Shown here piece after piece: positions 1 to 64,000 of a DNA stretch of 64,000 nt. The first letter of the stretch is position 1, and each line of letters begins with the position of its first letter. The stretch is from Stenotrophomonas maltophilia (GTDB lineage Bacteria; Pseudomonadota; Gammaproteobacteria; Xanthomonadales; Xanthomonadaceae). Both the position numbers and the translations under genes were made by a program. The notes under the pieces were generated by a model that had not been told where the DNA came from, did no database searches, and saw only the letters and a list, made by a program, of their open reading frames with translations. The stretch covers positions 1 to 64,000 of the forward strand of contig NZ_CP090423.1 of the NCBI RefSeq assembly GCF_023518235.1. The letters run 5' to 3'.

Positions 1-1
1 G

Positions 2-2110
2 CTGGCGATGGTCGGTGCGCAGATCGGCGAGCTGAAGATCAAGCCGGCCAAGCTGCGCGGCGTCGAGTCCAACGGCATGCTGTGCTCGGCCAAGGAGCTG
101 GGTCTGGACAACGATGCGTCCGGCCTGCTCGAACTGCCCGACGATGCGGCGGTCGGCCAGGCTCTGGTCGAGTACCTGGGCCTGCCCGATGCCAGCATCG
201 AGATCAAGCTGACCCCGAACCGCGCCGACTGCTTCAGCCTGCGTGGCATTGCCTACGACGTCGCCGCAGCGACCCGCAGCGAAGTGCTGGATTTCGCCGC
301 CGATGCCATTGCGCCGGTCGGCAGCCGTGAGCTGTCGATCCAGCTGGACGCCGGCGCTGAAGCGCCGCGCTACCTGGGACGTGTCATCGAGGGCGTCAAC
401 GCCGCCGCCACGACTCCGCTGTGGATGGCCGAGCGCCTGCGCCGCAGTGGCGTGCGCCCGGTCTCGCTGCTGGTCGACATCACCCAGTACGTGATGCTCG
501 AGCTGGGCCAGCCGATGCATGCCTATGACCTGGGCACCCTGCAGGGCAGCATCGCCGTGCGCCGTTCGCGTGCGGGCGAGACCCTGAAGCTGCTGGACGG
601 CCGTGATGCCACGCTGGACGACAGCTTCCTGGTGGTCACCGATGCCGATCGCGCGGTTGGCCTGGCCGGCCTGATGGGTGGCTTCGACACCCGCGTCACC
701 GATGCCACCACCGCCGTGTTCCTGGAGGCCGCGCACTTCGCGCCGGCCGCGATCATGGGCCGCGGCCGCAAGCTGGGCCTGCACACCGATGCCGGCCACC
801 GCTTCGAGCGTGGCGTCGACCCGGCATTGCCGCGCACCGCCATCGAGTACGCCACCCGCCTGGTTCTGGATCTGGCCGGCGGCACCCCGGCGCCGGTTAC
901 CGAAGCCGTGCGCGAGGCCGATCTGCCGCAGCCGGCAACGATCGTGCTGCGCCGCGCGCGCATCACCCGGGTGCTCGGCATCACCATCGACGATGCCGAA
1001 GTTGAGCGCATCCTGCGCGCGCTGGACATGGATGTGGCGGCTACTGCCGAGGGCTGGCAGGTGGCCGCGCCGAGCCGCCGCTTCGACATCGCCATTGAAG
1101 AAGACCTGATCGAAGAGCTGGCCCGTATCCACGGTTACGAGCAGATTCCGACCACACTGCCGGGCGGCGCCGCCCGCGTGGCGATGCCGAGCGAGACCCA
1201 GCTGGACGCGCTGAGCGTGCGCCGCCAGCTGATCGCCCGCGACCAGCAGGAAACCGTCAACTTCGCCTTCGTCGACGACGCGCTGCTGACCCAGTGGCAG
1301 CTGCGTGACGGGCTGGTGCCGCTGGCCAACCCGCTGTCGGCCGAACTGGCGGTGATGCGCCCGTCGCTGCTGCCGGGCCTGGTCGCCACGCTGGGCCGCA
1401 ATGCCGCCCGCCAGCTCGGCCGTGTGCGCCTGTTCGAGATCGGCCGGGTGTTCGCCCAGCAGGCCGGAGACGGTCAGCCCGCGCCGCTGGAAACCCCGCG
1501 CGTGGCGGCGGCGGTCTGCGGTGATGCGCAGGCGGTGCAGTGGGGCCTGCCGACCCGCAAGGTCGATTTCCATGACCTGAAGGGCGATCTGGAGTCGCTG
1601 GCGGCTGCCAGTGGTGCACAGCTGGAGTTCCGCCCGTCGGCGCGTGCCTACGGCCACCCGGCGCGTTCGGCCGAGGTGTTCCGCGATGGCGTGGCGATCG
1701 GCTGGATCGGCCAGGTCCACCCGCGCCTGGCCAAGGCCATGGACATCGAAGCTGACGTGTACGCCTTCGAGCTGGACCTGGAGCCGTTGACCGCCCGCCG
1801 CCTGCCGCGTGCCGGCGAACTGTCGCGCTTCCCGGCGGTGCGCCGCGACCTGGCGTTCCTGGTGCCTGAACAGGTGGCCTGGGCCGATCTGGCCGCCACC
1901 GTCCGCCAGGCCGCCGGGCCGCTGCTGCGCGAGCTGAACCTGTTCGACCGGTATGTCGGCCAGGGCATCGAGCCGGGATTCAAGAGTCTCGCTATGGGCT
2001 TGATTTTGCAGGACAAGTCGCGCACTCTGACGGACCGCGACGTGGATGCGGTGGTGGCCGAGGCGGTCACCGCCATCGAGCGTGAACACCACGCCCGGAT
2101 CCGCGGCTGA
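2..2110 (+). CDS. pheT: Phenylalanyl-tRNA synthetase beta subunit, 5' end cut by window edge
   Basis: Beta chain of the (alpha-beta)2 enzyme that charges tRNA-Phe in the cytoplasm. The frame is open to the first base of the window, so about 90 N-terminal residues are missing relative to the usual ~795. What remains begins in the EMAP-like tRNA-binding fold (ESNGMLCS region), continues through the B3/B4 editing and B5 domains and ends with the C-terminal FDX-ACB domain (FPAVRRDLAF, then LTDRDVDA). ihfA follows 27 bp later, the usual pheST-ihfA order in gammaproteobacteria. Confidence 0.97.
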   Translation: MAMVGAQIGELKIKPAKLRGVESNGMLCSAKELGLDNDASGLLELPDDAAVGQALVEYLGLPDASIEIKLTPNRADCFSLRGIAYDVAAATRSEVLDFAADAIAPVGSRELSIQLDAGAEAPRYLGRVIEGVNAAATTPLWMAERLRRSGVRPVSLLVDITQYVMLELGQPMHAYDLGTLQGSIAVRRSRAGETLKLLDGRDATLDDSFLVVTDADRAVGLAGLMGGFDTRVTDATTAVFLEAAHFAPAAIMGRGRKLGLHTDAGHRFERGVDPALPRTAIEYATRLVLDLAGGTPAPVTEAVREADLPQPATIVLRRARITRVLGITIDDAEVERILRALDMDVAATAEGWQVAAPSRRFDIAIEEDLIEELARIHGYEQIPTTLPGGAARVAMPSETQLDALSVRRQLIARDQQETVNFAFVDDALLTQWQLRDGLVPLANPLSAELAVMRPSLLPGLVATLGRNAARQLGRVRLFEIGRVFAQQAGDGQPAPLETPRVAAAVCGDAQAVQWGLPTRKVDFHDLKGDLESLAAASGAQLEFRPSARAYGHPARSAEVFRDGVAIGWIGQVHPRLAKAMDIEADVYAFELDLEPLTARRLPRAGELSRFPAVRRDLAFLVPEQVAWADLAATVRQAAGPLLRELNLFDRYVGQGIEPGFKSLAMGLILQDKSRTLTDRDVDAVVAEAVTAIEREHHARIRG

Positions 2111-2137
2111 GCGGGCAGCACTCGGGGGTAGCAGGCA

Positions 2138-2437
2138 ATGGCATTGACCAAGGCGGAGATGGCGGAAAAGCTGTTCGACGAAGTCGGTCTGAACAAGCGG
2201 GAAGCCAAGGAATTCGTCGACGCGTTTTTCGATGTGCTGCGTGAAGCATTGGAACAGGGACGTCAGGTGAAGCTGTCGGGCTTCGGTAATTTCGATCTGC
2301 GGCGCAAGAACCAGCGCCCGGGTCGCAACCCCAAGACCGGCGAGGAAATTCCGATTTCCGCCCGTACGGTGGTGACCTTCCGTCCGGGCCAGAAGCTCAA
2401 GGAGCGGGTGGAAGCTTATGCTGGATCCGGGCAGTAA
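2138..2437 (+). CDS. ihfA: Integration host factor alpha subunit
   Basis: DNA-bending nucleoid protein that works as a heterodimer with IhfB. The 99 residues are the normal length. The HU/IHF signature is present (GFGNF, then [14 protein letters not shown] in the DNA-intercalating arm). It follows pheT in the same operon, and its last 20 bp overlap the start of the MerR-like gene. IHF often assists phage integrases, and this gene lies 0.5 kb from a phage attachment site. Confidence 0.97.
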
Positions 2438-2774
2438 CCGCGAACTACCGCCGATACCGGCCAAGCGTTACTTCACCATCGGTGAGGTCAGCGAGCTGTG
2501 CGACGTCAAGCCGCACGTCCTGCGCTACTGGGAAACCGAGTTCCCCAGCCTTGAGCCGGCCAAGCGCCGAGGCAACCGTCGCTACTACCAGCGCCACGAC
2601 GTGCTGATGGTGCGGCAGATCCGCAGCCTGCTGTACGAACAGGGCTACACCATCGGTGGTGCACGCCTGCGTCTGGACGGTCCCGATGCCCGCGAGGAAT
2701 CGGCGCTGAGCAACCAGATCATCAAGCAGGTGCGCATGGAGCTGGAAGAAGTGCTGCAGTTGTTGCGTCGCTGA
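2418..2774 (+). CDS. MerR-family transcriptional regulator
   Basis: 118 residues. The N-terminal winged helix-turn-helix ([20 protein letters not shown], residues ~19-38) is typical of MerR. RRGNRRYY follows as the wing, and the C-terminus is a short dimerisation helix ([14 protein letters not shown]). There is no long effector domain and no metal-binding cysteine cluster. This small type commonly sits directly after ihfA in gammaproteobacteria. Translation is probably coupled to ihfA through the overlap. The target is unknown. Confidence 0.9.
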
Positions 2775-2796
2775 TCCCATTTCCATCGTAATCCGC

Positions 2797-2802
2797 TATA
2801 CT
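2797..2802 (+). promoter_or_regulatory. Putative -10 box of the tRNA-Pro promoter
   Basis: TATACT lies about 40 bp before the tRNA, in the short gap after the MerR gene. No convincing -35 hexamer is present at 16-18 bp, so this is a suggestion only. A GC-rich stretch between box and tRNA could be the discriminator and leader. Confidence 0.4.
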
Positions 2803-2842
2803 TCACGGCCCGCCGCACTGGCGGGCACATCGCAGCATCAGT

Positions 2843-2919
2843 CGGGGCGTAGCGCAGCCTGGTAGCGCATCTGCCTGGGGGGCAGAGGGTCGTCGGTTCG
2901 AATCCGGCCGTCCCGACCA
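2843..2919 (+). tRNA. tRNA-Pro (anticodon GGG)
   Basis: A 77-nt cloverleaf. The acceptor stem CGGGGCG pairs with CGTCCCG (one G-U). The anticodon stem TCTGC/GCAGA encloses loop CTGGGGG, giving anticodon GGG. The T arm has GGTTCGAATCC, and CCA is encoded. The gene is intact because the integrated phage restores its 3' half. The last 48 nt form the attachment core. Confidence 0.97.
2872..2919 (+). repeat. Left attachment core (attL), 48-bp direct repeat
   Basis: These 48 bases, from the anticodon loop to the encoded CCA of tRNA-Pro, recur exactly at 44913-44960. The flanking bases differ on both sides (c versus a before, a versus c after), which fixes the repeat length. This is the usual footprint of a tyrosine-integrase phage that uses a tRNA gene. 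Confidence 0.95.
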
Positions 2920-2936
2920 AAAGCAGCGATAGAACA

Positions 2937-2968
2937 AGGGCTTGCGCCATGCGGTGCAGGCCCTTTTT
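2937..2968 (+). terminator. Rho-independent terminator after tRNA-Pro, phage-supplied
   Basis: AGGGCTTGC and GCAGGCCCT form a stem (one T-G pair) followed by five T. It lies inside the prophage just after attL, so it ends tRNA-Pro transcription in the lysogen. The host's own terminator was displaced to 44977-45005. Confidence 0.75.
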
Positions 2969-2975
2969 CGTTGTG

Positions 2976-3005
2976 CACCCTATTACCACCCTATCGCCAC
3001 CCTAT
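2976..3005 (+). promoter_or_regulatory. Candidate integrase arm-type sites, three copies
   Basis: CACCCTAT occurs at 2976-2983, 2987-2994 and 2998-3005, spaced exactly 11 bp apart, about one helical turn. A fourth copy lies on the attR side at 44799-44806. Position (attP arms, overlapping the 3' end of int) and phasing fit arm sites bound by the N-terminal domain of a lambda-type integrase. Binding is inferred. Confidence 0.6.
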
Positions 3006-4099
3006 CGAGGCAGCGCGATACCCGTGGTGACCGGCTGCCACGGCGCTTCATGGCCACCCAGGTAATGCTCAGTCATCGACGCGTTGCCGTGCCCCATCAG
3101 CGCTTGAATCTGTTCCGTGGTCCAGCCCGCATCGCGCAGCAGCGCGCCGCCCAGGCTGCGGATCTCATGGAAGGTTGGCGGCGCATCGCCACCCACGCCG
3201 GCAGCATCGCGCGCCTTTGCGAATGCACGCGACAGCTGCTCGGGCAACACCTGCGTGTGGTGCGCGCGGTCCTTCGCGCGCTTGTCGCTGGGCCTGGCCT
3301 TTTCCGGCAGGCGGTGGATCACGAACGGCGAAACCACGTCATCGCGGCACCGGGCCAGCAGGTCGAGCAGCGGGCCAGCCACAGCGATCTGTAGTCGAAC
3401 GTTCGTCGAGCCCTCGGTTTTCGACGGCACCACCCACAGGTGGCCGTCGCGCATGTCGGCGAACTTCACCGTAACCACGTCCTCGCGGCGCAGCAGCGTC
3501 ACCAGCGACAGGTCCATGGCGTTGCGCAGCCAGGGTGCTGCCTGGTCCCATATCGCGCGGTATACGTCGAGGGTCAGGCGCACGCGCTTCCGCTCGTGCT
3601 GGAATCGGCGAGTCGCCAGCGCAGGGTTGGTATCTATCCAGCCTTCTTCCACGGCGCAGGCCAGTATCCAGCCCAGCACCAGCCGGAACTGCTGGCGCGC
3701 GCGGTCGGATTCGGTCACTTCGCGGATGAAGGTGGCGCACACCTTCACCGTCACGTCGGCCACCGCCTTCGAACCCAGCCCGGCCTCGATGCGTCGGATC
3801 ACGCTTTCGTAGACCTCGGCCGTCTTCGACGCCCACTTCCTGCCAGGCACGTCATCGCGGCGGAACACCACAATCGCATCAGCCACCGTCTCGCCTGGCG
3901 TGATGACCCGGGCCACCAGGTCGTCGGTGGGGATCAGCAGCGCGTTGAGCTTCTTGGCCGCGGCGAACGCGCGGGCCTGGTCGGTGCCCATCCACGTCTC
4001 TTTCTTCGTGACCGGGTGCCGGTATTTGAACCCGTCCCGGTTGGGGTACAGATTGGCCGGCCATCCCTGGCGGCTCTTGCTTCGTTGCCTCGGTGCCAT
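3002..4099 (-). CDS. int: Phage tyrosine-recombinase integrase
   Basis: 365 residues. It should catalyse site-specific recombination between attP and the tRNA-Pro attB. Catalytic residues are visible: R204 (LLRREDV), K228 (SKTEG), H311 and R314 (HEIRS), H337 (LMGHGN) and the nucleophile Y346 (TEHYL). The N-terminal ~70 residues, with a GWPANLY...RHPVTKKETWMG segment, resemble the arm-binding domain of lambda-like integrases, and a SAM-like core-binding domain follows. The gene reads toward attL, and the excisionase gene ends 2 bp before its start codon. Confidence 0.95.
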   Translation of the reverse strand: MAPRQRSKSRQGWPANLYPNRDGFKYRHPVTKKETWMGTDQARAFAAAKKLNALLIPTDDLVARVITPGETVADAIVVFRRDDVPGRKWASKTAEVYESVIRRIEAGLGSKAVADVTVKVCATFIREVTESDRARQQFRLVLGWILACAVEEGWIDTNPALATRRFQHERKRVRLTLDVYRAIWDQAAPWLRNAMDLSLVTLLRREDVVTVKFADMRDGHLWVVPSKTEGSTNVRLQIAVAGPLLDLLARCRDDVVSPFVIHRLPEKARPSDKRAKDRAHHTQVLPEQLSRAFAKARDAAGVGGDAPPTFHEIRSLGGALLRDAGWTTEQIQALMGHGNASMTEHYLGGHEAPWQPVTTGIALPR

Positions 4100-4101
4100 C
4101 G

Positions 4102-4302
4102 TCAGGCCGCCTCACCCAATACTCGCGCGACAAGATCATCGCCGCCGGCGAGCCATTCGTGTTCGTCGATGAACCAGGTGCCGCCGACCTTGCGGCCGGG
4201 CAGCTTACCCTCGCGCAGCAGCCGCTGCAGCACCTGCATGGACGGGCGGCTGCCTTCTTCAAAGTAGCGGGCCAGCCACCGCTCGGGGGTCATCAGTTGC
4301 AT
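4102..4302 (-). CDS. xis: Excisionase-like DNA-binding protein
   Basis: 66 residues with a MerR-like winged-helix pattern (TPERWLARYF, then RPSMQVLQRLLREGKLPGRKVGGTWFI split over two helices and a wing). Size, fold pattern and position directly upstream of int match recombination directionality factors that bend attP arms and favour excision. It is cotranscribed with int. Confidence 0.8.
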   Translation of the reverse strand: MQLMTPERWLARYFEEGSRPSMQVLQRLLREGKLPGRKVGGTWFIDEHEWLAGGDDLVARVLGEAA

Positions 4303-4313
4303 GCTGGTTTCCT

Positions 4314-4496
4314 TCAGTTCGTGGCCAGCGCAGCGCGCAGCTGCTCGGTGGCCTGGGTTGCTGCATCGCGCAGGCGCAGCACCTCGGCGCGCAGGCGGAT
4401 CACTTCATCGGCCGCGACCACCAGCTGCTCGCGCAGCACGTCCTTGGCCGGCTGCTTCATGCGGCGTGGTTCGCGGGGGAAAAGCTGGGCGGTCAT
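4314..4496 (-). CDS. Small phage protein with coiled-coil C-terminus
   Basis: 60 residues from the ATG at 4496, chosen because a GGAG motif precedes it and because it overlaps the upstream stop by 4 bp (ATGA). The N-terminus is basic (FPREPRRMKQPAKD), and a heptad-rich helix follows (REQLVVAADEVIRLRAEVLR). No family was recognised. Confidence 0.6.
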   Translation of the reverse strand: MTAQLFPREPRRMKQPAKDVLREQLVVAADEVIRLRAEVLRLRDAATQATEQLRAALATN

Positions 4497-4705
4497 CTTC
4501 CTGGCTCCTTCCAGCGTTTGACCGCCTTGCAGTAGGCGATGACCTTCCGGCAACCCGCGCAGTCGATCGTCTGGCCAGCTTCGGCGAAGAGCACGTCCGG
4601 TTCGTCGGCGCAGGTATCCATGTGGTTGCAGTCCCAGGCGACACCGCACAACGTGTATTCCTCGCACGCGGGGTTCCCGGCGTGGCGGATGGCTGCCTCA
4701 GCCAT
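4493..4705 (-). CDS. Small cysteine-rich phage protein
   Basis: 70 residues from the ATG at 4705 behind GGAGGT. Eight cysteines include a C-AGC pair (DCAGCRKVIAYC) and CEEYTLCGVAWDC, suggesting one or two zinc-binding knuckles. Function unknown. It is coupled to both neighbours by short overlaps in the leftward early operon. Confidence 0.65.
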   Translation of the reverse strand: MAEAAIRHAGNPACEEYTLCGVAWDCNHMDTCADEPDVLFAEAGQTIDCAGCRKVIAYCKAVKRWKEPGR

Positions 4706-4850
4706 GAGCGCACCTCCGCCAGCACCAGCGCAGCCCATTTCGCGCGGCGCGGCATGCGCGGCTGATCGCCCACAGGGTGGCGATGCCGGCCAGGAACCCG
4801 GCCAGGGCAAACACGTGGACCATTGCAGCGGTGAGCAGCTGGTCAGCCAT
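4698..4850 (-). CDS. Small phage membrane protein
   Basis: 50 residues with one transmembrane helix (VHVFALAGFLAGIATLWAI) followed by an arginine-rich tail, so the C-terminus is probably cytoplasmic. The start at 4850 overlaps the upstream stop by 8 bp. Function unknown; lengthening or frame choice remains possible. Confidence 0.5.
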   Translation of the reverse strand: MADQLLTAAMVHVFALAGFLAGIATLWAISRACRAARNGLRWCWRRCAHG

Positions 4851-5628
4851 GGGCGTCGGCCTGGTCCTGGTAGAACTCATGGGCGCGATCCAGCTCGGTG
4901 CGGATGTAGTCCTGCCACCAGCAAACATCGCCGCCACCGCCGTCACCCAGCAGCCCGGCGTCGTAGCGGTCCAGCTGCAGACCCATGTCCACGGCCTGCG
5001 CGGGCGGCCGGCGAAAAAGGGGCTCGGTGAAGAACCCATCGTCATCCTTCCTACGAAGCACCACCCCGTCATTACGGGGATCGTTGAGCTGGTGGATGTT
5101 GGCGTAGCCCACCGGCTCCCCCACCGGCTGGCGGGCGTTGATCGGCTCTGCGTCGCCAGCGCTGTAGGCAAACACAATGTCGCGCCCGTGGCTTACTGTG
5201 ATGGCGTCCTCGGCCACGGTTACGCGGTAGGCACCCACCTTCTGCGCGATCAACTCCACCGGCTGGCGGGCGGCGAGTACTGCTTGCAGTTCTGCCGCGT
5301 GACGCATGGTGCAGTTTGCGATCTTCTGGCAGAGCGTGTTGTCGCTGATTCCGACCTCGTCGGCGTCCTTGCGCCACCGGGCGACCAGCGATTCCAAAAG
5401 CGCACCCCCCTGACCACCCGGGGAGGGCTGGGCGGAGAGGGCGGCTTCGATGGCTCGCAACGCGCGCTTGTCGGAGTCAGTCAGCGACTTGTGATTGATG
5501 CGGATGGCCTTCGCCTTATCACCATCGTCTCGGTACTGCGCCGCGAGCAAGGCGCGCGCCGCGTCGGACGGCATCACCTGCACCCTCCCACCGGGCTGCG
5601 CGTCTGCCAGGGTCTTCTTGGTATTCAT
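4843..5628 (-). CDS. Phage hypothetical protein
   Basis: 261 residues. The ATG at 5628 follows a strong GGAGGT, and the frame upstream of it overlaps other genes, so this start is preferred. The C-terminal half carries short motifs common in small phage-encoded early proteins (GEPVGYANIHQLND, EPLFRRPPAQ). The middle (SDNTLCQKIANCTMRHAAEL) looks helical. No catalytic motif was recognised. Confidence 0.7.
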   Translation of the reverse strand: MNTKKTLADAQPGGRVQVMPSDAARALLAAQYRDDGDKAKAIRINHKSLTDSDKRALRAIEAALSAQPSPGGQGGALLESLVARWRKDADEVGISDNTLCQKIANCTMRHAAELQAVLAARQPVELIAQKVGAYRVTVAEDAITVSHGRDIVFAYSAGDAEPINARQPVGEPVGYANIHQLNDPRNDGVVLRRKDDDGFFTEPLFRRPPAQAVDMGLQLDRYDAGLLGDGGGGDVCWWQDYIRTELDRAHEFYQDQADAHG

Positions 5629-5915
5629 GCAACCTCCTGCAGTTGGGAGGCCTGCTCGGCCTCGATCAGGGCATAGCCGATGGCGTCGACGCGCGCGCGC
5701 AACACGCGGCGCGCTTTCAGCAGCTCCATTGCGATGAACCGGCGGTGGTCGGTGAGCTTGAACGTCCGCGTCTCGATGTGCAGCTTCCCGGCCAGGTCGC
5801 GGCGGAACAGGCGGTAGGTGAGGACGTGGCCGCCCAGCACCTTGTCGATGGACCGGCCCCAGGCGAAGCCCTCGGTGCGCTTCGGCAGCCGGCGGTCGTA
5901 GCGGTGGTGGCTCAT
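5625..5915 (-). CDS. Small basic phage protein
   Basis: 96 residues, rich in Arg/His (MSHHRYDRRLPKRTEGFAWG start; LLKARRVLRARVDAIGYALI helix). It overlaps the next gene by 4 bp and the previous by 1 bp (TGATG), so translation is coupled. Function unknown. Confidence 0.65.
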   Translation of the reverse strand: MSHHRYDRRLPKRTEGFAWGRSIDKVLGGHVLTYRLFRRDLAGKLHIETRTFKLTDHRRFIAMELLKARRVLRARVDAIGYALIEAEQASQLQEVA

Positions 5916-6775
5916 CAGTAGGTGCCCCGTGCGTTGTCCAGGGCGGTCTGCACGTCCGCCGAAAGCTGCTGGTCGGCCACGCTGGCGAACAGAACGTCGT
6001 AGTTCCAGGTCGTGTCGCGGAACACGCGCCCGTCGTCGAAGTCGCGCAGACAATCCAGCACGTCGTTGGCAATGGCCTTGTCCTCGTCGGTTTCGACGGA
6101 GAACCGGTCGAGCGCATGGCGCACACGGTAGGGGCCTTCGCTCCAATCGCCGCGCGTCTGTCGCATTGCCACGGCCAAGTCGAGGCGCTTATCACGGCCG
6201 CGCAACGCTTCCAGGACGTCCTCCCATGACGCATCGATGGGGAGGTCGTACCTGAGCAGCATCGCGGCCAGAGCCATATCCGCCTTGCGCTGCTCGATCA
6301 GCCGGTTGTGCTCCCTTTCCTTGTGGCGGTCAGCCTGCTCCTTCTGCTTCGCTGCTTCCGCTTCGAACCGGCGGTAGTCGGCCAGCAAACGCTCGTAGGA
6401 TGCTTGGGCATGGTCCCACCCGTCGCTCGTCTTCACCTCCCGGCGCAGGTCGGTAAGGTAGCCGGCGTCATGTGTGATCGACTTCGGGTAGCGGGAACGG
6501 GAGCGCAGATCGCGTTCGCTGAAGCGCGAAGGCATTCCGATCTCGGCCATCAGCGCTGTTACCCGTTCGATGATTTCCTGGTTTGCCGCCATCGCGGGTA
6601 GGTTCGCTTCATGGGTTGCCTTGTCCTCCGCGTAGGCCTGTTCCAACTTCTGCAGGGCAATGGCAGCTGTGCGCGTCGGGCAGGCGCTGCCGTAGCTGGT
6701 CGACGGCGCGTAGTACTTGGGGTCCGTCTTACAGCTGGTCACCTTGTTGCACGGGGCAATCTGCTGGATCTTCAT
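5915..6775 (-). CDS. Phage hypothetical protein with central coiled coil
   Basis: 286 residues from the ATG at 6775, which overlaps the upstream stop by 4 bp. Residues ~125-175 form a charged helical stretch (RRFEAEAAKQKEQADRHKER), likely coiled coil. The C-terminal third is acidic. No enzymatic motif was seen. Its length makes it one of the larger unknowns of the leftward operon. Confidence 0.7.
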   Translation of the reverse strand: MKIQQIAPCNKVTSCKTDPKYYAPSTSYGSACPTRTAAIALQKLEQAYAEDKATHEANLPAMAANQEIIERVTALMAEIGMPSRFSERDLRSRSRYPKSITHDAGYLTDLRREVKTSDGWDHAQASYERLLADYRRFEAEAAKQKEQADRHKEREHNRLIEQRKADMALAAMLLRYDLPIDASWEDVLEALRGRDKRLDLAVAMRQTRGDWSEGPYRVRHALDRFSVETDEDKAIANDVLDCLRDFDDGRVFRDTTWNYDVLFASVADQQLSADVQTALDNARGTY

Positions 6776-6993
6776 GCGTAGCTCCGAAGCGGCACGCGGC
6801 GCACTGGCCCGTGCCACAGGTTGGTGAGGTTGTTCAGGCGCACCTGCAGCGGGTCGCGGCGCAGGGGGCGCAGCGGGTCGTGCAGGCGGCGCTCGGTGTT
6901 CCGGCAGGGCGCGCACGCGGCGGTGGCCTTGCCGTTGATGAGCGGGAAGAACCGCAGCGGCAGCCGGGCCGCGCACTTCGTGCAGGCCTTCAT
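6772..6993 (-). CDS. Small zinc-ribbon-like phage protein
   Basis: 73 residues. CTKC near the N-terminus and CAPCRN about 20 residues later make a four-cysteine zinc ribbon, a pattern common in small phage early proteins (MKACTKC...FFPLINGKATAACAPCRN). It may bind nucleic acid. The tail is arginine-rich. It is coupled by 4-bp overlaps on both sides. Confidence 0.65.
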   Translation of the reverse strand: MKACTKCAARLPLRFFPLINGKATAACAPCRNTERRLHDPLRPLRRDPLQVRLNNLTNLWHGPVRRVPLRSYA

Positions 6994-7205
6994 GGCGTGC
7001 GTGCCTTCTGCAGGTCCGCCCAGGTGAGCGGGTGAGGGCGCCGCTTGATCCGCTCGTATGCGGCGCTGTGGGATATGTCCAAGATCTCGGCCACCTGCGC
7101 GGTGGTGTAGCGCTTGCCCTCGATCACATGGGCGAACAGCTGGGCGCGGGCCTGGCCGGCACGGCGCAGGCTTTTTGCGTGGTAGGGGTAGAGGGCGACG
7201 TCCAT
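6990..7205 (-). CDS. Small helix-turn-helix phage protein
   Basis: 71 residues. YTTAQVAEILDISHSAAYER is a clear helix-turn-helix, so it probably binds DNA. The start at 7205 overlaps the stop of the nuclease gene. A role in early control is possible but unproven. Confidence 0.65.
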   Translation of the reverse strand: MDVALYPYHAKSLRRAGQARAQLFAHVIEGKRYTTAQVAEILDISHSAAYERIKRRPHPLTWADLQKARTP

Positions 7206-7795
7206 CAGGCGGCCACCTCTGTGCTGTAGCCCGCAGGCAGGTGTTCCTCGGCGAAGGCCAAGTAGTCCAGCGCCAACTGCATGCAGTCGTCGTGCAGGCC
7301 GGGGTAGCGGGTGACCTCCAGCAGCTGTGGCGGCGACACGCGGTACTCCAGTTCGCCGACCTCCTTCAGTTCGAACACGTTCCATCGGAAGACGTCGGCG
7401 CCGAACAGGTCCAGATAGAACCGCCACTGGTAGCCGGCCAGATACCGCTCGGCATCGAACCGGCTGGTGGTCTTGTGGTCATCGACGCGCTTTCCGTCGA
7501 GGCAGTCCACTTTGCCGGTCACGGTCAGGCCGCCGTACTCGCCATAGGCGCGAACCTCGCGGATCGTCGGCAGCACCAGCTCGCAGTCCGGCAGGTGGAA
7601 CGTGTGATCCATCGCCTGCAGCACTTCGTAGTCGCCCGGCACCGCGTGTTCCAGGGCATCGTGGAACGCGGTGCCGGCCAGCATCGCCTTGGTGGGCTGA
7701 TCCACGGTGATGTAGCGCACCAGGTCTGCCACCGGCTGGTCGTCGGCGTCCCGCCACTTCCGGAACGCCTCGATGTTGGACACGCGGGCCAGCAC
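7205..7795 (-). CDS. PD-(D/E)XK nuclease, RecB/Cas4-like phage exonuclease
   Basis: 196 residues from the GTG at 7795, which starts two bases after the upstream stop. Motifs: GTAFHDALEH (41-50), GKVDCLDG (94-101), DDHKTT (105-110; the D and the K of the active site) and AGYQWRFYLDL as the QxxxY-type helix. Such nucleases resect double-strand ends to make single strands for annealing. It sits beside a Sak4-like recombinase, so the pair probably forms the phage recombination system. Confidence 0.8.
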   Translation of the reverse strand: MLARVSNIEAFRKWRDADDQPVADLVRYITVDQPTKAMLAGTAFHDALEHAVPGDYEVLQAMDHTFHLPDCELVLPTIREVRAYGEYGGLTVTGKVDCLDGKRVDDHKTTSRFDAERYLAGYQWRFYLDLFGADVFRWNVFELKEVGELEYRVSPPQLLEVTRYPGLHDDCMQLALDYLAFAEEHLPAGYSTEVAA

Positions 7796-7797
7796 GG

Positions 7798-8691
7798 TCA
7801 GGCTGCCTTCGGCGCGGCGTACTGGCCGGCCTTGCTGTCGAAGGTAAGGCCGAGTGCGGCGGCACGGTCGTTCAGCAGCACCTTCATGGCCTGCGAGCCG
7901 CCCTTTGCCTCCGGCAGCAGCGCATTGATCGCGGTGACGTCCTGAGCAGCCGTGGTGCGGTCGCGCCACTTCTCCAGCGCCGCCTGAGCCTCGCGCTGTT
8001 CCTCGGTCATGGCGTTGAGCCGGTCCTTGATCTGCTGGATCACGCGAGCGAGGAACTGCGGGTCACGCTCCGGGTGCGGTACTTCCAGCGGTTCCAGCTG
8101 GCCCGGGTTCTTGCCGAACGACGCATCGGTGGGGCTGAAGTTGAGCATGCGCTTGCCGTCGCGGATCGACAGCCGGCCCATGGCATCCGCCGCCTTGTAG
8201 ATCTCGCCCTTGCTGCCACCCTGGACGTCCAGACGCTCAATGATCTCGTCGCCGTTGCGCTGCTCGTCCATGTGGGCGATCAGCACCACGTCCTTGCCCA
8301 GGCTGTTGAGGTGCTTCAGCCATGCCACGAACTCGGCCTTCAGCTGGCCGAAGCCCTGCAGCGTCAGCGAACCACCCCGGCCCATCTTCGGATTGCGGCG
8401 GATGATGTCCGGCGTCAGCGTGTCGAGCGCGCGGCCGGCAGTGTCGACCACCACCGTGTTGAAGTCGGCCAGGTCGTCGGCGGTGATGTGCGCCACGTCT
8501 TCCCAGCGCTCCACCTGCACGGTGTCCTTTCGGTTGGCCGATCGGTGCGCGCCGCGGTCGAAGTCCAGCAGCAGCGGCTTGTCGGCAGTGAAGGAAATGG
8601 ACGTCTTGCCCAGGCCGGGGGCGGCATAGATGCAGACGTTCAGGCGGGTGACCGTGATCGGGTCGGTGGAGCGGATGATGCGCAGTGCCAT
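7798..8691 (-). CDS. Sak4-like RecA-fold ATPase (phage recombinase)
   Basis: 297 residues. Walker A is APGLGKTS (~24-31) and the Walker B-like strand is NTVVVDTAG (~78-86). VLIAHMDEQRN is the likely sensor region. This is the pattern of the phage AAA/RecA-core family that includes Sak4 single-strand annealing proteins; related proteins are often annotated only as nucleotide-binding. The C-terminal helical tail is alanine- and glutamate-rich. The start at 8691 has GGGAG upstream. It is cotranscribed with the nuclease. A non-recombination ATPase role cannot be excluded. Confidence 0.75.
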   Translation of the reverse strand: MALRIIRSTDPITVTRLNVCIYAAPGLGKTSISFTADKPLLLDFDRGAHRSANRKDTVQVERWEDVAHITADDLADFNTVVVDTAGRALDTLTPDIIRRNPKMGRGGSLTLQGFGQLKAEFVAWLKHLNSLGKDVVLIAHMDEQRNGDEIIERLDVQGGSKGEIYKAADAMGRLSIRDGKRMLNFSPTDASFGKNPGQLEPLEVPHPERDPQFLARVIQQIKDRLNAMTEEQREAQAALEKWRDRTTAAQDVTAINALLPEAKGGSQAMKVLLNDRAAALGLTFDSKAGQYAAPKAA

Positions 8692-8783
8692 GGTTAGAAC
8701 TCCCGTTGGCGTGATGAAGGGGAATGAATGCCGGCGTCGTGGAATCCCGGCCGGCGCGGGGCCCGTGAGGGCGGGGGAATGCG

Positions 8784-9311
8784 TTACGCGGCCAGGTCTT
8801 CCTGCTGCGGCTTGCTGCCCTTGGCCTGCTTGGTCGGCGGGATCAGGGTGATCTGCACGTCTTCCTGGATCAGTGCGCACAGGGCGCCGGCCTGTTCGGT
8901 GGTCGGATGGAACAGGGCGCTCACGGTGACCTGCAGGCTGCCGCCGTCCAGCGCTTCGAACTTGAAGTTCTTCAGCGTCACGCCGGACAGCACCATCGGT
9001 TCGGTGAGGCCCAGGCCGCCAGCGATCACCAGTTCATAGCCCGGGTATTCCTCGTCCCAGGGCAGGGCGCCCAGTCGCGGGAACTTCACGGCGGTGAGCC
9101 CGTCGGCGCCTTCGATCAGATCCTGCTGCTCGCCCTGGCCGGGCTTGCGATACAGGGCCTTGCGCAGATCTTTGCTGAAGAAATCCAGCACGCTGCTGCC
9201 GGTGGTGGCGAGCAGCTTCAGGTCGCCGGCCATCTTGTTTTCGCCGCCATGTTTCTCGGCGCGGGGGTTGTAGTTGGAGACCTTGGCGGTCGCGTCGATC
9301 AGTTCGAACAT
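8784..9311 (-). CDS. Phage protein linked to the Sak4-like gene, possible ssDNA-binding protein
   Basis: 175 residues, mixed alpha/beta with several predicted strands (ELVIAGGLGL, GGSLQVTVSALF, EDVQITLIPPT) and an acidic tail ending PQQEDLAA. No named domain was recognised. Sak4 annealases are known to work with a partner ssDNA-binding protein, and this strand-rich protein with an acidic tail precedes the Sak4-like gene. That makes it a candidate by context only. A 92-bp gap follows before the Sak4-like gene. Confidence 0.6.
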   Translation of the reverse strand: MFELIDATAKVSNYNPRAEKHGGENKMAGDLKLLATTGSSVLDFFSKDLRKALYRKPGQGEQQDLIEGADGLTAVKFPRLGALPWDEEYPGYELVIAGGLGLTEPMVLSGVTLKNFKFEALDGGSLQVTVSALFHPTTEQAGALCALIQEDVQITLIPPTKQAKGSKPQQEDLAA

Positions 9312-9352
9312 CGGTGGTGCCTCTCAGGAAGGCCGGCCGCGCCGGCGGGAAG

Positions 9353-9472
9353 TCAGGACCAGGCCAGCGGCCAACACATGGCGGCTGCGAGCGCGGCGGT
9401 GATGGCGTAGCAGGCGAGGCAGGCGGCGACGTCGCGCCAGTTGCTGCAGCCAAAGAAGGTCAGGAGGCGCAT
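9353..9472 (-). CDS. Tiny phage membrane protein
   Basis: 39 residues, one hydrophobic helix (VAACLACYAITAALAAAMCW). Its start overlaps the stop of the upstream gene (TGATG), and AGG-type bases precede it. Function unknown. Confidence 0.45.
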   Translation of the reverse strand: MRLLTFFGCSNWRDVAACLACYAITAALAAAMCWPLAWS

Positions 9473-9804
9473 CAGGCTTCCCCTGTGGCCTTGGCGATGG
9501 CGGCGCGAGCCAGTTCCTGCATTTCTTCCACTGCGATTTCCAGTGCAATCTGGCTGCGGCACTGCCCAGTGCAGGGAACGCATCCGCAGTCGTGCGGCCG
9601 GGCGATTCGCTCCAACGCCTCCAAGAGATCCGGCGCGGCGGCGATCAGACGGGCGTTGGCTTCCGCGTTCTGGTAGCAGAAGGTGTGGGAAAGCCCGTAC
9701 TGAAATTCCTTGTCGTCCCTGATAACGCCGACGCCAAAAACGTCCACGTGCGTTTGCGGATGCGGGGTTACGGCCCACGGCCCCGGCGTGTGCTTACTGC
9801 TCAT
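9472..9804 (-). CDS. Phage HTPGPW-type hypothetical protein
   Basis: 110 residues. It belongs to a widespread family of small phage early proteins recognised by the N-terminal HTPGPW and central NARLIAAAPDLLEAL motifs, both present here. CGCVPCTGQC near residues 78-87 could bind a metal. Function of the family is not known. Confidence 0.75.
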   Translation of the reverse strand: MSSKHTPGPWAVTPHPQTHVDVFGVGVIRDDKEFQYGLSHTFCYQNAEANARLIAAAPDLLEALERIARPHDCGCVPCTGQCRSQIALEIAVEEMQELARAAIAKATGEA

Positions 9805-10081
9805 CGTCGTTTTCCTCCACGCACAGGCCGTCCACGGCCTCGCGGTTGTGATCGGTGTCTGTGGGTTCGCACGCGGCCAGAGCGGCGCGCAGGCGGTCGT
9901 CGGCGGCCATATGGTCCGCCAGGTCGCGGGCTGCAAGGGAGGCGCGGGCGGCGGCGAAGACCTCGGCGATCAGGTCGTGCGCAAGGCCCAGCTGGTTGTC
10001 GGGATCGGCATTCGGTAGATCGATGGCAAGCACGCATTGGGTGCCATAGATCACCTGCAGCACGTCGATGCGCCGGCTCAC
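9794..10081 (-). CDS. Phage hypothetical protein (GTG start)
   Basis: 95 residues, acidic C-terminus (CVEENDDEQ). The GTG at 10081 is used because the stop of the upstream small gene overlaps it by 4 bp. Mostly helical; no family recognised. Confidence 0.6.
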   Translation of the reverse strand: MSRRIDVLQVIYGTQCVLAIDLPNADPDNQLGLAHDLIAEVFAAARASLAARDLADHMAADDRLRAALAACEPTDTDHNREAVDGLCVEENDDEQ

Positions 10082-10194
10082 GACAGCACCGCCTGCGCCA
10101 GCACAGCGGCCAGCACGCCCAGGCAGAACGACAGGGAATTGGCGACGACAGTAGCCACCACGTGGTGCCGATGCTCGCGTTCGGCGGCGGTCAT
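10078..10194 (-). CDS. Tiny phage membrane protein
   Basis: 38 residues: a charged N-terminus (MTAAEREHRHH) and one transmembrane helix (VVANSLSFCLGVLAAVLAQA). It fills exactly the gap between its two neighbours with 4-bp overlaps on both sides, which supports it being a real gene. Confidence 0.55.
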   Translation of the reverse strand: MTAAEREHRHHVVATVVANSLSFCLGVLAAVLAQAVLS

Positions 10195-10523
10195 GCGGCC
10201 TCCATGGCGTCGAGCGCCTTGGTTGCTTCTTCCAGTTCCGCTTCCAGCGATTCGATGTGCTGGTTCTTCTCCGCGATGCGCTCTTCCAGCTCGGCGATGG
10301 TCTGCTGGGCCTGGATCAGTTCGAGGTAGGCGTTGTCCAATGCCTCGCGCAGCGGGATGGTCGCTTCGTCCTTGATGCTCTCAACCAGATCCTTCAGCAC
10401 ATCCTCGATCGCAGATGGGATGGACTCGATAGCCTTGTCCCTCAACTTGTCCAGCTTCGGGCAGGTTTCCCCGATGGCATCGAAGGACAGGCGGCGGGCT
10501 TCGCGCTCGTTGGCCCGGCTCAT
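10191..10523 (-). CDS. Coiled-coil phage protein
   Basis: 110 residues, almost entirely helical. Residues ~60-105 form a long heptad-rich coiled coil (LIQAQQTIAELEERIAEKNQ onward). The N-terminus is basic. It probably oligomerises. Function unknown. Confidence 0.65.
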   Translation of the reverse strand: MSRANEREARRLSFDAIGETCPKLDKLRDKAIESIPSAIEDVLKDLVESIKDEATIPLREALDNAYLELIQAQQTIAELEERIAEKNQHIESLEAELEEATKALDAMEAA

Positions 10524-10870
10524 GCCGCCACCTGCTGCAGCGCCAGTTCCAGCAGCTGCGCGTCGATTGCGGCGGCCTCGTCGCGGGCCAGCCGGTACAG
10601 GTCCAGTAGAACGCCCGAGCCCATCAGGTCGGCCGGGTCCGTGTGGTGCAGCCGGTGCAGCGCCAGCGAAACCTCGGTGTAGTGGGTGCCGCTGAAGGTG
10701 CCGGCCGTCAGTTCCTCGGCCTCGCGCAGCTTCGCCGGGTCGGTGCGGTAGGCCTTGGCCAGGTCCGCTGCCTGCTCGGCGCGGTACTCCTGTTCAAGGC
10801 GCGGATCTTCCTGGTCGTCCCAGCTGCGCTGGGCGTTGCGTGCCCGGTCGGAGGGAGTGTGGAAGGCCAT
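10520..10870 (-). CDS. Phage hypothetical protein
   Basis: 116 residues, charged N-terminal half (SDRARNAQRSWDDQEDPRLE) and helical C-terminal half. It overlaps the next gene by 4 bp. No family recognised. Confidence 0.6.
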   Translation of the reverse strand: MAFHTPSDRARNAQRSWDDQEDPRLEQEYRAEQAADLAKAYRTDPAKLREAEELTAGTFSGTHYTEVSLALHRLHHTDPADLMGSGVLLDLYRLARDEAAAIDAQLLELALQQVAA

Positions 10871-10873
10871 GAC

Positions 10874-10963
10874 TCAGGCCTCCCCACGCTGGCGGCGATA
10901 CCGCAGCACCGCGCTGGCGACCAGCGCTGCCCAGGCGATCAGGTAGAGGATTGCTTCTGCCAT
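10874..10963 (-). CDS. Tiny membrane protein, first gene of the leftward operon
   Basis: 29 residues: MAEAILYLIAWAALVASAVL makes a membrane helix, followed by a basic tail (RYRRQRGEA). The ATG at 10963 lies about 40 bp downstream of a good leftward promoter. Reality as a gene is likely but unproven. Confidence 0.45.
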   Translation of the reverse strand: MAEAILYLIAWAALVASAVLRYRRQRGEA

Positions 10964-11005
10964 GGTGGACCCCGTCTTGGATGGCCCGGGTGGGCCGGCA
11001 GACGC

Positions 11006-11034
11006 AGTAAACCATGGGTTACCTTTGCGGTCAA
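11006..11034 (-). promoter_or_regulatory. Leftward early promoter (PL-like)
   Basis: Read on the minus strand: TTGACC, 17-bp spacer, TTTACT. The -10 and spacer are covered by a 16-bp palindromic operator, and a second operator covers the -35, so the prophage repressor should silence it. It would drive the leftward genes from 10963 to int. Confidence 0.75.
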
Positions 11035-11045
11035 CAAAAAGTTAC
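11007..11045. promoter_or_regulatory. Two repressor operators at the leftward promoter
   Basis: Site 1 (11007-11022) is GTAAACCATGGGTTAC, a near-perfect palindrome. Site 2 (11030-11045) has the half-sites GTCAAC and GTTAC. They are 23 bp apart and share half-sites with three operators beside the cro-like gene. Recognition by the repressor at 11871-12365 is inferred. Confidence 0.65.
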
Positions 11046-11053
11046 ATGAACTG

Positions 11054-11080
11054 CAAAAAAGTGCCCGGGAGGTCCCGGGC
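11054..11080 (-). terminator. Rho-independent terminator
   Basis: On the minus strand, GCCCGGGA and TCCCGGGC form an 8-bp stem with a two-base loop, then AC and six T. It ends the repressor-side transcript just before the leftward promoter, insulating the two units. Confidence 0.85.
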
Positions 11081-11085
11081 GTCTG

Positions 11086-11541
11086 TTAGTCGCCGATCTG
11101 CGCCTTAACCATGTCCGCTCTGATCGAATCGATTGCCTGCTGCTGTACATCCAGTAGCGACTTGCACTGCATGCCTTGGGTGTTCACGTAATCGTAGTCA
11201 CCGCGCTCAGCGGCCGACATCAGGCGCAGCTTCATGGCTTCACGGCGCGGGGCGACCATGGGCAGCCACGCTTTGTATCTGGCGGCCTTCCCGCCTTCCA
11301 CTGCGTGGATGTTCGCGTGTAGCCAAAGGGCTGCGGTCTGCGCTCCATTTCCCATGTTGCTGAGTTGTTCTGCCGAAGCGGGGTTGCCAGCTTGGTGCTC
11401 GAGTTGCGCTAGGTAGTCCCACAGCCCTGCGCAATCCGCGAACTCGTTGGCCCGTGTCTTCCCATCCTGAACCGTCTGCTGATCCGCTACTGATAGGGGA
11501 GGGAGTGCCAATGCGGCGATGAGTGGTAGAAGGGTGATCAT
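11086..11541 (-). CDS. Exported hypothetical protein in the immunity region
   Basis: 151 residues from the ATG at 11541. The N-terminus is a signal peptide (MITLLPLIAALALPPLSVA, cleavage near VA-D), so the mature protein is periplasmic. Two cysteines (ADCAGLW, MQCKSLL) could form a disulfide. It lies downstream of the repressor and is probably expressed in the lysogen, which suggests a lysogenic-conversion role (for example exclusion). GC content is lower than in the neighbouring early genes. Confidence 0.65.
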   Translation of the reverse strand: MITLLPLIAALALPPLSVADQQTVQDGKTRANEFADCAGLWDYLAQLEHQAGNPASAEQLSNMGNGAQTAALWLHANIHAVEGGKAARYKAWLPMVAPRREAMKLRLMSAAERGDYDYVNTQGMQCKSLLDVQQQAIDSIRADMVKAQIGD

Positions 11542-11545
11542 TAGG

Positions 11546-11920
11546 TTAACCGTAGCGTGAGCGTAGAAGGCCGGCATCCTCGAAAGAGACCCCGTCGCGC
11601 ATGCAATCCTGTGCGCGCTCCAAGTCCTGATGCAGCTGAATCAGATCGTCATCGGGCAGCTGCTCGACGCCCATGTAGCCGAAGCAGGCCTGGTCAATGA
11701 GCAGTTGCATAGGCTGCCCCCAGCGTCGTTTGAAGTGCCTGATCATGCGGATATGGGACTCGCGGAGCACCACGTCCATCCGAAAGCCATCCTTCTGCGC
11801 GAAGGCCTTCCCAGTTGGTACGACTCGTAATGTGGGCTTCTTCGTATCACTCACCCTCAGTACCGAGGCTCTAGCCGCTAGACGCTGTGCGAGCTCCTCG
11901 AACTTGCTGTTCTTGTCCAT
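11546..11920 (-). CDS. Phage hypothetical protein downstream of repressor
   Basis: 124 residues from the ATG at 11920, with AGGGG upstream; a GTG at 11929 is possible. The start lies inside the 3' end of the repressor gene, so the two are coupled. The sequence is basic in the middle (SHIRMIRHFKRRWGQPMQ) and acidic after (LPDDDLIQLHQDLERAQD). No domain recognised. Confidence 0.6.
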   Translation of the reverse strand: MDKNSKFEELAQRLAARASVLRVSDTKKPTLRVVPTGKAFAQKDGFRMDVVLRESHIRMIRHFKRRWGQPMQLLIDQACFGYMGVEQLPDDDLIQLHQDLERAQDCMRDGVSFEDAGLLRSRYG

Positions 11921-12365
11921 CCGCGCCACCCCTGATCTTCTTTGCCAGAATCTTCGTTAGGTCGAACACGTTGTTCGTCGGCGCATCGCCACCGAACTGT
12001 TCGACCACCTCGTACGCGGTCTCCAAGAGCACGGGGTCGCTGATCCAATCCCCTGGATCTCCTGTGAACTCTAGGTAGTGCCGAAGCACGTCGACCGAGG
12101 CGGCAAGCTTCACAAAATCCGGTCGCGTGGCATGAGACGCCGTTGACTCCGCCGCATTACGCGGTCCATCGCCTGACGACAGCCACCGGGGGTTCACTCC
12201 GAAATATCGGGCCCACTCTGTGAGGAACACCCCGTTAGGTGTCTGGTTCTGCCCCTTTTCCAGACGGCCCACGTACTGCTTCGTGGTTCCGACGATGTCG
12301 GCCATCTGCTGCTGGGTTAGTTGCCTGCTCTTCCGCAGGTCTTCGAGACGGGCGCCAATGCTCAT
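11871..12365 (-). CDS. Prophage repressor, XRE/CI-like without peptidase domain
   Basis: 164 residues. The N-terminal HTH_3 domain is clear (RKSRQLTQQQMADIVGTTKQ, residues 11-30, then YVGRLEKGQN). The C-terminal part is not an S24 LexA/CI peptidase: the usual Ser-Lys self-cleavage motifs are missing, so induction probably does not use RecA-stimulated cleavage of this protein. The ATG at 12365 directly abuts operator GTAACGAATGATTGAC and has no Shine-Dalgarno. It is divergent from the cro-like gene, the classic lambdoid layout. Confidence 0.85.
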   Translation of the reverse strand: MSIGARLEDLRKSRQLTQQQMADIVGTTKQYVGRLEKGQNQTPNGVFLTEWARYFGVNPRWLSSGDGPRNAAESTASHATRPDFVKLAASVDVLRHYLEFTGDPGDWISDPVLLETAYEVVEQFGGDAPTNNVFDLTKILAKKIRGGADGQEQQVRGARTASSG

Positions 12366-12429
12366 GTAACGAATGATTGACGGAAAGTTGGAAATCATGG
12401 TTGACGACTCCCGGTAACCGATGATTTAC
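12366..12429. promoter_or_regulatory. Three phased repressor operators (OR-like)
   Basis: 16-bp sites at 12366-12381 (GTAACGAATGATTGAC), 12390-12405 (reverse strand GTCAACCATGATTTCC) and 12414-12429 (GTAACCGATGATTTAC). Start-to-start distance is exactly 24 bp twice. They match the leftward operators at 12-14 of 16 positions. The rightmost spans the spacer and -10 of the rightward promoter; the middle one overlaps its -35. Confidence 0.7.
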
Positions 12430-12430
12430 T
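12401..12430 (+). promoter_or_regulatory. Rightward early promoter (PR-like)
   Basis: TTGACG, 18-bp spacer, TTTACT. The -10 ends 7 bases before the ATG of the cro-like gene, so transcription should start at or within a base or two of that ATG (leaderless mRNA). Two of the three operators cover it. Confidence 0.75.
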
Positions 12431-12437
12431 CTTCGGC

Positions 12438-12692
12438 ATGAACCCGACCCTCGCTAGCGCCAAAGCCGCCCTCGGCATCGAAACGAACGCCGAGTTCGCC
12501 CGATTCCTTGGCCTTCCCCGACAGTCCATGACCGGACGGGATGAAGCCAAGCCCATTCCCGATGCCTGGTGCTGGAAGGCGGCCCAGAAGCGGCCCGACC
12601 TGTTCGCGCCCGCGCCCGCGCCCAAGGGCAAGCGGCGTAAGGCAATCCGCGCTTCCGACTCGGCCACAGAATCGGCCGGAACGGAGGCCTGA
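12438..12692 (+). CDS. Cro/YdaS-like DNA-binding protein
   Basis: 84 residues. The N-terminal half has a compact helix-turn-helix (TNAEFARFLGLPRQSMTGRD), and a basic, alanine/proline-rich tail follows (APAPAPKGKRRKAIRASD). First gene of the rightward transcript, divergent from the repressor, as expected for Cro. No Shine-Dalgarno is visible and the promoter -10 is only 7 bp upstream, so leaderless translation is likely. Confidence 0.75.
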   Translation: MNPTLASAKAALGIETNAEFARFLGLPRQSMTGRDEAKPIPDAWCWKAAQKRPDLFAPAPAPKGKRRKAIRASDSATESAGTEA

Positions 12693-12884
12693 ATGTTCAA
12701 GTCTCCATTCGCCGCCGGCGTTGTATGGGGCTTGGGTGTCAGCTGCCTCTACATCATTCCCATCACCTTCGCGACGTTGACTGACACCGGCCTCTACGGC
12801 TTCGGCGGCTGCGTGGCCGTGATGCTGCTTGTCGCCGCAGCGATCGCAGAGATCCGCGCACGCAAAAAGGGGGGCAACTCCTAA
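12693..12884 (+). CDS. Small two-helix membrane protein
   Basis: 63 residues with two hydrophobic segments (AGVVWGLGVSCLYIIPITFA and GFGGCVAVMLLVAAAIAEI) and a basic C-terminus (RARKKGGNS). It starts on the base after the cro-like stop. An exclusion or early membrane role is possible but not shown. Confidence 0.55.
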   Translation: MFKSPFAAGVVWGLGVSCLYIIPITFATLTDTGLYGFGGCVAVMLLVAAAIAEIRARKKGGNS

Positions 12885-13048
12885 TGCCCGTCCTCGCTCA
12901 GCAGCTTCGCCAACTCCTTCTCCAGCGCCGCCACCAGGTGCGAGGCCATCTCGTAGTTGTGCCGGTTGCTTCCCTTCCACGAATCGCGCTCGGCGCGGGC
13001 ACGTTCCAGCTTTCGCTGGGCTGCTTCGATCTGCTCGGTGGTTGCCAT
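12881..13048 (-). CDS. Small coiled-coil protein opposing the early operon
   Basis: 55 residues, helical (IEAAQRKLERARAERDSWKG, then VAALEKELAKLL). It reads against the rightward early genes; its ATG shares the CATG tetranucleotide with the ATG of the next rightward gene. Coding character looks reasonable, but the Shine-Dalgarno is poor (GAGG about 11 bp upstream), so it may be spurious. Confidence 0.4.
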   Translation of the reverse strand: MATTEQIEAAQRKLERARAERDSWKGSNRHNYEMASHLVAALEKELAKLLSEDGH

Positions 13049-13262
13049 GTGTGAAAAGACCTCGGATCTGTTGGAAGCCTCGCACCGCCGGATGCTGGCG
13101 TGGTGCGACGCGAATGGTGGCATGCCCGAAGGCTACGCCGAGTCGGCCCTGGCCGAGATCGCATTCTGGCGCAGCGTCGAAGCGCACACGAGCGTCGAGT
13201 TCGCAGCCTCCATGTTCGGCCAGTGGCAGGACGAGCGCCTGTCGGTATCCGATGGCACCTGA
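13047..13262 (+). CDS. Small phage early protein
   Basis: 71 residues (CEKTSDLLEASHRRMLAWCD start). GGTGG precedes the ATG. It is helical with a conserved-looking AEIAFWRSVEAHTS core. No family recognised. The 261 bp that follow (13263-13523) hold no gene I would defend; the one rightward frame there is histidine-rich and low quality. Confidence 0.55.
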   Translation: MCEKTSDLLEASHRRMLAWCDANGGMPEGYAESALAEIAFWRSVEAHTSVEFAASMFGQWQDERLSVSDGT

Positions 13263-13523
13263 CATGGCTACCTCACACCGGCCTGGTGGGGAAGGGCACA
13301 ACCACGCCCACCGCACCGGCCGCCATCGGCTCGCGCTTCTTCCGCTTCAGCGGTCGCACGCGGGTCTTTTCCCCCGCCCTTACGAGGGCAAAGCACCGCC
13401 CACCGGTCCAGATCATCTGGACGACGTTTCCGTGGGCATTCCGCAGTGAACCGGGCATCGGGGCCTTCCGTTGTGGTGGGCCTCCATTTCCGCCCCCAAC
13501 CCCCTGGCAAGAAAAGGCAAATC

Positions 13524-13895
13524 ATGGAAATCACTGACAACCTGACGGATCCAACTGGACGGCTTCACCTGGGTATCTGCGTGACCCGGAAACCGAAGGA
13601 CGCGCCGCTGCAGGTCGTGCGGCAAATCGAGACCCCGGACCAGGCGCTGGCCATCGCGATGAAGGCCGGCGACCACAAGCTGGCGAACGTGGCCGCTGCC
13701 ATCGGCAAGTCGGAGAGCTACGTGTCGCGCATGCGCCGCGGCATGCGTCCGATCCCGCGCCGGCTTGTAGGTCCTCTGTGCGCTGCGACGGAATCGAACC
13801 TGCTGCGCCAGTTCTTCGACCTGCAGGCTGCCATGGAGCCGCCGTGCTGGCGCTCGGAAGTGTCGCGCCTGGCCGGGATGCTGAGGGGCGCATGA
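13524..13895 (+). CDS. Phage helix-turn-helix regulator
   Basis: 123 residues from the ATG at 13524 (AAGG upstream). HKLANVAAAIGKSESYVSRM (residues ~52-71) is a helix-turn-helix, with basic MRRGMRPIPRRL after it. Position between Cro-like and replication genes matches CII-type or other early regulators, but it is not recognisably CII. It overlaps the replication gene by 4 bp. Confidence 0.65.
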   Translation: MEITDNLTDPTGRLHLGICVTRKPKDAPLQVVRQIETPDQALAIAMKAGDHKLANVAAAIGKSESYVSRMRRGMRPIPRRLVGPLCAATESNLLRQFFDLQAAMEPPCWRSEVSRLAGMLRGA

Positions 13896-14809
13896 GTACC
13901 GACGCGCGTCTCAGCACGGGTTTGCCCGGCCACCCGAAGACGAAAAAGCTGGTTCGTCGGCTCGGTCCTGCCGCTGGCTGGTCGCTGGTGTGCCTGATCC
14001 TGTGGGCGCGCGCCAACCGGCCGGATGGCGATCTGGAAGGGATGACCGCCGAGGACATCGAGTTGGCTGCGGACTGGGCTGGCGACAACGACGCGCTCGT
14101 GCGTGAGCTGGCCTCGGTCGGATTCCTAGATGGCAGCGATGGCGCCTACCACCTGCACGACTGGGCCGAGCATCAGCCTTGGTCAGCTGGCGCTGAGGCC
14201 CGTTCGGAGAAGGCGAAATGGGCTGCACTCTGCCGTCGGCACGGTAGGCAAGAAGCATCGCAGCTGATGCCAGAGTATGCGGCCAAGCTGCTACAAGCAC
14301 AGAACGAGCAGGGCAGTGGTCTGCCAGTAGCAGGTGGAACTATGCCACTAGCAGATTCTGGCACTGCCCCGTCTCCGAATCCGTCTCCGTCTCCGAATCC
14401 GTCTCCAAAAGAAGAAGAACCTCCCCATACCCCTCCGGCTGCCGCCGAAGGGGCGAAGCCAGGGCGGAAGAAGCGGGAGAAGATCACCTTCGCTGCCTTC
14501 CTCGACCAGTGCCAGGACGCCGGCGAATCGGCCATCCCGAGGACGGACCCGATCTTTGCCTTCGCCCGTGATGCTGGGATCCCGAAGGATTTCCTGCACC
14601 TGGCGTGGCGAGAGTTCGCTGGCAGACACCGCGACAGCGGCAAGATGCAGAAGGACTGGCGCGCCCACTTCCGCGATGCCGTTCGCCGTAACTGGTTCAA
14701 GCTCTGGTGGTTGCCGCCTGCAGGTGGTTGTGAGCTGACCACGGCCGGCGTGCAGCTGGCCCGTGAGCGTGATGCCGAGAAGGCCCGTGAGCAGGAGCAG
14801 GCCGCATGA
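13892..14809 (+). CDS. Phage replication initiator / helicase loader (O-like)
   Basis: 305 residues. The N-terminal ~110 residues look like a winged-helix domain common to phage replication proteins (LPGHPKTKKLVRRLG; then GFLDGSDGAYHLHDW). A proline/serine linker with repeated PSPNPSP units spans ~165-180, and the C-terminal domain (DFLHLAWREFAGRHR, KMQKDWRAHFRDAVRRNW) matches the DnaT/loader-type C-terminus. It directly precedes the helicase gene, with a 4-bp overlap. The repeats suggest a flexible linker between origin- or DNA-binding and helicase-loading parts. Confidence 0.8.
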   Translation: MSTDARLSTGLPGHPKTKKLVRRLGPAAGWSLVCLILWARANRPDGDLEGMTAEDIELAADWAGDNDALVRELASVGFLDGSDGAYHLHDWAEHQPWSAGAEARSEKAKWAALCRRHGRQEASQLMPEYAAKLLQAQNEQGSGLPVAGGTMPLADSGTAPSPNPSPSPNPSPKEEEPPHTPPAAAEGAKPGRKKREKITFAAFLDQCQDAGESAIPRTDPIFAFARDAGIPKDFLHLAWREFAGRHRDSGKMQKDWRAHFRDAVRRNWFKLWWLPPAGGCELTTAGVQLARERDAEKAREQEQAA

Positions 14810-16287
14810 GCGCCCAGCCTGCCTACCGTGACGACTACGCCTACCTGCCAGTGCCGCCGCACTCGATCGACGCTGAGCAGTCCGTCCTGGGCGGCCTGAT
14901 GCTGGCGCCGGAAGCGCTGCGCGATGTCCGCGACCTGCTGACCGAGCGGGACTTCTACCGCCGCGATCACCAGCTGATCTGGCACGCCATCTGCGATCTG
15001 GCCGACCGTGAACAGCCCTTCGACACGGTGCTGCTGATCAACTGGTTCGAGAACCAGCGGCAGCTGGATTTGGTGGGCGATGGCGCGTACCTGGTCGAGC
15101 TGGCCAGCACCACGCCGTCTGCGGCCAACATCCGCGGCTATGCCGAGGTCGTGCGCAACAAGGCGCTGCTGCGCGGCGTGATCGAGCGCGCGACCGAGAT
15201 CACCAACGACGCCTACGGCACGGCCGACGAGGACGCCGATGCGCTGGTGGCCAGCGCCACCGCCAAGTTCGCCAACCTCAGCGTGCAGTCGGGCGGCAAC
15301 GGTGGCCTGGTGATGGTGCGCAGCGATCTGCAGGGCATGTGGGAGGAAATGGAGGCCCGGTTCGAAGGCACCGCCGACCTGGGGCTAGTCCCGCCGTGGC
15401 AGAACGTGGCCAGGAAACTGCCCGGTCTGGAACCCACCGACCTGATGATCCTCGCGGCTCGGCCGTCGATGGGGAAGACGGCCAACATGCTGGAGTGGGT
15501 CTACAGCGTGGCGGCGCAGGGCAAGCACGCTGCGGTGTTCAGCCTGGAGATGGCCCGCCGGCAGCTGCTGGCGCGGCTGATGAGCATGCATTCGGGCGTG
15601 CCGCTGTCGCGCATGCGGGTGAAGGGCGAACTGACCAACGACGACTGGCACAAGCTGAGCATCGCTCGGAACTTCCTGCATGGCCTGCCGCTGGCGATCG
15701 ATGATTGCGGCTCGCTGCCGGTGGATTCGCTGGTGGCGCGCGCGTCCCGCATGCACGCCAAGGTGAAGGGCGGGTTGGGCGTGGTCGCGGTCGACTACCT
15801 GCAGCTGCTGTCAGGGCCGGCCAAGGCCGGTAACCGGACCGAGGAAGTCTCCTACATCTCTCGCACGTTGAAGAAGCTGGCCAAGACGCTGGGCTGCCCG
15901 GTGATCGCGCTGTCGCAGCTCAATCGGTCGCTGGAAACGCGCACCGACAAGCGCCCGGTGATGGCCGACCTGCGCGAGTCGGGCGGCATTGAGCAGGACG
16001 CCGACGTGATCGCCTTCATCTACCGCGACGACTACTACACGAAGGATGCCTGCGGCGCTCCCGGCATCTCGGAATTCATCCTGGCCAAGAACCGGCAGGG
16101 TGAGACCGGCACCGCCTACCTGCGGCATCACCTGGAGTGCAGCCGATTCGAGAACTACCACGGCGAGAAGCCGAACTATTCGCTCAAGACCGTGCTGCGC
16201 TATGCAGACGATGACAGCGGCGGATTCGACGCGCCGCGCGATCGCCGCAGGAGCGGCAAGGACATGGCAACCGGAGAGCGTGCATGA
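14806..16287 (+). CDS. dnaB: DnaB-type replicative helicase
   Basis: 493 residues, normal for the family. The N-terminal DnaB domain (PPHSIDAEQSVLGGLML at ~18-34) is followed by a RecA-like core: Walker A ARPSMGKTA (~219-227), VVAVDYLQLL as Walker B, and ALSQLNRSLETR with the expected Gln/Asn sensor. It should form the hexameric ring that unwinds phage DNA, loaded by the upstream protein. Confidence 0.95.
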   Translation: MSAQPAYRDDYAYLPVPPHSIDAEQSVLGGLMLAPEALRDVRDLLTERDFYRRDHQLIWHAICDLADREQPFDTVLLINWFENQRQLDLVGDGAYLVELASTTPSAANIRGYAEVVRNKALLRGVIERATEITNDAYGTADEDADALVASATAKFANLSVQSGGNGGLVMVRSDLQGMWEEMEARFEGTADLGLVPPWQNVARKLPGLEPTDLMILAARPSMGKTANMLEWVYSVAAQGKHAAVFSLEMARRQLLARLMSMHSGVPLSRMRVKGELTNDDWHKLSIARNFLHGLPLAIDDCGSLPVDSLVARASRMHAKVKGGLGVVAVDYLQLLSGPAKAGNRTEEVSYISRTLKKLAKTLGCPVIALSQLNRSLETRTDKRPVMADLRESGGIEQDADVIAFIYRDDYYTKDACGAPGISEFILAKNRQGETGTAYLRHHLECSRFENYHGEKPNYSLKTVLRYADDDSGGFDAPRDRRRSGKDMATGERA

Positions 16288-16454
16288 CACCGAACGAGAG
16301 GGCGAACTGGTGCATTCAGCAGGCCGAGGAAATCGAGGCAGGCCTGCAGCCGGTGGATGCCGATCTAGATCTGATCCCCATCGGCTACGCGATCGCCGGC
16401 TGGTGCAGGGGTATGGCCACCGCCTTGGCGACGGAAGAGGAACGCGCCGCATGA
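16284..16454 (+). CDS. Small phage protein
   Basis: 56 residues (MTPNERANWCIQQAEEIEAG start, acidic). It fits the gap between helicase and ninB exactly with 4-bp overlaps on both sides, which supports coding. Function unknown. Confidence 0.6.
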   Translation: MTPNERANWCIQQAEEIEAGLQPVDADLDLIPIGYAIAGWCRGMATALATEEERAA

Positions 16455-16903
16455 ACCTGGGAACCTTCATTCTCCGCGCAGGCAATGCGCGTGACCGAAT
16501 GGCCGCTGCATGGCGCTTCGCCTGCCAGTTCCTGGAGCTGGGGCAGGACGTGTGCGTGACCGTCAAGGAACACAAGCCGAGCCGTAGCCTGGAGCAGAAC
16601 GCCATGTTCCACGCCATCTGCGGCGAGCTGGCCACCCAGCTGAAGTGGGCCGGCCGCTACATCGATGCCGAGGGCTGGAAGCGCCTGCTGGTCGACGCCT
16701 GGGCGCGCGAGTCCAACCGCCAGCAGGGCGACGTGGTGCCGTCCCTCGACGGCGCCAGCATCGTGAACCTGTCCATCCAGACCCGGCGCATGACCGTGGG
16801 GCAGATGGCCGAGCTGATCACCTTCGCGCAGGCCTGGGCCGTGGACAACAACGTGCGCCTGAGCGACCAAGCTCCCCGACGATTGCAGAGGTATGCGGCA
16901 TGA
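16451..16903 (+). CDS. ninB: NinB-like recombination protein
   Basis: 150 residues. The VKEHKPSRSLEQNAMFHAIC segment and the later WKRLLVDAW/LDGASIVNLS block are hallmarks of the NinB (Orf) family, which binds ssDNA and can substitute for RecFOR in phage recombination. It is followed by Ref-like and RuvC-like genes, forming a second recombination set separate from the Sak4 set. Confidence 0.88.
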   Translation: MNLGTFILRAGNARDRMAAAWRFACQFLELGQDVCVTVKEHKPSRSLEQNAMFHAICGELATQLKWAGRYIDAEGWKRLLVDAWARESNRQQGDVVPSLDGASIVNLSIQTRRMTVGQMAELITFAQAWAVDNNVRLSDQAPRRLQRYAA

Positions 16904-17283
16904 AGCGCGGACGCAGCACCAGCAAGCCCACCGTTGAGCAGCAGCAGCGCATGGACGCCATCAAGGACATTGGTTGCGTGGTCGCCTACGCCCTGGGCCT
17001 CGGCTACATCCCCTGCGACGTGCACCACCTGACCGTCGGCGGCAAGCACGGTCAGAAGCGGCGAGGCCACGACTTCACCATTGGACTGAACCCGTGGTCG
17101 CACCGCGGTGAGCCCTTCGGCGGCATGGACGCGGACACCTGCGAGCGCCTGTTCGGCCCGTCCTACGCCAAGCAGCCGCGCCGGTTCCGCCAGGAGATCG
17201 GCAACGACGACTACCTGCTGGACCTGCAGAACACCGCGCTCGATCAGTACTGGGGGAGGGTGCGGCCATGGCGCGCAGCCTGA
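16900..17283 (+). CDS. Ref-family RecA-dependent nuclease
   Basis: 127 residues. CVVAYALGLGYIPCDVHHLT, then GGKHGQKRRGHDFTIGLNPW and a C-terminal RFRQEIGNDDYLLD are characteristic of the phage P1 Ref-like family, HNH-type nucleases that cut DNA within RecA-made D-loops. The DVHH histidines are the likely active-site group. It overlaps ninB by 4 bp and the next gene by 16 bp. Confidence 0.85.
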   Translation: MKRGRSTSKPTVEQQQRMDAIKDIGCVVAYALGLGYIPCDVHHLTVGGKHGQKRRGHDFTIGLNPWSHRGEPFGGMDADTCERLFGPSYAKQPRRFRQEIGNDDYLLDLQNTALDQYWGRVRPWRAA

Positions 17284-17798
17284 CCTTCGGCATCGACCCG
17301 GGCCTGAGCGGAGCCATTGCCACGCTGGTGGACGGCGAGGCCGGGCCGGTGATCGACACCCCCACCATGGAAGTGGACGGCCACACCGAGCTCGACGCGC
17401 GCGCCATGGCGATGTTCATACGGGCCGCAAAGGAAATGAACCCTGGCGCCCACGTCTCGGCCTGCATCGAGCGCGTGCGGGCCATGCCGGCCAAGGGCCG
17501 TAAGCAGGGTGCGCAGTCATCCATGAATTTCGGCGACACCTACGGCAAGGCCAAGGCCGTGCTGGAGCTGCTCGGCATTCCCACCGCCAGAGCGGAGCCC
17601 GCCAGCTGGAAGCGGTCGTTCGGTCTGCTGAAGCAGGAGAAGGACGCCGCTCGCGTGCTGGCGATCAGCCGGTTCCCCTCCGCAGCGCCGTCTCTGCGCC
17701 GCAAGAAGGATAACGGCCGCGCCGACGCGCTGCTGATTGCCCTTTGGTTCGAGAACACCCACCTGGCCTCGCACATCACCGACGAGGCCTCAGCCTGA
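17268..17798 (+). CDS. RuvC-like Holliday junction resolvase
   Basis: 176 residues. The RNase H-like fold is indicated by GIDPGLSGA (first catalytic Asp), IERVRAM (Glu) and DNGRADALLIA (the C-terminal Asp pair). It should resolve branched recombination or replication intermediates before packaging. This type replaces RusA in many phages, just upstream of the late genes. Confidence 0.88.
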   Translation: MARSLTFGIDPGLSGAIATLVDGEAGPVIDTPTMEVDGHTELDARAMAMFIRAAKEMNPGAHVSACIERVRAMPAKGRKQGAQSSMNFGDTYGKAKAVLELLGIPTARAEPASWKRSFGLLKQEKDAARVLAISRFPSAAPSLRRKKDNGRADALLIALWFENTHLASHITDEASA

Positions 17799-17827
17799 TC
17801 CCGACGAACCCCACCGGGGGAACGACC

Positions 17828-18241
17828 ATGCGCAAGAAGACCGACAACCAGACGACCAGGCAGGCGGCACCGCACCGGCAGTTCCGCCGGTCAGCGGTCA
17901 GCCTTGCCGTGGCCAGCGAGGCGGACGTGCTGGTGGTGGCCAGGAAGGTGCTTTCCCGCGTGCGCGACATCCGCAACGCCCAGGGCGAGGGTAGCTATGT
18001 CTTCGGCGACCCTGCCTGCTGCATCTTCGCCCTGCGCATCGGCTCGGCAGCAGGGGAGGGCATGTTGCGGGAGCACCCCGACTGGCTGTTCGGGCTCTAC
18101 GGCGCCGACACCGCCGACGGCAAACGGGTCAGTTTCCCCAGCCCGGAGCAGATCGCCGAGGACCTGCGGGAGCACTACGGCTGGGAGCAGCCAGAGCCCA
18201 TCCGCTGGCCGATGCAATTGGAATTGTTCGCTGCTGCCTGA
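17828..18241 (+). CDS. Phage hypothetical protein before the late genes
   Basis: 137 residues. Basic N-terminus (RKKTDNQTTRQAAPHRQFRR) and a mixed middle (ADVLVVARKVLSRVRDI). The position between the resolvase and terminase is where lambdoid phages keep the late antiterminator Q, but no Q signature or zinc knuckle is visible, so I do not call it Q. Confidence 0.65.
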   Translation: MRKKTDNQTTRQAAPHRQFRRSAVSLAVASEADVLVVARKVLSRVRDIRNAQGEGSYVFGDPACCIFALRIGSAAGEGMLREHPDWLFGLYGADTADGKRVSFPSPEQIAEDLREHYGWEQPEPIRWPMQLELFAAA

Positions 18242-18281
18242 TCGCCATTGATCGGAATGCTCAGGCTGGGATAACAGCAGC

Positions 18282-18476
18282 ATGAGCGACCGCCAGACGC
18301 CATCCAGTCAGGAAGCCACCCGGGGCGAGTACCGGGACGACCAGCACGCAGGTGTCGACAACAGCGTGCAGCCGACACGGGGAATGCCGCGTTGCGGCGG
18401 CCATGGGGACTTGCCTCTCCATGGTGACGTTCATGCCCTCGGGAATCGGCAGCCTTGCCCGCAGGGGGCGAGCTGA
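18282..18476 (+). CDS. Small phage protein coupled to terminase
   Basis: 64 residues, polar (SDRQTPSSQEATRGEYRDD). Its stop overlaps the terminase small-subunit ATG (TGATG), which supports translation. The ribosome site is weak. Function unknown. Confidence 0.45.
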   Translation: MSDRQTPSSQEATRGEYRDDQHAGVDNSVQPTRGMPRCGGHGDLPLHGDVHALGNRQPCPQGAS

Positions 18477-18994
18477 TGCCCCGCAAGAAGCCAGAAGCGC
18501 CTAAGGCCAAACCGGCCAAGAAGGCCGCAAAATCCCCTTCGAAGGGGGGCAGGCCCACCAAGTACCGCGCGGAGTTCACGCGCCAGGCCGCACTGCTGGG
18601 CCGTAGGGGCTGCACCGACCCGGAGGTGGCGGAGTTCTTCGGCGTAGCCCTGTCCACGGTCAACCTGTGGAAGATCAAGCACCCCGAGTTTTCGGAAGCC
18701 CTAAAGCTGAGTAAGGCCGAGGCTGACCTGCGGGTGGAGCGCGCCCTGTTCGAGCGGGCAACCGGCTACCGCTGCCGAGAGGACGACGTCCGGGTGGTGG
18801 AAGGGGAGGTGGTGGTCACCTCGACCGACAAGCAGTACCCCCCGGACACCACCGCAGCGATCTTCTGGCTGAAGAACCGCAGGCCAGGCAGCTGGCGCGA
18901 CAAGCCAGAGGGCGAGGATGACGGCGATACACCAGCACCGGTCGCGGTCACGGTGAACGTGGTCAGCGGGCGCCGCCGGAATGCCAACCCTTAA
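18476..18994 (+). CDS. terS: Terminase small subunit
   Basis: 172 residues. A lysine/alanine/proline-rich N-terminus precedes GGRPTKYRAEFTRQAALLGR and the helix-turn-helix CTDPEVAEFFGVALSTVNLW, the DNA-recognition part of small terminases. C-terminal PPDTTAAIFWLKNRRPGSWR is also typical. It selects phage DNA for packaging with TerL, whose gene overlaps by 14 bp. Start at 18476 is behind AGGGGGCGAG. Confidence 0.9.
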   Translation: MPRKKPEAPKAKPAKKAAKSPSKGGRPTKYRAEFTRQAALLGRRGCTDPEVAEFFGVALSTVNLWKIKHPEFSEALKLSKAEADLRVERALFERATGYRCREDDVRVVEGEVVVTSTDKQYPPDTTAAIFWLKNRRPGSWRDKPEGEDDGDTPAPVAVTVNVVSGRRRNANP

Positions 18995-20336
18995 CGAACC
19001 GCAGGCCGCGTTCCTGCAGCTGCCGCACAAGTTTCGCGCCTTCGTGGGTGGGTTCGGCTCGGGCAAGACCTGGGTTGGCTGTGGCTCGCTGTGCAGCCAC
19101 GTGTGGACGCATCCGCGCGTGCCGGCCGGCTACTTCGCGCCCAGCTATCCGCAGATCCGCGACATCTTCTATCCGACCATCGAGGAAGTGGCCTTCGACT
19201 GGGGGCTGCGCGCGCGCATTGTCGAGTCGAACAAGGAGGCCCACCTGTACTCAGGCCGCCAGTACCGCGGCACGATCATCTGCCGGTCGATGGACAACCC
19301 GGCCAGCATCGTCGGCTTCAAGGTCGGCAAGGCCCTGGTCGATGAGATCGACACCCTGAAGAAGCGGAAGGCCCAGGACGCCTGGCGCAAGATCATCGCC
19401 CGCCTGCGCGTGAAGGCCGACGGCCTGCAGAACGGCATCGATGTGACGACCACCCCCGAGGGGTTCAACTTCGTCTACGAGCAGTTCCACCAGCTGCCCA
19501 GCGAGAACCCGAAGCTGCAGGCGCTGTACGGCCTGGTGCACGCCAGCACCTACGACAACGAGGCCAACCTGCCCGACGACTACATCCAGTCGCTGTTCGA
19601 GAGCTACCCGCCGCAGCTGGTGCAGGCCTACATCGATGGGATGTTCGTCAACCTGACCACCGGGTCTGTGTATCCGGCGTTCTCCCGCACCGCCAACAAC
19701 ACGACGGCCGAGATCCAGGACGGCGAGGCGCTGCACATCGGCATGGACTTCAACGTGCTGAACATGACGGCCATCATCTGCGTGATCCGCGACGGCGAGC
19801 CGATGGCGCTGGCCGAGCTGACCGGCATCCGCGACACACCGGCGATGATCCAGGCGCTGCGGGACCAGTACGGCGGTCACCGCATGACGATCTACCCGGA
19901 CGCCAGCGGCGACAGCCAGCACACCAACAACGCCAGCACGTCCGACCTGGGCCTGATCCGCGCCGAAAGGTCGATGACCATCGTGGTGCCGGCGGCCAAC
20001 CCGCGCATCCGCTCGCGGGTGGTAAGCGTCAACGCCATGATCCTCAACGCCAAGCGCAGCCGTCGCTTCCTGGTGAATGTGCGTAACTGCCCGAAGCTCA
20101 CCGAGGCGCTGGAGAAACAGCCTTACGACGCCAACGGGCTGCCCGACAAGACGACCGGTTTCGACCATCCGCCGGACGCACTGGGCTACTTCATCCACAG
20201 CAAATTCCCCGCCGCAGTGAGCGCGCGCGACCGACCGTCCATTGAACGGCCTCGGGTGCTGGTGCCCCATAGCCGCCAGTGGTTGGAGCACTCCGACCAG
20301 CCCTCACTCGCCGAACGTAGGAGATCCGCCCTGTGA
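18981..20336 (+). CDS. terL: Terminase large subunit
   Basis: 451 residues, the packaging motor and nuclease. Walker A is VGGFGSGKT (~22-30) and Walker B KALVDEIDT (~116-124), followed by a DVTTTPEG coupling motif. The RNase H-like nuclease has GMDFNV (~253-258), DASGDS and GFDHPPDALGY with the conserved acidic residues. It is of the headful-type group typical of P22- and BPP-1-like phages, so packaging by headful is probable. Confidence 0.95.
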   Translation: MPTLNEPQAAFLQLPHKFRAFVGGFGSGKTWVGCGSLCSHVWTHPRVPAGYFAPSYPQIRDIFYPTIEEVAFDWGLRARIVESNKEAHLYSGRQYRGTIICRSMDNPASIVGFKVGKALVDEIDTLKKRKAQDAWRKIIARLRVKADGLQNGIDVTTTPEGFNFVYEQFHQLPSENPKLQALYGLVHASTYDNEANLPDDYIQSLFESYPPQLVQAYIDGMFVNLTTGSVYPAFSRTANNTTAEIQDGEALHIGMDFNVLNMTAIICVIRDGEPMALAELTGIRDTPAMIQALRDQYGGHRMTIYPDASGDSQHTNNASTSDLGLIRAERSMTIVVPAANPRIRSRVVSVNAMILNAKRSRRFLVNVRNCPKLTEALEKQPYDANGLPDKTTGFDHPPDALGYFIHSKFPAAVSARDRPSIERPRVLVPHSRQWLEHSDQPSLAERRRSAL

Positions 20337-22378
20337 CCATGCCCACCGCCGACAGCTTCAACGACGCACTGGCGGCCGAGCAGGCAGCCGACGCAGAGCG
20401 CGAGGCGCAGGCCCAGGCGCTGGCACAGGAAGAGGCAGACGTAGCCAACTGGCACAAACGCATCAAGGAGTCGCGCGAGTTCGACAAGCACGCCCGGAAG
20501 GGCTACGCGCTGGACCGTCGCTACTGCCGCAACCAGGTCGATCCGGTCTATGACGTGAGCGTGCCGATCGCCGGCACCTACGTGAACCTGCTGACGTCGT
20601 TCCTGTACGCGCGCGACCCTGAGCCCGCCGTGCAGCCCGCCGAGTCGGTCGGCTCCAGCCGGGTGAAGCTGGCCAAGCAGGTCGGCCGCACGCTGGAGAT
20701 CGTCATTGCCTCGCTGTGGAAGCGTGGTCGCCTGAAGCACGCTGCCGACGCCATGGTGCGTTCGGGCCTCAGCATCGGCATCGGCTGGATCAAGGCGGCA
20801 TGGCACCGCGAGACCGAGCGCGACCCTACCACCGATCAGCGCATCGCCGACCTGCGCGCCAAGCTCGAATCCCTGGCCCTGATGGAAAGCGAGCTGGCCG
20901 AGGGAAACGCCGCCAACCCGGACCTGCTGAAGTCTCAGTACGAACAGCAGATGCAGACGCTGGAATCCCAGGTCGAGCACATCATCTACAACGGCCTGGT
21001 CTTCGACTTCGTGCGCGGCGAAGACATCCAGGTCTCCATGGACGTGGCCACGCTGAAGGACTACGCCATCTCGCCGTGGATTGCCCACCGCACCTTCATG
21101 CCGTACGACAAGGCGCAGGCCACGTTCCCGGAGCTGCGCGACGATCTGGGGAAGGCCGAGGCCTACTACCACGTGCAGCCCGAGAGCCGCGCGCGCGAGG
21201 ATGGGTTCGCCCCGGCCGACGGCGTGGTGAGCGACAGCGACGCCGAGGTGTTCCGCAGCGCCACGGCAGCGGGGCAGGGCAGTGATGCCGGCCCACGCTT
21301 CCTGTGCGTCTGGGAGGTGTGGGACCTGACCACCAACCTGGTGCACACCATCACGCCCGGCCTGCGCCGCAACCTGCGCCAGCCGTATACCCCTGACCAG
21401 CGCAGTACGCGCTTCTACCCCTTCTTCCAGTGGGCGCCGCTGTGGGTAGATGGGGAGCGGCATCCGCAGTCGCTGGTGGACCGCTCACGCGCCCTGCTGG
21501 ACGAATACAACCGCACCCGCACGAACTATCGGGAGCATCGCCGTCGCGCCATCCCGAAGCTGGGCTTCGACCGTGGTGCTGTCGAGCCGGACGACGCAGC
21601 GAAGCTGGAGGGCGCTGGCATCGGAGAGATGGTCGGCTTGGACCTGAAGGGCTTGCCCGCCACCAGCGTGCTGTTCCCCATCCAGTACAACCAGATCGAC
21701 GCCGCGCTGTACGACACCGCGCCCATCCGCGCCGAACTGGAACTGATCTGGGGCATCCAGGAGGCGCTGTCCTCCAGCATCCAGACCGCGAAGACGGCCA
21801 CCGAGGCCGACATCCAGCAGCAGGGAACCGAGTCGCGCCTGGGCTACAGCCGCGACAGCCTGGACGATGTGCTGGGCGAGGTCGCGCAGTACACCGCCGA
21901 GGAAGCCATGTCACCCGCCGGCCTGTCGCCGGAAGAGGTGAGCGACATTGCCGGGCCAGAGGCGCTGTGGTTCAACGCGACCCTGCCGGAGCTGGTCACC
22001 GCGCTGCTGAACGTCGACATTCGCGCGGGCAGCTCGGGCCGCCCGGCGTCCAACCTGCGCCGGCAGCAGTGGGGCGCGATCCTGCCGCAGCTGCAGGAGG
22101 CCGTCGTCACCATCGGTCAGATGCGCGGCGCAACGCCGTTCGACATTGCCAACAGCCTGGAGCAGCTGATGGTCGAAACCATCGAGCGCACCGGCGACAC
22201 ATCGATCGACGCCTACACCTTTATTCCGCAGGTGCCGCAGGTTGCGCCTGGCGCCGTTATCGACGCGCCAGCCATGCCCGGCATGCCGCCTGCTGACCCG
22301 ATGCAAGCCCTTCCGCCGGCCGAAGCGCCGGCACCCACCGCAGCACCAGCGGGCGGCGTTGTCGCCCCGCCTCTCTGA
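20333..22378 (+). CDS. Portal protein
   Basis: 681 residues, large as in podovirus portals. Start is the GTG at 20333: AGGAG lies 9 bp upstream and it overlaps the terL stop by 4 bp; an ATG at 20339 is the alternative. Features: helical N-terminus, FARDPE-like LYARDPEPAVQP, a central segment (YPFFQWAPLWVDGERHPQSL) and a Pro/Ala-rich tail. It should form the dodecameric vertex through which DNA is packaged and ejected. Confidence 0.88.
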   Translation: MTMPTADSFNDALAAEQAADAEREAQAQALAQEEADVANWHKRIKESREFDKHARKGYALDRRYCRNQVDPVYDVSVPIAGTYVNLLTSFLYARDPEPAVQPAESVGSSRVKLAKQVGRTLEIVIASLWKRGRLKHAADAMVRSGLSIGIGWIKAAWHRETERDPTTDQRIADLRAKLESLALMESELAEGNAANPDLLKSQYEQQMQTLESQVEHIIYNGLVFDFVRGEDIQVSMDVATLKDYAISPWIAHRTFMPYDKAQATFPELRDDLGKAEAYYHVQPESRAREDGFAPADGVVSDSDAEVFRSATAAGQGSDAGPRFLCVWEVWDLTTNLVHTITPGLRRNLRQPYTPDQRSTRFYPFFQWAPLWVDGERHPQSLVDRSRALLDEYNRTRTNYREHRRRAIPKLGFDRGAVEPDDAAKLEGAGIGEMVGLDLKGLPATSVLFPIQYNQIDAALYDTAPIRAELELIWGIQEALSSSIQTAKTATEADIQQQGTESRLGYSRDSLDDVLGEVAQYTAEEAMSPAGLSPEEVSDIAGPEALWFNATLPELVTALLNVDIRAGSSGRPASNLRRQQWGAILPQLQEAVVTIGQMRGATPFDIANSLEQLMVETIERTGDTSIDAYTFIPQVPQVAPGAVIDAPAMPGMPPADPMQALPPAEAPAPTAAPAGGVVAPPL

Positions 22379-22393
22379 CCACAGGAGCAGACC

Positions 22394-22744
22394 ATGAATG
22401 AACAACGCACCAGTCTTCCCGCATCCGAATTCACCTTCGGCCTCGATTTCGGCGGTGCACTGGACCACCTGAAGAAGGGCCGCCGCCTGGCGCGTGATGG
22501 CTGGAACGGCAAAGGCATGTTCGTCTACCTGGTCCCGCCGGCAAGCTATGCCGTGCAGACGGGCGCGGCAAAGGCGCACTTCGGCGAAGGCTCGATGGTC
22601 CCGTACAACGCCTACTTCGCCATCAAGAACGTCAACGACACGGTCAGCACGTGGGTGCCCAGCGTCAACGACTGCTTGGCCGATGACTGGTATGTGCTGC
22701 GCGATGAAGACGTCCAGCTCCCCGATCACCCTGGCCTGGGCTGA
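22394..22744 (+). CDS. DUF2829 protein, Tad2-like Thoeris anti-defence candidate
   Basis: 116 residues. The family pattern is complete: FGGALDHLKKGRRLARDGWN (~19-38), GKGMFVYLVP, PYNAYFAIKNVNDTVSTWVP, and LADDWYVL at ~95-102. DUF2829 is the family of Tad2, phage proteins known to sequester the gcADPR signal of Thoeris immunity. AGGAG lies before the start. It sits between portal and scaffold genes, so it would be made late in infection unless another promoter acts. Residues 1-15 extend beyond the core. Ligand binding by this member is untested. Confidence 0.8.
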   Translation: MNEQRTSLPASEFTFGLDFGGALDHLKKGRRLARDGWNGKGMFVYLVPPASYAVQTGAAKAHFGEGSMVPYNAYFAIKNVNDTVSTWVPSVNDCLADDWYVLRDEDVQLPDHPGLG

Positions 22745-22785
22745 TCGCCCGAGCCACGCCACCCGCCGCCAACTGAGGTTCCACC

Positions 22786-23871
22786 ATGCACATCGAAGAT
22801 CCGAACACCCCGGCCACGCCGGACACCACCCCGACCGACGTCCAGCCGGCCGACACTGGCGCACCGCCGGTTGCCGACGGCGGCGATACGCCGCAGCCCG
22901 CTGCTGCTGAGCTGGATGCATTCTCGGCTGGCGTTGAAGCCGCACGCGAGCAGGAGGCCCGCGAGGACCTACTGCCCGGTGATGCCCCAGCGGCAGCGGA
23001 TGGCCAGCAGCCACAGGACGGCACACCGGCCACGCCGGCCGCCGCCGAGCCGAACGCACCGCCAGCCAATGAGCAGCCGCCGGCACAGCCCGCACATCCG
23101 CAGCAGCCGACCGTGGAGGACGAGGTAAAGCAGCTGGGCCTGAAGGAACGCGCGGCCGAGCGCTTCCAGGAGCTGCACACTCAGGCCCGCGACGCCCGCG
23201 AGCGGGTCAGCCAGTGGGAGGAAACGGTCCAGAGCACCGGGGCCACGCCGGAGCAGTTCGGGGGCGCACTGCGTTACCTGTCCGACATCAACTCGGGCGA
23301 CCCAAAGCGCATGGCAGACGCCTACGAGCGCATGCAGGGCGAGCTGCAGTGGCTGGGCCAACAGCTGGGCCGCGAGGCGCCTGGCTTCGATCCGCTGAGC
23401 GCCCACCCGGACCTGGCCGGCCGCGTCACCTCTGGTGACATCACCCGCGACGTGGCGTTGGAACTGGCCCAGCACCGGCAGACGGGCCAGCTGCAGCAGA
23501 ACCACACCCAGGCGCAGCAGGATCGCCAGCAGCAGGATCTGCAGTACCAGCAGGGGATCGCATCGGTGCAGGCGCTGGGGACGCATCTGCGCGCTGGTGA
23601 TGCCCTGTTCGATCAGAAGCTGGCGCTGCTGGCGCCGACGATCGACATCATCCAGCGCACGCTGCCGCCGGCGCAGTGGCAGACCGAGATCCATCGCGCT
23701 TACCTGGCCCTGCCGGCCACCGCGGTTGCCGCGCCAGCTGCAGCGGCACCTGTCGCCCGCAGCGCACCGAACCCGATCCGGGCGAACTCCGCCGCGCCGG
23801 TGGCGCCGCAGATCACGCCCGAGAACGCGTTCGACATCGGCGTCCAGGCGGCCAGGGCACGCGGGCTGTAA
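22786..23871 (+). CDS. Scaffolding-like head protein
   Basis: 361 residues. The N-terminal ~110 residues are low-complexity Pro/Ala/Asp/Thr. The rest is strongly helical and Gln-rich (HRQTGQLQQNHTQAQQDRQQ), ending in PENAFDIGVQAARARGL. Composition, length and position between portal and capsid fit a scaffold that shapes the procapsid and leaves. A hairpin terminator follows directly. Confidence 0.75.
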   Translation: MHIEDPNTPATPDTTPTDVQPADTGAPPVADGGDTPQPAAAELDAFSAGVEAAREQEAREDLLPGDAPAAADGQQPQDGTPATPAAAEPNAPPANEQPPAQPAHPQQPTVEDEVKQLGLKERAAERFQELHTQARDARERVSQWEETVQSTGATPEQFGGALRYLSDINSGDPKRMADAYERMQGELQWLGQQLGREAPGFDPLSAHPDLAGRVTSGDITRDVALELAQHRQTGQLQQNHTQAQQDRQQQDLQYQQGIASVQALGTHLRAGDALFDQKLALLAPTIDIIQRTLPPAQWQTEIHRAYLALPATAVAAPAAAAPVARSAPNPIRANSAAPVAPQITPENAFDIGVQAARARGL

Positions 23872-23873
23872 CA

Positions 23874-23903
23874 GAGAAGGGGCCTTCCGGCCCCTTTCTC
23901 TTT
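23874..23903. terminator. Hairpin terminator between scaffold and an opposing gene
   Basis: GAGAAGGGGCC and GGCCCCTTTCTC form a strong stem with a TTCC loop, followed by TTTAA on the plus strand and, reversed, by a short T/C run. It can act on both converging genes, reducing collision between late operon and the cargo gene. Confidence 0.7.
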
Positions 23904-24390
23904 AATCGACCTTCGGAATCGAAACCACACTGAAAAGTGGCTCTTCCCCGATCTGTCGACCGTCCGGCCGGATCAGCCATGCCGACCACGCAGTGAATCG
24001 CCGGCGGCATCCAGACAGCCCGTTGCCCCTACTCATTTTCCCGTCGAGCGAGATAACTGCGTCGCCGTTGCCGCGCTGGGCGTAGATGGCGAACTCTTCG
24101 CCGATGATGATCGAAGCGTTCCAGTACCCCTCTTGCCGGTCCACGGTCGCATCGATTCCGGCCACCCGGATCTCCACCTGAAACTCGCCCCCCACGTAGG
24201 TGACGGTTCCGTTCTCTCGGGGGGAGAACACGCCGGTTTGATCGCCTGTCAGGCAGATAGCCGAAAGGCCTCCGCCTTGGCCTTGGTTGGCGTCGACGGA
24301 CATGAACCACTGGCCGTTGTTGCGGTAGAAGCGTCCTGCTGGCACTTCCGATGCTTCAGCCACGAAGAACGCGGTTACGGGAAAGCTCAT
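23902..24390 (-). CDS. Cargo gene inside the late operon, opposite strand
   Basis: 162 residues from the ATG at 24390. The protein is beta-rich with a repeated-strand look (PAGRFYRNNGQWFMSVDANQ; GTVTYVGGEFQVEIRVAGID; EFAIYAQRGNGDAVISLDGK). No signal peptide or known domain. Facing the structural genes and closed off by a terminator, it looks like a moron expressed separately, maybe in the lysogen. Base composition is somewhat less GC-rich than its neighbours. Confidence 0.6.
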   Translation of the reverse strand: MSFPVTAFFVAEASEVPAGRFYRNNGQWFMSVDANQGQGGGLSAICLTGDQTGVFSPRENGTVTYVGGEFQVEIRVAGIDATVDRQEGYWNASIIIGEEFAIYAQRGNGDAVISLDGKMSRGNGLSGCRRRFTAWSAWLIRPDGRQIGEEPLFSVVSIPKVD

Positions 24391-24561
24391 TCCATTGCCC
24401 CTTTTGGTGTAGCCGGCTTGCCCCGGCTCGGCGAGTGTACCGCCAGCGCCCATTGACGCGCCCACCAGCGCTGGCATCTTGACCACCGAGCGGCACACCA
24501 GCCGCCCCGCGTGTGACGTAAGCCGGGTTCGCCGCCGGTAGCGCTGTAACGAGCCTCGCGC

Positions 24562-24618
24562 CCTCGGAACGCGGAAAGACCCTCAGCCCTCGCGGGCTGG
24601 CCATCTTTCCTTCCGAGG
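24562..24618 (+). other. Long stem-loop in the capsid gene leader
   Basis: Nested inverted repeats: CCTCGGAA/TTCCGAGG (8 bp), GGAAAGA/TCTTTCC (7 bp) and CAGCCC/GGGCTG (6 bp) make one long, slightly bulged hairpin. It ends 8 bp before the capsid ATG (24627). There is no T tract, so it is unlikely to be a terminator. It could stabilise or process the abundant capsid mRNA. Confidence 0.6.
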
Positions 24619-24626
24619 CCACTCCT

Positions 24627-25688
24627 ATGCCGCTTACCGCCGCACAGCTGCTGTCTGGTGCCAATACCCAGATGCAGTCCTACGCCAACAACGACCCCAT
24701 CGACCAGTTCACCACCCAGCGACCGCTGGCCAACTGGCTGATCCAGAACCGCCAGGATTCGATCTTCGGCAACGGCGTCTTCAACGAGAAGATCCGCTAC
24801 ACGAACGACTCGAACTACCAGAACTACACCGGTGACGACCAGGTCACCTACAACCGCAAGAAGACCGTGCGTCTGGCGCCGTTCCAGGCATACGAGGCCT
24901 TCGACGGCTTCACCCTCAACGAAACCGAGCTGGCCAACAACGGCATCATCCTCACCGATGACCGCAATGCGGTCATGACCGAGGCCGAGAAGATCCAGAT
25001 CGTCAACATCCTCCAGGAGAACTGGACCACCCTGAAGGATGGTTTCCAGGAGAACTGGGACATCGAAGTGCACCTGGACGGCGCCACCAACCCGAAGGCT
25101 GTTCCGGGTCTGGACGCGCTGGTCAGCACTACCCCGACCGTGGGTACCGTCGGCGGCATCGATCGCGCGGCCACCCCGTACTGGCGCAATTGGGCCGACA
25201 TCGGCATCAGCACCGCCACCGCCGGCAACCTGATCTCGCACCTGGAAACTCTGTGGCGCAAGTCCATCGCCTACGGAAAGTTGGGTGCACCCGACTTCAT
25301 CGTGGTCGGCTCGGACATGTACGACGCCATCCAGGCGGACGCGCTGAAGGTCATGAGCCGCCAGATCACCATGGGCACTTCGGCCACCGGCGGCGTCACC
25401 CTGGACCCGTCCACCAAGGCGCTCGCCTTCAAGGGCGTGCCGGTGGTGTGGGATCCGACCTTCGACGCCCTGGACGATCTGCTGGGCGCCATCGCGGTGC
25501 CGTGGAAGAAGCGCGGCTACTTCCTCAACAGCAAGTCGCTGAAGCTGCGCCCGGTGAAGGGCCGCTGGATGGTCCGCCGCACGCCGCCGCGCGTGTACGA
25601 CCGCCACACCCACTACTTCGGCATGACGGCGCACTACGGCCTGACGCTGAAGAAGGGCAACAGCAACGCGGTCTTCTCGATCGCCTGA
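24627..25688 (+). CDS. Major capsid protein (HK97-fold type)
   Basis: 353 residues. The pattern DQVTYNRKKTVRLAPFQAYE, followed by GFTLNETELANN and a C-terminal GRWMVRRTPPRVYDRHTHYF, resembles major capsid proteins of BPP-1/BcepC6B-type podoviruses, which use the HK97 fold. No N-terminal protease-cleaved delta domain is obvious, and a separate scaffold gene lies upstream. A leader hairpin and a separate position after the cargo gene suggest its expression is tuned independently. Confidence 0.85.
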   Translation: MPLTAAQLLSGANTQMQSYANNDPIDQFTTQRPLANWLIQNRQDSIFGNGVFNEKIRYTNDSNYQNYTGDDQVTYNRKKTVRLAPFQAYEAFDGFTLNETELANNGIILTDDRNAVMTEAEKIQIVNILQENWTTLKDGFQENWDIEVHLDGATNPKAVPGLDALVSTTPTVGTVGGIDRAATPYWRNWADIGISTATAGNLISHLETLWRKSIAYGKLGAPDFIVVGSDMYDAIQADALKVMSRQITMGTSATGGVTLDPSTKALAFKGVPVVWDPTFDALDDLLGAIAVPWKKRGYFLNSKSLKLRPVKGRWMVRRTPPRVYDRHTHYFGMTAHYGLTLKKGNSNAVFSIA

Positions 25689-25734
25689 CCCCACGCAACG
25701 CCGGCGGGGCATTCCTCGCCGGCAGGAGAACGAA

Positions 25735-26046
25735 ATGCCGAACGTGAAGACGCTCCCGACCGGGGGCACCATCGTCAAGCTCAACAAGACCCCGCTGCTG
25801 GGCGGCTGGGGCCGCGAAGGCCTGGCCAACCTGGGTGACAACACCACCGTGACCACCGGCGTTCTGCTGCAGGGCCATGAAGCGCCGGCCGACGGCAGCA
25901 CCCCGGCCGCTGGCAGTTCGGGCTGGTTCACCCTGCTGAGCGCAGCCGCCAACCTGGCGCCGGTGGTCGAGATCGCCGACCTGCCGGACTTCATCCGCAC
26001 CGGCACCGCCGCAACGGCGCCGATCACCCTGGAGGGCGTGCAGTAA
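25735..26046 (+). CDS. Putative head decoration (cement) protein
   Basis: 103 residues, beta-rich, Gly/Thr/Ala-rich (LNKTPLLGGWGREGLANLGD; TTVTTGVLLQGHE). A small beta protein directly after the capsid gene is where BPP-1-like phages encode their cementing protein, which stabilises the shell. The identity rests on position and composition. Confidence 0.6.
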   Translation: MPNVKTLPTGGTIVKLNKTPLLGGWGREGLANLGDNTTVTTGVLLQGHEAPADGSTPAAGSSGWFTLLSAAANLAPVVEIADLPDFIRTGTAATAPITLEGVQ

Positions 26047-26579
26047 TGGCCAAGACCGTATCCCTGCTGTTGCTGACGTTGGTCATCGACCGCGACGCGA
26101 CCACCAAGCTGCCGGTGCAGATCTTCGACTACGAGCTGCCGATCGTGGAAGAGCTGTATCCGCCCGAATCCATCAGCGAGTCGAAGCGCGAGGCCATCGA
26201 GGTCAAGGACTTCGACGTCTCGGAAGTCTTCGCCGGCTTGCAGAACAAGTACGGCCGCACCGCAGAAGGCGCTGAGGCGCTGAAGAACGCGTACCGCAAC
26301 GAGCGCGAGTTCGCCAAGGCCGTGCAGGCCAGCATCGACTCGGCCAAGGACGAAGCCGAGCAGGTTGACCAGGACGACGAGGAAGACGACGGCCAGCCGA
26401 CCGAGCTGGAAGCCATCGCCGGAAAGACCGTCGCCGAGATCGAGGCGGCGCTGGACAACCTGACCGACGAGGACCTGCACGAGCTGGCGGCGATCGAGAA
26501 CGCCCGCGAGAAGCCGCGCAAGGGCGTGCTGGATGCCATTGCTGCGGCGCTGGGCGACCAGGGCAGCGAAACCGTTTAA
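26046..26579 (+). CDS. Head-region hypothetical protein
   Basis: 177 residues. The first ~60 residues are beta-like; the middle has an acidic stretch (EQVDQDDEEDDGQPTELEAI), and the C-terminus holds a small helical domain (IEAALDNLTDEDLHELAAIE) resembling SAP/Rho-N-type helix pairs. It overlaps the cement gene stop by one base. A head-completion role is possible. Confidence 0.6.
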   Translation: MAKTVSLLLLTLVIDRDATTKLPVQIFDYELPIVEELYPPESISESKREAIEVKDFDVSEVFAGLQNKYGRTAEGAEALKNAYRNEREFAKAVQASIDSAKDEAEQVDQDDEEDDGQPTELEAIAGKTVAEIEAALDNLTDEDLHELAAIENAREKPRKGVLDAIAAALGDQGSETV

Positions 26580-26603
26580 GTCCGCTGGCGGCGGGCTGGC
26601 GGC

Positions 26604-26635
26604 CGGCCGGGGCGACTCGGTCGGCCGTTTTTCTT
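26604..26635 (+). terminator. Possible terminator/attenuator in the head operon
   Basis: CGGCCG pairs with CGGCCG across a 12-base loop, followed by TTTTTCTTT. It may reduce read-through so that capsid-group genes are more abundant than tail genes. Confidence 0.6.
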
Positions 26636-26648
26636 TCTGGAGAACGAT

Positions 26649-28061
26649 ATGGGCGGCAACAACGCACCGATCATGGTCAACGGCGGTAACGTCTACGACA
26701 GCCCGCTGGGGTATGACGCGCCGATCAACTACGACACCGGCCAGGTGAACCTGTCGTCGCTGGGCGTGGAATGGTCCCTGAAGAAGGCACGGCAGGAGGT
26801 GATCCGCCGCCTCGGCTTCGTGGTCGAGCCGGTGAAGGTGCAGCGCACGTTCGACCAGCTGCGACAGACGGTATCGACGGCGCTTGGCTTCACCTACGTG
26901 GGCACGCCTGCGCCGCGCACGATGGCATCGCTGCGGTTGGATCTTCTGCGTCGGCTCGGCTTCTCTGCTCAGGCCACGGCCGATGCCTGGGCGCCGGGCG
27001 TCAAAGAGCTGCTGACCAACTTCCTTTCCGAAGCGCAGGTGGCGCTGCAGCACCAGTACCGGCTGAGCGTCAGCACGCCGCTGGCGCCGTTCCATGACGA
27101 CGCCGACGTGACCACGCTCGATCCGTGGGCCGTCTTCCTGCTGGCGCTGGCCAACGGCAAGGCCCACCACGGCCAGCAGGACGCGAAGGCCTACTACGAC
27201 CAGCTGGGCGGCTACATCACCACCGTTGCGAAGTCTGCGGACGTGGACCAGATCATCAACACCGCGCAGGACTCGCTGCTGCAGCGGTATGCAATGGACC
27301 GCTACGGCGACGGGAAGGCGCCGCTGGTCGAAGGCGACGACAAGACCCTGATCGACGGCGTGGCCGTGGAAATGCAGGCGATCGCCGATGCGAAGGCAAA
27401 GTACGGCCAGAAGGATGCCGAGGCCTACTACAGCCGCCTGCAGGAGATGGCACAGCGTCGGCCGTTCGACCTCGACGCGATGGTCGACAGCTTCATTCGT
27501 GACGCTCAGGACCAGCTGTATCAGCAGTACAAGGAGCTGCGCACCGAGCGGTGGTGGACCATCCAGTGCGTGCCGGGCGCCAACCTGTACGACGTGCCGC
27601 TGGATCTGGATCAGTACCTGGACTTCCGGCGAATCACCTGGGCGGGCATTCAGGACGACGTGCAGTGGATGCCCCTGATCGAGGGCATCGACCCTGTGCT
27701 GTACACCAGCACCTCGCTGAGCAAGCCAGCCTATTACCGGATCACCGGCTGCATCGAGATCTTCCCGGCACCGGACCGCGCGTACACGATCAAGATCCGC
27801 GGCCATCTTGGCCTGAAGTGGCTCACTGGTGATGGCGATCTGCTGACGGTCAACAGCCGCGCGGTGTTCCTGCATGCTCTGGCGAACGCGAAGGCGCACT
27901 ACAAGCAGCCCGACGCCGGCAACTACATGCAGCAGGCCCAGGCCTACGTTCGGCAGCTGATCTCCGGCTCCCACGGCACCCGGCGCTACATCCCCGGCGC
28001 GCGGCAGATTCCGCCGGCCCGGCGCCCGATTCCCGTTGGCGGCTGGCCGGAGGGCAACTGA
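26649..28061 (+). CDS. Head-to-tail adaptor with triplicated domain
   Basis: 470 residues. Three related blocks are visible, each a helix ending in a sequence like LANGKAHHGQQDAKAYY (~166), ADAKAKYGQKDAEAYYSRL (~243) and LANAKAHYKQPDAGNYMQQA (~410), and each preceded by a helix of the type SEAQVALQHQY / DSLLQRYAM / DAQDQLYQQYKEL. Between the halves of the third copy is a beta-rich insert (WWTIQCVPGANLYDVPLDLD). Single-copy domains of this type form adaptor rings under portals (T7 gp11- and P22 gp4-like). RBS CTGGAGAACG. Confidence 0.7.
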   Translation: MGGNNAPIMVNGGNVYDSPLGYDAPINYDTGQVNLSSLGVEWSLKKARQEVIRRLGFVVEPVKVQRTFDQLRQTVSTALGFTYVGTPAPRTMASLRLDLLRRLGFSAQATADAWAPGVKELLTNFLSEAQVALQHQYRLSVSTPLAPFHDDADVTTLDPWAVFLLALANGKAHHGQQDAKAYYDQLGGYITTVAKSADVDQIINTAQDSLLQRYAMDRYGDGKAPLVEGDDKTLIDGVAVEMQAIADAKAKYGQKDAEAYYSRLQEMAQRRPFDLDAMVDSFIRDAQDQLYQQYKELRTERWWTIQCVPGANLYDVPLDLDQYLDFRRITWAGIQDDVQWMPLIEGIDPVLYTSTSLSKPAYYRITGCIEIFPAPDRAYTIKIRGHLGLKWLTGDGDLLTVNSRAVFLHALANAKAHYKQPDAGNYMQQAQAYVRQLISGSHGTRRYIPGARQIPPARRPIPVGGWPEGN

Positions 28062-30541
28062 TGCGCGCCACCTACCTGACCGCCGTAAAGGCCGGCATCA
28101 CCCGCCTGCGCGACAAGGGCGGCGCGTCGGAGGATGCGCTGTTCGACCTGCTCAACGGCTACGTGACCGCAGCCCGCACCATCCGTATGCGCCAGGCCGC
28201 GCGCATCCAGCTGGACCTGCCGCCCGGCACGATCGGACTGACCTCCTTCAAGGGAGCGTTCGTGGTGTATGCCGACCAGGTGATGCCGGCGGGTCCCGGC
28301 TACTCGGTGGTGGTGCTGAGGCATCCGAGCAACGGCGCGGCGACTCTGAAGGAGATCCACTACTCGCTGCCGTACCTGGGATTCCTGTACGTGGTGGCCG
28401 AGTTCTCCGATGGGTCGACCTATCACTACTGGCTGGAAGAGGGGAAACCCTGGGCACCTAACACCACGTACCTGCCCGGTGCGCTGGTAAGCCCGACAAC
28501 GCCCAACGGCCTGGCCTATTCGCTGGTGGGCACCGGTGGTGGCCACGCAACATGGGAGGCCTACGCAGCACGCACGGTGGGTAACGTGGTGGTGCCGTCG
28601 GCCAACAACGGCTTCAAGTACACGGTCAGCTCGGTGAGCGGTGCCAACGCGCGCTCCGGCGACACCGAACCGCAGTGGCCGGCAACAGCCGGCGGCACCG
28701 TGAACGAGGACGTGCCACTGGAGAACCCGTTGGGGAACGTTGGCAGCGGCACGGCCGGCGGCTCGGTTCCGCAGTGGACTGCTGCCAAGCAGGCGGCCAA
28801 GGGCGATCTGATCAGGCCGGTGAACCTGCCCAGCCCGACGGCGACGGCTCCAATCAACGGCAACTTCACCGACGGCAACACCGGCTGGGATCTGGAAGGC
28901 GGTGCGCACATCGTTGCGGGCAAGCTGGAGCTGCCCGGGCGAATCAGCGATGGCGCCGCCGTGAACCAGGCGCGCTTCGTCGTCGCAGATGGCGGATCAC
29001 TCACCGCGAACTGCCTGATCGAGCAGGGACCGGCCAAGGCTGGCGCGACGCGCGGCTGGGTGGAGGTCCGGTGGTACGACAAGGACGACGTGATGATCTC
29101 CTACACGCAGGGGAACATCGTCAGCAGCGATGCGGCGATCTCCACTGCGGTGTCACCGAAGCCTGCAGGTGCTTCGTACGCCCGCGGCGTCATCGCACTG
29201 TGGTCGGTGGGTGACCATGATCACGTGACCGGCGCTGACAACCTGACCGTCAGCGGCGCGGTGAACGGCCTGCCTGCGGGCCTTGTCTACCGCGCGGTGC
29301 AGGACGTGGTGGCGCACACCGGCGCCACTGAACCGGCCTGGCCGAACATCCTCGGCAAGCGTGTGGTCGATGGCGGCGTGACCTGGGAGGCGATGGCGAT
29401 TACCCGCGTGACGTGGACTGCGTCTCCGCTGTACGTCAGCGGCAGCAGCGAACCGGCATGGCCAACCAACGTCGGCGGCACCGTGGTGGACGGCAGCGTG
29501 ACCTGGCAGGCCGTGAGCCGGCGGGTAGAGGACCCGAACTGCCCGAACAGCAAGGTGGTGCTGATCGGTGCCTCGAAGGTCTTCGCCGGCGATGGCGACA
29601 CCGTGCCCTACAGCGCAACCGTGGCGCCGAAGGACTGGAGTAGCGCCAACGATGCAGGGTTCCTCCCCACTGGCCTGCAGAACTACGGCGCGAACCCAGT
29701 GGCAGCGATGGGGCTCTATCGCGGCAACCTGACCGTCTTCAACGCCGAGGCATTCCAGCTGTGGCAGATCGATGAAGACCCGGCCAGCATGTCGCTGCTC
29801 GACGCGCTGCCGGTGGGTAGCACCCAGCACCGCGCCATCGCAGCCGTCGGCAACGACCTGTTGTTCCTGGCCAGTCAGGGCGTGCGCAGCGTGGGTATCG
29901 CCGCCAGCAGCACCAACTTCCAGGCTGGCGACGTGGGCATGCCGATCGACCCGCTGGTGCAGGCGTGGCTGGCCCAGCCTTCAGTGGTGCCGCGCGGACT
30001 GTACTTCCCGGCTGCCGGCCAGTACTGGCTGATGTTCGCGAAGGACGGCCAGACAGAGGTGTTCGTCTACACCATGACCCAAATCGGGCAGGTGGGCGCC
30101 TGGTCGCGGTACCTGCTGCCTTTCGAGGTCCACACGTGGACTATCCAAGGCGACTCCCTCTATCTGCGTTCGGCCAACCGCATCTACCGCATGGTGGACG
30201 GCGCGATCGGGGACGAGCTTTCCCCGGGCGTGTTCACCCCGTTCCAAGGCGTCATCCAGTGGCCGTGGCTGGACTTCGGCCCGGCAGGCGTCACGAAGAT
30301 GCTCTATGGCTTCGAGGTGGTGGGGCGGGGCAAGGTCGGCATCCAGGTCGGCTTCGACCAGACCAACGGCGGGGCGTTCACCCCTGCATACCAGGTCGAC
30401 CCGGACACGCTCACCGGTGGGCCTGTCCCAATGTCGATGGCAGCGCCGACGTTCGCGGTGCGGCTGGTCTACGACGGCACCGAGGCGTGGCAGTGGAATG
30501 CTTTCGGCTTGTACCTGCAGGACTTCCGCCCGATGGCGTGA
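28061..30541 (+). CDS. Tail nozzle protein (T7 gp12-like)
   Basis: 826 residues, beta-rich. The start (MRATYLTAVKAGITRLRDKG) and the repeated blade-like motifs (AYSLVGTGGGHATWEAYA; EPAWPTNVGGTVVDGSVTW; GLYRGNLTVFNAEAFQLWQI) match the propeller-like nozzle proteins of podoviruses. The ending GTEAWQWNAFGLYLQDFRPM is typical of this family. It should close the tail tip. The EPxWP-GG-V-DG-VTW module occurs at least three times. Confidence 0.82.
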   Translation: MRATYLTAVKAGITRLRDKGGASEDALFDLLNGYVTAARTIRMRQAARIQLDLPPGTIGLTSFKGAFVVYADQVMPAGPGYSVVVLRHPSNGAATLKEIHYSLPYLGFLYVVAEFSDGSTYHYWLEEGKPWAPNTTYLPGALVSPTTPNGLAYSLVGTGGGHATWEAYAARTVGNVVVPSANNGFKYTVSSVSGANARSGDTEPQWPATAGGTVNEDVPLENPLGNVGSGTAGGSVPQWTAAKQAAKGDLIRPVNLPSPTATAPINGNFTDGNTGWDLEGGAHIVAGKLELPGRISDGAAVNQARFVVADGGSLTANCLIEQGPAKAGATRGWVEVRWYDKDDVMISYTQGNIVSSDAAISTAVSPKPAGASYARGVIALWSVGDHDHVTGADNLTVSGAVNGLPAGLVYRAVQDVVAHTGATEPAWPNILGKRVVDGGVTWEAMAITRVTWTASPLYVSGSSEPAWPTNVGGTVVDGSVTWQAVSRRVEDPNCPNSKVVLIGASKVFAGDGDTVPYSATVAPKDWSSANDAGFLPTGLQNYGANPVAAMGLYRGNLTVFNAEAFQLWQIDEDPASMSLLDALPVGSTQHRAIAAVGNDLLFLASQGVRSVGIAASSTNFQAGDVGMPIDPLVQAWLAQPSVVPRGLYFPAAGQYWLMFAKDGQTEVFVYTMTQIGQVGAWSRYLLPFEVHTWTIQGDSLYLRSANRIYRMVDGAIGDELSPGVFTPFQGVIQWPWLDFGPAGVTKMLYGFEVVGRGKVGIQVGFDQTNGGAFTPAYQVDPDTLTGGPVPMSMAAPTFAVRLVYDGTEAWQWNAFGLYLQDFRPMA

Positions 30542-30578
30542 CCATTGATCAAGGGGGGTAGGAAGTCAGCATTTCGGC

Positions 30579-31088
30579 ATGATTTCCCCCCGTCTCCCCC
30601 GCAATGTTGTGCCCTGTCGGCCACTCCACCTGGTGGTGCTGGCCGACATCCTTCGGCACGAAGAGCAGCGCCAGTTCCGGGCCGTCTTGGGCGGCACCGC
30701 CTACAGTCCCGACACCGCTGCACACGCCCTGGTGAACGCCTGGGCCACTTCTTCCCCGTATGCCCTCACCGTTCTGCGCGCCGACGGTACGCCGGCTGCC
30801 GCTGGTGGATTCGAGCCGGTCGGCCCGGGCACCTGGCAATCGTGGATGGTTGGCACGGAACAGGGCTGGGCCGAGCAGTGGCGCTCCATGACGAAGGCCA
30901 GCCGCTGGCTGATCGACCAGCTGTTCGAGGCCGGCGCGCGGCGGCTGCAGGTCAATGCTCTGGCTGACCGCTTGGCGGCCATCGAGTGGTTCGAACGATC
31001 GCTGGGGATGCAGGACGACGGTGTCTGGAGCGGGCAGGGCGCCAACGGCGAGGACATCGCTCACTTTTCACGCATGCGAGGTGCCTGA
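30579..31088 (+). CDS. GNAT-like acyltransferase, virion-associated type
   Basis: 169 residues. WLIDQLFEAGARRLQVNALA and RLAAIEWFERSLGMQDDGVW are the last strand-helix pair of a GNAT fold, where the end of the domain packs. Phages of this architecture often carry such a protein between nozzle and ejection genes, and it may be packaged. The acetyl-CoA P-loop (Q/RxxGxG/A) is not obvious, so it may be inactive or bind another ligand. The start has a poor Shine-Dalgarno. Confidence 0.65.
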   Translation: MISPRLPRNVVPCRPLHLVVLADILRHEEQRQFRAVLGGTAYSPDTAAHALVNAWATSSPYALTVLRADGTPAAAGGFEPVGPGTWQSWMVGTEQGWAEQWRSMTKASRWLIDQLFEAGARRLQVNALADRLAAIEWFERSLGMQDDGVWSGQGANGEDIAHFSRMRGA

Positions 31089-31699
31089 TGGGCGGTAGTA
31101 GCGGAAGCAAAGCGGCCAATGCCGCATCACAGACCGAGGCTTGGCGAACCTCGAACATCAATCGCGCTACCGACCAGGTGAACCGGCTGTACAGCGCACC
31201 CTCGCGCCAGGCCGGTTACGACGACTTCCTGGGCGCCACTCGGGATTTCTACGGCGGCGAGCTGGCGCGGCAGAAGGAACAGGCAGACAGAAGCCTGAAG
31301 TTCGCGATGGCCCGCAGCGGCCTCGCCGGTGGATCTGCATCCATCGACGCCAACCGCCGCTTGGGCGAGGACTATCAGCGCGGCGTGCTGGATGCCGAGC
31401 GTCTGGCGCAGGGAGCGCTGGCCGACCTGAAGGCCTCGGACGAGACCTCACGCCAGAACCTGCTGTCGCAGGTCGCCGGCGGAATGAGCCTGACCAGCGG
31501 CGCCACGCAGTCGGCGCAGGCGCTGCAGGGCAACCTGCAGGCCGCGCAGGGCCGGCTGCGGGCGGAGAACCTGGGCGACATCTTCAGTGGATTCGCCGAC
31601 CTGTACAGCCGCAGCCGAGAGGCGGCGCAGGAGCGGCGTGGAGCACGCGACTTCAACACCCTGTTCCAGCCGGGCTTCGGCTATGGCGGTCGCCAATGA
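31088..31699 (+). CDS. Ejection (internal virion) protein 1
   Basis: 203 residues, helical, Gly/Ser/Ala/Gln-rich (FAMARSGLAGGSASIDANRR; TSGATQSAQALQGNLQAAQG). MGGSSGSKAANAA starts the protein. Small glycine-rich helical proteins of this look precede larger ejection proteins in P22/BPP-1-like phages. It overlaps the acyltransferase stop by one base. Confidence 0.65.
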   Translation: MGGSSGSKAANAASQTEAWRTSNINRATDQVNRLYSAPSRQAGYDDFLGATRDFYGGELARQKEQADRSLKFAMARSGLAGGSASIDANRRLGEDYQRGVLDAERLAQGALADLKASDETSRQNLLSQVAGGMSLTSGATQSAQALQGNLQAAQGRLRAENLGDIFSGFADLYSRSREAAQERRGARDFNTLFQPGFGYGGRQ

Positions 31700-32133
31700 A
31701 CACGATGCCTGATGTGATCAGCACTATGGCTCGGCTGGTGAGCCAGCCTTCGCTGGCTGACATCGTGCAGCTGCAGGACCTGTGCGCGCAGCTGCCGCAG
31801 GCGGATATGCCGGTGCAGCACACTTTCCTCCCCGGCCAGTACCTGCGCCGTATGTCGATGCCAGCCGGCGCCCTGGTGGTGGGGAAGCGGCACCGCTTCC
31901 GGCATGCCCTGATCGTCTCTGGCCACGTCACCCTGCGCACTGCCGACGGCATGGTGGAGCTGCAGGGCTTCCACGTCATCGACTCGCCGCCTGGCATGAA
32001 GCGCGCCATCTACGCGCACGCGCCGAGCGAACTGGTAACCGTCCACCTCACGGACGAAACCGATCTGGAGCGGATCGAGGCGCTGGTGATCATGCCCGAC
32101 GACGAGCCGTTGGAATTGGAGGAACAGCCATGA
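31696..32133 (+). CDS. Cupin-like phage protein
   Basis: 145 residues. A single-domain cupin barrel is suggested by KRHRFRHALIVSGHVTLRTA and MVELQGFHVIDSPPGMKRAI, with histidines placed as in metal-binding cupins. It is conserved between ejection genes of similar podoviruses. Ligand unknown. 4-bp overlaps on both sides. Confidence 0.65.
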   Translation: MNTMPDVISTMARLVSQPSLADIVQLQDLCAQLPQADMPVQHTFLPGQYLRRMSMPAGALVVGKRHRFRHALIVSGHVTLRTADGMVELQGFHVIDSPPGMKRAIYAHAPSELVTVHLTDETDLERIEALVIMPDDEPLELEEQP

Positions 32134-32804
32134 CGTGGGTCGCAACGGCCATCGCGGTGATCGGCGCCGCAACGCAGCAATACGCACAGCACCAAGCCGG
32201 GAAGAAGGCCGACCGGCAGGCAGCGAATCGGATCTATCAGCAGGCGGAGAACCAGGACCGTGCCGACTATGCTGTGAACCAGCTGCTGACACAGCGTGCG
32301 ACGGATGACGGAAGCACCGAGCGCGCAAGTACCGCGCGCAGCATGATGGATCAGTCGCGTGCCGCGCAGGCCGCCGCCAGCCGCGGCCTGAATCAGGCTG
32401 GTGCTGTGAGCGAGGCCTACCGCACCGCGTCCAATGACGCCGCGCTGGGTATCAGCGATTACGGCCAGCGCGCCGCCAACCTGATGGCCCGAATCGATGC
32501 ACCACAGCAGCTGCGCAGGCGCGAAGCGCTGCAGAGCGGGAATCTCGCGTCGCAGCTGGGCCTGATCGGGCGCGAGGCGGCCAGCGACGACTTCCTGGCG
32601 AGGATGCGCATGCAGGGGATTCAGGCCGATCCGTGGTTGATGGCGGCCGGCCAGATGGCACAGGCGGGCGCACGCGCCTACTCAGCGAACCAGGCGAGCA
32701 AAGACGCTCCCACCCTTGCTGGCTTGATGGGGAAGGGATCGAACCGGGGCTTCGGCAACGAGGCGTCCAGCTGGTTCAACAATCAATCCTTGTGGGGGCG
32801 CTGA
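32130..32804 (+). CDS. Ejection (internal virion) protein 2
   Basis: 224 residues. A hydrophobic N-terminus (MTWVATAIAVIGAATQQYAQ) followed by long Ala/Gln/Arg-rich helices, ending SSWFNNQSLWGR. Composition and place in the gene order are those of proteins delivered into the cell envelope during DNA ejection. Confidence 0.65.
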   Translation: MTWVATAIAVIGAATQQYAQHQAGKKADRQAANRIYQQAENQDRADYAVNQLLTQRATDDGSTERASTARSMMDQSRAAQAAASRGLNQAGAVSEAYRTASNDAALGISDYGQRAANLMARIDAPQQLRRREALQSGNLASQLGLIGREAASDDFLARMRMQGIQADPWLMAAGQMAQAGARAYSANQASKDAPTLAGLMGKGSNRGFGNEASSWFNNQSLWGR

Positions 32805-32805
32805 C

Positions 32806-33840
32806 ATGGCGAACGGATGGGAAAGGCTGGGAGAGGTGTTCGCCGGCACCGCTGCTGGGGGCAACGACTCCTATTCACGCGGCGTTTCGAAGCAGGCGCA
32901 GCTTGCGCAGCTGCTGGCTGGGGCGCAGATCAAGCAGGATGAGGCGATGGCCCGTGACGAGCTGTTGGGGTCGATGATCGCCAATGGCACCGCTCGCCCT
33001 GAAGCCACGATGCTTTCGACCATGTTGCGCATGGGCGCGGATCCTACGAAGTTCTCCGGCTACCAGGGCGATGTCCAGACGCAGGGGTTCCAATCCGAGG
33101 CGATGGACGCAGCGCGCAGCGGGAACGTGCCGCTGCTCAATGACATCATGACCGCGATCTCTGGCCGGCCCCGCCAAACGGCCACCATGAGCGAAGGCAC
33201 GCTCTTCGACCCCTATGGCGCCGTCGGCCAGTCCGTCAACGTCACGCCCGTTGGCCAGTCGACCATCGGCCAGCGCAACGCAGCTGCCGCGGCCAGTTAC
33301 GCGACTGCCGCGCGGACAAGGCAGGCGCAGCAGCTGGACCTGATGAAGGAAATGCGCGCCGGCGCTGGCGGAGCCGCCTCCCCAGGTCAGCCGAAGCGTG
33401 CCAGTGCAGCCGACATGAAGGCACAGCAGGCGGCGACCACGAAGGCTGCGCAGTTGGGCAACGTTACGCGCGGACTTGATCGCATCCAGAGCGCCCTAGG
33501 GGGGCTATCGGGGGCTCTGGTCGATACCGGGCCGCTGGACCAGTACGTGATGCGGAACACGCCCGCCGGCCAGGAGCTGGACGCCGCTGTGGGTGCGATC
33601 CAGAACTCGATGCTGGCGCTGACTCGCGTTCCAGGCGTTGGTTCGCAGTCCGACCTGGAAGCACGCATCGCCGCGCTGCAGTACCCAAGTCTCGGCGTCG
33701 CGCCGGAAGTGAACGCGCGCACCATGCGTCAGCTGCGTGACTTCGTGACCGAGCTCCAAGGCGTCAGCATTGCGCCAACCGCTGCACCCTCCGCTGGCGG
33801 CGGTGTGGATGATATTCTCGGCAAGTATGGGGTCCGCTGA
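32806..33840 (+). CDS. Ejection (internal virion) protein 3
   Basis: 344 residues, helical and Ala/Gly/Gln-rich, starting MANGWERLGEVFAGTAAGGN. The middle has a long helical stretch (AAAASYATAARTRQAQQLDL). The ending GGGVDDILGKYGV is a typical phage structural tail peptide. It overlaps the next gene by one base (TGATG). Confidence 0.65.
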   Translation: MANGWERLGEVFAGTAAGGNDSYSRGVSKQAQLAQLLAGAQIKQDEAMARDELLGSMIANGTARPEATMLSTMLRMGADPTKFSGYQGDVQTQGFQSEAMDAARSGNVPLLNDIMTAISGRPRQTATMSEGTLFDPYGAVGQSVNVTPVGQSTIGQRNAAAAASYATAARTRQAQQLDLMKEMRAGAGGAASPGQPKRASAADMKAQQAATTKAAQLGNVTRGLDRIQSALGGLSGALVDTGPLDQYVMRNTPAGQELDAAVGAIQNSMLALTRVPGVGSQSDLEARIAALQYPSLGVAPEVNARTMRQLRDFVTELQGVSIAPTAAPSAGGGVDDILGKYGVR

Positions 33841-35969
33841 TGGCCACTCTGGAGCAACTGGAACAGGCCCTGCGTGCCGCTGATGCCGCCGGCAACACCG
33901 AAGATGCTCGGCGGCTCGCACAGGCGTACAAGGCCCAGCGGGACGCGGAGCAGGGGTCTCAGGCTCCGGCTGCCAAGCCTCCAATCACGGATCTGCCGCC
34001 GGTGCAGGCCGTGGCACCCGATGGCTGGGAGTACGGCATGGGGCGTGATGCTGCCTTCGGCCTGCGCTCAATCCTCCAGGGAGGCGGCAGCCTGCTCGGT
34101 GCGCTGGGCGGTGACGCCCTCGGCGCGCTGGAGACGAAGATTACCGGCCGCCCCGTGGCCAGCTTCCGGGACAATGCTGCGCGCTTGGCCGATGTGCTGG
34201 GCCTGCCACAGGCGCAGACCGCCGGCGACCGCGTGCTGGGCGATGTCGGCGAGGCGCTGACCGGTACCGCACTGACGCTTGGCGGCGGTGCAGCCCTCAA
34301 TGCAGGGCGTGCGGTGGCACCCACGCTGACTTCAGCTGCACCGGCGCCTACGGCAGTACCTGGTCTTGCCGAGCGCGCTGGAGAATTCCTCACTGCTCAG
34401 CCAGTGCTGCAGGCGATCAGCACGATCGGCAGTTCTGGTGCGGCCGGGCTGGCCCGAGAGAGTGGCGCAGGTCCTGCTGGCCAGCTGGCGGCCGCACTTG
34501 CCGGCGGCATTGGCCCGGCGGCTCTCATGCAGGGCGGCGCTGCAGCAGTTCGAGGTGCCGTGCGTGGCCGGTCCGGTGAGGCCATGCGGAACTCCATCGC
34601 CGACTTCGAAGCGCTGGGCACGACCCCATCCGTCGGCCAGGCATCGGGTAACACCAACCTGCAGGGCGTGGAGAACCTGCTGGCGGGCGCGCCGACCAGC
34701 TCGGGCGTGATGCGCCGTTTCGCCGAAGGGCAGGGCAACGACATCGCCAAGAACCTCGGGGAGCGGTCTCGCGCACTGGCGGCAGACCCCACCCGACAGA
34801 ACGCTGGCATGGCCATCGAGAAGGGTGTCGCAGCCTTCAAGGGCGACGTCACTGCACGCCGCCGGGCACTGTATGACGCCGTCGACCAGCTGGTGCCGCC
34901 GGACACCCCGGTGCGCCTGGACCGGACCAATGCCGAACTCGCACGGCTGACCGCTGTGGACCCCGGTGCACCTGCCTCTGCGGCATCGATGATCCCGGAC
35001 GAAGTCACGCAGCTGGCCCGCAACATCGCATCCGACCTGGGCGACGGTGGCACCGCGCTGCCGTACCAGACCTTCAAGGATCTGCGGTCGAACCTGGGCA
35101 ATGGCCTGTTCGACTTCACCCTGACCCCTGACCGCGCCACGTCGCAGCTGCGCGGCGTGTACCGCGCCATGGGCGACGACATCGAGGCGGCGGTGCAGGC
35201 ACAGGGCGGCAAGGCCCCGGCAGCGCTGGCGCGGGCGAACGCCTACTTCAAGTCCACGCAGGAGCAGCTGAAGCAGCTGGAGCGCGTGGTGAACAAGGCC
35301 GGCGGCCCGGAGAAGGTCTACAACGCGGTGATGGCCGGCGCTGGCGAGGGCGGCACCACGCTGAAGCGAGTGATGGAGGCTCTGCCGGATGACGGGAAGA
35401 AGTCCCTGACGGCCGCGGTGCTGAACCGGATGGGCCGACCAACGCCGGGCCAGGCCGGGCTGCCTGCCGAGCAGTTCAGCCCCGGCACGTTTATGACCAA
35501 CTGGAGCAAGCTTTCCGACGAGGCGAGGCGGGAGCTGTTCGGCCACTACGGGCCGGGCTTCGCCAAGGATATGGACCAGATCGCCCGGGTGGCCGACAAC
35601 ATCAAGAGCGGGTCGCAGGTGTTCGCCAACCCGAGCGGCACAGGAAATCGCGCTGCAGCGTATACCTATGGTGCCGCGCTGGTGGCCTCGCTGATGGACC
35701 TTACTGGTACATCCACAGGCACTCTGCTGCTAGGTGGAGCGGGGGCGAATGTCGCTGCCCGCATCTTGACCTACCCGCCAGCTGTGCGCTGGCTTTCTCG
35801 AGCGACCACGGCGCCAGTAGGGTCGGTGATCGGATCGCTCGCATCCTTGCGCAACATTGCGTCCAGCACTGGTGATCAAAAACTGGCGGACATTGCCGCA
35901 GAACTAGAGAAAGTAATGCCCGACGAACAGAAGGGCGCAAACAACGGTACCGACAATCGACAAAAATAG
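33840..35969 (+). CDS. Large ejection protein (internal virion protein 4)
   Basis: 709 residues. The N-terminal motif LEQALRAADAAGNTEDARRL is a common anchor of large phage ejection proteins (P22 gp16-like class). A glycine/alanine-rich hydrophobic region (~150-230) could insert in membranes. The C-terminal half is helical. No transglycosylase motif was seen. The last 66 bp overlap an opposite-strand cargo gene. Confidence 0.72.
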   Translation: MATLEQLEQALRAADAAGNTEDARRLAQAYKAQRDAEQGSQAPAAKPPITDLPPVQAVAPDGWEYGMGRDAAFGLRSILQGGGSLLGALGGDALGALETKITGRPVASFRDNAARLADVLGLPQAQTAGDRVLGDVGEALTGTALTLGGGAALNAGRAVAPTLTSAAPAPTAVPGLAERAGEFLTAQPVLQAISTIGSSGAAGLARESGAGPAGQLAAALAGGIGPAALMQGGAAAVRGAVRGRSGEAMRNSIADFEALGTTPSVGQASGNTNLQGVENLLAGAPTSSGVMRRFAEGQGNDIAKNLGERSRALAADPTRQNAGMAIEKGVAAFKGDVTARRRALYDAVDQLVPPDTPVRLDRTNAELARLTAVDPGAPASAASMIPDEVTQLARNIASDLGDGGTALPYQTFKDLRSNLGNGLFDFTLTPDRATSQLRGVYRAMGDDIEAAVQAQGGKAPAALARANAYFKSTQEQLKQLERVVNKAGGPEKVYNAVMAGAGEGGTTLKRVMEALPDDGKKSLTAAVLNRMGRPTPGQAGLPAEQFSPGTFMTNWSKLSDEARRELFGHYGPGFAKDMDQIARVADNIKSGSQVFANPSGTGNRAAAYTYGAALVASLMDLTGTSTGTLLLGGAGANVAARILTYPPAVRWLSRATTAPVGSVIGSLASLRNIASSTGDQKLADIAAELEKVMPDEQKGANNGTDNRQK

Positions 35970-36098
35970 CGCTATCAACAGGCCCCAGCCTTTGAGTCCA
36001 AGGCTGGCCTCGTGCTTCCGCTCCCAGTCCTTCCGCCGGATCTCGCTCCACGCCTTCTCCGGGTGGAACTGCCCCGCATCCTTGAATCTGTCGTCCAT
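35904..36098 (-). CDS. Small membrane cargo protein
   Basis: 64 residues: charged N-terminal half (MDDRFKDAGQFHPEKAWSEI) then a helix ending in the membrane (LKGWGLLIALFLSIVGTVVC). AGGAA precedes the ATG. It reads against the late genes and follows the lipoprotein gene, so the two may form a lysogen-expressed operon, for example for superinfection exclusion. Its 3' end overlaps the ejection gene. Codon use is more AT-rich than the neighbours. Confidence 0.6.
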   Translation of the reverse strand: MDDRFKDAGQFHPEKAWSEIRRKDWERKHEASLGLKGWGLLIALFLSIVGTVVCALLFVGHYFL

Positions 36099-36111
36099 TT
36101 TCAGTTCCTTG

Positions 36112-36498
36112 TTAGAAGTCGAGTAGTTGGGTCGTGCCGCTGCCACCGCATTCAAAGGGGAGTGCCTCATGAGCGGACGCCTCTCTGACGCGCGGTATGA
36201 CCCAGGCCGGGACCTGATCGGCGTAGCAGTATGGCTGGGATCCCCCCATGCGGCTGTACGCGCTTCTTCCACCGCAGACCTCTCCGATGGAGTCCTTGTC
36301 ATCGGGGCACGCGCATTCGCCACCGTACTCAAGCTTCGCAAGTGCTGTTGCGATGTAGGCGATTGAAACGTCACTCTTCGCAGCCATCACAGCACGATTC
36401 TGTTCCAGCATCCCTGAGCAGTACGCCGGCTGTCCAAATGTCGAGCACCCGCCAAGCACAACGGTAGCTGCCAAAATTACTATTCCCTTCCAGCCCAT
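36112..36498 (-). CDS. Putative lipoprotein encoded by the prophage
   Basis: 128 residues. Signal peptide with lipobox LGGC (Cys18), so lipidated and probably outer-membrane or periplasm-facing. The mature part has seven cysteines besides the lipid one (YCSGM, GECACPDD, EVCGG, PYCYAD, FECGG), implying disulfides. GGGAGG precedes the start. Phage lipoproteins expressed by lysogens often block receptors; that is an inference here. Confidence 0.65.
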   Translation of the reverse strand: MGWKGIVILAATVVLGGCSTFGQPAYCSGMLEQNRAVMAAKSDVSIAYIATALAKLEYGGECACPDDKDSIGEVCGGRSAYSRMGGSQPYCYADQVPAWVIPRVREASAHEALPFECGGSGTTQLLDF

Positions 36499-36612
36499 GA
36501 TGCCTCCCTGCGTTACCCGGATGGTACCACCAGCCCCGGCCGCCCCCCGCGCCCATTGAAGGGCAGGGGCCGGGGGGTAGGGTGGCCCGTATCGTTCAGT
36601 CCAGAGGCCGCC

Positions 36613-36894
36613 ATGCTGTCAGCCGCCATCGTCGTCACCGGGAAAGGCATGTTCATTGAGTGGCCGGGGTGCCCCGACGACGAGTTCACCGTTCCGCTGC
36701 ATGCCGATGCCGTCATCCTGTTCCGGCGGGTCGCGTCTAGCCCAGCATGTTTTGAAGCAGTGGCAGTGCTTTCTGCCAGTTGTCCAGACCGGCATCCACC
36801 AGCTTCAGTACAAGGTGTTTGGTGGTCTCGCCCGGCAGCTCTCGAAGCTGATCGAGGAATCGCTGCTTATCGGGCGGAGGCAGATCCGAGCTGA
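36613..36894 (+). pseudogene. Small rightward gene with replaced 3' end (likely remnant)
   Basis: AGAGG precedes the ATG, and the first ~42 codons have strong GC-ending codon use (SAAIVVTGKGMFIEWPGCPD; FTVPLHADAVILFRRVAS). The codon pattern collapses exactly where the opposite-strand gene ends (36737), and the frame then runs on through antisense DNA. This suggests that the cargo gene was inserted into the 3' part of a small late gene. It may still make a chimeric 93-residue product. Confidence 0.4.
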
Positions 36895-37216
36895 GCACCT
36901 TGGCCTCGATGAGTGCCTTTAGCGTGTCGTCGTGAAGTTTGATCGTGACGACACCGAGGATTGCGCCCAATCCGCCATCGTCAGCCAGAAAATCCATACC
37001 TCGAGCGGTAATGGTTGCCTGCATGAGCATGTTTCCACGGTCCAAGCTGCCAAGCCATTGGCCCTTCACTAGACCGTGCTCATGCAAGTAGGCGATGTTC
37101 ACGTTGGCCCTATTGAACTCACCCTGGGCCATCGTCCCTGCATCGACTGGCTCCGGGTAGCTCTCGGCCAAACGCTGGAGCAATTGCAGCTGGTATGCCC
37201 TGTCAAGTAGTTCCAT
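36737..37216 (-). CDS. Winged-helix-like cargo protein of unknown function
   Basis: 159 residues from the ATG at 37216 behind GGAGACGG. Residues 1-75 look like a winged helix (YQLQLLQRLAESYPEPVDAG; NIAYLHEHGLVKGQW; ITARGMDFLADDGG). The C-terminal half is a helical domain (DKQRFLDQLRELPGETTKHL). Similar two-domain proteins occur in prophages and mobile elements without known role. It faces away from the endolysin gene, and its AT content is above the phage average. Confidence 0.6.
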   Translation of the reverse strand: MELLDRAYQLQLLQRLAESYPEPVDAGTMAQGEFNRANVNIAYLHEHGLVKGQWLGSLDRGNMLMQATITARGMDFLADDGGLGAILGVVTIKLHDDTLKALIEAKVLSSDLPPPDKQRFLDQLRELPGETTKHLVLKLVDAGLDNWQKALPLLQNMLG

Positions 37217-37340
37217 CTGTCCGTCTCCGGTAGTGGTTGGGTTGGTTGGCGCCGCCAACTCTACCGGAGAACGGATTCCTCCCATTGATCGCCGCCCCCC
37301 AAAAGGCACCGTAGGCCCATCACTTCCAAGGGGGCCGACA

Positions 37341-37832
37341 GTGGCACGAATCACAGCACAGGAGGCGGGCGGGCAGAACGTCGTGGCGTTCCTGGACATG
37401 CTGGCCTGGTCCGAAGGGACCGATAACGGCCGGCAGCCGACTAAGCAGAACGGCTACGACGTCCTGGTGGGCGGCGGCCTGTTCACCGACCTCAGCAAGC
37501 ACCCCGGCAAGCTGGTGCGGCTCAACGCCACGCTGAAGTCCACCGCGGCCGGCCGCTACCAGTTCCTGCAGCGCACCTGGAGCGTGCTGCAGGCGCGGCT
37601 GAAGCTGCCGGACTTCGGCCCGCTGAGCCAGGACAAGGCCTGCATCGAACTGATCCGCGGCCGCCGCGCGCTCGATGCGGTGAAGGCCGGCCAATTCGAC
37701 CGCGCCGTGGCCCTGTGCGCCAAGGAGTGGGCCAGCCTGCCGGGCGCCGGCTATGGCCAGCATGAGCAGAGCCTGGAGAAGCTGCGGCAGATCTACAAGA
37801 AGGCCGGCGGCACTCTGGGTGGGGGCGTATGA
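37341..37832 (+). CDS. Endolysin, lambda R-type transglycosylase
   Basis: 163 residues from the GTG at 37341 behind AAGGGGG. It aligns by eye with lambda R: FLDMLAWSEGTDNGRQ with catalytic Glu25, then NGYDVLVGGGLFTDLSKHP, LKSTAAGRYQFLQRTW and WASLPGAGYGQHE. R-type enzymes cut peptidoglycan glycan strands by lytic transglycosylation. There is no signal peptide, so it needs a holin. Confidence 0.95.
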   Translation: MARITAQEAGGQNVVAFLDMLAWSEGTDNGRQPTKQNGYDVLVGGGLFTDLSKHPGKLVRLNATLKSTAAGRYQFLQRTWSVLQARLKLPDFGPLSQDKACIELIRGRRALDAVKAGQFDRAVALCAKEWASLPGAGYGQHEQSLEKLRQIYKKAGGTLGGGV

Positions 37833-38146
37833 GCATGGAAGCCCAGCCGAGCCAGGACGGCCGCACCCGCGTTTCCCTCGGCCCGGTGGAAAAGTGGTTC
37901 GTGACCGCTTTCGCCGGATTCATCGTTGCTGGCGGGTACTGGCTGATCAGTTCCATGCAGGCGGTGCTGACCCAGCAGCAGGTCACGAACCAGCAGATGG
38001 CCACCGTGCAGCAGCAGCTGCAGACCTTCAACACGCAGCTGGCCGACGTGCCGGCGCTGAAGCTCGAGCTGGCCAAGCAGGCCGTGCAGGTCGAGCAGAA
38101 CAAGGCTGACATCAAGGAGCTGAAACAGCTCAGGGGGCTGAAGTGA
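37829..38146 (+). CDS. Membrane-anchored coiled-coil lysis-region protein
   Basis: 105 residues. One membrane helix (WFVTAFAGFIVAGGYWLIS, ~24-42) then a Gln-rich coiled coil to the end (LTQQQVTNQQMATVQQQLQT). Position suggests a holin partner, antiholin or a second holin, but the single helix with long coil is not diagnostic. 4-bp overlaps on both sides. Confidence 0.6.
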   Translation: MSMEAQPSQDGRTRVSLGPVEKWFVTAFAGFIVAGGYWLISSMQAVLTQQQVTNQQMATVQQQLQTFNTQLADVPALKLELAKQAVQVEQNKADIKELKQLRGLK

Positions 38147-38382
38147 AGGACCGATTCAACTGGCAGGGCGTCGCCGGCCGGGCCAGCACCTGGCTGGCCA
38201 CCCTTGCTGCCGCCGCAGCCGCTGCGCTCGGCGCCTACGCGCTGATGCCGGAGCGGGCGCAGAACCTGTTCCCCGAGTGGGGCCTGATCGTGCTGGGCGG
38301 CCTGGCCGTCGGCGGCGCCTTCCTGGTTCCCGTGGCCACCAGCTTCAAGCAGAAACCCAAGAGCCCAAAGGAGGGCGTATGA
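38143..38382 (+). CDS. Holin candidate
   Basis: 79 residues with two membrane helices (TWLATLAAAAAAALGAYALM and GLIVLGGLAVGGAFLVPVAT) and a charged C-terminus (SFKQKPKSPKEGV), the class II holin plan. It lies in the lysis cassette after the endolysin. It would time release of the endolysin. Confidence 0.65.
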   Translation: MKDRFNWQGVAGRASTWLATLAAAAAAALGAYALMPERAQNLFPEWGLIVLGGLAVGGAFLVPVATSFKQKPKSPKEGV

Positions 38383-38768
38383 CCCAGCACTACATCGGTT
38401 CGAAGATCATCGAGGCATGGCCCGCACAGAAGGACGGCGCGGACGGATACTCGGTGAAGTACGCCGACGGCTACATCAGCTGGTCGCCCAAGGATGTGTT
38501 CGAAGCGGCCTACCTGCCGATCGGCCACGTCGGTCATCTGCCGCCGCATGTGCAGCGCATGGTCGGCGAACTGGAGCAGCTGAACGACAAGATCAGCAAG
38601 CTCGGCAAGTTCCAGGGCACCGACATCTACTCCAGCCTGTCGGAAGACGAGCGCGCCGATCTGGATGCGCAGGGCAAGTGCATGGTCGGCTACTGGAACG
38701 CGCTGCTGTCCCGTGTCAATCGCGCCCGTGCTGAGTACGAGGTCGCTGAAGCAGGTCCAGCGGCATGA
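38379..38768 (+). CDS. Acb2/Tad1 hairpin-domain protein, Tad1-like anti-defence candidate
   Basis: 129 residues in two parts. Residues ~4-47 (YIGSKIIEAWPAQ, then GYSVKYADGYISWSPKDVFE) form the beta module often seen at the N-terminus of Tad1-like and related phage proteins. Residues ~56-123 (LPPHVQRMVGELEQLNDKIS, then LSEDERADLDAQGKCMVGYW) form the helical hairpin shared by Tad1 and Acb2, proteins that sponge Thoeris gcADPR or CBASS cyclic nucleotides. Recognition is from memory of the families. Located in the lysis operon with 4-bp overlaps. Confidence 0.65.
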   Translation: MTQHYIGSKIIEAWPAQKDGADGYSVKYADGYISWSPKDVFEAAYLPIGHVGHLPPHVQRMVGELEQLNDKISKLGKFQGTDIYSSLSEDERADLDAQGKCMVGYWNALLSRVNRARAEYEVAEAGPAA

Positions 38769-38911
38769 AGCCCATCACCCACAACCCCTACACCGGGATG
38801 CCGCGTGATCCCCGCGACATCAAGAGCGATCCCATGGCGGTGCTGTGCGTGAAGCCTGGAGCCCCGCTGATGGCATATGCACAGCGGCCAGCAGGACAGC
38901 GGCCGTGCTGA
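38765..38911 (+). CDS. Small phage protein in the lysis operon
   Basis: 48 residues (MKPITHNPYTGMPRDPRDIK). It bridges the Tad1-like gene (4-bp overlap) and the i-spanin start (7-bp overlap). Function unknown. Compact overlaps support translation. Confidence 0.5.
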   Translation: MKPITHNPYTGMPRDPRDIKSDPMAVLCVKPGAPLMAYAQRPAGQRPC

Positions 38912-39339
38912 TCCCTGACCCGCTGCAACCCTACGCGAAGCTGATCACTGCGGCCCTATGGGCGGCAGTGGCAGCAGCCTTGATTCTGATGGGCGCCCGG
39001 CTCGGGTCGGATTACCGGATCAAGAAGGACCAGGCTCTGATCGCCGCTGCCGAGAAGCAGCGCGACAAGGCCCAGGCCGCTTCCGACGAGAATCTTCGCG
39101 CGGCCACCGCCGCCGGCCAGCTGCTGCAGGAAGTGAACAGGCAGACCCAGGCGTCGATCGATGCGGCCGAGGCAGCCCGAAAGGCCTCCGATGCTGCGGC
39201 CCGCCGTGCCGAAAAGGCAGCGGCTGAGGGTCAGCGACGCGCCACTGCCGCGGAGAAGGCCCTGGAGGCCGCCAAGACCCAGCCCGCGTGCCGGGCACAA
39301 CTGGAGCAGACCCTGTGCGATTCCATCCCGCTGCTTTGA
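38905..39339 (+). CDS. Rz-like inner-membrane spanin
   Basis: 144 residues from a GTG. One N-terminal membrane helix (LITAALWAAVAAALILMGAR) then a long periplasmic coiled coil (Ala/Glu/Lys/Arg-rich), ending CRAQLEQTLCDSIPLL. With Rz1 it bridges both membranes and fuses them at the last step of lysis. Length and order fit i-spanins. Confidence 0.8.
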   Translation: MLIPDPLQPYAKLITAALWAAVAAALILMGARLGSDYRIKKDQALIAAAEKQRDKAQAASDENLRAATAAGQLLQEVNRQTQASIDAAEAARKASDAAARRAEKAAAEGQRRATAAEKALEAAKTQPACRAQLEQTLCDSIPLL

Positions 39340-39590
39340 TGCTGCTGGTGCTGGCCGGCTGCACCCACAAACCGGAGCGGCCGAAGCTACCCGAGGTGGT
39401 TCACGTCCCCGTCGAGAAGCTGGTGCCCGTCGACGCCCGCCTGACCAAACCGTGCCCGGCCAAGCGCGCCAGGTCCCGCACGGTTGAGGCGGTGGTGGCC
39501 GCCTACAACGCCAACCTGATCGTGCTGCAGGACTGCGACAACCGCATGGGCGAGATCCGCAGCCTGGGTGAGGGGAAGACCCAGCCGTGA
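39288..39590 (+). CDS. Rz1-like outer-membrane lipoprotein spanin
   Basis: Up to 100 residues. Lipobox LAGC (Cys25 from the GTG at 39288), followed by a proline-rich segment (HKPERPKLPEVVHVPVEK). It overlaps the Rz 3' end in another frame, the usual embedded or overlapping spanin layout. A start at the ATG 39339 would leave a very short signal (MLLVLAGC), so 39288 is preferred. Confidence 0.75.
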   Translation: MPGTTGADPVRFHPAALMLLVLAGCTHKPERPKLPEVVHVPVEKLVPVDARLTKPCPAKRARSRTVEAVVAAYNANLIVLQDCDNRMGEIRSLGEGKTQP

Positions 39591-40582
39591 GCAAGGTCAA
39601 GCTCCAGGACAACCTCGGCCGTGTGGTGAACATCAATGCTGATGCCACCAAGGGCGCCATCGTGGGCGTCAACCTGTACGGACCAGATGGGGAGACGCTG
39701 ATCGATCCGGCGTCGCTGGGGCTCGGTGGCGGCGGGAGCAGCAGCACGCCCTGGGACAGCCTGTCCGGCATCCCGCGCAACATCAACGCCTTGGCCCAGC
39801 TGTCGGGTATTGGCTACCCGGTTCTGGTCGGCCCTGCCGACTGGCGCATGCGGACCTTCCGTGCCGGCGGCGGCATCACCGTCGTCAACGGTAATGGCCG
39901 CGATGGCGACACTGTGGTGCGGCTGGAAGAAGTTGGGAACACCGAAGACGGCCAGGCGCTGTTGAAGATCACCCGCGACGTGTACGGCCGCGTCATCGCC
40001 ACCGCGGCAGCGACAACCGACGACTTGGCCGAGGGCGGGAGCAATCTGTACTTCACCGCCGCGCGTGCTGATGCACGGGCCGATGCGCGCATCGCTGCGC
40101 AGAAGGGCCAGCCCAACGGTATTACGCCGCTGGACGCCGCCAGCAAGATCCCGACGCAGTACCTGCCGGCGCTTGCGATCACGGCCACCTATGTGGTGAA
40201 CAGTGAGGCCGCGCAGCTGGCGCTGGTGGTGGAGGAGGGCGACGTAGCCGTCCGCACGGACCAGAACCGCACCTACATCCAGAACGGCGGTACCAGCGGC
40301 ACGATGGCTGACTGGACCCAGCTGCTGATGCCCGCAGCACCGGTGCAGTCGGTAAACGGCAAGACGGGCACGGTGGTGCTGACGTTGGCCGACCTTGGCG
40401 CAGCACCTGCGGCCGCTCCCGCCATGACATTGGCCGCTGCCAACGCGCTGACTGGCGTGCAGGACTTCCAGGTGGTGGGCATCACCGACCTGAGCGGCGG
40501 CCGTGAGCTGTGCTGGTACGACGCTACTGTGGCCACCGGCACGAAGTGGCGCCGCTTCTCCGACCGGAGCATCGCAAACTGA
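39587..40582 (+). CDS. Tail fibre protein
   Basis: 331 residues. GSNLYFTAARADARADARIA and PVQSVNGKTGTVVLTLADLG are recurring phage fibre motifs, the latter from shaft segments. A glycine/serine linker (GLGGGGSSS) separates a small N-terminal domain that could attach to the tail. The C-terminus (LCWYDATVATGTKWRRFSD) is a short tip module. Host recognition is inferred. Confidence 0.8.
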   Translation: MSKVKLQDNLGRVVNINADATKGAIVGVNLYGPDGETLIDPASLGLGGGGSSSTPWDSLSGIPRNINALAQLSGIGYPVLVGPADWRMRTFRAGGGITVVNGNGRDGDTVVRLEEVGNTEDGQALLKITRDVYGRVIATAAATTDDLAEGGSNLYFTAARADARADARIAAQKGQPNGITPLDAASKIPTQYLPALAITATYVVNSEAAQLALVVEEGDVAVRTDQNRTYIQNGGTSGTMADWTQLLMPAAPVQSVNGKTGTVVLTLADLGAAPAAAPAMTLAAANALTGVQDFQVVGITDLSGGRELCWYDATVATGTKWRRFSDRSIAN

Positions 40583-41322
40583 TGGCCCTCGATCCATCCA
40601 TTTCGATCATCCGCGGGTTGCAGGCCTCGGTGGGCCTCAACGGCCGCACGGTGAGCGTGTCGCCTGGCATGTGCTATCTGCCGGGTCCCATCCGCATGCT
40701 GTTCGACGGCACGGCCTCGGTGGACATCCCCACCGGCCAGCCCAACACGTTTTTCCACCTGTATGGCTACGACAGCGGCGGCGGCGTGGGCGCGCTGGAA
40801 GCCAGCACCGTGGCGCCGGCGGCACCGTACCTGGGCACGGCCCGCTACAAGACCGGCGACCCGACGCGCCGCTACCTGATCTCCGGCCGCACCAATGCCA
40901 GCGGCGTGCTGCGGCCTGGCCGCCACACCCGGCCGGCCGAGATGGGCAACCGCGTGATGCTGGATGCCGCCAGCGCGGCCGGATCGGTCCCGGTGACCCT
41001 CTTGTCTGGCCTGGTGTCGACCACTCCGCAGACCATCGATCTGTCCTCGGTTCTGCCGTCTACTGCCACTCGCGCGATCGTGCAGGTGCTGAATCCATCG
41101 AGTTTCACGCTCTACACCTCGCGGTCGGACGTCGGCGCGCCCTCGCCTTCCAATTACCAGTACGCGGCCATTGCCGGCAGCTGCCCGGTGCTGGACGTGA
41201 CCCTGGACGCCAATCGGCAGTTCACCGTGCTGCTGAGCGCTACCAACATTCTCGGCGGGATCATCGCGCTCCTGACCGGTTCCGTTTCCATCAACCTGGT
41301 CGGCTACGAGTTCGACCGATAG
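40582..41322 (+). CDS. Tail fibre-associated protein
   Basis: 246 residues, beta-rich (ISIIRGLQASVGLNGRTVSV; PNTFFHLYGYDSGGGVGALE). Its start overlaps the fibre stop (TGATG). It may be a fibre connector or tip. No enzymatic motif. Confidence 0.65.
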   Translation: MALDPSISIIRGLQASVGLNGRTVSVSPGMCYLPGPIRMLFDGTASVDIPTGQPNTFFHLYGYDSGGGVGALEASTVAPAAPYLGTARYKTGDPTRRYLISGRTNASGVLRPGRHTRPAEMGNRVMLDAASAAGSVPVTLLSGLVSTTPQTIDLSSVLPSTATRAIVQVLNPSSFTLYTSRSDVGAPSPSNYQYAAIAGSCPVLDVTLDANRQFTVLLSATNILGGIIALLTGSVSINLVGYEFDR

Positions 41323-41331
41323 GAGAGCCCC

Positions 41332-43515
41332 ATGGCGACTCGCTTCCCCGAAGACATCGACGCCTTCGACAACCCGCGACCGGACAGCAGCCAGGCGCAG
41401 GCGCGTACGCACTCGCAGCAGCACGGTGATGCAAACGATGCGCTGGAGGCCATTCAGCGCAAGGTGGGGGTCGATGGATCGGTCGATCCTGAGTCCTTGG
41501 ACTACAAGGTGCGGATTGTCGTTGGCATCACCGACGGTATCCAGAGCGCCGCATACGAAGCCAAGGAGGCCTTCGCCAATGCTGCGCAGGGGATCAGGGC
41601 AGATTCCGCTGTGCAACCCATCCAGCTGAATTCGGCGACTGAGCAGCTGCAGGCTGAAATTGCCGCGTCGCAGACGCAGCTGCAGACGCAGATCGACGGG
41701 CTTGTCGATGGGCAGCAGACGCAGGCGATCTATGCAAACACCCTGGCCGATTTGCAGGCCGTATCTGGCTCGTACATCGGGCAGGGTGGTTTCGCGTTGA
41801 ACGGTACCGGCGCTGGTCAATACCGCTGGACTGGATCCGCCTGGGAGTTTCTCCGCGCCGACATGCTGACTCAGAAGGCAGACCAGGCAGACCTCATCCA
41901 GACCCAGCAGTACCTTTCCGATTCCTACTCCGTTCCGTTGATGCGCAGAATTCCGATTGCCGGCACCACGAACGTTGTCGGCGATGTTGTCGGGAACGTG
42001 ATGTATGACGTCGACATGAGGACGGTCCTGTTGAATGGATCCCCGTTGCTCGACGGTCCAGCAGCGGAAATGCAGATCAACGCGAACCTGGCCGGCACGA
42101 TGGGGACAGATACCTACTCGGCACCAGCATCTAGGCGTATTCCCTTGGTGGGAACGACCAACGGGGCTGGCGACGTAGTGGCCAACGTACAGTACGACGT
42201 GGACGCAAAGTCGCTTCTGGTGAATGGCGAGTCCGCTGTCAGCCAATCTCTGCGATGGGCGCCTGTTGTAGCTATTCAGCCAGTGCCAGTGACGGGCGTC
42301 ATGCACCTGATGACATACGGGCAATCGCTGAGCAACGGCGTAAACAGCATTCCGCCGGCCAGCACCGGGCAACCTTTCCTCAACCTCACCTTCGCGCAGG
42401 GGCCCAGATCGACCAAGGCCGGAAGCGTTGGCCAGCTGCCGGGCATGGATTCACTGGTGCCCCTGATCGAAAACACCCTGACAGGTGACGGCGTGGCCAG
42501 CCCGCAGCACGGCGAAACACCCTGCTCGGCGTGGGCGAACGGCCTGACGCGACGCCTCGCGCTGGGTGGTGTGGATTGGCGGACCGCCGGCCCGCGCTGG
42601 CTGGCCACGGCCAATGGCAAGGGTAGTGCCAGCATCAATAACCTGTTGCCGGGTGGATCATCGGACCTCGGCGAGTGGTTCCAGGTGCTGCGCGACGCCG
42701 TTGACCAGGCGCGCGTTCTATCTCTGGGCGCCGGCTTGACCTACAGCCTGCCGTGCTGGATCTACATGCAGGGCGAGGGCGACAATGCGGACGCGGCGAT
42801 GGCTGGGGGCGTCTATCTGGCGAAGCTGCAGCAATTGCACGAGGCGGTTTCTGCAAAGGTACAGGCCGCGACCGGGTCCAGCTTTGTTCCATGGATCGGT
42901 GTCTACCAGACCTTCGCGCGGACCCTGCGGGAGCGCCCCCACGCGACAATGGACCAGATCACTTTCTGCGAGCAGACGCCGGGAGCGTTCCACCTCACTG
43001 CGCTCTACCACCTGCCGCTCGCCTCGGATGGCCACCTGACTGCATTGGGTAGCTACTGGGTTGGAGAGTACGCGGCGAAGAAGGTAAAGCAGCTTCTGGA
43101 TGGGCAGCGCCCAACGTGGATGCGGGTTGGCTTCGCAACGGTCAGCGGCAGGGTGCTGAGGTACAAGCCGAAGGAAATTCCCGTGGCGCCTCTTCGTCTC
43201 CTCGCAGATGGCAATCTGCGCCAGACCACTGACTTTGGTTTCCTGGTCCGCGATGCCAACGGCGGCTGCGCGATCGAGAGTGTCGGCATCAGCAAGGCCG
43301 GCGATGAAGTGGTGATCACGTTGGTGTCTGTTCCGACAGGAGCCGTGCAGCTGCGCTACGGCCTCGACTACCTTCCGGCTGGCCAGGTGAACTATGCGGG
43401 GTCCGCAGGCGGGAACCTGGTTGATAGCGATCCCTCATCCTTCACATTCGCGGGTACTGAGTACCCGCTCTACAACGTCTCTCCGCACTTCCAGTGCGAT
43501 GTGATTCCGGCGTAA
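41332..43515 (+). CDS. Tailspike with SGNH/carbohydrate-esterase domain
   Basis: 727 residues. N-terminal anchor and coiled region (AQARTHSQQHGDANDALEAI), then two ~60-residue repeats (SYSVPLMRRIPIAGTT ~198; TYSAPASRRIPLVGTT ~260). The C-terminal domain has SGNH-like blocks: TYGQSLSNG (~327, Ser nucleophile in GQS), YMQGEGD (~479) and SDGHLTALG (~565, catalytic Asp-His). Such domains remove O-acetyl groups from polysaccharides, here probably O-antigen or capsule. AGGAG RBS. Confidence 0.75.
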   Translation: MATRFPEDIDAFDNPRPDSSQAQARTHSQQHGDANDALEAIQRKVGVDGSVDPESLDYKVRIVVGITDGIQSAAYEAKEAFANAAQGIRADSAVQPIQLNSATEQLQAEIAASQTQLQTQIDGLVDGQQTQAIYANTLADLQAVSGSYIGQGGFALNGTGAGQYRWTGSAWEFLRADMLTQKADQADLIQTQQYLSDSYSVPLMRRIPIAGTTNVVGDVVGNVMYDVDMRTVLLNGSPLLDGPAAEMQINANLAGTMGTDTYSAPASRRIPLVGTTNGAGDVVANVQYDVDAKSLLVNGESAVSQSLRWAPVVAIQPVPVTGVMHLMTYGQSLSNGVNSIPPASTGQPFLNLTFAQGPRSTKAGSVGQLPGMDSLVPLIENTLTGDGVASPQHGETPCSAWANGLTRRLALGGVDWRTAGPRWLATANGKGSASINNLLPGGSSDLGEWFQVLRDAVDQARVLSLGAGLTYSLPCWIYMQGEGDNADAAMAGGVYLAKLQQLHEAVSAKVQAATGSSFVPWIGVYQTFARTLRERPHATMDQITFCEQTPGAFHLTALYHLPLASDGHLTALGSYWVGEYAAKKVKQLLDGQRPTWMRVGFATVSGRVLRYKPKEIPVAPLRLLADGNLRQTTDFGFLVRDANGGCAIESVGISKAGDEVVITLVSVPTGAVQLRYGLDYLPAGQVNYAGSAGGNLVDSDPSSFTFAGTEYPLYNVSPHFQCDVIPA

Positions 43516-43526
43516 AGGAGCCTGAC

Positions 43527-44282
43527 ATGCCTTACATCTTCCCCGTCTATCCGCTCGGCCAGGACACTCCGGGCGCACCAATCATCAATGGAGCAACCCA
43601 GCTGTATCCGTACACGCCAGCACCCGAGCCTGGCTACGCGCATTGGCTGCTGGGAGGCGATGGGTCGAGCCTTGTACCATACGGTGGTGATGCGACGCTC
43701 ACCGCACAGGGCGTTTCGCATACATGGGGATCCAACTACGTCAACCTGCCGAGCTACCAGAACGCACTGATCTCCAGCGTTGCCGATGCCACCGTCCAGA
43801 CCTTCTACGCGGCCGTGCGCTATGCCCCAGTCTCTGGAAAGAATGTGATTGTGGTCGGAAACATCAGCCTCGCTAGCCAGGGCGCTGGCATCTGGATCGA
43901 CGGCAACGGCAACGTCTGTACGATTCTGCGCAACTCCAGTGGAACCGTACTGGTGAACCATGGCGTGCCAGCCAATACGGCGGTGGGGGACTGGATATTC
44001 CTGGGCCTTTCGAAGCGAGTGGAGGCAGGAGTCTCGAAGACCCTGACCAGCGTCGGTAGCGTGGTTTACGAGGTCGTGTGGCCCGCAGTTCAGGCGGTCT
44101 CGGGGAGCAATCACATCGCCATCGGCAACCCGCTCAACAGCTCCAGCACCTACACCCCTGCAGACCTCCGGGTCGGCGAGCTGCTGATCAAGCCCAACCT
44201 GGCCGATTCTGCCGCCCAGATGATGAGCGTGTATTCCCACAGTCGCGCCCGTTTGGCGCCGCGAGGCATCATGCTGAAGTGA
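43527..44282 (+). CDS. Tail tip protein, lectin-like fold
   Basis: 251 residues, beta-rich (MPYIFPVYPLGQDTPGAPII; TFYAAVRYAPVSGKNVIVVG; GAGIWIDGNGNVCTILRNSS). Pattern resembles LamG/concanavalin-type jellyrolls used for glycan binding. AAAGGAG lies before the start. It is probably a co-receptor-binding or chaperone-like component of the spike. Confidence 0.6.
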   Translation: MPYIFPVYPLGQDTPGAPIINGATQLYPYTPAPEPGYAHWLLGGDGSSLVPYGGDATLTAQGVSHTWGSNYVNLPSYQNALISSVADATVQTFYAAVRYAPVSGKNVIVVGNISLASQGAGIWIDGNGNVCTILRNSSGTVLVNHGVPANTAVGDWIFLGLSKRVEAGVSKTLTSVGSVVYEVVWPAVQAVSGSNHIAIGNPLNSSSTYTPADLRVGELLIKPNLADSAAQMMSVYSHSRARLAPRGIMLK

Positions 44283-44293
44283 GGTAGATGGCA

Positions 44294-44314
44294 GGGCCGA
44301 GCAAGACTCGGCCC
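44294..44314 (+). terminator. Hairpin after the late operon
   Basis: GGGCCGAG and CTCGGCCC make a perfect 8-bp stem with a 5-base loop 11 bp after the last tail gene. There is no T tract, so termination efficiency is uncertain. Confidence 0.5.
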
Positions 44315-44443
44315 CGCGATTCGGGCAAATTGACGATTTCGTCAAGCTGCCGATGCAGGGCTAACAATTGGTAGCCCAAACGATTCAGGGAGGTGGCCGG
44401 CCCGTTCGCAGGATCTGCGACGGCCGGCCGTATCCTCCCGGCC

Positions 44444-44788
44444 ATGCCGCTCCCCGCCGATTTCCGCTGGACGACCAGGTCTGCCAGCCTGCCGAACGAC
44501 CCGCTCACCGTGATTGCCTGCCACAGCGTGTGGGTGGTGGCCATGGCCCAGCGGGTGAACGACGGGATCTGGATCGCCTCGCTGGACCGGCATCGGCATG
44601 GCCCCGGCGGTCCGTTCCGCTGGTGCAGCAGCTACGAGCAGGGCCGGGCAGGGGCCGAGCTGTGGGTGGCCAGGCACGAGGAAAGGCTGCGGGAGGATGT
44701 GGCCAAGATCCTGGCGTGGCAGGAGAAGGTCCGGGGGAACCGGCTGGCCAAGGCCGACCAGGATCCGCCATTCGGCTGGATCGGGTAG
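44444..44788 (+). CDS. Phage right-end hypothetical protein
   Basis: 114 residues (MPLPADFRWTTRSASLPNDP start; DRHRHGPGGPFRWCSSYEQG middle; helical C-terminus). It lies alone between the late operon and attR, so it may be expressed from its own promoter in the lysogen. No known domain; function unknown. Confidence 0.65.
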   Translation: MPLPADFRWTTRSASLPNDPLTVIACHSVWVVAMAQRVNDGIWIASLDRHRHGPGGPFRWCSSYEQGRAGAELWVARHEERLREDVAKILAWQEKVRGNRLAKADQDPPFGWIG

Positions 44789-44798
44789 GGGCAGGCTG

Positions 44799-44806
44799 CA
44801 CCCTAT
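44799..44806 (+). promoter_or_regulatory. Candidate integrase arm site on the right
   Basis: CACCCTAT, the same octamer as the three phased copies next to attL, here 106 bp from the attR core. Having the word on both arms and nowhere obvious else supports an integrase-binding role. Confidence 0.5.
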
Positions 44807-44912
44807 CCGCGCGTAAGTGATTGATCGTATTGGGGCGCAATCTGCACTTTTGGGATGCCTCGCGCAGCCCCGAAACCCTTATAGATCAAAAGGATGGTCC
44901 TATCTGTAACGA

Positions 44913-44960
44913 TGCCTGGGGGGCAGAGGGTCGTCGGTTCGAATCCGGCCGTCCCGACCA
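44913..44960 (+). repeat. Right attachment core (attR)
   Basis: Exact 48-bp copy of the tRNA-Pro 3' portion. It lacks the tRNA 5' half, so no tRNA is made here. The surrounding 44789-45077 (about 290 bp) holds only the arm site, this core and the displaced host terminator. Confidence 0.95.
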
Positions 44961-44976
44961 CTGTGATGAATCAAAG

Positions 44977-45005
44977 AGCCTGCGCAGCGATGCGTGGGCT
45001 TTTTT
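44977..45005 (+). terminator. Original host tRNA-Pro terminator
   Basis: AGCCTGCGCA and TGCGTGGGCT form a stem with loop GCGA, ending in six T. It lay just after the tRNA before integration and now terminates nothing obvious. Confidence 0.75.
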
Positions 45006-45077
45006 GTGCGCGCGGTGTATGCTGCGCGCCACTCGTAATACCGCGGCTGCTGAACCCGGTACTCACGAGAACACACA

Positions 45078-45278
45078 ATGGAATCTGCAAGAAACCGTGC
45101 CTGGCGTCGCAGCCAGGCCTGCAACCGCGGTGGCGACCGCGCCACGACGGCGTACAGCTACAAGCCCGAAAAGAACTGGAAGCTGCTGTACACGCGCGGT
45201 GCCAAGCTCGCGCGCGCACGCCAGCTGGGCTTCGTCTATCCGGTCCTCAGCGCCCGCCAACTGCAGGAACAGGAATGA
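45078..45278 (+). CDS. Small basic conserved-type protein
   Basis: 66 residues, rich in Arg/Lys (MESARNRAWRRSQACNRGGD; YKPEKNWKLLYTRGAKLARA). No clear Shine-Dalgarno. Its stop overlaps the phosphatase start region by 4 bp, so the two are probably cotranscribed. Confidence 0.55.
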   Translation: MESARNRAWRRSQACNRGGDRATTAYSYKPEKNWKLLYTRGAKLARARQLGFVYPVLSARQLQEQE

Positions 45279-45616
45279 TCAAGCTGCTGTTCGTCTGCAG
45301 CCGCAACCAGTTGCGCAGCCCGACCGCCGAAGCCATGTGGCAACGGCGGCCCGGGTTCACCGCGCTGTCGGCCGGCACCAGCCCACATGCACGACGCCCC
45401 ATCGGCCCGGCGGACATCCGCTGGGCCGATGTCATCTTCGTGATGGAGGCCAAGCACCAGCATCGCCTGCAGGCTGGCTACGCGCGCCTGCTGGAGCACA
45501 AGCGCCTGCATTGCCTTGATATCCCCGATGACTACCGGTGCATGGATCCGGTGTTGATGGATCTGCTGGACGACAGGGTGACTGCCTGTCTGGATCAGCT
45601 GCCGGCAAAGCGGTAG
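45275..45616 (+). CDS. Low-molecular-weight protein tyrosine phosphatase-like protein
   Basis: 113 residues. The P-loop VCSRNQLRSPTAE carries the CX5RS signature (Cys8, Arg14, Ser15). The later IPDDY segment supplies the aspartate expected as general acid. It is short relative to the ~150-residue family norm; the same compact form occurs in other proteobacteria. The last 22 bp overlap the convergent GNAT gene. Confidence 0.8.
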   Translation: MIKLLFVCSRNQLRSPTAEAMWQRRPGFTALSAGTSPHARRPIGPADIRWADVIFVMEAKHQHRLQAGYARLLEHKRLHCLDIPDDYRCMDPVLMDLLDDRVTACLDQLPAKR

Positions 45617-46044
45617 ATCAGTTCCGGATCGCCTTCGTCCAGACCGTGCACGATGCCGCTGCCGATGAAGCCGGAGGCAGCGAGCAGACGTTGCATGCCG
45701 GCATTGGAGGCATTGGTTGAAGCAAACAGCTTGCGCTGCCCCTGCAGTGCGCTCGCGTGGCGCAGCAGGGCGGCCCCGATGCCTCGGCGGCGCTGCGCAT
45801 GCGCCACCATCAGCATTTCGATGAAGGCTTCGCCGAAGAAGTGATGGTGGATGACCAGATAGCCGGCCGCGACATCGTCCCGTTCCGCCACGTACACGGC
45901 GGCGCTCGCCAGCCAGCCGGCAATCTGCCGTGCGCGTTGCGGATCGCCGGCCGCGACGCTGTCGAGCGCGACCAGTACCGGCAAATCGCTCGGCACCGCA
46001 TCGCGCAGACGCAGCATCGTCGGGGAGGCATCGGGTGGCAGCAT
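45595..46044 (-). CDS. GNAT-family N-acetyltransferase
   Basis: 149 residues. Motif A is present (EMLMVAHAQRRRGIGAALLR, with the RRGIG acetyl-CoA loop), followed by FASTNASNAGMQRLLAASGF, the usual terminal helix-strand. AGGAG lies before the ATG at 46044. Substrate unknown. Confidence 0.85.
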   Translation of the reverse strand: MLPPDASPTMLRLRDAVPSDLPVLVALDSVAAGDPQRARQIAGWLASAAVYVAERDDVAAGYLVIHHHFFGEAFIEMLMVAHAQRRRGIGAALLRHASALQGQRKLFASTNASNAGMQRLLAASGFIGSGIVHGLDEGDPELIYRFAGS

Positions 46045-46130
46045 CGTCGGCTCCTGGGCGGGTCGGGCCCAGTCTATCGAGTGCGCCGGCCGCGTTCGCC
46101 CATCCGCCGCGGCCAACACGTGGACATCGG

Positions 46131-46634
46131 TCAGTACACCCGGAACTCGGCGCGGCAGCCGCCGCTGACCCACACCCCGCGGCGGTCCCAGCCCCAGTTG
46201 CGGTCCTCGATGCAGGGCGTCACCGACTTCTGCCTGACCAGGCGTACCTCGTGACGCACGCGGATGCGGCATTCCTTGTCCTTCTGTTCGTATGACTCGC
46301 AGACCAGGCGTTCGCCGTCATGGTCGCGGTCCCGGCCGTGGCCCGGCCAACGTCCGCGCCCGTCGGCCACGAATTCGGCACGACAGCCGTCGTCGACCCA
46401 GAGCATGCGGCGGCTCTGCCCCCAGTTCTGGCCCTCCACGCAACGGGTGATCGACAGCTGCCTGGCCAGGCGCATGCGGCCTTCGATCGGGCACTGCTGG
46501 GGCTTGTTGAACTGCGATTCGCAGCGCAACGGCGAAATGTGATCGATGTCGTAATCGCGGGCTGCCACCGGGGCGGCGGCCAGCAGCAGCGTCAGGGCGG
46601 AGAGGGTGATCGGCAGCATCAGGCGATGGGTCAT
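46131..46634 (-). CDS. Exported DUF3011 protein
   Basis: 167 residues with signal peptide (MLPITLSALTLLLAAAPVAA). Two DUF3011-type repeats follow, each with a CES...C...VRL-type block ending W-DDGCRAEF or W-SGGCRAEF (SITRCVEGQNWGQSRRM; SVTPCIEDRNWGWDRRG). Cysteines suggest disulfides in the periplasm. A paralogue lies at 56656-57216. Function of the family is unknown. Confidence 0.8.
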   Translation of the reverse strand: MTHRLMLPITLSALTLLLAAAPVAARDYDIDHISPLRCESQFNKPQQCPIEGRMRLARQLSITRCVEGQNWGQSRRMLWVDDGCRAEFVADGRGRWPGHGRDRDHDGERLVCESYEQKDKECRIRVRHEVRLVRQKSVTPCIEDRNWGWDRRGVWVSGGCRAEFRVY

Positions 46635-46875
46635 GAGCAGTCTCGGCAGGGGGACGGGCCGCAAGAATGGACCAGGCCGGGGCCGCCGGAACGGAGCGTT
46701 GCAGCGATGGCTCATGCGGGATTTAGTAGTGCGCCCCGGCCCATGCAGAGGCTTACATCCCGTATCATCGCTGCACATCCGATCGCATCGGCTTACACCT
46801 TCTTACATGTCTGCCACGCCTGGCGGCGCAGCCTGTGGCTGTCGTCACTGGCGTGCGCGCGGCCTGCGGGAGACG

Positions 46876-47271
46876 ATGCGCGGACCACGACGACCACAGG
46901 GGGTTGCGTTGATCAGCAGTACCGTCATTCATCGTTCGGCGAGCACCGATGCTGGGCCGGTGCAGGTCCTGGACACCACGTTCAAGGGCAAGCATGTGTT
47001 CGTTGCCTGGGGCCTGCGCGGGCCGGAACTGACCCGCAGTGCGGACCCGGCCACCACGGTGGCCGCGCGCAAGGCGCTGCAGGCAGTGGCAGGGCACAGC
47101 GAAGGGCCGCGCAGCCCGGAAGTGTTCATCGCCAATCAGTCGGCGGTGGCGATCACCGTCTATCGCCTGCTGACCGAGGCGCGTTCGGGCGACGCCATCT
47201 TCTTCCTGTGTGATTCGCAGGCGGTGGTCGATTGGCTGATCACCGCGCTGGAAGTGCAGGGCGAGGGCTGA
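46876..47271 (+). CDS. Conserved-type hypothetical protein
   Basis: 131 residues from the ATG at 46876; a later start is possible. Mixed alpha/beta (HVFVAWGLRGPELTRSADPA; NQSAVAITVYRLLTEARSGD). No domain recognised. The ~240 bp before it (46635-46875) hold no gene and probably the divergent promoters. Confidence 0.6.
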   Translation: MRGPRRPQGVALISSTVIHRSASTDAGPVQVLDTTFKGKHVFVAWGLRGPELTRSADPATTVAARKALQAVAGHSEGPRSPEVFIANQSAVAITVYRLLTEARSGDAIFFLCDSQAVVDWLITALEVQGEG

Positions 47272-47283
47272 CGCCGGTCCGGA

Positions 47284-47976
47284 TCAACCCAGTGCCGCGT
47301 CCACCGCTGCGATCGCGTGCAGGGAGGTGGTGTCAAACAGTGGCACCGCGCTGTCTTCGGGGCGCACCAGCAGCATGATCTCGGTGCAGCCGAGGATGAT
47401 CGCTTCGGCCCCGCGCGCGGTCAGCCGTGCGATCACCTCGGCGTAGCGCCGCCGCGATGTTTCGCTGACCACGCCGAGGATCAGTTCCTGGTAGATGATG
47501 TCGTGCACGCAGCGCCTGTCGGCCGCGTCCGGGACCAGCACCTCCAGTCCGAAGCGTTGTTCCAGCCTGCCGCGGTAGAAGTCCTGTTCCATGGTGAAGG
47601 CGGTGCCGAGCAGGCCGACCTTGCGCGCGCCCGCCCTGACGATCACCGTTGCGGTCGGGTCGGCGATATGCAGCAGCGGCAACCGGCACGCGGACTCGAT
47701 GCGATCGGCCAGTGCGTGCATGGTGTTGGTGCAGATCAGCAGCAGCTCGGCGCCGCCGGCCTGCAGCCGCTGCGCGGCGTCCACCATATGGGTGCCCAGG
47801 GCATCCCAGTCACCCTCGTGCTGCAGCTGCTTGATGCCGGCGAAATCCACCGACCACAGCAGCAGCTGCGCCGAATGCGCGCCGCCGAGGCGATCGCGCA
47901 CCGCCTCGTTGATGAGCCGGTAGTACTGCGCCGAGCTCTCCCAGCTCATGCCGCCGATCAGGCCCAGGGTCTTCAT
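47284..47976 (-). CDS. Aspartate/glutamate racemase family protein
   Basis: 230 residues. GLIGGMSWESSAQYYRLINE is the family start; the two catalytic cysteines lie in LICTNTMH and ILGCTEI. It should interconvert L/D acidic amino acids (aspartate type by the overall pattern). GGAG precedes the ATG at 47976. Confidence 0.88.
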   Translation of the reverse strand: MKTLGLIGGMSWESSAQYYRLINEAVRDRLGGAHSAQLLLWSVDFAGIKQLQHEGDWDALGTHMVDAAQRLQAGGAELLLICTNTMHALADRIESACRLPLLHIADPTATVIVRAGARKVGLLGTAFTMEQDFYRGRLEQRFGLEVLVPDAADRRCVHDIIYQELILGVVSETSRRRYAEVIARLTARGAEAIILGCTEIMLLVRPEDSAVPLFDTTSLHAIAAVDAALG

Positions 47977-48132
47977 GCACTGCTCCATGCCAGGGCAGGC
48001 CATTGCAGCACAGATGGCGCCGCCCATGCGCTCACCGCGTATCTGTAACCATCGTATCGGCGCGCCGCTGTGTGTGCCGCAACGCGGCAGCGGGCCCTAT
48101 GCTGGTGCGCTCTTCCGTGGTGGATGCCGGAC

Positions 48133-48774
48133 ATGGCGCTGCATACCTGGTGGTGGTTCCTGGCCACGGTTTTTGTCCTGTGCGGCACGCCTGGGCCGAA
48201 CATGCTGCACATCCTCGGGCGCAGTGTCGGGCTGGGTTTCCGCGGCAGCGTTCCGGCCATGGCCGGCTGCCTGCTGGCGATGCTGCTGGTGCTGGCGGCC
48301 TCCGCGGCGGGGCTGAGCGCGTTGCTGCACTCCTCGCCGATGCTGTTCGAGGTGCTGCGCTATCTGGGCGTGGCCTACCTGGCCTGGCTGGGCATCAAGG
48401 CCTGGCACGACAGCTTCCGGCCGGCGCCGCCGGTGGCCAGCGACGAGGCGCCGGCGATGGCGCCGGTACATGGGGCGTGGACCGTCCTGCGCGGCGGGCT
48501 GTGGGTCGGCCTGAGCAATCCCAAGCTGCTGCTGTTCGCCACCGCATTCCTGCCGCAGTTCGTCGACCCCTCGCGCAGCCAGGCCGTGCAGTACAGCGTG
48601 CTTGTGGCGACCTTCGCGGCCTGCGAACTGTTCTGGTACGTAATGTACGCAGCCGGCGGACATGGCCTGCGCCGCTGGCTGGCCCGGCCGTTCGCGCGGC
48701 GCTGGTTCGAACGGTTGGTAGGCAGCGTGTTCCTGGCGTTTGCCGTAGCGCTGCTGCGCTTCCGTCCGCGCTGA
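48133..48774 (+). CDS. LysE/RhtB-family amino-acid exporter
   Basis: 213 residues, five to six membrane helices. The family signature GTPGPNMLHILGRSVGLGFR (near residues 18-37) and GLWVGLSNPKLLLFATAFLP are clear. It exports amino acids or homoserine-like compounds. Start at 48133 chosen; 48124 is equally possible. Confidence 0.88.
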   Translation: MALHTWWWFLATVFVLCGTPGPNMLHILGRSVGLGFRGSVPAMAGCLLAMLLVLAASAAGLSALLHSSPMLFEVLRYLGVAYLAWLGIKAWHDSFRPAPPVASDEAPAMAPVHGAWTVLRGGLWVGLSNPKLLLFATAFLPQFVDPSRSQAVQYSVLVATFAACELFWYVMYAAGGHGLRRWLARPFARRWFERLVGSVFLAFAVALLRFRPR

Positions 48775-48868
48775 TTCACATCGCACACGCGGCCCGTTCA
48801 CGGGTGCCGCATCGGCGCCGGCCTAGCCTGACCGTACCGTTTGCATTCCCTGCGGGGAAAGGATCGAC

Positions 48869-49042
48869 ATGATCAAGTGGGCCATCATCTTCGCCATCAT
48901 CGGTGTCATCGCTGGCGTGCTGGGCTTCGGCGGCATTGCCGGCGCAGCCGTGGGCATCGCCAAGTTCCTGTTCTGGGCCGGCATCATCATCGCCGTGGTG
49001 CTGTTCCTGCTGGGCATGAGCGTGGCAAAGAAAGTCAGCTAG
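48869..49042 (+). CDS. DUF1328/YtjA-type small membrane protein
   Basis: 57 residues, two membrane helices ([38 protein letters not shown]). The GFGGIAGAA motif is the hallmark of this family. GGGAAAGGA precedes the start. Role unknown. Confidence 0.85.
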
Positions 49043-49048
49043 CGTCGT

Positions 49049-49085
49049 TCACGCAGCAGCGCGCTCAGTGTGCGCTGCTGCGTGA
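49049..49085. terminator. Bidirectional hairpin between convergent genes
   Basis: TCACGCAGCAGCGC pairs with GCGCTGCTGCGTGA (14-bp perfect stem). It lies between the YtjA-like gene and the stop of the SMR gene, the place of a shared terminator, though no T tract follows. Confidence 0.6.
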
Positions 49086-49397
49086 GAACAGGTTGATCAC
49101 CAGCACCCCGGCGCAGATCAGGCCGATGCCGATCAGGGCCGGCGCATCCAGACGCTGTTTGAACACCAGCAGCCCGATCAGCGAGATCAGGACGATGCCC
49201 ACGCCGGACCAGATCGCGTAGGCGATGCCGGTCGGGATGGACTTCATGGTCACCGACAACAGGTAGAAGCACAGGCCGTAGCCGACCAGTGCGCCCAGCG
49301 TCGGCCACAGCCGGCTCATGCCTTCAGAGGCCTTCAGCAGCGATGTGGCGATCACTTCCAGGACGATGGCGGCGGCGAGGTACAGGTAGGGATTCAT
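49065..49397 (-). CDS. SMR-family multidrug exporter (EmrE/QacE-like)
   Basis: 110 residues, four helices. Glu14 in the first helix (AAAIVLEVIATSLLKAS) is the conserved proton/drug-binding residue; the GIAYAIWSGVGIVLISLIG block is also typical. It exports cationic compounds by proton antiport. Preceded by a TetR gene 13 bp upstream. Confidence 0.92.
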   Translation of the reverse strand: MNPYLYLAAAIVLEVIATSLLKASEGMSRLWPTLGALVGYGLCFYLLSVTMKSIPTGIAYAIWSGVGIVLISLIGLLVFKQRLDAPALIGIGLICAGVLVINLFSRSSAH

Positions 49398-49410
49398 CTC
49401 GGGCTCCGGG

Positions 49411-49995
49411 CTACAACGGATCACACAGCTTCAGCGCCTGCTCGGCCATCGCCAGCGCGTTGGCATGTTCCAGCGCATCCAGCGGGCGCCCATAGGCGGT
49501 GGCCCAATAGCCATCGGCGACGCAGCGTGCAGCGTACAGCCGGGGGTCATCGGCTTCGTCGGGGAATTCGACCAGCATGGCCCGCTTCCAGTCGCGCCAG
49601 CGCACCAGCAGGGCCGGTTCGAGCAGGTTGCCCAGGGTGAGGCCGATATCGTTGTCCTGTTCCTGCTGCAGCAGGTGCTCGAAGTTGGCCTGGACATAGG
49701 CGCGGCTGAAGCGGCCGTAGCCCGACGATTCTGCCGGCAGCAGGGCGCGCACGCGTGCCTCGAATTCGCCGATGAGCCCGCCAATGGCCTCATCGACCAG
49801 GGCCTGCTTGCTGCTGAAGTGGTGGAACAGCGCCCCCTTGCTGACCCCGGCCGCGCGCGCGACGTCCTGTACGGTCAGGGCGGCCAGGCCATGCTGGCCG
49901 ATCATCGCAACGGTGGCCTGCAGCAGCGACTGGCGCACGCTCTCGGGCGCCTTGCGCCGCGAACGGGGAGGGGGCGGGGACGTGGATGGGGGCAT
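49411..49995 (-). CDS. TetR-family repressor of the SMR exporter operon
   Basis: 194 residues. Helix-turn-helix LTVQDVARAAGVSKGALFHH (~40-59) in the usual TetR place, then a helical ligand domain. It directly precedes the exporter gene, so it probably controls its own operon through the palindrome at 50006-50019. Confidence 0.9.
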   Translation of the reverse strand: MPPSTSPPPPRSRRKAPESVRQSLLQATVAMIGQHGLAALTVQDVARAAGVSKGALFHHFSSKQALVDEAIGGLIGEFEARVRALLPAESSGYGRFSRAYVQANFEHLLQQEQDNDIGLTLGNLLEPALLVRWRDWKRAMLVEFPDEADDPRLYAARCVADGYWATAYGRPLDALEHANALAMAEQALKLCDPL

Positions 49996-50005
49996 ACAGG
50001 AAGAA

Positions 50006-50019
50006 ACCGACTGGACGGT
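50006..50019 (-). promoter_or_regulatory. Candidate TetR operator with -10 box
   Basis: ACCGACTGGACGGT carries inverted ACCG/CGGT ends, 11 bp upstream of the TetR start codon. TACAAT lies just beyond it (50023-50028, minus strand) as the -10. The repressor bound here would block early transcription. Confidence 0.5.
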
Positions 50020-50075
50020 ACGATTGTAGCCCAGCAGCGCCTGGTTACCGTTGCCAGCCTCGGCCGGTGCCGGGC

Positions 50076-50309
50076 TCAGTCGTCGATGCGGGCGAAGCGG
50101 GGCTGCGGTCCGTGCTCGCCGGGCACCTGCTCGACGAACATCGAGTAGGGGCGCACCCATAGGCCGCCTTCGCCGTACAGGGCCCGATAGAGCACCATCG
50201 GTTGCAGCGTCTCGCTGCTGCGCACCAGATCGATGACTTCGTATTCGCCGCCCTTGAAGTGGCGGTAGCGGCCACGCGCAAGCGTGGGCAGCGGACTCAG
50301 TTCAGCCAT
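50076..50309 (-). CDS. DUF1653 protein
   Basis: 77 residues. GRYRHFKGGEYEVIDLVRSS and the ending LWVRPYSMFVEQV are the DUF1653 pattern, a small beta-barrel family found across bacteria. Function unknown. Confidence 0.88.
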   Translation of the reverse strand: MAELSPLPTLARGRYRHFKGGEYEVIDLVRSSETLQPMVLYRALYGEGGLWVRPYSMFVEQVPGEHGPQPRFARIDD

Positions 50310-50321
50310 GCGTGGTCGGTC

Positions 50322-50597
50322 TCAGGTCTGCGGCGGGCTGGCCGGCTTGGCGCAATAGGCGTCGATCGCCTCGGCGGTATTGGCCAGGCCCTGGGCCTGC
50401 GCCAGTTCCCAGGGACGCTCGCAGCGCTGGTTGTGCTGGCACCACTGGTATCCCGCCGAGCCGATGCAGCCATGTGCATCGCGGTCACTGCCGGGCGTCG
50501 GGCGGGTGGTGCCGGTATCGGTGGTGGCCGCCGGCCTGTCCGTGCTGACGCAGGCGGCCAGCAGCAGCGCTGCGGGCATCAGGAGGAGCGCTTTCAT
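50322..50597 (-). CDS. Small putative lipoprotein
   Basis: 91 residues. Signal peptide with lipobox LAAC (MKALLLMPAALLLAAC). The mature part is Thr/Pro-rich, then has four cysteines (GCIGSAGYQWCQHNQRCERP, AYC). AGGAGG-like bases precede the ATG. Envelope role unknown. Confidence 0.75.
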   Translation of the reverse strand: MKALLLMPAALLLAACVSTDRPAATTDTGTTRPTPGSDRDAHGCIGSAGYQWCQHNQRCERPWELAQAQGLANTAEAIDAYCAKPASPPQT

Positions 50598-50654
50598 GGG
50601 GGAGTCCGTGTCCAAAGCAGCAGTCTGCGCTGCTGCCCGGGACCCGGCAAGCGT

Positions 50655-50759
50655 CTAGAACACCGTGGCGCGGATCAGTTCTTCTATCAGCACCACGTAG
50701 CTGGCCACGAAATAGAACTTCAGCAACGTCGAACGCTGCTGTGAGAAGAAGGTGCGCAT
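50655..50759 (-). CDS. Tiny membrane-associated protein
   Basis: 34 residues (MRTFFSQQRSTLLKFYFVAS, then hydrophobic VVLIEELIRATVF). No good Shine-Dalgarno. It is in a gap between genes with a plausible regulatory palindrome upstream (50808-50823). Confidence 0.4.
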   Translation of the reverse strand: MRTFFSQQRSTLLKFYFVASYVVLIEELIRATVF

Positions 50760-50807
50760 GTGGAAGGGGCCCCTGTTAGTGAGGATAGTGTGAAGCCCTG
50801 CTGACTC

Positions 50808-50823
50808 CGTGACAAGGATCACG
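50808..50823. promoter_or_regulatory. Candidate Clp/CRP-type site
   Basis: CGTGACAAGGATCACG has the GTGA-N6-TCAC core used by CRP-like proteins; Xanthomonadaceae have the homologue Clp. It lies ~50 bp before the tiny gene on the left and ~170 bp before the gene at 50991. No other element in 50760-50990 was recognised. Confidence 0.4.
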
Positions 50824-50990
50824 GAATAAATCGGCTAAACGGACTCAGGGATGTGATGAGAGGCAGGTTCTGACGAGCCCGCAGGGGTTTTTCGTACTTG
50901 TCTGATAGAACCGTTCTGATGGGCTGGCTAGGGTGACCGCACCGGAGGAGGGCACCTGCCCTCATGCCGTTTCCCAGCAAGGAGCCGCTC

Positions 50991-51248
50991 ATGGTCATTA
51001 CCGTCAAATGCAGTGCCGCACAGTGGTCCCTGCTGGACCCCGCCGTAGGCGCGCCCGAGGTATTCGGCAGTGGCGCTGCCGCGTTCGACGCCGCCGTTGG
51101 CCGGGCAAGTGCCCATCATCGCCGGACCGGCCAGGGCAGCATGGTGCGCGTGGAAGCGCTGGGCAGCAGCGTGGAAGCCGTGCGCTTCGAGGCGAGCGCT
51201 GCGGTGACTGCCCCTGCTATCGGGCGTCACCCGGCATCGTTGATGTAG
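50991..51248 (+). CDS. Small DUF2188-like protein, copy 1
   Basis: 85 residues. MVITVKCSAAQWSLLDPAVG and VRVEALGSSVEAVRFE match the layout of the 67-residue protein at 57386-57589 (two strands, helix, strands). AAGGAG RBS. The 3' end overlaps the receiver gene by 32 bp (convergent). Confidence 0.65.
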   Translation: MVITVKCSAAQWSLLDPAVGAPEVFGSGAAAFDAAVGRASAHHRRTGQGSMVRVEALGSSVEAVRFEASAAVTAPAIGRHPASLM

Positions 51249-51717
51249 TCCCCGGCGATGCCCGGGGCAGGGCCTGGCTGATGAAGCGACACAGCCATCG
51301 CGGGTTGACCGTCTTGGCATAGACATGCCGGATCTGCGTCGGCAGTCTGCGATCCTGCAACAGGCGCAGGGGTTGGTGGGCCAGAACGAGAATGAGCAGA
51401 TCGTTGCGAAGGCAGCAGATCTGGCGCAGCAACGGCAGACCGTCGGTCTGGCCGATGGTGGGCATGCAGGGATCGATGACCAGTGCCGTACAGTGCGGGT
51501 TGGCGATCGGCGCCAGCACTTCGGCGGGCGAGCGGGCTTCGATGAGTGTTTCGGCGCGCAGGTGCGGGCGCAGGCTCATCGCCAGTTCGCGACGGACCCA
51601 CGGATTCGCATCGGCAATGACGATGGTGGAGGGTGCAGACTGTCGGCACTGCGGGCTGCCTGCCGGACGTGTCGTTGATGTCTGCGGAGGGGAGCCTGGG
51701 GCATGGTCGGTGTGCAT
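51217..51717 (-). CDS. Stand-alone receiver (CheY-like) domain protein
   Basis: 166 residues. A ~40-residue Ser/Pro/Thr-rich N-terminus precedes a receiver domain: IVIADANPW (acidic pair reduced to AD), ALVIDPCMP (phospho-acceptor Asp) and HVYAKTVNP (conserved Lys). No output domain. It sits beside pilin genes, so it may act in the pilus or GTPase module. Ribosome site is weak. Confidence 0.65.
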   Translation of the reverse strand: MHTDHAPGSPPQTSTTRPAGSPQCRQSAPSTIVIADANPWVRRELAMSLRPHLRAETLIEARSPAEVLAPIANPHCTALVIDPCMPTIGQTDGLPLLRQICCLRNDLLILVLAHQPLRLLQDRRLPTQIRHVYAKTVNPRWLCRFISQALPRASPGTTSTMPGDAR

Positions 51718-51851
51718 GGGCAACGACGTAAGGCGGGGGGACGCGATTGCCTGGCGCACCGGGAACGTGCCCCCGCGTCCACGAAGGAGTGGCAGGGGCG
51801 AAGGGCCAGGGGCATGGGGCCACGCGTGGCCCGGCAGGCGTGGGAATGCGA

Positions 51852-52313
51852 TCAGGAAGAGCGGCAACCTTCCGGAAGCAGGCCTTCATCATGCGTATTG
51901 CCGATGCAGGTCCAGGTGCCGGTCCAGTAATCACGCCGCAGGTTCAATGACGGGGTACCCGGGCCGAGCGCGGTATCGGGTTTCACCCAACAGGTAAGCA
52001 GAAAGGACGTCCCGCTGCCGGCCACTTCAAACCGCTCGCACTGTGCCCCCTGGGCTGGCAGCCCGATGTCTTCCGAGCTGACGTCGTCATCGGCGAAACC
52101 GTCGGCCAACAGTGCCTCGACCCCGGCTTTCCCCGCGGCCAGCTCGGACAAGGCCGCTGCCATCTTTGCCTTGCCCGCGTACCTCTGATACTGCGGCAGG
52201 GCGATCATGGCGAGAATGCCGATGATCGCCACCACCACCATCAGTTCGATCAGCGAAAAACCATTCTGTCGGGCACGCGGCGTTGGCGCGTGCGCTGCGG
52301 GATGTGCGTTCAT
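51852..52313 (-). CDS. Type IV pilin-like protein A
   Basis: 153 residues. Prepilin signature NGFSLIELMVVVAIIGILAM: cleavage after Gly18, Phe19 as first mature residue, Glu at +5. The C-terminal disulfide pair is present (QCERFE ... LTCW ... TCIGN ... EGCRSS). It should be processed by PilD and join a type IV pilus or related fibre. Confidence 0.88.
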   Translation of the reverse strand: MNAHPAAHAPTPRARQNGFSLIELMVVVAIIGILAMIALPQYQRYAGKAKMAAALSELAAGKAGVEALLADGFADDDVSSEDIGLPAQGAQCERFEVAGSGTSFLLTCWVKPDTALGPGTPSLNLRRDYWTGTWTCIGNTHDEGLLPEGCRSS

Positions 52314-52366
52314 GATGATCCTGTGTTGTCGGAACGACCGGACGTGGCTGCGCGCGCTCGTCGGTG

Positions 52367-52834
52367 TCAGGTTCGGCAGGCCTCTGGCAGAAGGCTCTTG
52401 TCGCCGACGTCGCTCTCGCAGTTCCAGACGCCTGCGCCACTGCGGACGAGGCTCAGGGAGAAGCCGCCGACGCCATAGGTTGCGTCGTCCTTCAGGTTGC
52501 AGACCAGCCGGGCCTGGTCTGCCGTCGCATCCACTGCAACGTCGAACGACTGGCAGCGCGAGCCGGTGGCAGGCAGCCCCAGCGCTTCAGCCGTTGCATT
52601 CTCGAGGTCGGCGCCTTCGGCCAGCAACGCTTCCACGCCGACTTTTCCCGGCGCAACTTCTGCCAGTGCGGCGGCCAGCTTGGTCTTGGCCGAGAACCGC
52701 TGGTACTGCGGCAGCGCGATCATGGCCAGGATGCCGATGATCGCCACCACCACCATGAGTTCGATAAGAGAAAAACCCTGCTGCCGGGAAGTGCGCATGC
52801 CTGCGCGGGATGTCGGGGCGATTGCGGTATTCAT
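52367..52834 (-). CDS. Type IV pilin-like protein B
   Basis: 155 residues. Prepilin motif QQGFSLIELMVVVAIIGILA (cleavage after Gly20, Glu at +5), then AKTKLAAALAEVAPGKVGVE. C-terminal cysteines as in pilin A (RCQSFD, LVCNL, WNCESD, EACRT). It is a close paralogue of pilin A, 53 bp away; AAGGA precedes the ATG. Confidence 0.88.
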   Translation of the reverse strand: MNTAIAPTSRAGMRTSRQQGFSLIELMVVVAIIGILAMIALPQYQRFSAKTKLAAALAEVAPGKVGVEALLAEGADLENATAEALGLPATGSRCQSFDVAVDATADQARLVCNLKDDATYGVGGFSLSLVRSGAGVWNCESDVGDKSLLPEACRT

Positions 52835-53002
52835 GATAGTCCTTTGTGACATGGCTGATTCATCGGTATGGCCACGAAGCGATGTCTCGTGGCGCAACCA
52901 TAGAAAATCACGCGTGCCGCAATCGGTATATTCAAGAATTGGTAAAGTGATATTCGATGTGCGTCTGCATGCTGATTATTCAATTAATCAGAAAGCGGAT
53001 TT

Positions 53003-53449
53003 TCATTCCGCCAGGCACGCCCTTGGCAGTGCCTGCACGTCGGCGCCGTGCGTATCACATCGCCATTGGCCGGAAGGGCTGCGTTGCCACCTCACGCGGT
53101 GGCGCACGAAGCGGCCTTGGTGCAGATCGCAGGTCAATACCGCGTGGCCCGTATCGGGCAATGAGGCACGCAGGTGGGCGCAATGCGCCGCACTTGCAGG
53201 CAGGCCCAGGTGCTGGTCGGTCACGGTGAGATCACCATCGGCGTAACTGGCTTCCACCGCTGCGATGGCGCGGCCAAGCGTGCTGGTGGCAGCGTGCAGG
53301 CGGTTGCGGTCGGCATCGGCGCCTGCCCCGGGCGCGTTCAACAGCAGTGCGTAGACCGCAGTCAGGCCGGCGATGATGCCCGCCGCCGCCCAGGGTCGGT
53401 AGCGACGCGGCGCGTGGCCTGCTGCGTTTGCGGTTGATCGAGGGTGCAT
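53003..53449 (-). CDS. Pilin-like protein lacking the prepilin motif
   Basis: 148 residues from the ATG at 53449. A basic N-terminus and one membrane helix (WAAAGIIAGLTAVYALLLNA) replace the GFxLIE signature. The C-terminal domain follows the same pattern as pilins A/B (AAVEASYADGDLTVTDQHLG; HCAHL; LTCDLH; WRCDTH; RACLAE). It is probably not PilD-processed. Confidence 0.6.
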   Translation of the reverse strand: MHPRSTANAAGHAPRRYRPWAAAGIIAGLTAVYALLLNAPGAGADADRNRLHAATSTLGRAIAAVEASYADGDLTVTDQHLGLPASAAHCAHLRASLPDTGHAVLTCDLHQGRFVRHRVRWQRSPSGQWRCDTHGADVQALPRACLAE

Positions 53450-53497
53450 TGACGGTCGCTGCCGTTGTCGGGCGGGGCGCGCATGGCGCAACCACAG

Positions 53498-53529
53498 GCC
53501 GGGGCTGCTCTCCCCAGAGCAGCCCCGGC
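53498..53529 (-). terminator. Strong hairpin between roadblock gene 1 and the pilin-like gene
   Basis: GCCGGGGCTGCTC and GAGCAGCCCCGGC make a perfect 13-bp stem with loop TCCCCA. It separates the GTPase/roadblock operon from the pilin-like gene downstream. There is no long T run. Confidence 0.6.
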
Positions 53530-53559
53530 ATTCCCATCCCCTGTCCAGAAGGGGGCGTG

Positions 53560-53922
53560 CTACAGCGCCAGTGAGCTTTCAACCTCAAGGACCGCGCGGC
53601 GGGCGAGGGCAAGATTGGCCTTCTGCCGGTCCAGTACCACGTAGAAGAACAGGCCCCGCTTGGCCGTCACCGGCCGCAGCACGTGATACGCGCGGCCCAG
53701 GGTGATCAGGATGTCCTCGATGCTGTCGTTGAGGTTCAGTGCTTCTGCCGTTTTCATCTTGGCGCGCAGCACTTCGGTGTTTCCGGCAGCGGCCAGCTCC
53801 ATGTCCACGCCCGAGCCGGCTTCACCCAGCAGCATGCCGCTTTCGTAGTCGACCAGGGCGACGGCTTGCGCGCCGTTGATCTGCATGAGCGTGTCCAGGC
53901 ATTTGTTGATGGCGATATTCAT
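53560..53922 (-). CDS. Roadblock/LC7-domain protein 1
   Basis: 120 residues. The roadblock pattern is visible (LMQINGAQAVALVDYESGML; ILITLGRAYHVLRPVTAKRG; FFYVVLDRQKANLALARRAV). Roadblock proteins of the MglB type are GTPase-activating partners of small GTPases. It ends the GTPase operon. Confidence 0.8.
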   Translation of the reverse strand: MNIAINKCLDTLMQINGAQAVALVDYESGMLLGEAGSGVDMELAAAGNTEVLRAKMKTAEALNLNDSIEDILITLGRAYHVLRPVTAKRGLFFYVVLDRQKANLALARRAVLEVESSLAL

Positions 53923-53985
53923 TTCAGTGGTCCGTTGCGGGTGAGAGGAAGTAAAGATCCGCCTGAGCAGTGAGAGGGGCATGCA

Positions 53986-54357
53986 TCAGTTCGTGTTGTC
54001 GGCCAGGGCACGCACGCACTGCTTGGCATGCCACAGCACGTTGCCGATGACGCAGCGGTGGTCGCATGCGGTCATCAGCAGGCGTGGCCGTGTTCCGGGA
54101 ATGGCAAGCATCAGCACCTTGCCGTCGGTGGCGTCGAGGATCAGCGTGTCCAGTTCGCCGAAGTGCAGCTCGCGGCCCAGTGCGCCGGCGAGTCCAAGCA
54201 TCGAGCTGGTCATCGCCGCCAGGCGGTCAGCGACATGACCCTGCGGCCCTGCCTGGGCCAGGGCGAAGCCATCGGCACTGGCGACGACGATGGCCTGGAT
54301 GCCGCTGACCTCGCGCAGCAGGACGCCCAGTGCCGAAGTGGCAGCGATCTCATTCAT
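53986..54357 (-). CDS. Roadblock/LC7-domain protein 2
   Basis: 123 residues. LLREVSGIQAIVVASADGFA, then MTSSMLGLAGALGRELHFGE and LDATDGKVLMLAIPG form the typical roadblock alpha/beta fold (MglB-like). Its start overlaps the GTPase stop, so the two are translationally coupled. Confidence 0.85.
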   Translation of the reverse strand: MNEIAATSALGVLLREVSGIQAIVVASADGFALAQAGPQGHVADRLAAMTSSMLGLAGALGRELHFGELDTLILDATDGKVLMLAIPGTRPRLLMTACDHRCVIGNVLWHAKQCVRALADNTN

Positions 54358-54895
54358 GCGCGGCCGCCATGGCATTGCATTCAATCTGGCTCATCAGCAG
54401 GTCCATCGCAGTGATGGCCTGCGCCATGTCGCGCGGGTCCAGCGGCAATGCCGGCAGGTGCGGAGCATGGTCCTGCAACCAGTCCTGCCAGTGCGGCTGC
54501 ACCGGATCATCGGTACTGCCGCACCGGGTGAAGCCGATGACCACGGGCAGGCGGGGAGCGTTGTCCGCGATGGCCTTCAGATGCAGCCTGGCCAGGGTGC
54601 TGCCCACGTCGGCGCTGCCATCGACCAGCACGATGGCGCCTTCGGCACCGGCCAGCAGGATAGGCCAGAGATAGGAAAAACGTTCCTGCCCGGGTGATCC
54701 GTACAGGCGCAGGCGGTCGCCACCTGGCAGGTCGATGTCGCCATAGTCCATGGCCACGGTGGTGTACTGCTTGCCCACGGTCGGGTCGGTATTGAGCGCC
54801 TCGGTCAGCACCGCCCGGCCCCGGGTGAGGGTCTGCACCAGCGTGGACTTGCCGGCACCCAGCGGGCCCATCACTACGATCTTGTGCTCACGCAT
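54350..54895 (-). CDS. Small GTPase, MglA/CvnD-like
   Basis: 181 residues. P-loop GPLGAGKST, switch region LYGSPGQERFSYLW (G3), hydrophobic strand GAIVLVDGSADV; the G4 NKxD motif is altered (GFTRCGSTDD). Coupled to two roadblock genes, as in MglA/MglB and Streptomyces conservons. Start 54895 chosen because GGAG lies 9 bp upstream; 54901 is the alternative. Confidence 0.82.
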   Translation of the reverse strand: MREHKIVVMGPLGAGKSTLVQTLTRGRAVLTEALNTDPTVGKQYTTVAMDYGDIDLPGGDRLRLYGSPGQERFSYLWPILLAGAEGAIVLVDGSADVGSTLARLHLKAIADNAPRLPVVIGFTRCGSTDDPVQPHWQDWLQDHAPHLPALPLDPRDMAQAITAMDLLMSQIECNAMAAAHE

Positions 54896-54897
54896 GG

Positions 54898-55605
54898 TCA
54901 TGCACTCCAGCGGATGCGAAGCTGTCGCCACAGATTGACGAGGCCCTCCGTGGCGGAGGGGCGGACGGCAACCTCCTCGCCCACCACGGGAAAGGCGTAG
55001 GCAGTGAGGAAGGCCGCGTTGAAGAATGACTGCGCGGTGCCGCGCGGCAGTTCGAGCAGGTCACAGCACGTCTGCACCGAGGCACCCTGCTTTATCAGCA
55101 GCGCACACAGCTGGAAGTGGTCGGGGCGATGGGCCAGGATGCGGAAGTCGGGCCAGCGGCGAAGGCGCAGCTGCATGCCGCTGTGCAGGGGCGGCATCGG
55201 CGCGCCATGGTCGGCCGTGGCCAGGCCGATGTTCCACAGGGTCGGGCGCAGCGGGATGTTGCTGGACACCGTCGCGCGCTGCACGAACACATCCTGGGTC
55301 ACCGGGACCAGGCTCAGCGGCGGGTCGGTATCACCGAGCAGCTTCTGCAGCAGTGTCAGCGTGATCGGTGCCGGTGCGGTGGTCATCATCCGATCGTTCC
55401 TCGCATCCAGCCAGCACACCGTTGCCTCGCCATGGACGATCGCGGCATGACAGGGCCGACGCGCCAGCGCGGTGTCACCTGTCAGGTGCAGGCGCAGCTG
55501 CTGCACGAACGGCAATGCTGCATTAGGCAGTGTTGCCGGTGCCAGTGGTCCGGGTTCACGAGGTCTTTGCAGATCCTCAAAAGGATGACGTCGGAATCGG
55601 ACCAT
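54898..55605 (-). CDS. Hypothetical protein leading the GTPase operon
   Basis: 235 residues. The C-terminal part (DHFQLCALLIKQGASVQTCC, then LPRGTAQSFFNAAFLTAYAF) resembles a small winged helix like that of CvnC/DUF742, but no exact family is recognised. The N-terminal half is mixed. It overlaps or abuts the GTPase start. A scaffold or effector role in the GTPase system is inferred from order. Confidence 0.6.
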   Translation of the reverse strand: MVRFRRHPFEDLQRPREPGPLAPATLPNAALPFVQQLRLHLTGDTALARRPCHAAIVHGEATVCWLDARNDRMMTTAPAPITLTLLQKLLGDTDPPLSLVPVTQDVFVQRATVSSNIPLRPTLWNIGLATADHGAPMPPLHSGMQLRLRRWPDFRILAHRPDHFQLCALLIKQGASVQTCCDLLELPRGTAQSFFNAAFLTAYAFPVVGEEVAVRPSATEGLVNLWRQLRIRWSA

Positions 55606-55855
55606 GGGATGTCCAGCGCTGCGAGTGATCGGAGGTCTCCATGTAAAGTCCTTTCCCGGTTTTATGGAATGAAACTATTGGGAAAACTGTCGCGTCACGC
55701 CTGCTTCGACGGCGGTGTACAACTAATGGAAATGGCGGGATTCTTCGTCCGGAATGAAATCAATTGCAGTGATTGATTGTTAAGTTGACGTCGCACGGAA
55801 TGGTTATTAGCGTCTTTGCCACGCACTGCGGCGTGACTATTGACGGGTAATCAGC

Positions 55856-56527
55856 ATGCTCACTCGAATCGCCATCGCGGACGATCATCCACTGGTCCTG
55901 CTGGGCACGCGTATCGTGATCGAGGCGGGCGGTCGCCATCGCGTGGTGGCAGAGGCGCAGAGTGCGGAACGCCTTCTGGCGATACTGGCCGAGCACACCG
56001 TGGACCTGGTGGTGACCGATTTTTCGATGCCCGACGGTGGCCGCTCCGATGGCCAGGCGATGCTGCAGGCGTTGAGTCGCAATTACCCCGGCGTGCCGGT
56101 GATCCTGGCCACGATGGTCACCAACGCGACGACCTTGAACATGGCCATGCGTACCGGTGTGCGCGGACTGGTGTGCAAAAGCAGTGGCGTGGATGACATC
56201 CGCAAGGCGGTCGATACCGTGCTCAGTGGCGGGATCTACCTGGACCCTGGGCTGGTGCCCTGCCTGCAGGAGGCGGGGCGCGAGCGATCGTTGTCGGTGC
56301 TGTCGCCCAAGGAACTTGAAGTGCTGCGGCTTTATGTGTCGGGTCCCTCGATCACCGAGATCGCGGCGCAGTTGCGGCGCACCGTCAGCACCATCAGCCG
56401 GCAGCGCATTTCCGCGATGAAGAAGCTGGGCATCAGCAATGATGCGGAGCTGTTCGCCTATGCGTTCGAAGAGCGATTGGGCAATGCTGGTGGCATGGCC
56501 AGCGGCATGGTGACCAGCAGCCAATGA
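55856..56527 (+). CDS. NarL/RcsB-type response regulator
   Basis: 223 residues. Receiver with DD at 9-10, phospho-acceptor Asp55 (VVTDFSMPD) and Lys in LVCKSSG. LuxR-type HTH in the C-terminus (LSPKELEVLRLYVSGPSITE, then TVSTISRQRISAMKKLGISN). It is divergent from the GTPase operon across a 250-bp gap (55606-55855), so it may regulate that operon. No adjacent sensor kinase. Confidence 0.9.
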   Translation: MLTRIAIADDHPLVLLGTRIVIEAGGRHRVVAEAQSAERLLAILAEHTVDLVVTDFSMPDGGRSDGQAMLQALSRNYPGVPVILATMVTNATTLNMAMRTGVRGLVCKSSGVDDIRKAVDTVLSGGIYLDPGLVPCLQEAGRERSLSVLSPKELEVLRLYVSGPSITEIAAQLRRTVSTISRQRISAMKKLGISNDAELFAYAFEERLGNAGGMASGMVTSSQ

Positions 56528-56655
56528 GATTGTGCCGGTCCGGTCAGGTCCGGTTGGGTTGTTTGAATGGGGAACGAACCGCCCTCGCGCGCCCCCCTGT
56601 GCGCCGTGCCAGGAATCCCGGATGCTTGCGCCATCGTATTCATCTGGAGACATCG

Positions 56656-57216
56656 ATGGGCAAGGCACTCACCTGGCGGACCGTGGCCTGCACCCTGCTG
56701 CCAATGCTGGCCGCCGCCGGTGGCGCGCAGGCGCAGAGCTATGGGTACGGGTATGACGATGACCGCTACGGCGGTCGCGAAGGCAGCGGCATCGTGCGCT
56801 GCGAGTCGATCAAGAACCGCAGCAACGAGTGCCGTCTGGAAGGCCGGGCGCGGATGATCCGTCAGTTGTCCGGTTCGCCATGCGTGGAAGGCGAGACGTG
56901 GGGCCAGTCGCGCTACGGCGTGTGGGTGACCCAGGGGTGCCGTGCCGAGTTCGTCGGCGAGTACCGCCGTGGCGGTGGCTGGGGCAATGGTGGCGGCTGG
57001 GGCAATGGCAACGGCAACGGTTGGGGCGGCGGCGATGTGATCACCTGCCATTCCAACGGGCACCGGCAGGAATACTGCGATGCGCGGGTCCGCCGTGGCG
57101 TGCGCCTGGTCCGCCAGGATTCGCGCAGTGCCTGCATCGAAGGCCAGACCTGGGGCTGGGATCGCCGCGGCATCTGGGTCAGTGACGGCTGCCGCGCCCA
57201 GTTCCAGGTGAATTGA
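56656..57216 (+). CDS. Exported DUF3011 protein, paralogue
   Basis: 186 residues with signal peptide ending GGAQAQ. Two DUF3011 repeats (IVRCESIKNRSNECRLEGRA; ...VWVTQGCRAEF; ITCHSNGHRQEYCDARVRRG; WVSDGCRAQF) are split by a glycine/tryptophan/asparagine repeat (GGGWGNGNGNGWGGG). Same architecture as 46131-46634. The glycine linker is unique to this copy. Confidence 0.82.
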   Translation: MGKALTWRTVACTLLPMLAAAGGAQAQSYGYGYDDDRYGGREGSGIVRCESIKNRSNECRLEGRARMIRQLSGSPCVEGETWGQSRYGVWVTQGCRAEFVGEYRRGGGWGNGGGWGNGNGNGWGGGDVITCHSNGHRQEYCDARVRRGVRLVRQDSRSACIEGQTWGWDRRGIWVSDGCRAQFQVN

Positions 57217-57243
57217 GCCCGCCTGTCGAAAATCAGAATAATC

Positions 57244-57255
57244 TGATACAGATCA
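57244..57255. promoter_or_regulatory. Candidate FNR/CRP-type palindrome
   Basis: TGATACAGATCA resembles the TGAT-N4-ATCA core of FNR-type sites and half of a CRP-type site. It lies 131 bp before the ATG at 57386. Weak evidence. Confidence 0.25.
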
Positions 57256-57385
57256 CAATTTGAACCCCGTATCTTCTGCGACCAAGGGCGCCTTCGCGTG
57301 CCCTTGGTCCGCTACGACATTGCCTGCCGCCCCCGGCACGGCCTGATCTGCCACCGTCGATACGCTGTCTCAAGGAGTGAGCTGC

Positions 57386-57589
57386 ATGTTGATCCGCCTG
57401 CAATGCGAACAGCGCCAGTGGCGCGTGCTGCATCCGGACCGGCCGGAGCCGATCGAGTTCCGCGACGGCGCCCGCGCCTATGATTTCGCCGAGACCCTGG
57501 CGCGCCTGCATTTTGTCGACACCGGGCAGCGCGCCGCAGTGCGCGTGGAGGCCAGCGGCGCGTACGTGGAAGCGGTAAGTTACGGTTGA
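57386..57589 (+). CDS. Small DUF2188-like protein, copy 2
   Basis: 67 residues. LIRLQCEQRQWRVLHPDRPE and RVEASGAYVEAVSYG show the same pattern as copy 1 at 50991-51248. AAGGAG RBS. Convergent with dxs; the gap has REP palindromes. Confidence 0.7.
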   Translation: MLIRLQCEQRQWRVLHPDRPEPIEFRDGARAYDFAETLARLHFVDTGQRAAVRVEASGAYVEAVSYG

Positions 57590-57596
57590 TGTCGCC

Positions 57597-57615
57597 ATCC
57601 ACGCATGGCGTGGAT
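57597..57615. repeat. REP-like palindrome, copy 1
   Basis: ATCCACGCATGGCGTGGAT, identical to 60504-60522. It lies between convergent genes, and a GTAG-led partner element follows at 57629. This is typical of Stenotrophomonas SMAG-type repeats. Confidence 0.75.
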
Positions 57616-57659
57616 GTACCGGGATGACCGTAGAGCCACGCCGAGCGCGGCTGCTTCCA

Positions 57660-59570
57660 TCAGCTTGCCGCGCTGAGCGGCGGCGTACCCGAGGCCAGCT
57701 GCGGCCAGCGCTTGAGCACCGCGGCGCGAATGCCCGCGGCATCGATGCCGGCTTCTGCCAGCAGGTCTTCGCGGCTGGCATGGTGCTGGTAGCTGTCGGG
57801 CAGGCCCAGATGCAGGATCGGGCGCAGCACGCCTTCAGCATTGAGCAGTTCGCCGACGCCGGAACCGGCGCCACCGGCGACCACGTTGTCTTCGATCGTC
57901 ACCAGACCGTCGTGCTGGGCGGCCATGGCCAGCACCAGTTCGCGGTCCAGTGGCTTGATGAAACGCATGTTGACCACGCTCAGGCCCAGTTCGCGGCCGA
58001 CCTGTTCGGCTGCGGCCACGGTGCTGCCAAAGGCAAGCAGGGCGATGCGGCTGCCCTGCAGACGCAGCTCGCCCTTGCCGATCGGCAGGGTGGACAGGTC
58101 GCTGCCGGCATCCACCCCGGTGCCACTGCCGCGCGGGTAGCGCACCGCCGCCGGGCCCGGGTGCTGAAGGCCGGTGCTGAGCATCTGCCGGCATTCGGCT
58201 TCATTGGACGGTGCCATCACCACCAGGTTCGGCACGCAGCGCAGGAAGCTCAGGTCCAGGTTGCCGGCATGGGTCGCGCCGTCCGGGCCGACCACGCCGG
58301 CGCGGTCGATCGCGAACAGCACGTCCAGATCCTGGATCGCCACGTCGTGCACCAGCTGGTCGTAGGCGCGCTGCAGGAAGGTGGAGTAGATCGCCACCAC
58401 CGGCTTGCCGCCCTGGGTGGCCATGCCGGCGGCGAGGGTGACCGCATGCTGCTCGGCGATCGCCACGTCGAAATAGCGCTGCGGGTATTCCTTGCTGAAA
58501 CGCACCAGGCCGGAGCCTTCGCGCATCGCCGGGGTGATGCCGTACAGGCGCGGCTCGGCCGCAGCGGCATCGCACAGCCAGTCACTGAATACATCGGTAT
58601 AGGTCGGCTTCTTGGCGCCGGCCTTGGCCACCAGGCCCTTGTCCGGATCGAACGGACCCACGGCGTGGTAGCCGATCTGGTCGCCCTCGGCCGGCTCGTA
58701 GCCCTTGCCCTTGGTGGTCATCACGTGCAGCAGCTTGGGTCCCTTGGAGGCGCGCAGCGTCTTCAGCGTGGACAGCAGGGCGGGCATGTCGTGGCCATCG
58801 ATCGGGCCGGTGTAATGGAAGCCCATTTCCTCGAACATCGTGGACGGCACGAACATGCCCTTCCAGTGTTCTTCCCAGCGCTTGACGAAGCGCGCGGGGT
58901 TGTTCTTCTTGTCGCCGAGGATCTTCTTTCCGCCTTCGCGCAACGCGTTGAGCGTGCGGCTGCCGGTGGCGCGGCCGAGCATCTTGGTCAGTCCGCCAAC
59001 CGCCTCGGAGATCGACATGTTGTTGTCGTTGAGGATCACCAGCAGGTTCGGCTCCGGCTCCATGCCACCGGCATGCATCAGCGCTTCGAAGGCCATGCCG
59101 GCGGTCATCGCGCCGTCGCCGATCACCGCCACCACCTTGCGATCGTCGCCTTCGGACTGGCGGGCAATGGCCATGCCGAGCGCCGCCGAGATCGAGGTCG
59201 AGGAGTGGCCGACGCCGAAGGTGTCGTATTCGCTCTCTTCGCGCTTCGGGAATGGCGCGACGCCGTCCTTCTGCTTGACGGTGTGGATCTCGTCGCGGCG
59301 GCCGGTCAGGATCTTGTGCGGATAGGTCTGGTGGCCGACGTCCCAGACCAGCTGGTCATGCGGGGTCTGGTACAGGTAGTGCAGGGCCACGGTGAGTTCG
59401 ATCACGCCCAGGCCGGCGGCGAAGTGGCCACCGCTCTTGCCCACCGATTCGATGAGGTAGGCGCGCAGTTCGTCAGCGACCGCCCTCATTTCGGATTCGT
59501 CGAACGTGCGCAGGTCATCCGGGGTCTGGATGCGCGCGAGGCGGGGATAGCGGGCAGAGTCGATCATCAT
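57660..59570 (-). CDS. dxs: 1-deoxy-D-xylulose-5-phosphate synthase
   Basis: 636 residues. First enzyme of the MEP isoprenoid pathway, thiamine-diphosphate-dependent. [16 protein letters not shown] holds the catalytic histidine region, [13 protein letters not shown] the ThDP-binding motif, and the C-terminal transketolase domain is intact ([20 protein letters not shown]). Start is one of two adjacent ATGs (59570 or 59567). Confidence 0.97.
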
Positions 59571-59672
59571 GTTCGCACTTGTTCTGAACGCCCATTTTCG
59601 CCCTCAAACGGGGGTGGGGCAAGCAAACGCCGCCGCCCGTGACAGGACGGTGAGGGTTGCATTTTCCGTCGT

Positions 59673-60338
59673 TCAGGTGCTGAGTTTTGAACGCTTCGGC
59701 AGTTGCGCCTTCAGGAAGGCCATCTGGTCGGCCAGGATATTGCGGTTGGACAGGATCAGATGCTCGATCCAGCTGGGCCGGTATGGCACGGCCAGCAGCG
59801 GCATGCCGGCCTGCTGCGGGGTGCGGTCGCTCTTGCGCGAGTTGCAGTGGAAGCAGGCGGTGACCACGTTTTCCCAGCAGTCCAGGCCGCCCTTGGACAG
59901 CGGCATGACGTGGTCGCGGGTGAGCGTGGGGCGATTGAACTGCTGGCCGCAGTACATGCACAGATGGGCGTCGCGGGCGAACAGGGCCGGATTGGTCAGG
60001 TTCGGCGTGGGGTCGATCGCGCGGGAGCGGGCGTGGCCGCGCGCGGCGATGATCGGGTGCAGGTCCAGCCCGCTCTGCAGGCCGCTGAAGCGGTTGGTGC
60101 CGCCGTGGATGTGCAGGCAGGGATCGCCGAGTGTCCAGGCCACCGCTTCACGGGCATAGAGGCAGGCCGCATCCTGCCAGGTGATCCAGTCCAGTACGCG
60201 TCCGTGGGCATCCAGCGAGAGCAGCCGGACGGAACCGGGTCGATGCAGCGTCGTGGCGTTGGGCGATGCTTCGGCGCCCGGAGCAGAAATCGGAGCTCCG
60301 GCTTCGATCAGACCCAAGCGTGTAGTGTCTGTCTCCAT
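59673..60338 (-). CDS. HNH endonuclease
   Basis: 221 residues. The HNH core is complete: LCMYCGQQFN (C127, C130), TRDHVMPLSKGG (H143), ENVVTACFHCN (N157, C162, C165). The N-terminal half (RVLDWITWQDAACLYAREAV) is typical of chromosomal HNH proteins of this type. Stand-alone, so its target is unknown; it may be a housekeeping-type or mobile nuclease. A large hairpin lies just upstream. Confidence 0.85.
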   Translation of the reverse strand: METDTTRLGLIEAGAPISAPGAEASPNATTLHRPGSVRLLSLDAHGRVLDWITWQDAACLYAREAVAWTLGDPCLHIHGGTNRFSGLQSGLDLHPIIAARGHARSRAIDPTPNLTNPALFARDAHLCMYCGQQFNRPTLTRDHVMPLSKGGLDCWENVVTACFHCNSRKSDRTPQQAGMPLLAVPYRPSWIEHLILSNRNILADQMAFLKAQLPKRSKLST

Positions 60339-60354
60339 CGGGAGAACAGCTTAT

Positions 60355-60416
60355 ACCTGAATGTTGACGATTTGTGTATCGCCGGTGGGCGATACGCAAA
60401 TCGTCAACATTCAGGT
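60355..60416. repeat. 29-bp inverted repeat with 4-base loop
   Basis: Arms 60355-60383 and 60388-60416 pair over 29 bp with a single mismatch that is a G-U in RNA. It lies just upstream of the HNH gene. It is unlike the shorter REPs nearby. The gap from here to 60733 (about 317 bp) contains no gene, only palindromes. Confidence 0.8.
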
Positions 60417-60503
60417 CCGCGCATTCCACCTATTCCCCGCGCCTGTCGGCGCGCCCCCTTCAACAAAAGGGGGCTTATCTCCAGAGGCATTTCGGTGGTT
60501 TCC

Positions 60504-60522
60504 ATCCACGCATGGCGTGGAT
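60504..60522. repeat. REP-like palindrome, copy 2
   Basis: ATCCACGCATGGCGTGGAT, identical to copy 1 at 57597-57615. Confidence 0.75.
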
Positions 60523-60549
60523 CTGCGCCATGCGCGGGGAACTGTCAGA

Positions 60550-60653
60550 GGCGGGGCGGTGTGGGTTGGCAGGACCGTTGGCGCCATCGATGGCGCCATC
60601 GAGCCCCCAAGAATGGGTTTACGGCGTGTCCTGCCAGCCCACACCGCCTCGCC
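60550..60653. repeat. Large interrupted palindrome with inner 18-bp palindrome
   Basis: Arms 60550-60575 and 60628-60653 match at 24 of 26 positions. The 52-base loop contains GGCGCCATCGATGGCGCC (60580-60597), a perfect palindrome. Intergenic, between the HNH gene and the end of the acyl-CoA dehydrogenase gene. Confidence 0.75.
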
Positions 60654-60685
60654 ATCCACCGGGATACAGCTGTTGCTATTGAGGT

Positions 60686-60708
60686 TGCCGGCCAGCGGCC
60701 GGCACTAC
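60686..60708 (-). repeat. SMAG-type REP element
   Basis: Reverse strand reads GTAG followed by TGCCGGCC and GGCCGGCA arms around GCT. GTAG-led palindromes of this kind are the known SMAG repeats of S. maltophilia. It lies 26 bp past the dehydrogenase stop. Confidence 0.8.
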
Positions 60709-60733
60709 CGCAGGTGCCGGGCGGCAGCCCGGC

Positions 60734-62524
60734 TCAGGCGCCGAAGCGTTCGTCGTCCATCGCCATCAGCGGGGCGGCGCCGGCCTGGATGGCGGCGGCG
60801 TGGCTGAGGGTGCGCGGCAGCACGCGGGCGAAGTAGAAGCGTGCGGTTTCGCGCTTGCCCTGGGCGAAGGCGGGGCCGTGTGCGCTGGCATCAGCGGCGG
60901 CCACGCTGCGTGCCCACCAGTAGGCCAGTACCACGTAGCCGGAATAGAACAGGTAGTCGTAGCTGGCCGCGCCCAGTTCGTCCGGGTTGCCGGCCGCGCG
61001 CTGCAGTACGTCCATCGTCAGCTTGCCCCATTCGGCGGCCTTTGCACGCAGCGGGCCGATGAACTCGGCCAGGGCCTCGTTGCCCTCGTGTTCCTTGGCG
61101 AAGGCTTCGATTTCGGCCAGCATCAGCTTCAGGCCGGCGCCCTGGCTGGAGGCGGTCTTGCGGCCGATCAGGTCCAGCGCCTGGATGCCGGTGGTGCCTT
61201 CATACAGCGTGGTGATGCGGGCGTCGCGCGCCAGCTGCTCCATGCCGTGTTCGCGGATGTAGCCGTGGCCACCGAAGCACTGCAGCGCGTTGTAGGTGTT
61301 CTCGATGCCCCATTCGGTCTGGCAGGCCTTGGAGATCGGGGTCAGGAAGCTCACCAGCGTGTCGGCGCGTTCGCGCTCGGCGGCGTCCTCGGCGTGGTGG
61401 GCGACGTCGATCAGGGTGGCCGCGTGCAGGGCCAGCAGGCGGCTGCCTTCGACCAGCGACTTCACCGTCAGCAGCATGCGCCGTACATCCGGGTGGACCA
61501 GGATCGGGTCGGCCGCCTTGTCCGGGAACTTGGCGCCGCTCAGGGCGCGCGACTGCAGGCGCTCACGGCTGTACGTCAGCGCGTTCTGGTAGGCGCGCTC
61601 GGACAGGCCGATGCCCTGCAGGCCGACGCCGAGGCGTGCGGTGTTCATCATGGTGAACATCGCCTGCAGGCCCTTGTGCGGCTGGCCGACGAGGTAGCCC
61701 TGCGCGCCGTCGAAGTTCATCACGCAGGTGACCGAGCCCTTGATGCCCATCTTGTGCTCGATCGAGCCGCAGCGCAGCGCATTGCGCTCGCCCACGTTGC
61801 CGTCGCGGTCGACCTTGAACTTGGGGGTGACGAACAGCGAGATGCCCTTGGCGCCCGGCGGCGCGTCGGGCAGCTTGGCCAGGACCAGGTGCACGATGTT
61901 GCCGGTCAGGTCGTGCTCGCCGGCGGTGATGAAGATCTTGGTGCCGGTGATCGAATAGCTGCCATCGGCGTTCGGTTCGGCCTTGGTCTTGAGCAGGCCC
62001 AGGTCGGTGCCGCAGTGCGGCTCGGTCAGGCACATGGTGCCGGTCCAGCGGCCTTCGATCAGCGGCTTCAGGAACGCCTCGTGCTGCCAGGCCTCGCCAT
62101 GCTGCTTCAGCGCTTCGATGGCGCCGTGCGAGAGCAGCGGAAAGTTGCCCCAGGCCAGGTTGGCGGCGTTGATCATTTCGTTGAGCGGCACGCCCAGGGT
62201 ATGCGGCAGGCCCTGGCCGCCCAGTTCCGGCGAAGCGGTCAGGCCGGTCCAGCCGCCGTCGACAAACTGGTCGTAGGCCTGCTTGAAGCCGGGCGGGGTG
62301 GTCACTTCACCGCTGGCCTGGTCGAGCACGCAGCCGATCTCGTCGCCAACGCTGTTGAGCGGGGCCAGCACGGTGGCGCTGAAGCGACCGGCCTCTTCCA
62401 GCACGGCATCGACCACGTCGGCGGTGGCGTCGGTGAAGCCCAGGCGGGCGAACAGGGGCTCGACCTTGAGCACGTCGTGCAGGGCGAAACGGAGATCGGA
62501 AAGCGGGGCGGTGTAGCTGCTCAT
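60734..62524 (-). CDS. Acyl-CoA dehydrogenase, long form with C-terminal extension
   Basis: 596 residues. FAD-dependent enzyme of beta-oxidation. TGTMCLTEPHCGTDLGLLKT and the C-terminal CFGGHGYIREHGMEQLARDA are family motifs, the latter with the FAD/oligomer contact; the region after ~480 is the extra C-terminal domain of the AcdA/DmdC-type group. Start at 62524. Substrate chain length unknown. Confidence 0.92.
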   Translation of the reverse strand: MSSYTAPLSDLRFALHDVLKVEPLFARLGFTDATADVVDAVLEEAGRFSATVLAPLNSVGDEIGCVLDQASGEVTTPPGFKQAYDQFVDGGWTGLTASPELGGQGLPHTLGVPLNEMINAANLAWGNFPLLSHGAIEALKQHGEAWQHEAFLKPLIEGRWTGTMCLTEPHCGTDLGLLKTKAEPNADGSYSITGTKIFITAGEHDLTGNIVHLVLAKLPDAPPGAKGISLFVTPKFKVDRDGNVGERNALRCGSIEHKMGIKGSVTCVMNFDGAQGYLVGQPHKGLQAMFTMMNTARLGVGLQGIGLSERAYQNALTYSRERLQSRALSGAKFPDKAADPILVHPDVRRMLLTVKSLVEGSRLLALHAATLIDVAHHAEDAAERERADTLVSFLTPISKACQTEWGIENTYNALQCFGGHGYIREHGMEQLARDARITTLYEGTTGIQALDLIGRKTASSQGAGLKLMLAEIEAFAKEHEGNEALAEFIGPLRAKAAEWGKLTMDVLQRAAGNPDELGAASYDYLFYSGYVVLAYWWARSVAAADASAHGPAFAQGKRETARFYFARVLPRTLSHAAAIQAGAAPLMAMDDERFGA

Positions 62525-62595
62525 CGGTACGTCTCGAATTGATCAGGGACAGGGGGAGCGGCGCGCGGCGCCGCAGCGGAAATCGGTAAGCGGAA

Positions 62596-63072
62596 TCAGC
62601 GCAGCACGCCGGGCAGGCCTGGCGCCTGGTTGAGCGTGCTGCGGCTGCTGATGTCGAAGCTGCGCTGCTTCTTTTCCTGCGGCGTGGCCGCCACCGAACC
62701 CTTCAGGCCATAGGCGAGGGTGCGGTTGCCGGCCAGTGCGTCGGCCACCACCAGGCGTGCGGCCGAGCTGGGCACCAGCTCGACATTGATGACGTCGGCG
62801 GAGGTGCCGCCGATGGAGATGGCCGGCCTGGCCTGCAGGGTGCCGGCCGCTGCGTCGCCAACGGTCAGCGCCAGCGAGACCTCATCGAAGGTCATCGGCA
62901 TCGAACTGTAGTTCTGCAGACGCAGCGCCACCGTCCAGTTGCCGTCGGCGCGTACGGTGAGCTGCTGCAGGCTGGCCGCCGGTTCGGACACACGCTTGAC
63001 GATGCCGTTGTTGCAGGCAACAAGGGCGAGGGTGCACAGGATGATCAAGGCGGTACGGACACGGTGGAGCAT
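62596..63072 (-). CDS. Putative LEA2-type lipoprotein
   Basis: 158 residues. Signal peptide with lipobox LVAC (MLHRVRTALIILCTLALVAC). The mature domain (TVRADGNWTVALRLQNYSSM, then MTFDEVSLALTVGDAAAGTL) resembles LEA2/WHy-like beta folds seen in outer-membrane lipoproteins. Function unknown. Confidence 0.75.
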   Translation of the reverse strand: MLHRVRTALIILCTLALVACNNGIVKRVSEPAASLQQLTVRADGNWTVALRLQNYSSMPMTFDEVSLALTVGDAAAGTLQARPAISIGGTSADVINVELVPSSAARLVVADALAGNRTLAYGLKGSVAATPQEKKQRSFDISSRSTLNQAPGLPGVLR

Positions 63073-63236
63073 GGGCGCAAGTCCTCTGAAGGGGGTGCGT
63101 TGGGTTAAGCATACTACGGCGTATGGTTGTGTGGATCGCCGCTGGCGACCTGTCGCAGAGGGTAGCGTGTGAAGATGGCGGCCGGGCGTGCGCGGCGCCG
63201 GATCAGGCACGCCGGATGCGCCGGTTGTGGCGCGGT

Positions 63237-63788
63237 TCAATCGGCCGGCGCGTCACGCAGCGGGGCCATGACCCGCAACGGGCCAAGGTCGTAGCCCATT
63301 GCCTCGGCCTTGGCCTTCAGCTGCTCGAACTGGGCCCGGTCCATCTCGGGCAGGCGCGAGAGGATCCACAGGTATCGGCGGCCGGGTTCGCCCACCAGGG
63401 CCCATTGGTAGTCCGGGTCCAGCGCCAGCACCCAGTAGTCGGCCCAGACCAGTGGCACCCAGCTCAACCAGTCCGGAACGAAGCGCACCTGCAACTGGCC
63501 GGCGTGCCCGGCGACCGGGCGGGCCACGCCCTCGGCCACCAGGCGCTGGCCATCGTCGGCGCGGCAGGCGTTGGTGACGGTAATGCGGCCATCGCGGCGC
63601 AATCCGTAATTGGCGGTGATCTCACCCGTGCAGCGCTTCTGGAACGACACCGGCAGGTGTGCGATCTCATGCCACTGGCCGGCGTAGCGATCGATGTCCA
63701 GGGTCTCGACCGCACGCACCGGCTCGGCAGCGATCACCGGTGAGGCGGCCAGCAGCAGGCAGGCGAGCAGGGTGGGGTGCAGGTGCAT
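63237..63788 (-). CDS. Bacterial lipocalin (Blc-like)
   Basis: 183 residues. Signal peptide (LLACLLLAASPVIA) then RYAGQWHEIAHLPVSFQKRC, with the GxW lipocalin motif; later GRRYLWILSRLPEMD is the second conserved block. Exported, soluble or periplasmic since there is no lipobox cysteine. Binds lipids in the envelope under stress in other species. Confidence 0.9.
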   Translation of the reverse strand: MHLHPTLLACLLLAASPVIAAEPVRAVETLDIDRYAGQWHEIAHLPVSFQKRCTGEITANYGLRRDGRITVTNACRADDGQRLVAEGVARPVAGHAGQLQVRFVPDWLSWVPLVWADYWVLALDPDYQWALVGEPGRRYLWILSRLPEMDRAQFEQLKAKAEAMGYDLGPLRVMAPLRDAPAD

Positions 63789-63901
63789 CGGCGGACTCCG
63801 GGCAGGAGTCTGGAGCGTAGGTGTCGCAGCCGGTGTCGGTGTAAATGTTTCGTCAAGCGGGGGCGCGCACCACTGCCATGCGTGGACGGCAAAGCGCAGA
63901 C

Positions 63902-63929
63902 AAAAAAAAGACCCGCATTTCTGCAGGTC
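63902..63929 (-). terminator. Rho-independent terminator of tRNA-Phe
   Basis: On the minus strand GACCTGC pairs with GCGGGTC (imperfect) followed by eight T. It sits right after the tRNA. Confidence 0.8.
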
Positions 63930-63937
63930 TTTGAAGA

Positions 63938-64000
63938 TGGTGGCCGAAGACGGAATCGAACCGCCGACACGGGGATTTTCAATCCCCTGCTCTACCAACT
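63938..64000 (-). tRNA. tRNA-Phe (anticodon GAA), 5' end beyond the window
   Basis: Minus strand shows the D-arm end (AGTTGGTAGAGC), anticodon stem GGGGA/TCCCC with loop TTGAAAA (GAA), T arm GGTTCGATTCC, acceptor half CTTCGGCC and encoded CCA. The first ~14 nt are missing. Confidence 0.95.

Follow-up and report, generated by a model that had tools for sequence, protein, structure and literature searches.

A beta module joined to a crAss001_48 helical hairpin in a Stenotrophomonas maltophilia prophage: a candidate counter-defence protein distinct by sequence from Tad1/Acb2

Tad2 and Acb2 are signal sponges encoded by phages. Acb2 and Tad1 form hexameric assemblies with ligand pockets, and Tad1 is laid out as a beta part followed by a helical hairpin, two-helix hairpins being a common fold. 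The crAss001_48 family (PF21825) is a named family, though its function is stated nowhere in the libraries used here, and the same libraries hold no function for Phage_gp49_66 (PF13876). The 129-aa protein described here (P0001) is encoded by a prophage within a 64,000-nucleotide stretch of S. maltophilia DNA (the window; Table 1). A sequence-only reading had taken it for a Tad1-like protein whose hairpin is common to Acb2, and for a second signal-sponge candidate beside a Tad2-like gene of the same phage. We give about an even chance to P0001 being a two-domain phage counter-defence protein, with a proposed sponge-like action, from a family that is distinct from Tad1/Acb2 by sequence.

The gene itself is genuine, as that reading had it. 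Its ATG start (38379) shares a 4-bp ATGA overlap with the stop of the preceding 79-aa ORF, an AGGAGG site stands upstream, and a relative is encoded in 301 of the 306 viral-contig stretches that match a search pattern. Nucleotide differences from the closest relatives are concentrated at third codon positions in the comparison with L001 (10/7/44 by codon position; dN 0.07, dS 0.94), and dN is likewise well below dS against L002 (0.10 versus 0.65) and L003 (0.16 versus 1.15). The gene is therefore under purifying selection. The placement of the two genes was also read correctly: P0001 lies in the lysis cassette, with the endolysin upstream and the Rz-like spanin downstream, while the gene between portal and scaffold matches both PF11195 and solved Tad2 chains and is Tad2-like, so that both stand among the late genes. 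The 48-bp repeat that bounds the prophage sits at the 3' end of a tRNA-Pro (2843-2919). The genome has two additional contigs (C3 and C4; 42,041 bp each) that match the prophage at 100% and are circular permutations of it, suggesting that the excised circular prophage was present in the sequenced DNA.

Table 1 Features of the prophage, its late genes and P0001, in window coordinates
Feature	Position	Strand	Basis
Prophage, 42,041 bp plus 48-bp repeat (2872-2919 and 44913-44960)	2872..44960		Two circularly permuted contigs
Portal protein (681 aa)	20333..22378	+	phrog_12082, E 6.9e-7
Tad2-like gene, portal-scaffold slot	22394..22744	+	PF11195 E 9.8e-24; Tad2 chains 9eib, 8v3e E 7e-25
Scaffold-like ORF bounding the slot; no PHROG match	22786..23871	+	Between portal and capsid; relatives in same place
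Major capsid protein	24627..25688	+	phrog_9953, E 1.6e-31
Endolysin (start codon uncertain)	37233..37832	+	phrog_90, E 8.7e-53
105-aa lysis-cassette ORF; hydrophobic stretch then coiled-coil-like part, by eye	37829..38146	+	phrog_33341, unknown function
79-aa holin-like ORF; hydrophobic stretches by eye; no PHROG match	38143..38382	+	Sequence reading
AGGAGG ribosome-binding site of P0001	38369..38374	+	Read from sequence
P0001 gene (129 aa; beta module plus crAss001_48 helical hairpin)	38379..38768	+	ORF, PF21825, AlphaFold2 model
N-terminal beta module (residues 1-49, YIGTK...GYxVxYxDGYxSWSPKDVFE)	38379..38525	+	Alignment of 55 modules
crAss001_48 hairpin domain (residues 55-114)	38541..38720	+	PF21825, E 1.9e-13
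164-aa ORF, Rz-like by position only	38845..39339	+	phrog_35104, unknown function
Rz1-like spanin	39288..39590	+	PF23793 E 5.9e-10; phrog_11951 E 8.4e-19

A gene that lies between holin-like and Rz-like genes, and overlaps the ORF before it, could encode a regulator of lysis timing, either antiholin-like or spanin-associated. However, P0001 shows by eye neither a hydrophobic segment nor a signal peptide, and its five closest viral-contig homologues adjoin portal, scaffold and capsid genes at loci that have no match to the prophage's lysis proteins. A place in the lysis cassette also does not imply a lysis role, since in Escherichia phage Huey a gene combining the module with Tad2 likewise sits just after the lysis cassette. 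We consider a lysis function for P0001 highly improbable.

The two-part layout described in the sequence-only reading is borne out by a confident AlphaFold2 model (35-sequence alignment; mean pLDDT 94.2, pTM 0.82), in which strands within residues 3-49 form the beta module and helices at 56-79 and 89-125 the hairpin. The module retains a pLDDT of 94.2 when modelled alone, and is without a Pfam match or a PDB sequence match; its invariance at WSPKDVFE is partly by construction, as this motif doubled as search pattern and selection motif. The C-terminal domain belongs to PF21825 (50.5 bits against a curated cut-off of 24.8; profile positions 1-60 of 61), which was the only Pfam domain found in P0001 at E up to 10, and P0001 differs from that family by the fused module. 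NCBIfam gave no match, and among PHROGs phrog_32732 covers residues 1-113, the remaining matches spanning one half each. Eight hairpin residues (R60, E64, L75, F78, Q98, M102, L109 and R112) are conserved in at least 60 of 63 distinct hairpins, although only three of five hairpins that are fused to Tad2 without the module keep R60. Sequence searches found no solved structure for either part, and PDB fold searching returned nothing at E <= 0.001. Among viral models, the 63-aa crAss001 protein A0A385DTI1 superposes closely on the P0001 hairpin (rmsd 0.7; TM 0.95 when normalised to the target; Foldseek E 0.029).

With the Acb2/Tad1 hairpin proteins (PF24729), P0001 has in common a helical hairpin and a small size, and the two are sometimes neighbouring genes or alternative occupants of one slot; its size and layout in particular resemble those of Tad1. 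In profile, pairwise and motif comparisons, however, they are unlike. The PF24729 profile works as a test, because it finds both T4 Acb2 (vs.4) and, in Bacillus phage SBSphiJ7, a 142-aa protein (E 2.1e-9) that we take to be Tad1, yet it matched no part of P0001 at E <= 10, the C-terminal half included, and none of 67 module-family members (0/67) at E <= 1. Comparison with a 10-sequence Acb2 alignment in hhalign gave a probability of 2.4% (E 0.02) over 27 columns, pairing unlike parts rather than hairpin with hairpin, and BLASTP against the presumed Tad1 of SBSphiJ7 detected no similarity (best E 13). In Acb2/Tad1 alignments of 10 and 11 proteins, a Thr and, seven residues further on, a Met (TxxxxxxM) never vary, and W mostly comes next; this pair is absent from the P0001 hairpin family, where Q98 and M102 are invariant instead. 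In addition, the hairpin family and Acb2 sit side by side as distinct genes in L034 and L047 (by Pfam) and L015 (by our own profile). The hairpin claimed as common to Acb2 and Tad1 is thus one that matches PF21825 and not PF24729, and P0001 is no member by sequence. A likeness in fold or assembly may still exist, although no Acb2/Tad1 chain was among the best 50 matches listed for each fold search with the P0001 monomer model. That P0001 is a distant member of the Acb2/Tad1 family, a reading to which its Tad1-like layout and the neighbourhood common with Acb2 in a few phages would lend themselves, has a very small probability in our judgement.

The partners with which the module is fused connect P0001 to other phage families. 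Among 67 distinct module-family proteins, picked for similarity to P0001, the partners were crAss001_48 (42), Tad2-like (19) and gp49_66 (11) domains, the latter two being called by domain only, and their members may not all be inhibitors. Neighbourhoods were scored with our own profiles at loci anchored on each family, with similar anchors removed and adjacency defined as within 250 bp on the same strand. At Tad2 anchors found with the prophage's own Tad2 (80 loci, 60 kept), the hairpin was fused in eight and adjacent in seven, with none farther off in the flanks, versus none fused or adjacent and one farther off at control Acb2 anchors found with an alpha-type query (80 loci, 70 kept; Fisher p 3e-6). 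With a gamma-type Acb2 query, itself taken from a phage that carries both genes, the hairpin was adjacent at 1 of 18 anchors (69 loci, 18 kept). The link between hairpin and Tad2 is strong; that between hairpin and Acb2 is sporadic, and Acb2 loci taken together show no association with the hairpin. The same 60 Tad2 anchors had gp49_66 fused in 2, adjacent in 15 and farther away in 3. Across whole virus records the co-occurrence of hairpin and Tad2 is modest, a Tad2-like match being present in 7 of 34 hairpin records and in none of L001-L005. Tad2 (PF11195) is an unrelated domain, absent from P0001 and encoded by a separate gene in the same phage, but in other phages it has the N-terminal module, fusions, adjacency and the slot downstream of the portal in common with the P0001 family. 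Similarly, gp49_66 differs from the domains of P0001 but is another partner of the module.

Seen from the P0001 side, dereplicated module-plus-hairpin anchors were fused to Tad2 in 5 of 37 cases and to gp49_66 in 2, and their neighbouring gene was Acb2 in three (plus one at 329 bp), gp49_66 in three and Tad2 in one. Such fusions could mean that hairpin and module are assembly or adaptor domains, which oligomerise or position partners such as Tad2 and bind no signal themselves; having no partner in its chain, P0001 would then have some other phage or host protein as its target. Against this stands the finding that module plus hairpin alone is the commonest form (30 of the 37 anchors found with P0001), and that L001, L003 and L004 carry no other of the four families in their slot. 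Standalone hairpins also exist (65 and 81 aa, in L343 and L344), although both lie beside Tad2. We regard an adaptor role as unlikely, and favour counter-defence for P0001.

Several individual fusions extend this range of architectures. One 428-aa protein (L365:3761-5047) combines Tad2, gp49_66 and hairpin by Pfam with the module by our own profile, and in the uncultured crAss-like phage cr107_1 (L137:333-1016) module, gp49_66 and hairpin are fused, again by our own profiles. The Huey protein (L505:3001-3501), annotated as an 'anti-CRISPR protein' beside the lysis cassette, carries its Tad2-like domain at residues 77-166, and the stretch before it weakly matches the module (E 6e-4). The module region of L074 and L060 weakly matches phrog_37613 (MazG-like pyrophosphatases; E 0.0085 and 0.037), a hint that there may be further fusion partners.

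The slot directly downstream of the portal gene is a second place where these families meet. In L001, L003 and L004, P0001 homologues start 12 bp past the portal stop (the protein of L004 recurs in L082). The other two of the five closest, in L002 and L005, are placed one gene further along, with the scaffold before and the capsid after them. In the prophage under study Tad2 begins 15 bp past the portal and P0001 itself is outside the slot, while in L122, L133, L454 and L455 Acb2 follows the portal by 12-18 bp. Occupants confirmed by Pfam are Acb2 (L122 and L454), Tad2 (L457), gp49_66 (L474) and the hairpin (L001). The portals of L001, L003 and L004 (767-774 aa) are distant relatives of the prophage's own (phmmer E ~1e-116 to 1e-120). 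The slot was read for up to 3.5 kb past the portal gene in loci that were not dereplicated, using three portal queries, of which two came from hairpin-bearing phages (L003 and L002) and the third from P0001's prophage. With the L003 portal, 5 of 25 loci ended at the portal and 17 of the 20 readable ones held one of the four families: module plus hairpin in two (L003's and L004's own contigs), Acb2 in four, Tad2 in four, Acb2 and Tad2 in one and gp49_66 in six, leaving three with none. The prophage portal (21 loci) gave Acb2 in four, Tad2 in one, gp49_66 in three and none in 13, three of which end early, and the L002 portal (27 loci) gave module plus hairpin in two (the L002 and L005 contigs), gp49_66 in four and none in 21, several of which end early. 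When all rows, including hairpin-anchored loci and the 64-kb stretch, were reduced to 48 dereplicated entries, 19 had none of the families, 12 had gp49_66 (the commonest of the four), six Acb2, five Tad2, four module plus hairpin, and one each Tad2 with module plus hairpin and Acb2 with Tad2.

As its family meets Tad2 in slot, neighbourhood and polypeptides, and Acb2 in slot or neighbourhood, P0001 probably has a counter-defence function. A sponge mechanism, suggested by the association with Tad2 and Acb2 and by a hairpin with conserved polar residues, is putative and falls just short of an even chance. Under this proposal P0001 would self-assemble through its hairpin, the assembled protein would bind a nucleotide-type immune signal as a sponge, and its ligands would differ in range from those of the phage's own Tad2, which it would complement. 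Of the earlier suggestion, then, a second signal-sponge candidate beside Tad2 persists through fusion, adjacency and slot exchange with Tad2/Acb2, while its Tad1-like identity does not. Within the genus, domains of potential targets are present (of 90 genomes, 10 have SMODS and 9 ThsB-type TIR, counted as domains and not as complete systems), and neither was found in P0001's own genome.

More tentatively, and with a likelihood that we place somewhat lower than that of the sponge mechanism, the module, the crAss001_48 hairpin, Tad2, Acb2 and gp49_66 may constitute one interchangeable toolkit for inhibiting immune signals, traded through the slot and fused, in which case the widespread crAss001_48 and gp49_66 would be two undescribed families of sponges (or signal-degrading proteins); PF21825 may already be covered by recent sponge surveys. 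If right, this would give the orphan families PF21825 and PF13876, which range from crAss-like phages to prophages of Stenotrophomonas, a function that can be tested directly, and would make the portal-downstream slot a natural hotspot for mining more counter-defence genes. It would also mean that phages accumulate multiple inhibitors of nucleotide-signal immunity in their late regions and build multi-domain versions of them.

The portal-downstream position is a cargo slot, and it need not be purely anti-defence, because some slots hold ORFs with none of these domains or stand empty. For example, the portal is followed directly by the scaffold in L115, L121, L461 and L469, and ORFs outside the four families occupy the slot in L459 (99 aa; 7341-7640), L484 (118 aa) and L125 (131 aa; 13205-13600). 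A 99-aa ORF resembling that of L459 lies beside Tad2 in L457 (7341-7640), and Pfam returned no match for it or for the slot ORFs of L484 and L125. In L484 (8258-8611), the interval from scaffold to capsid contains a YRKKPVVIEA-type domain, likewise without a Pfam match, and L475 (7341-8012) has a similar stretch ahead of Tad2 within a single chain; this domain is possibly a further cargo family.
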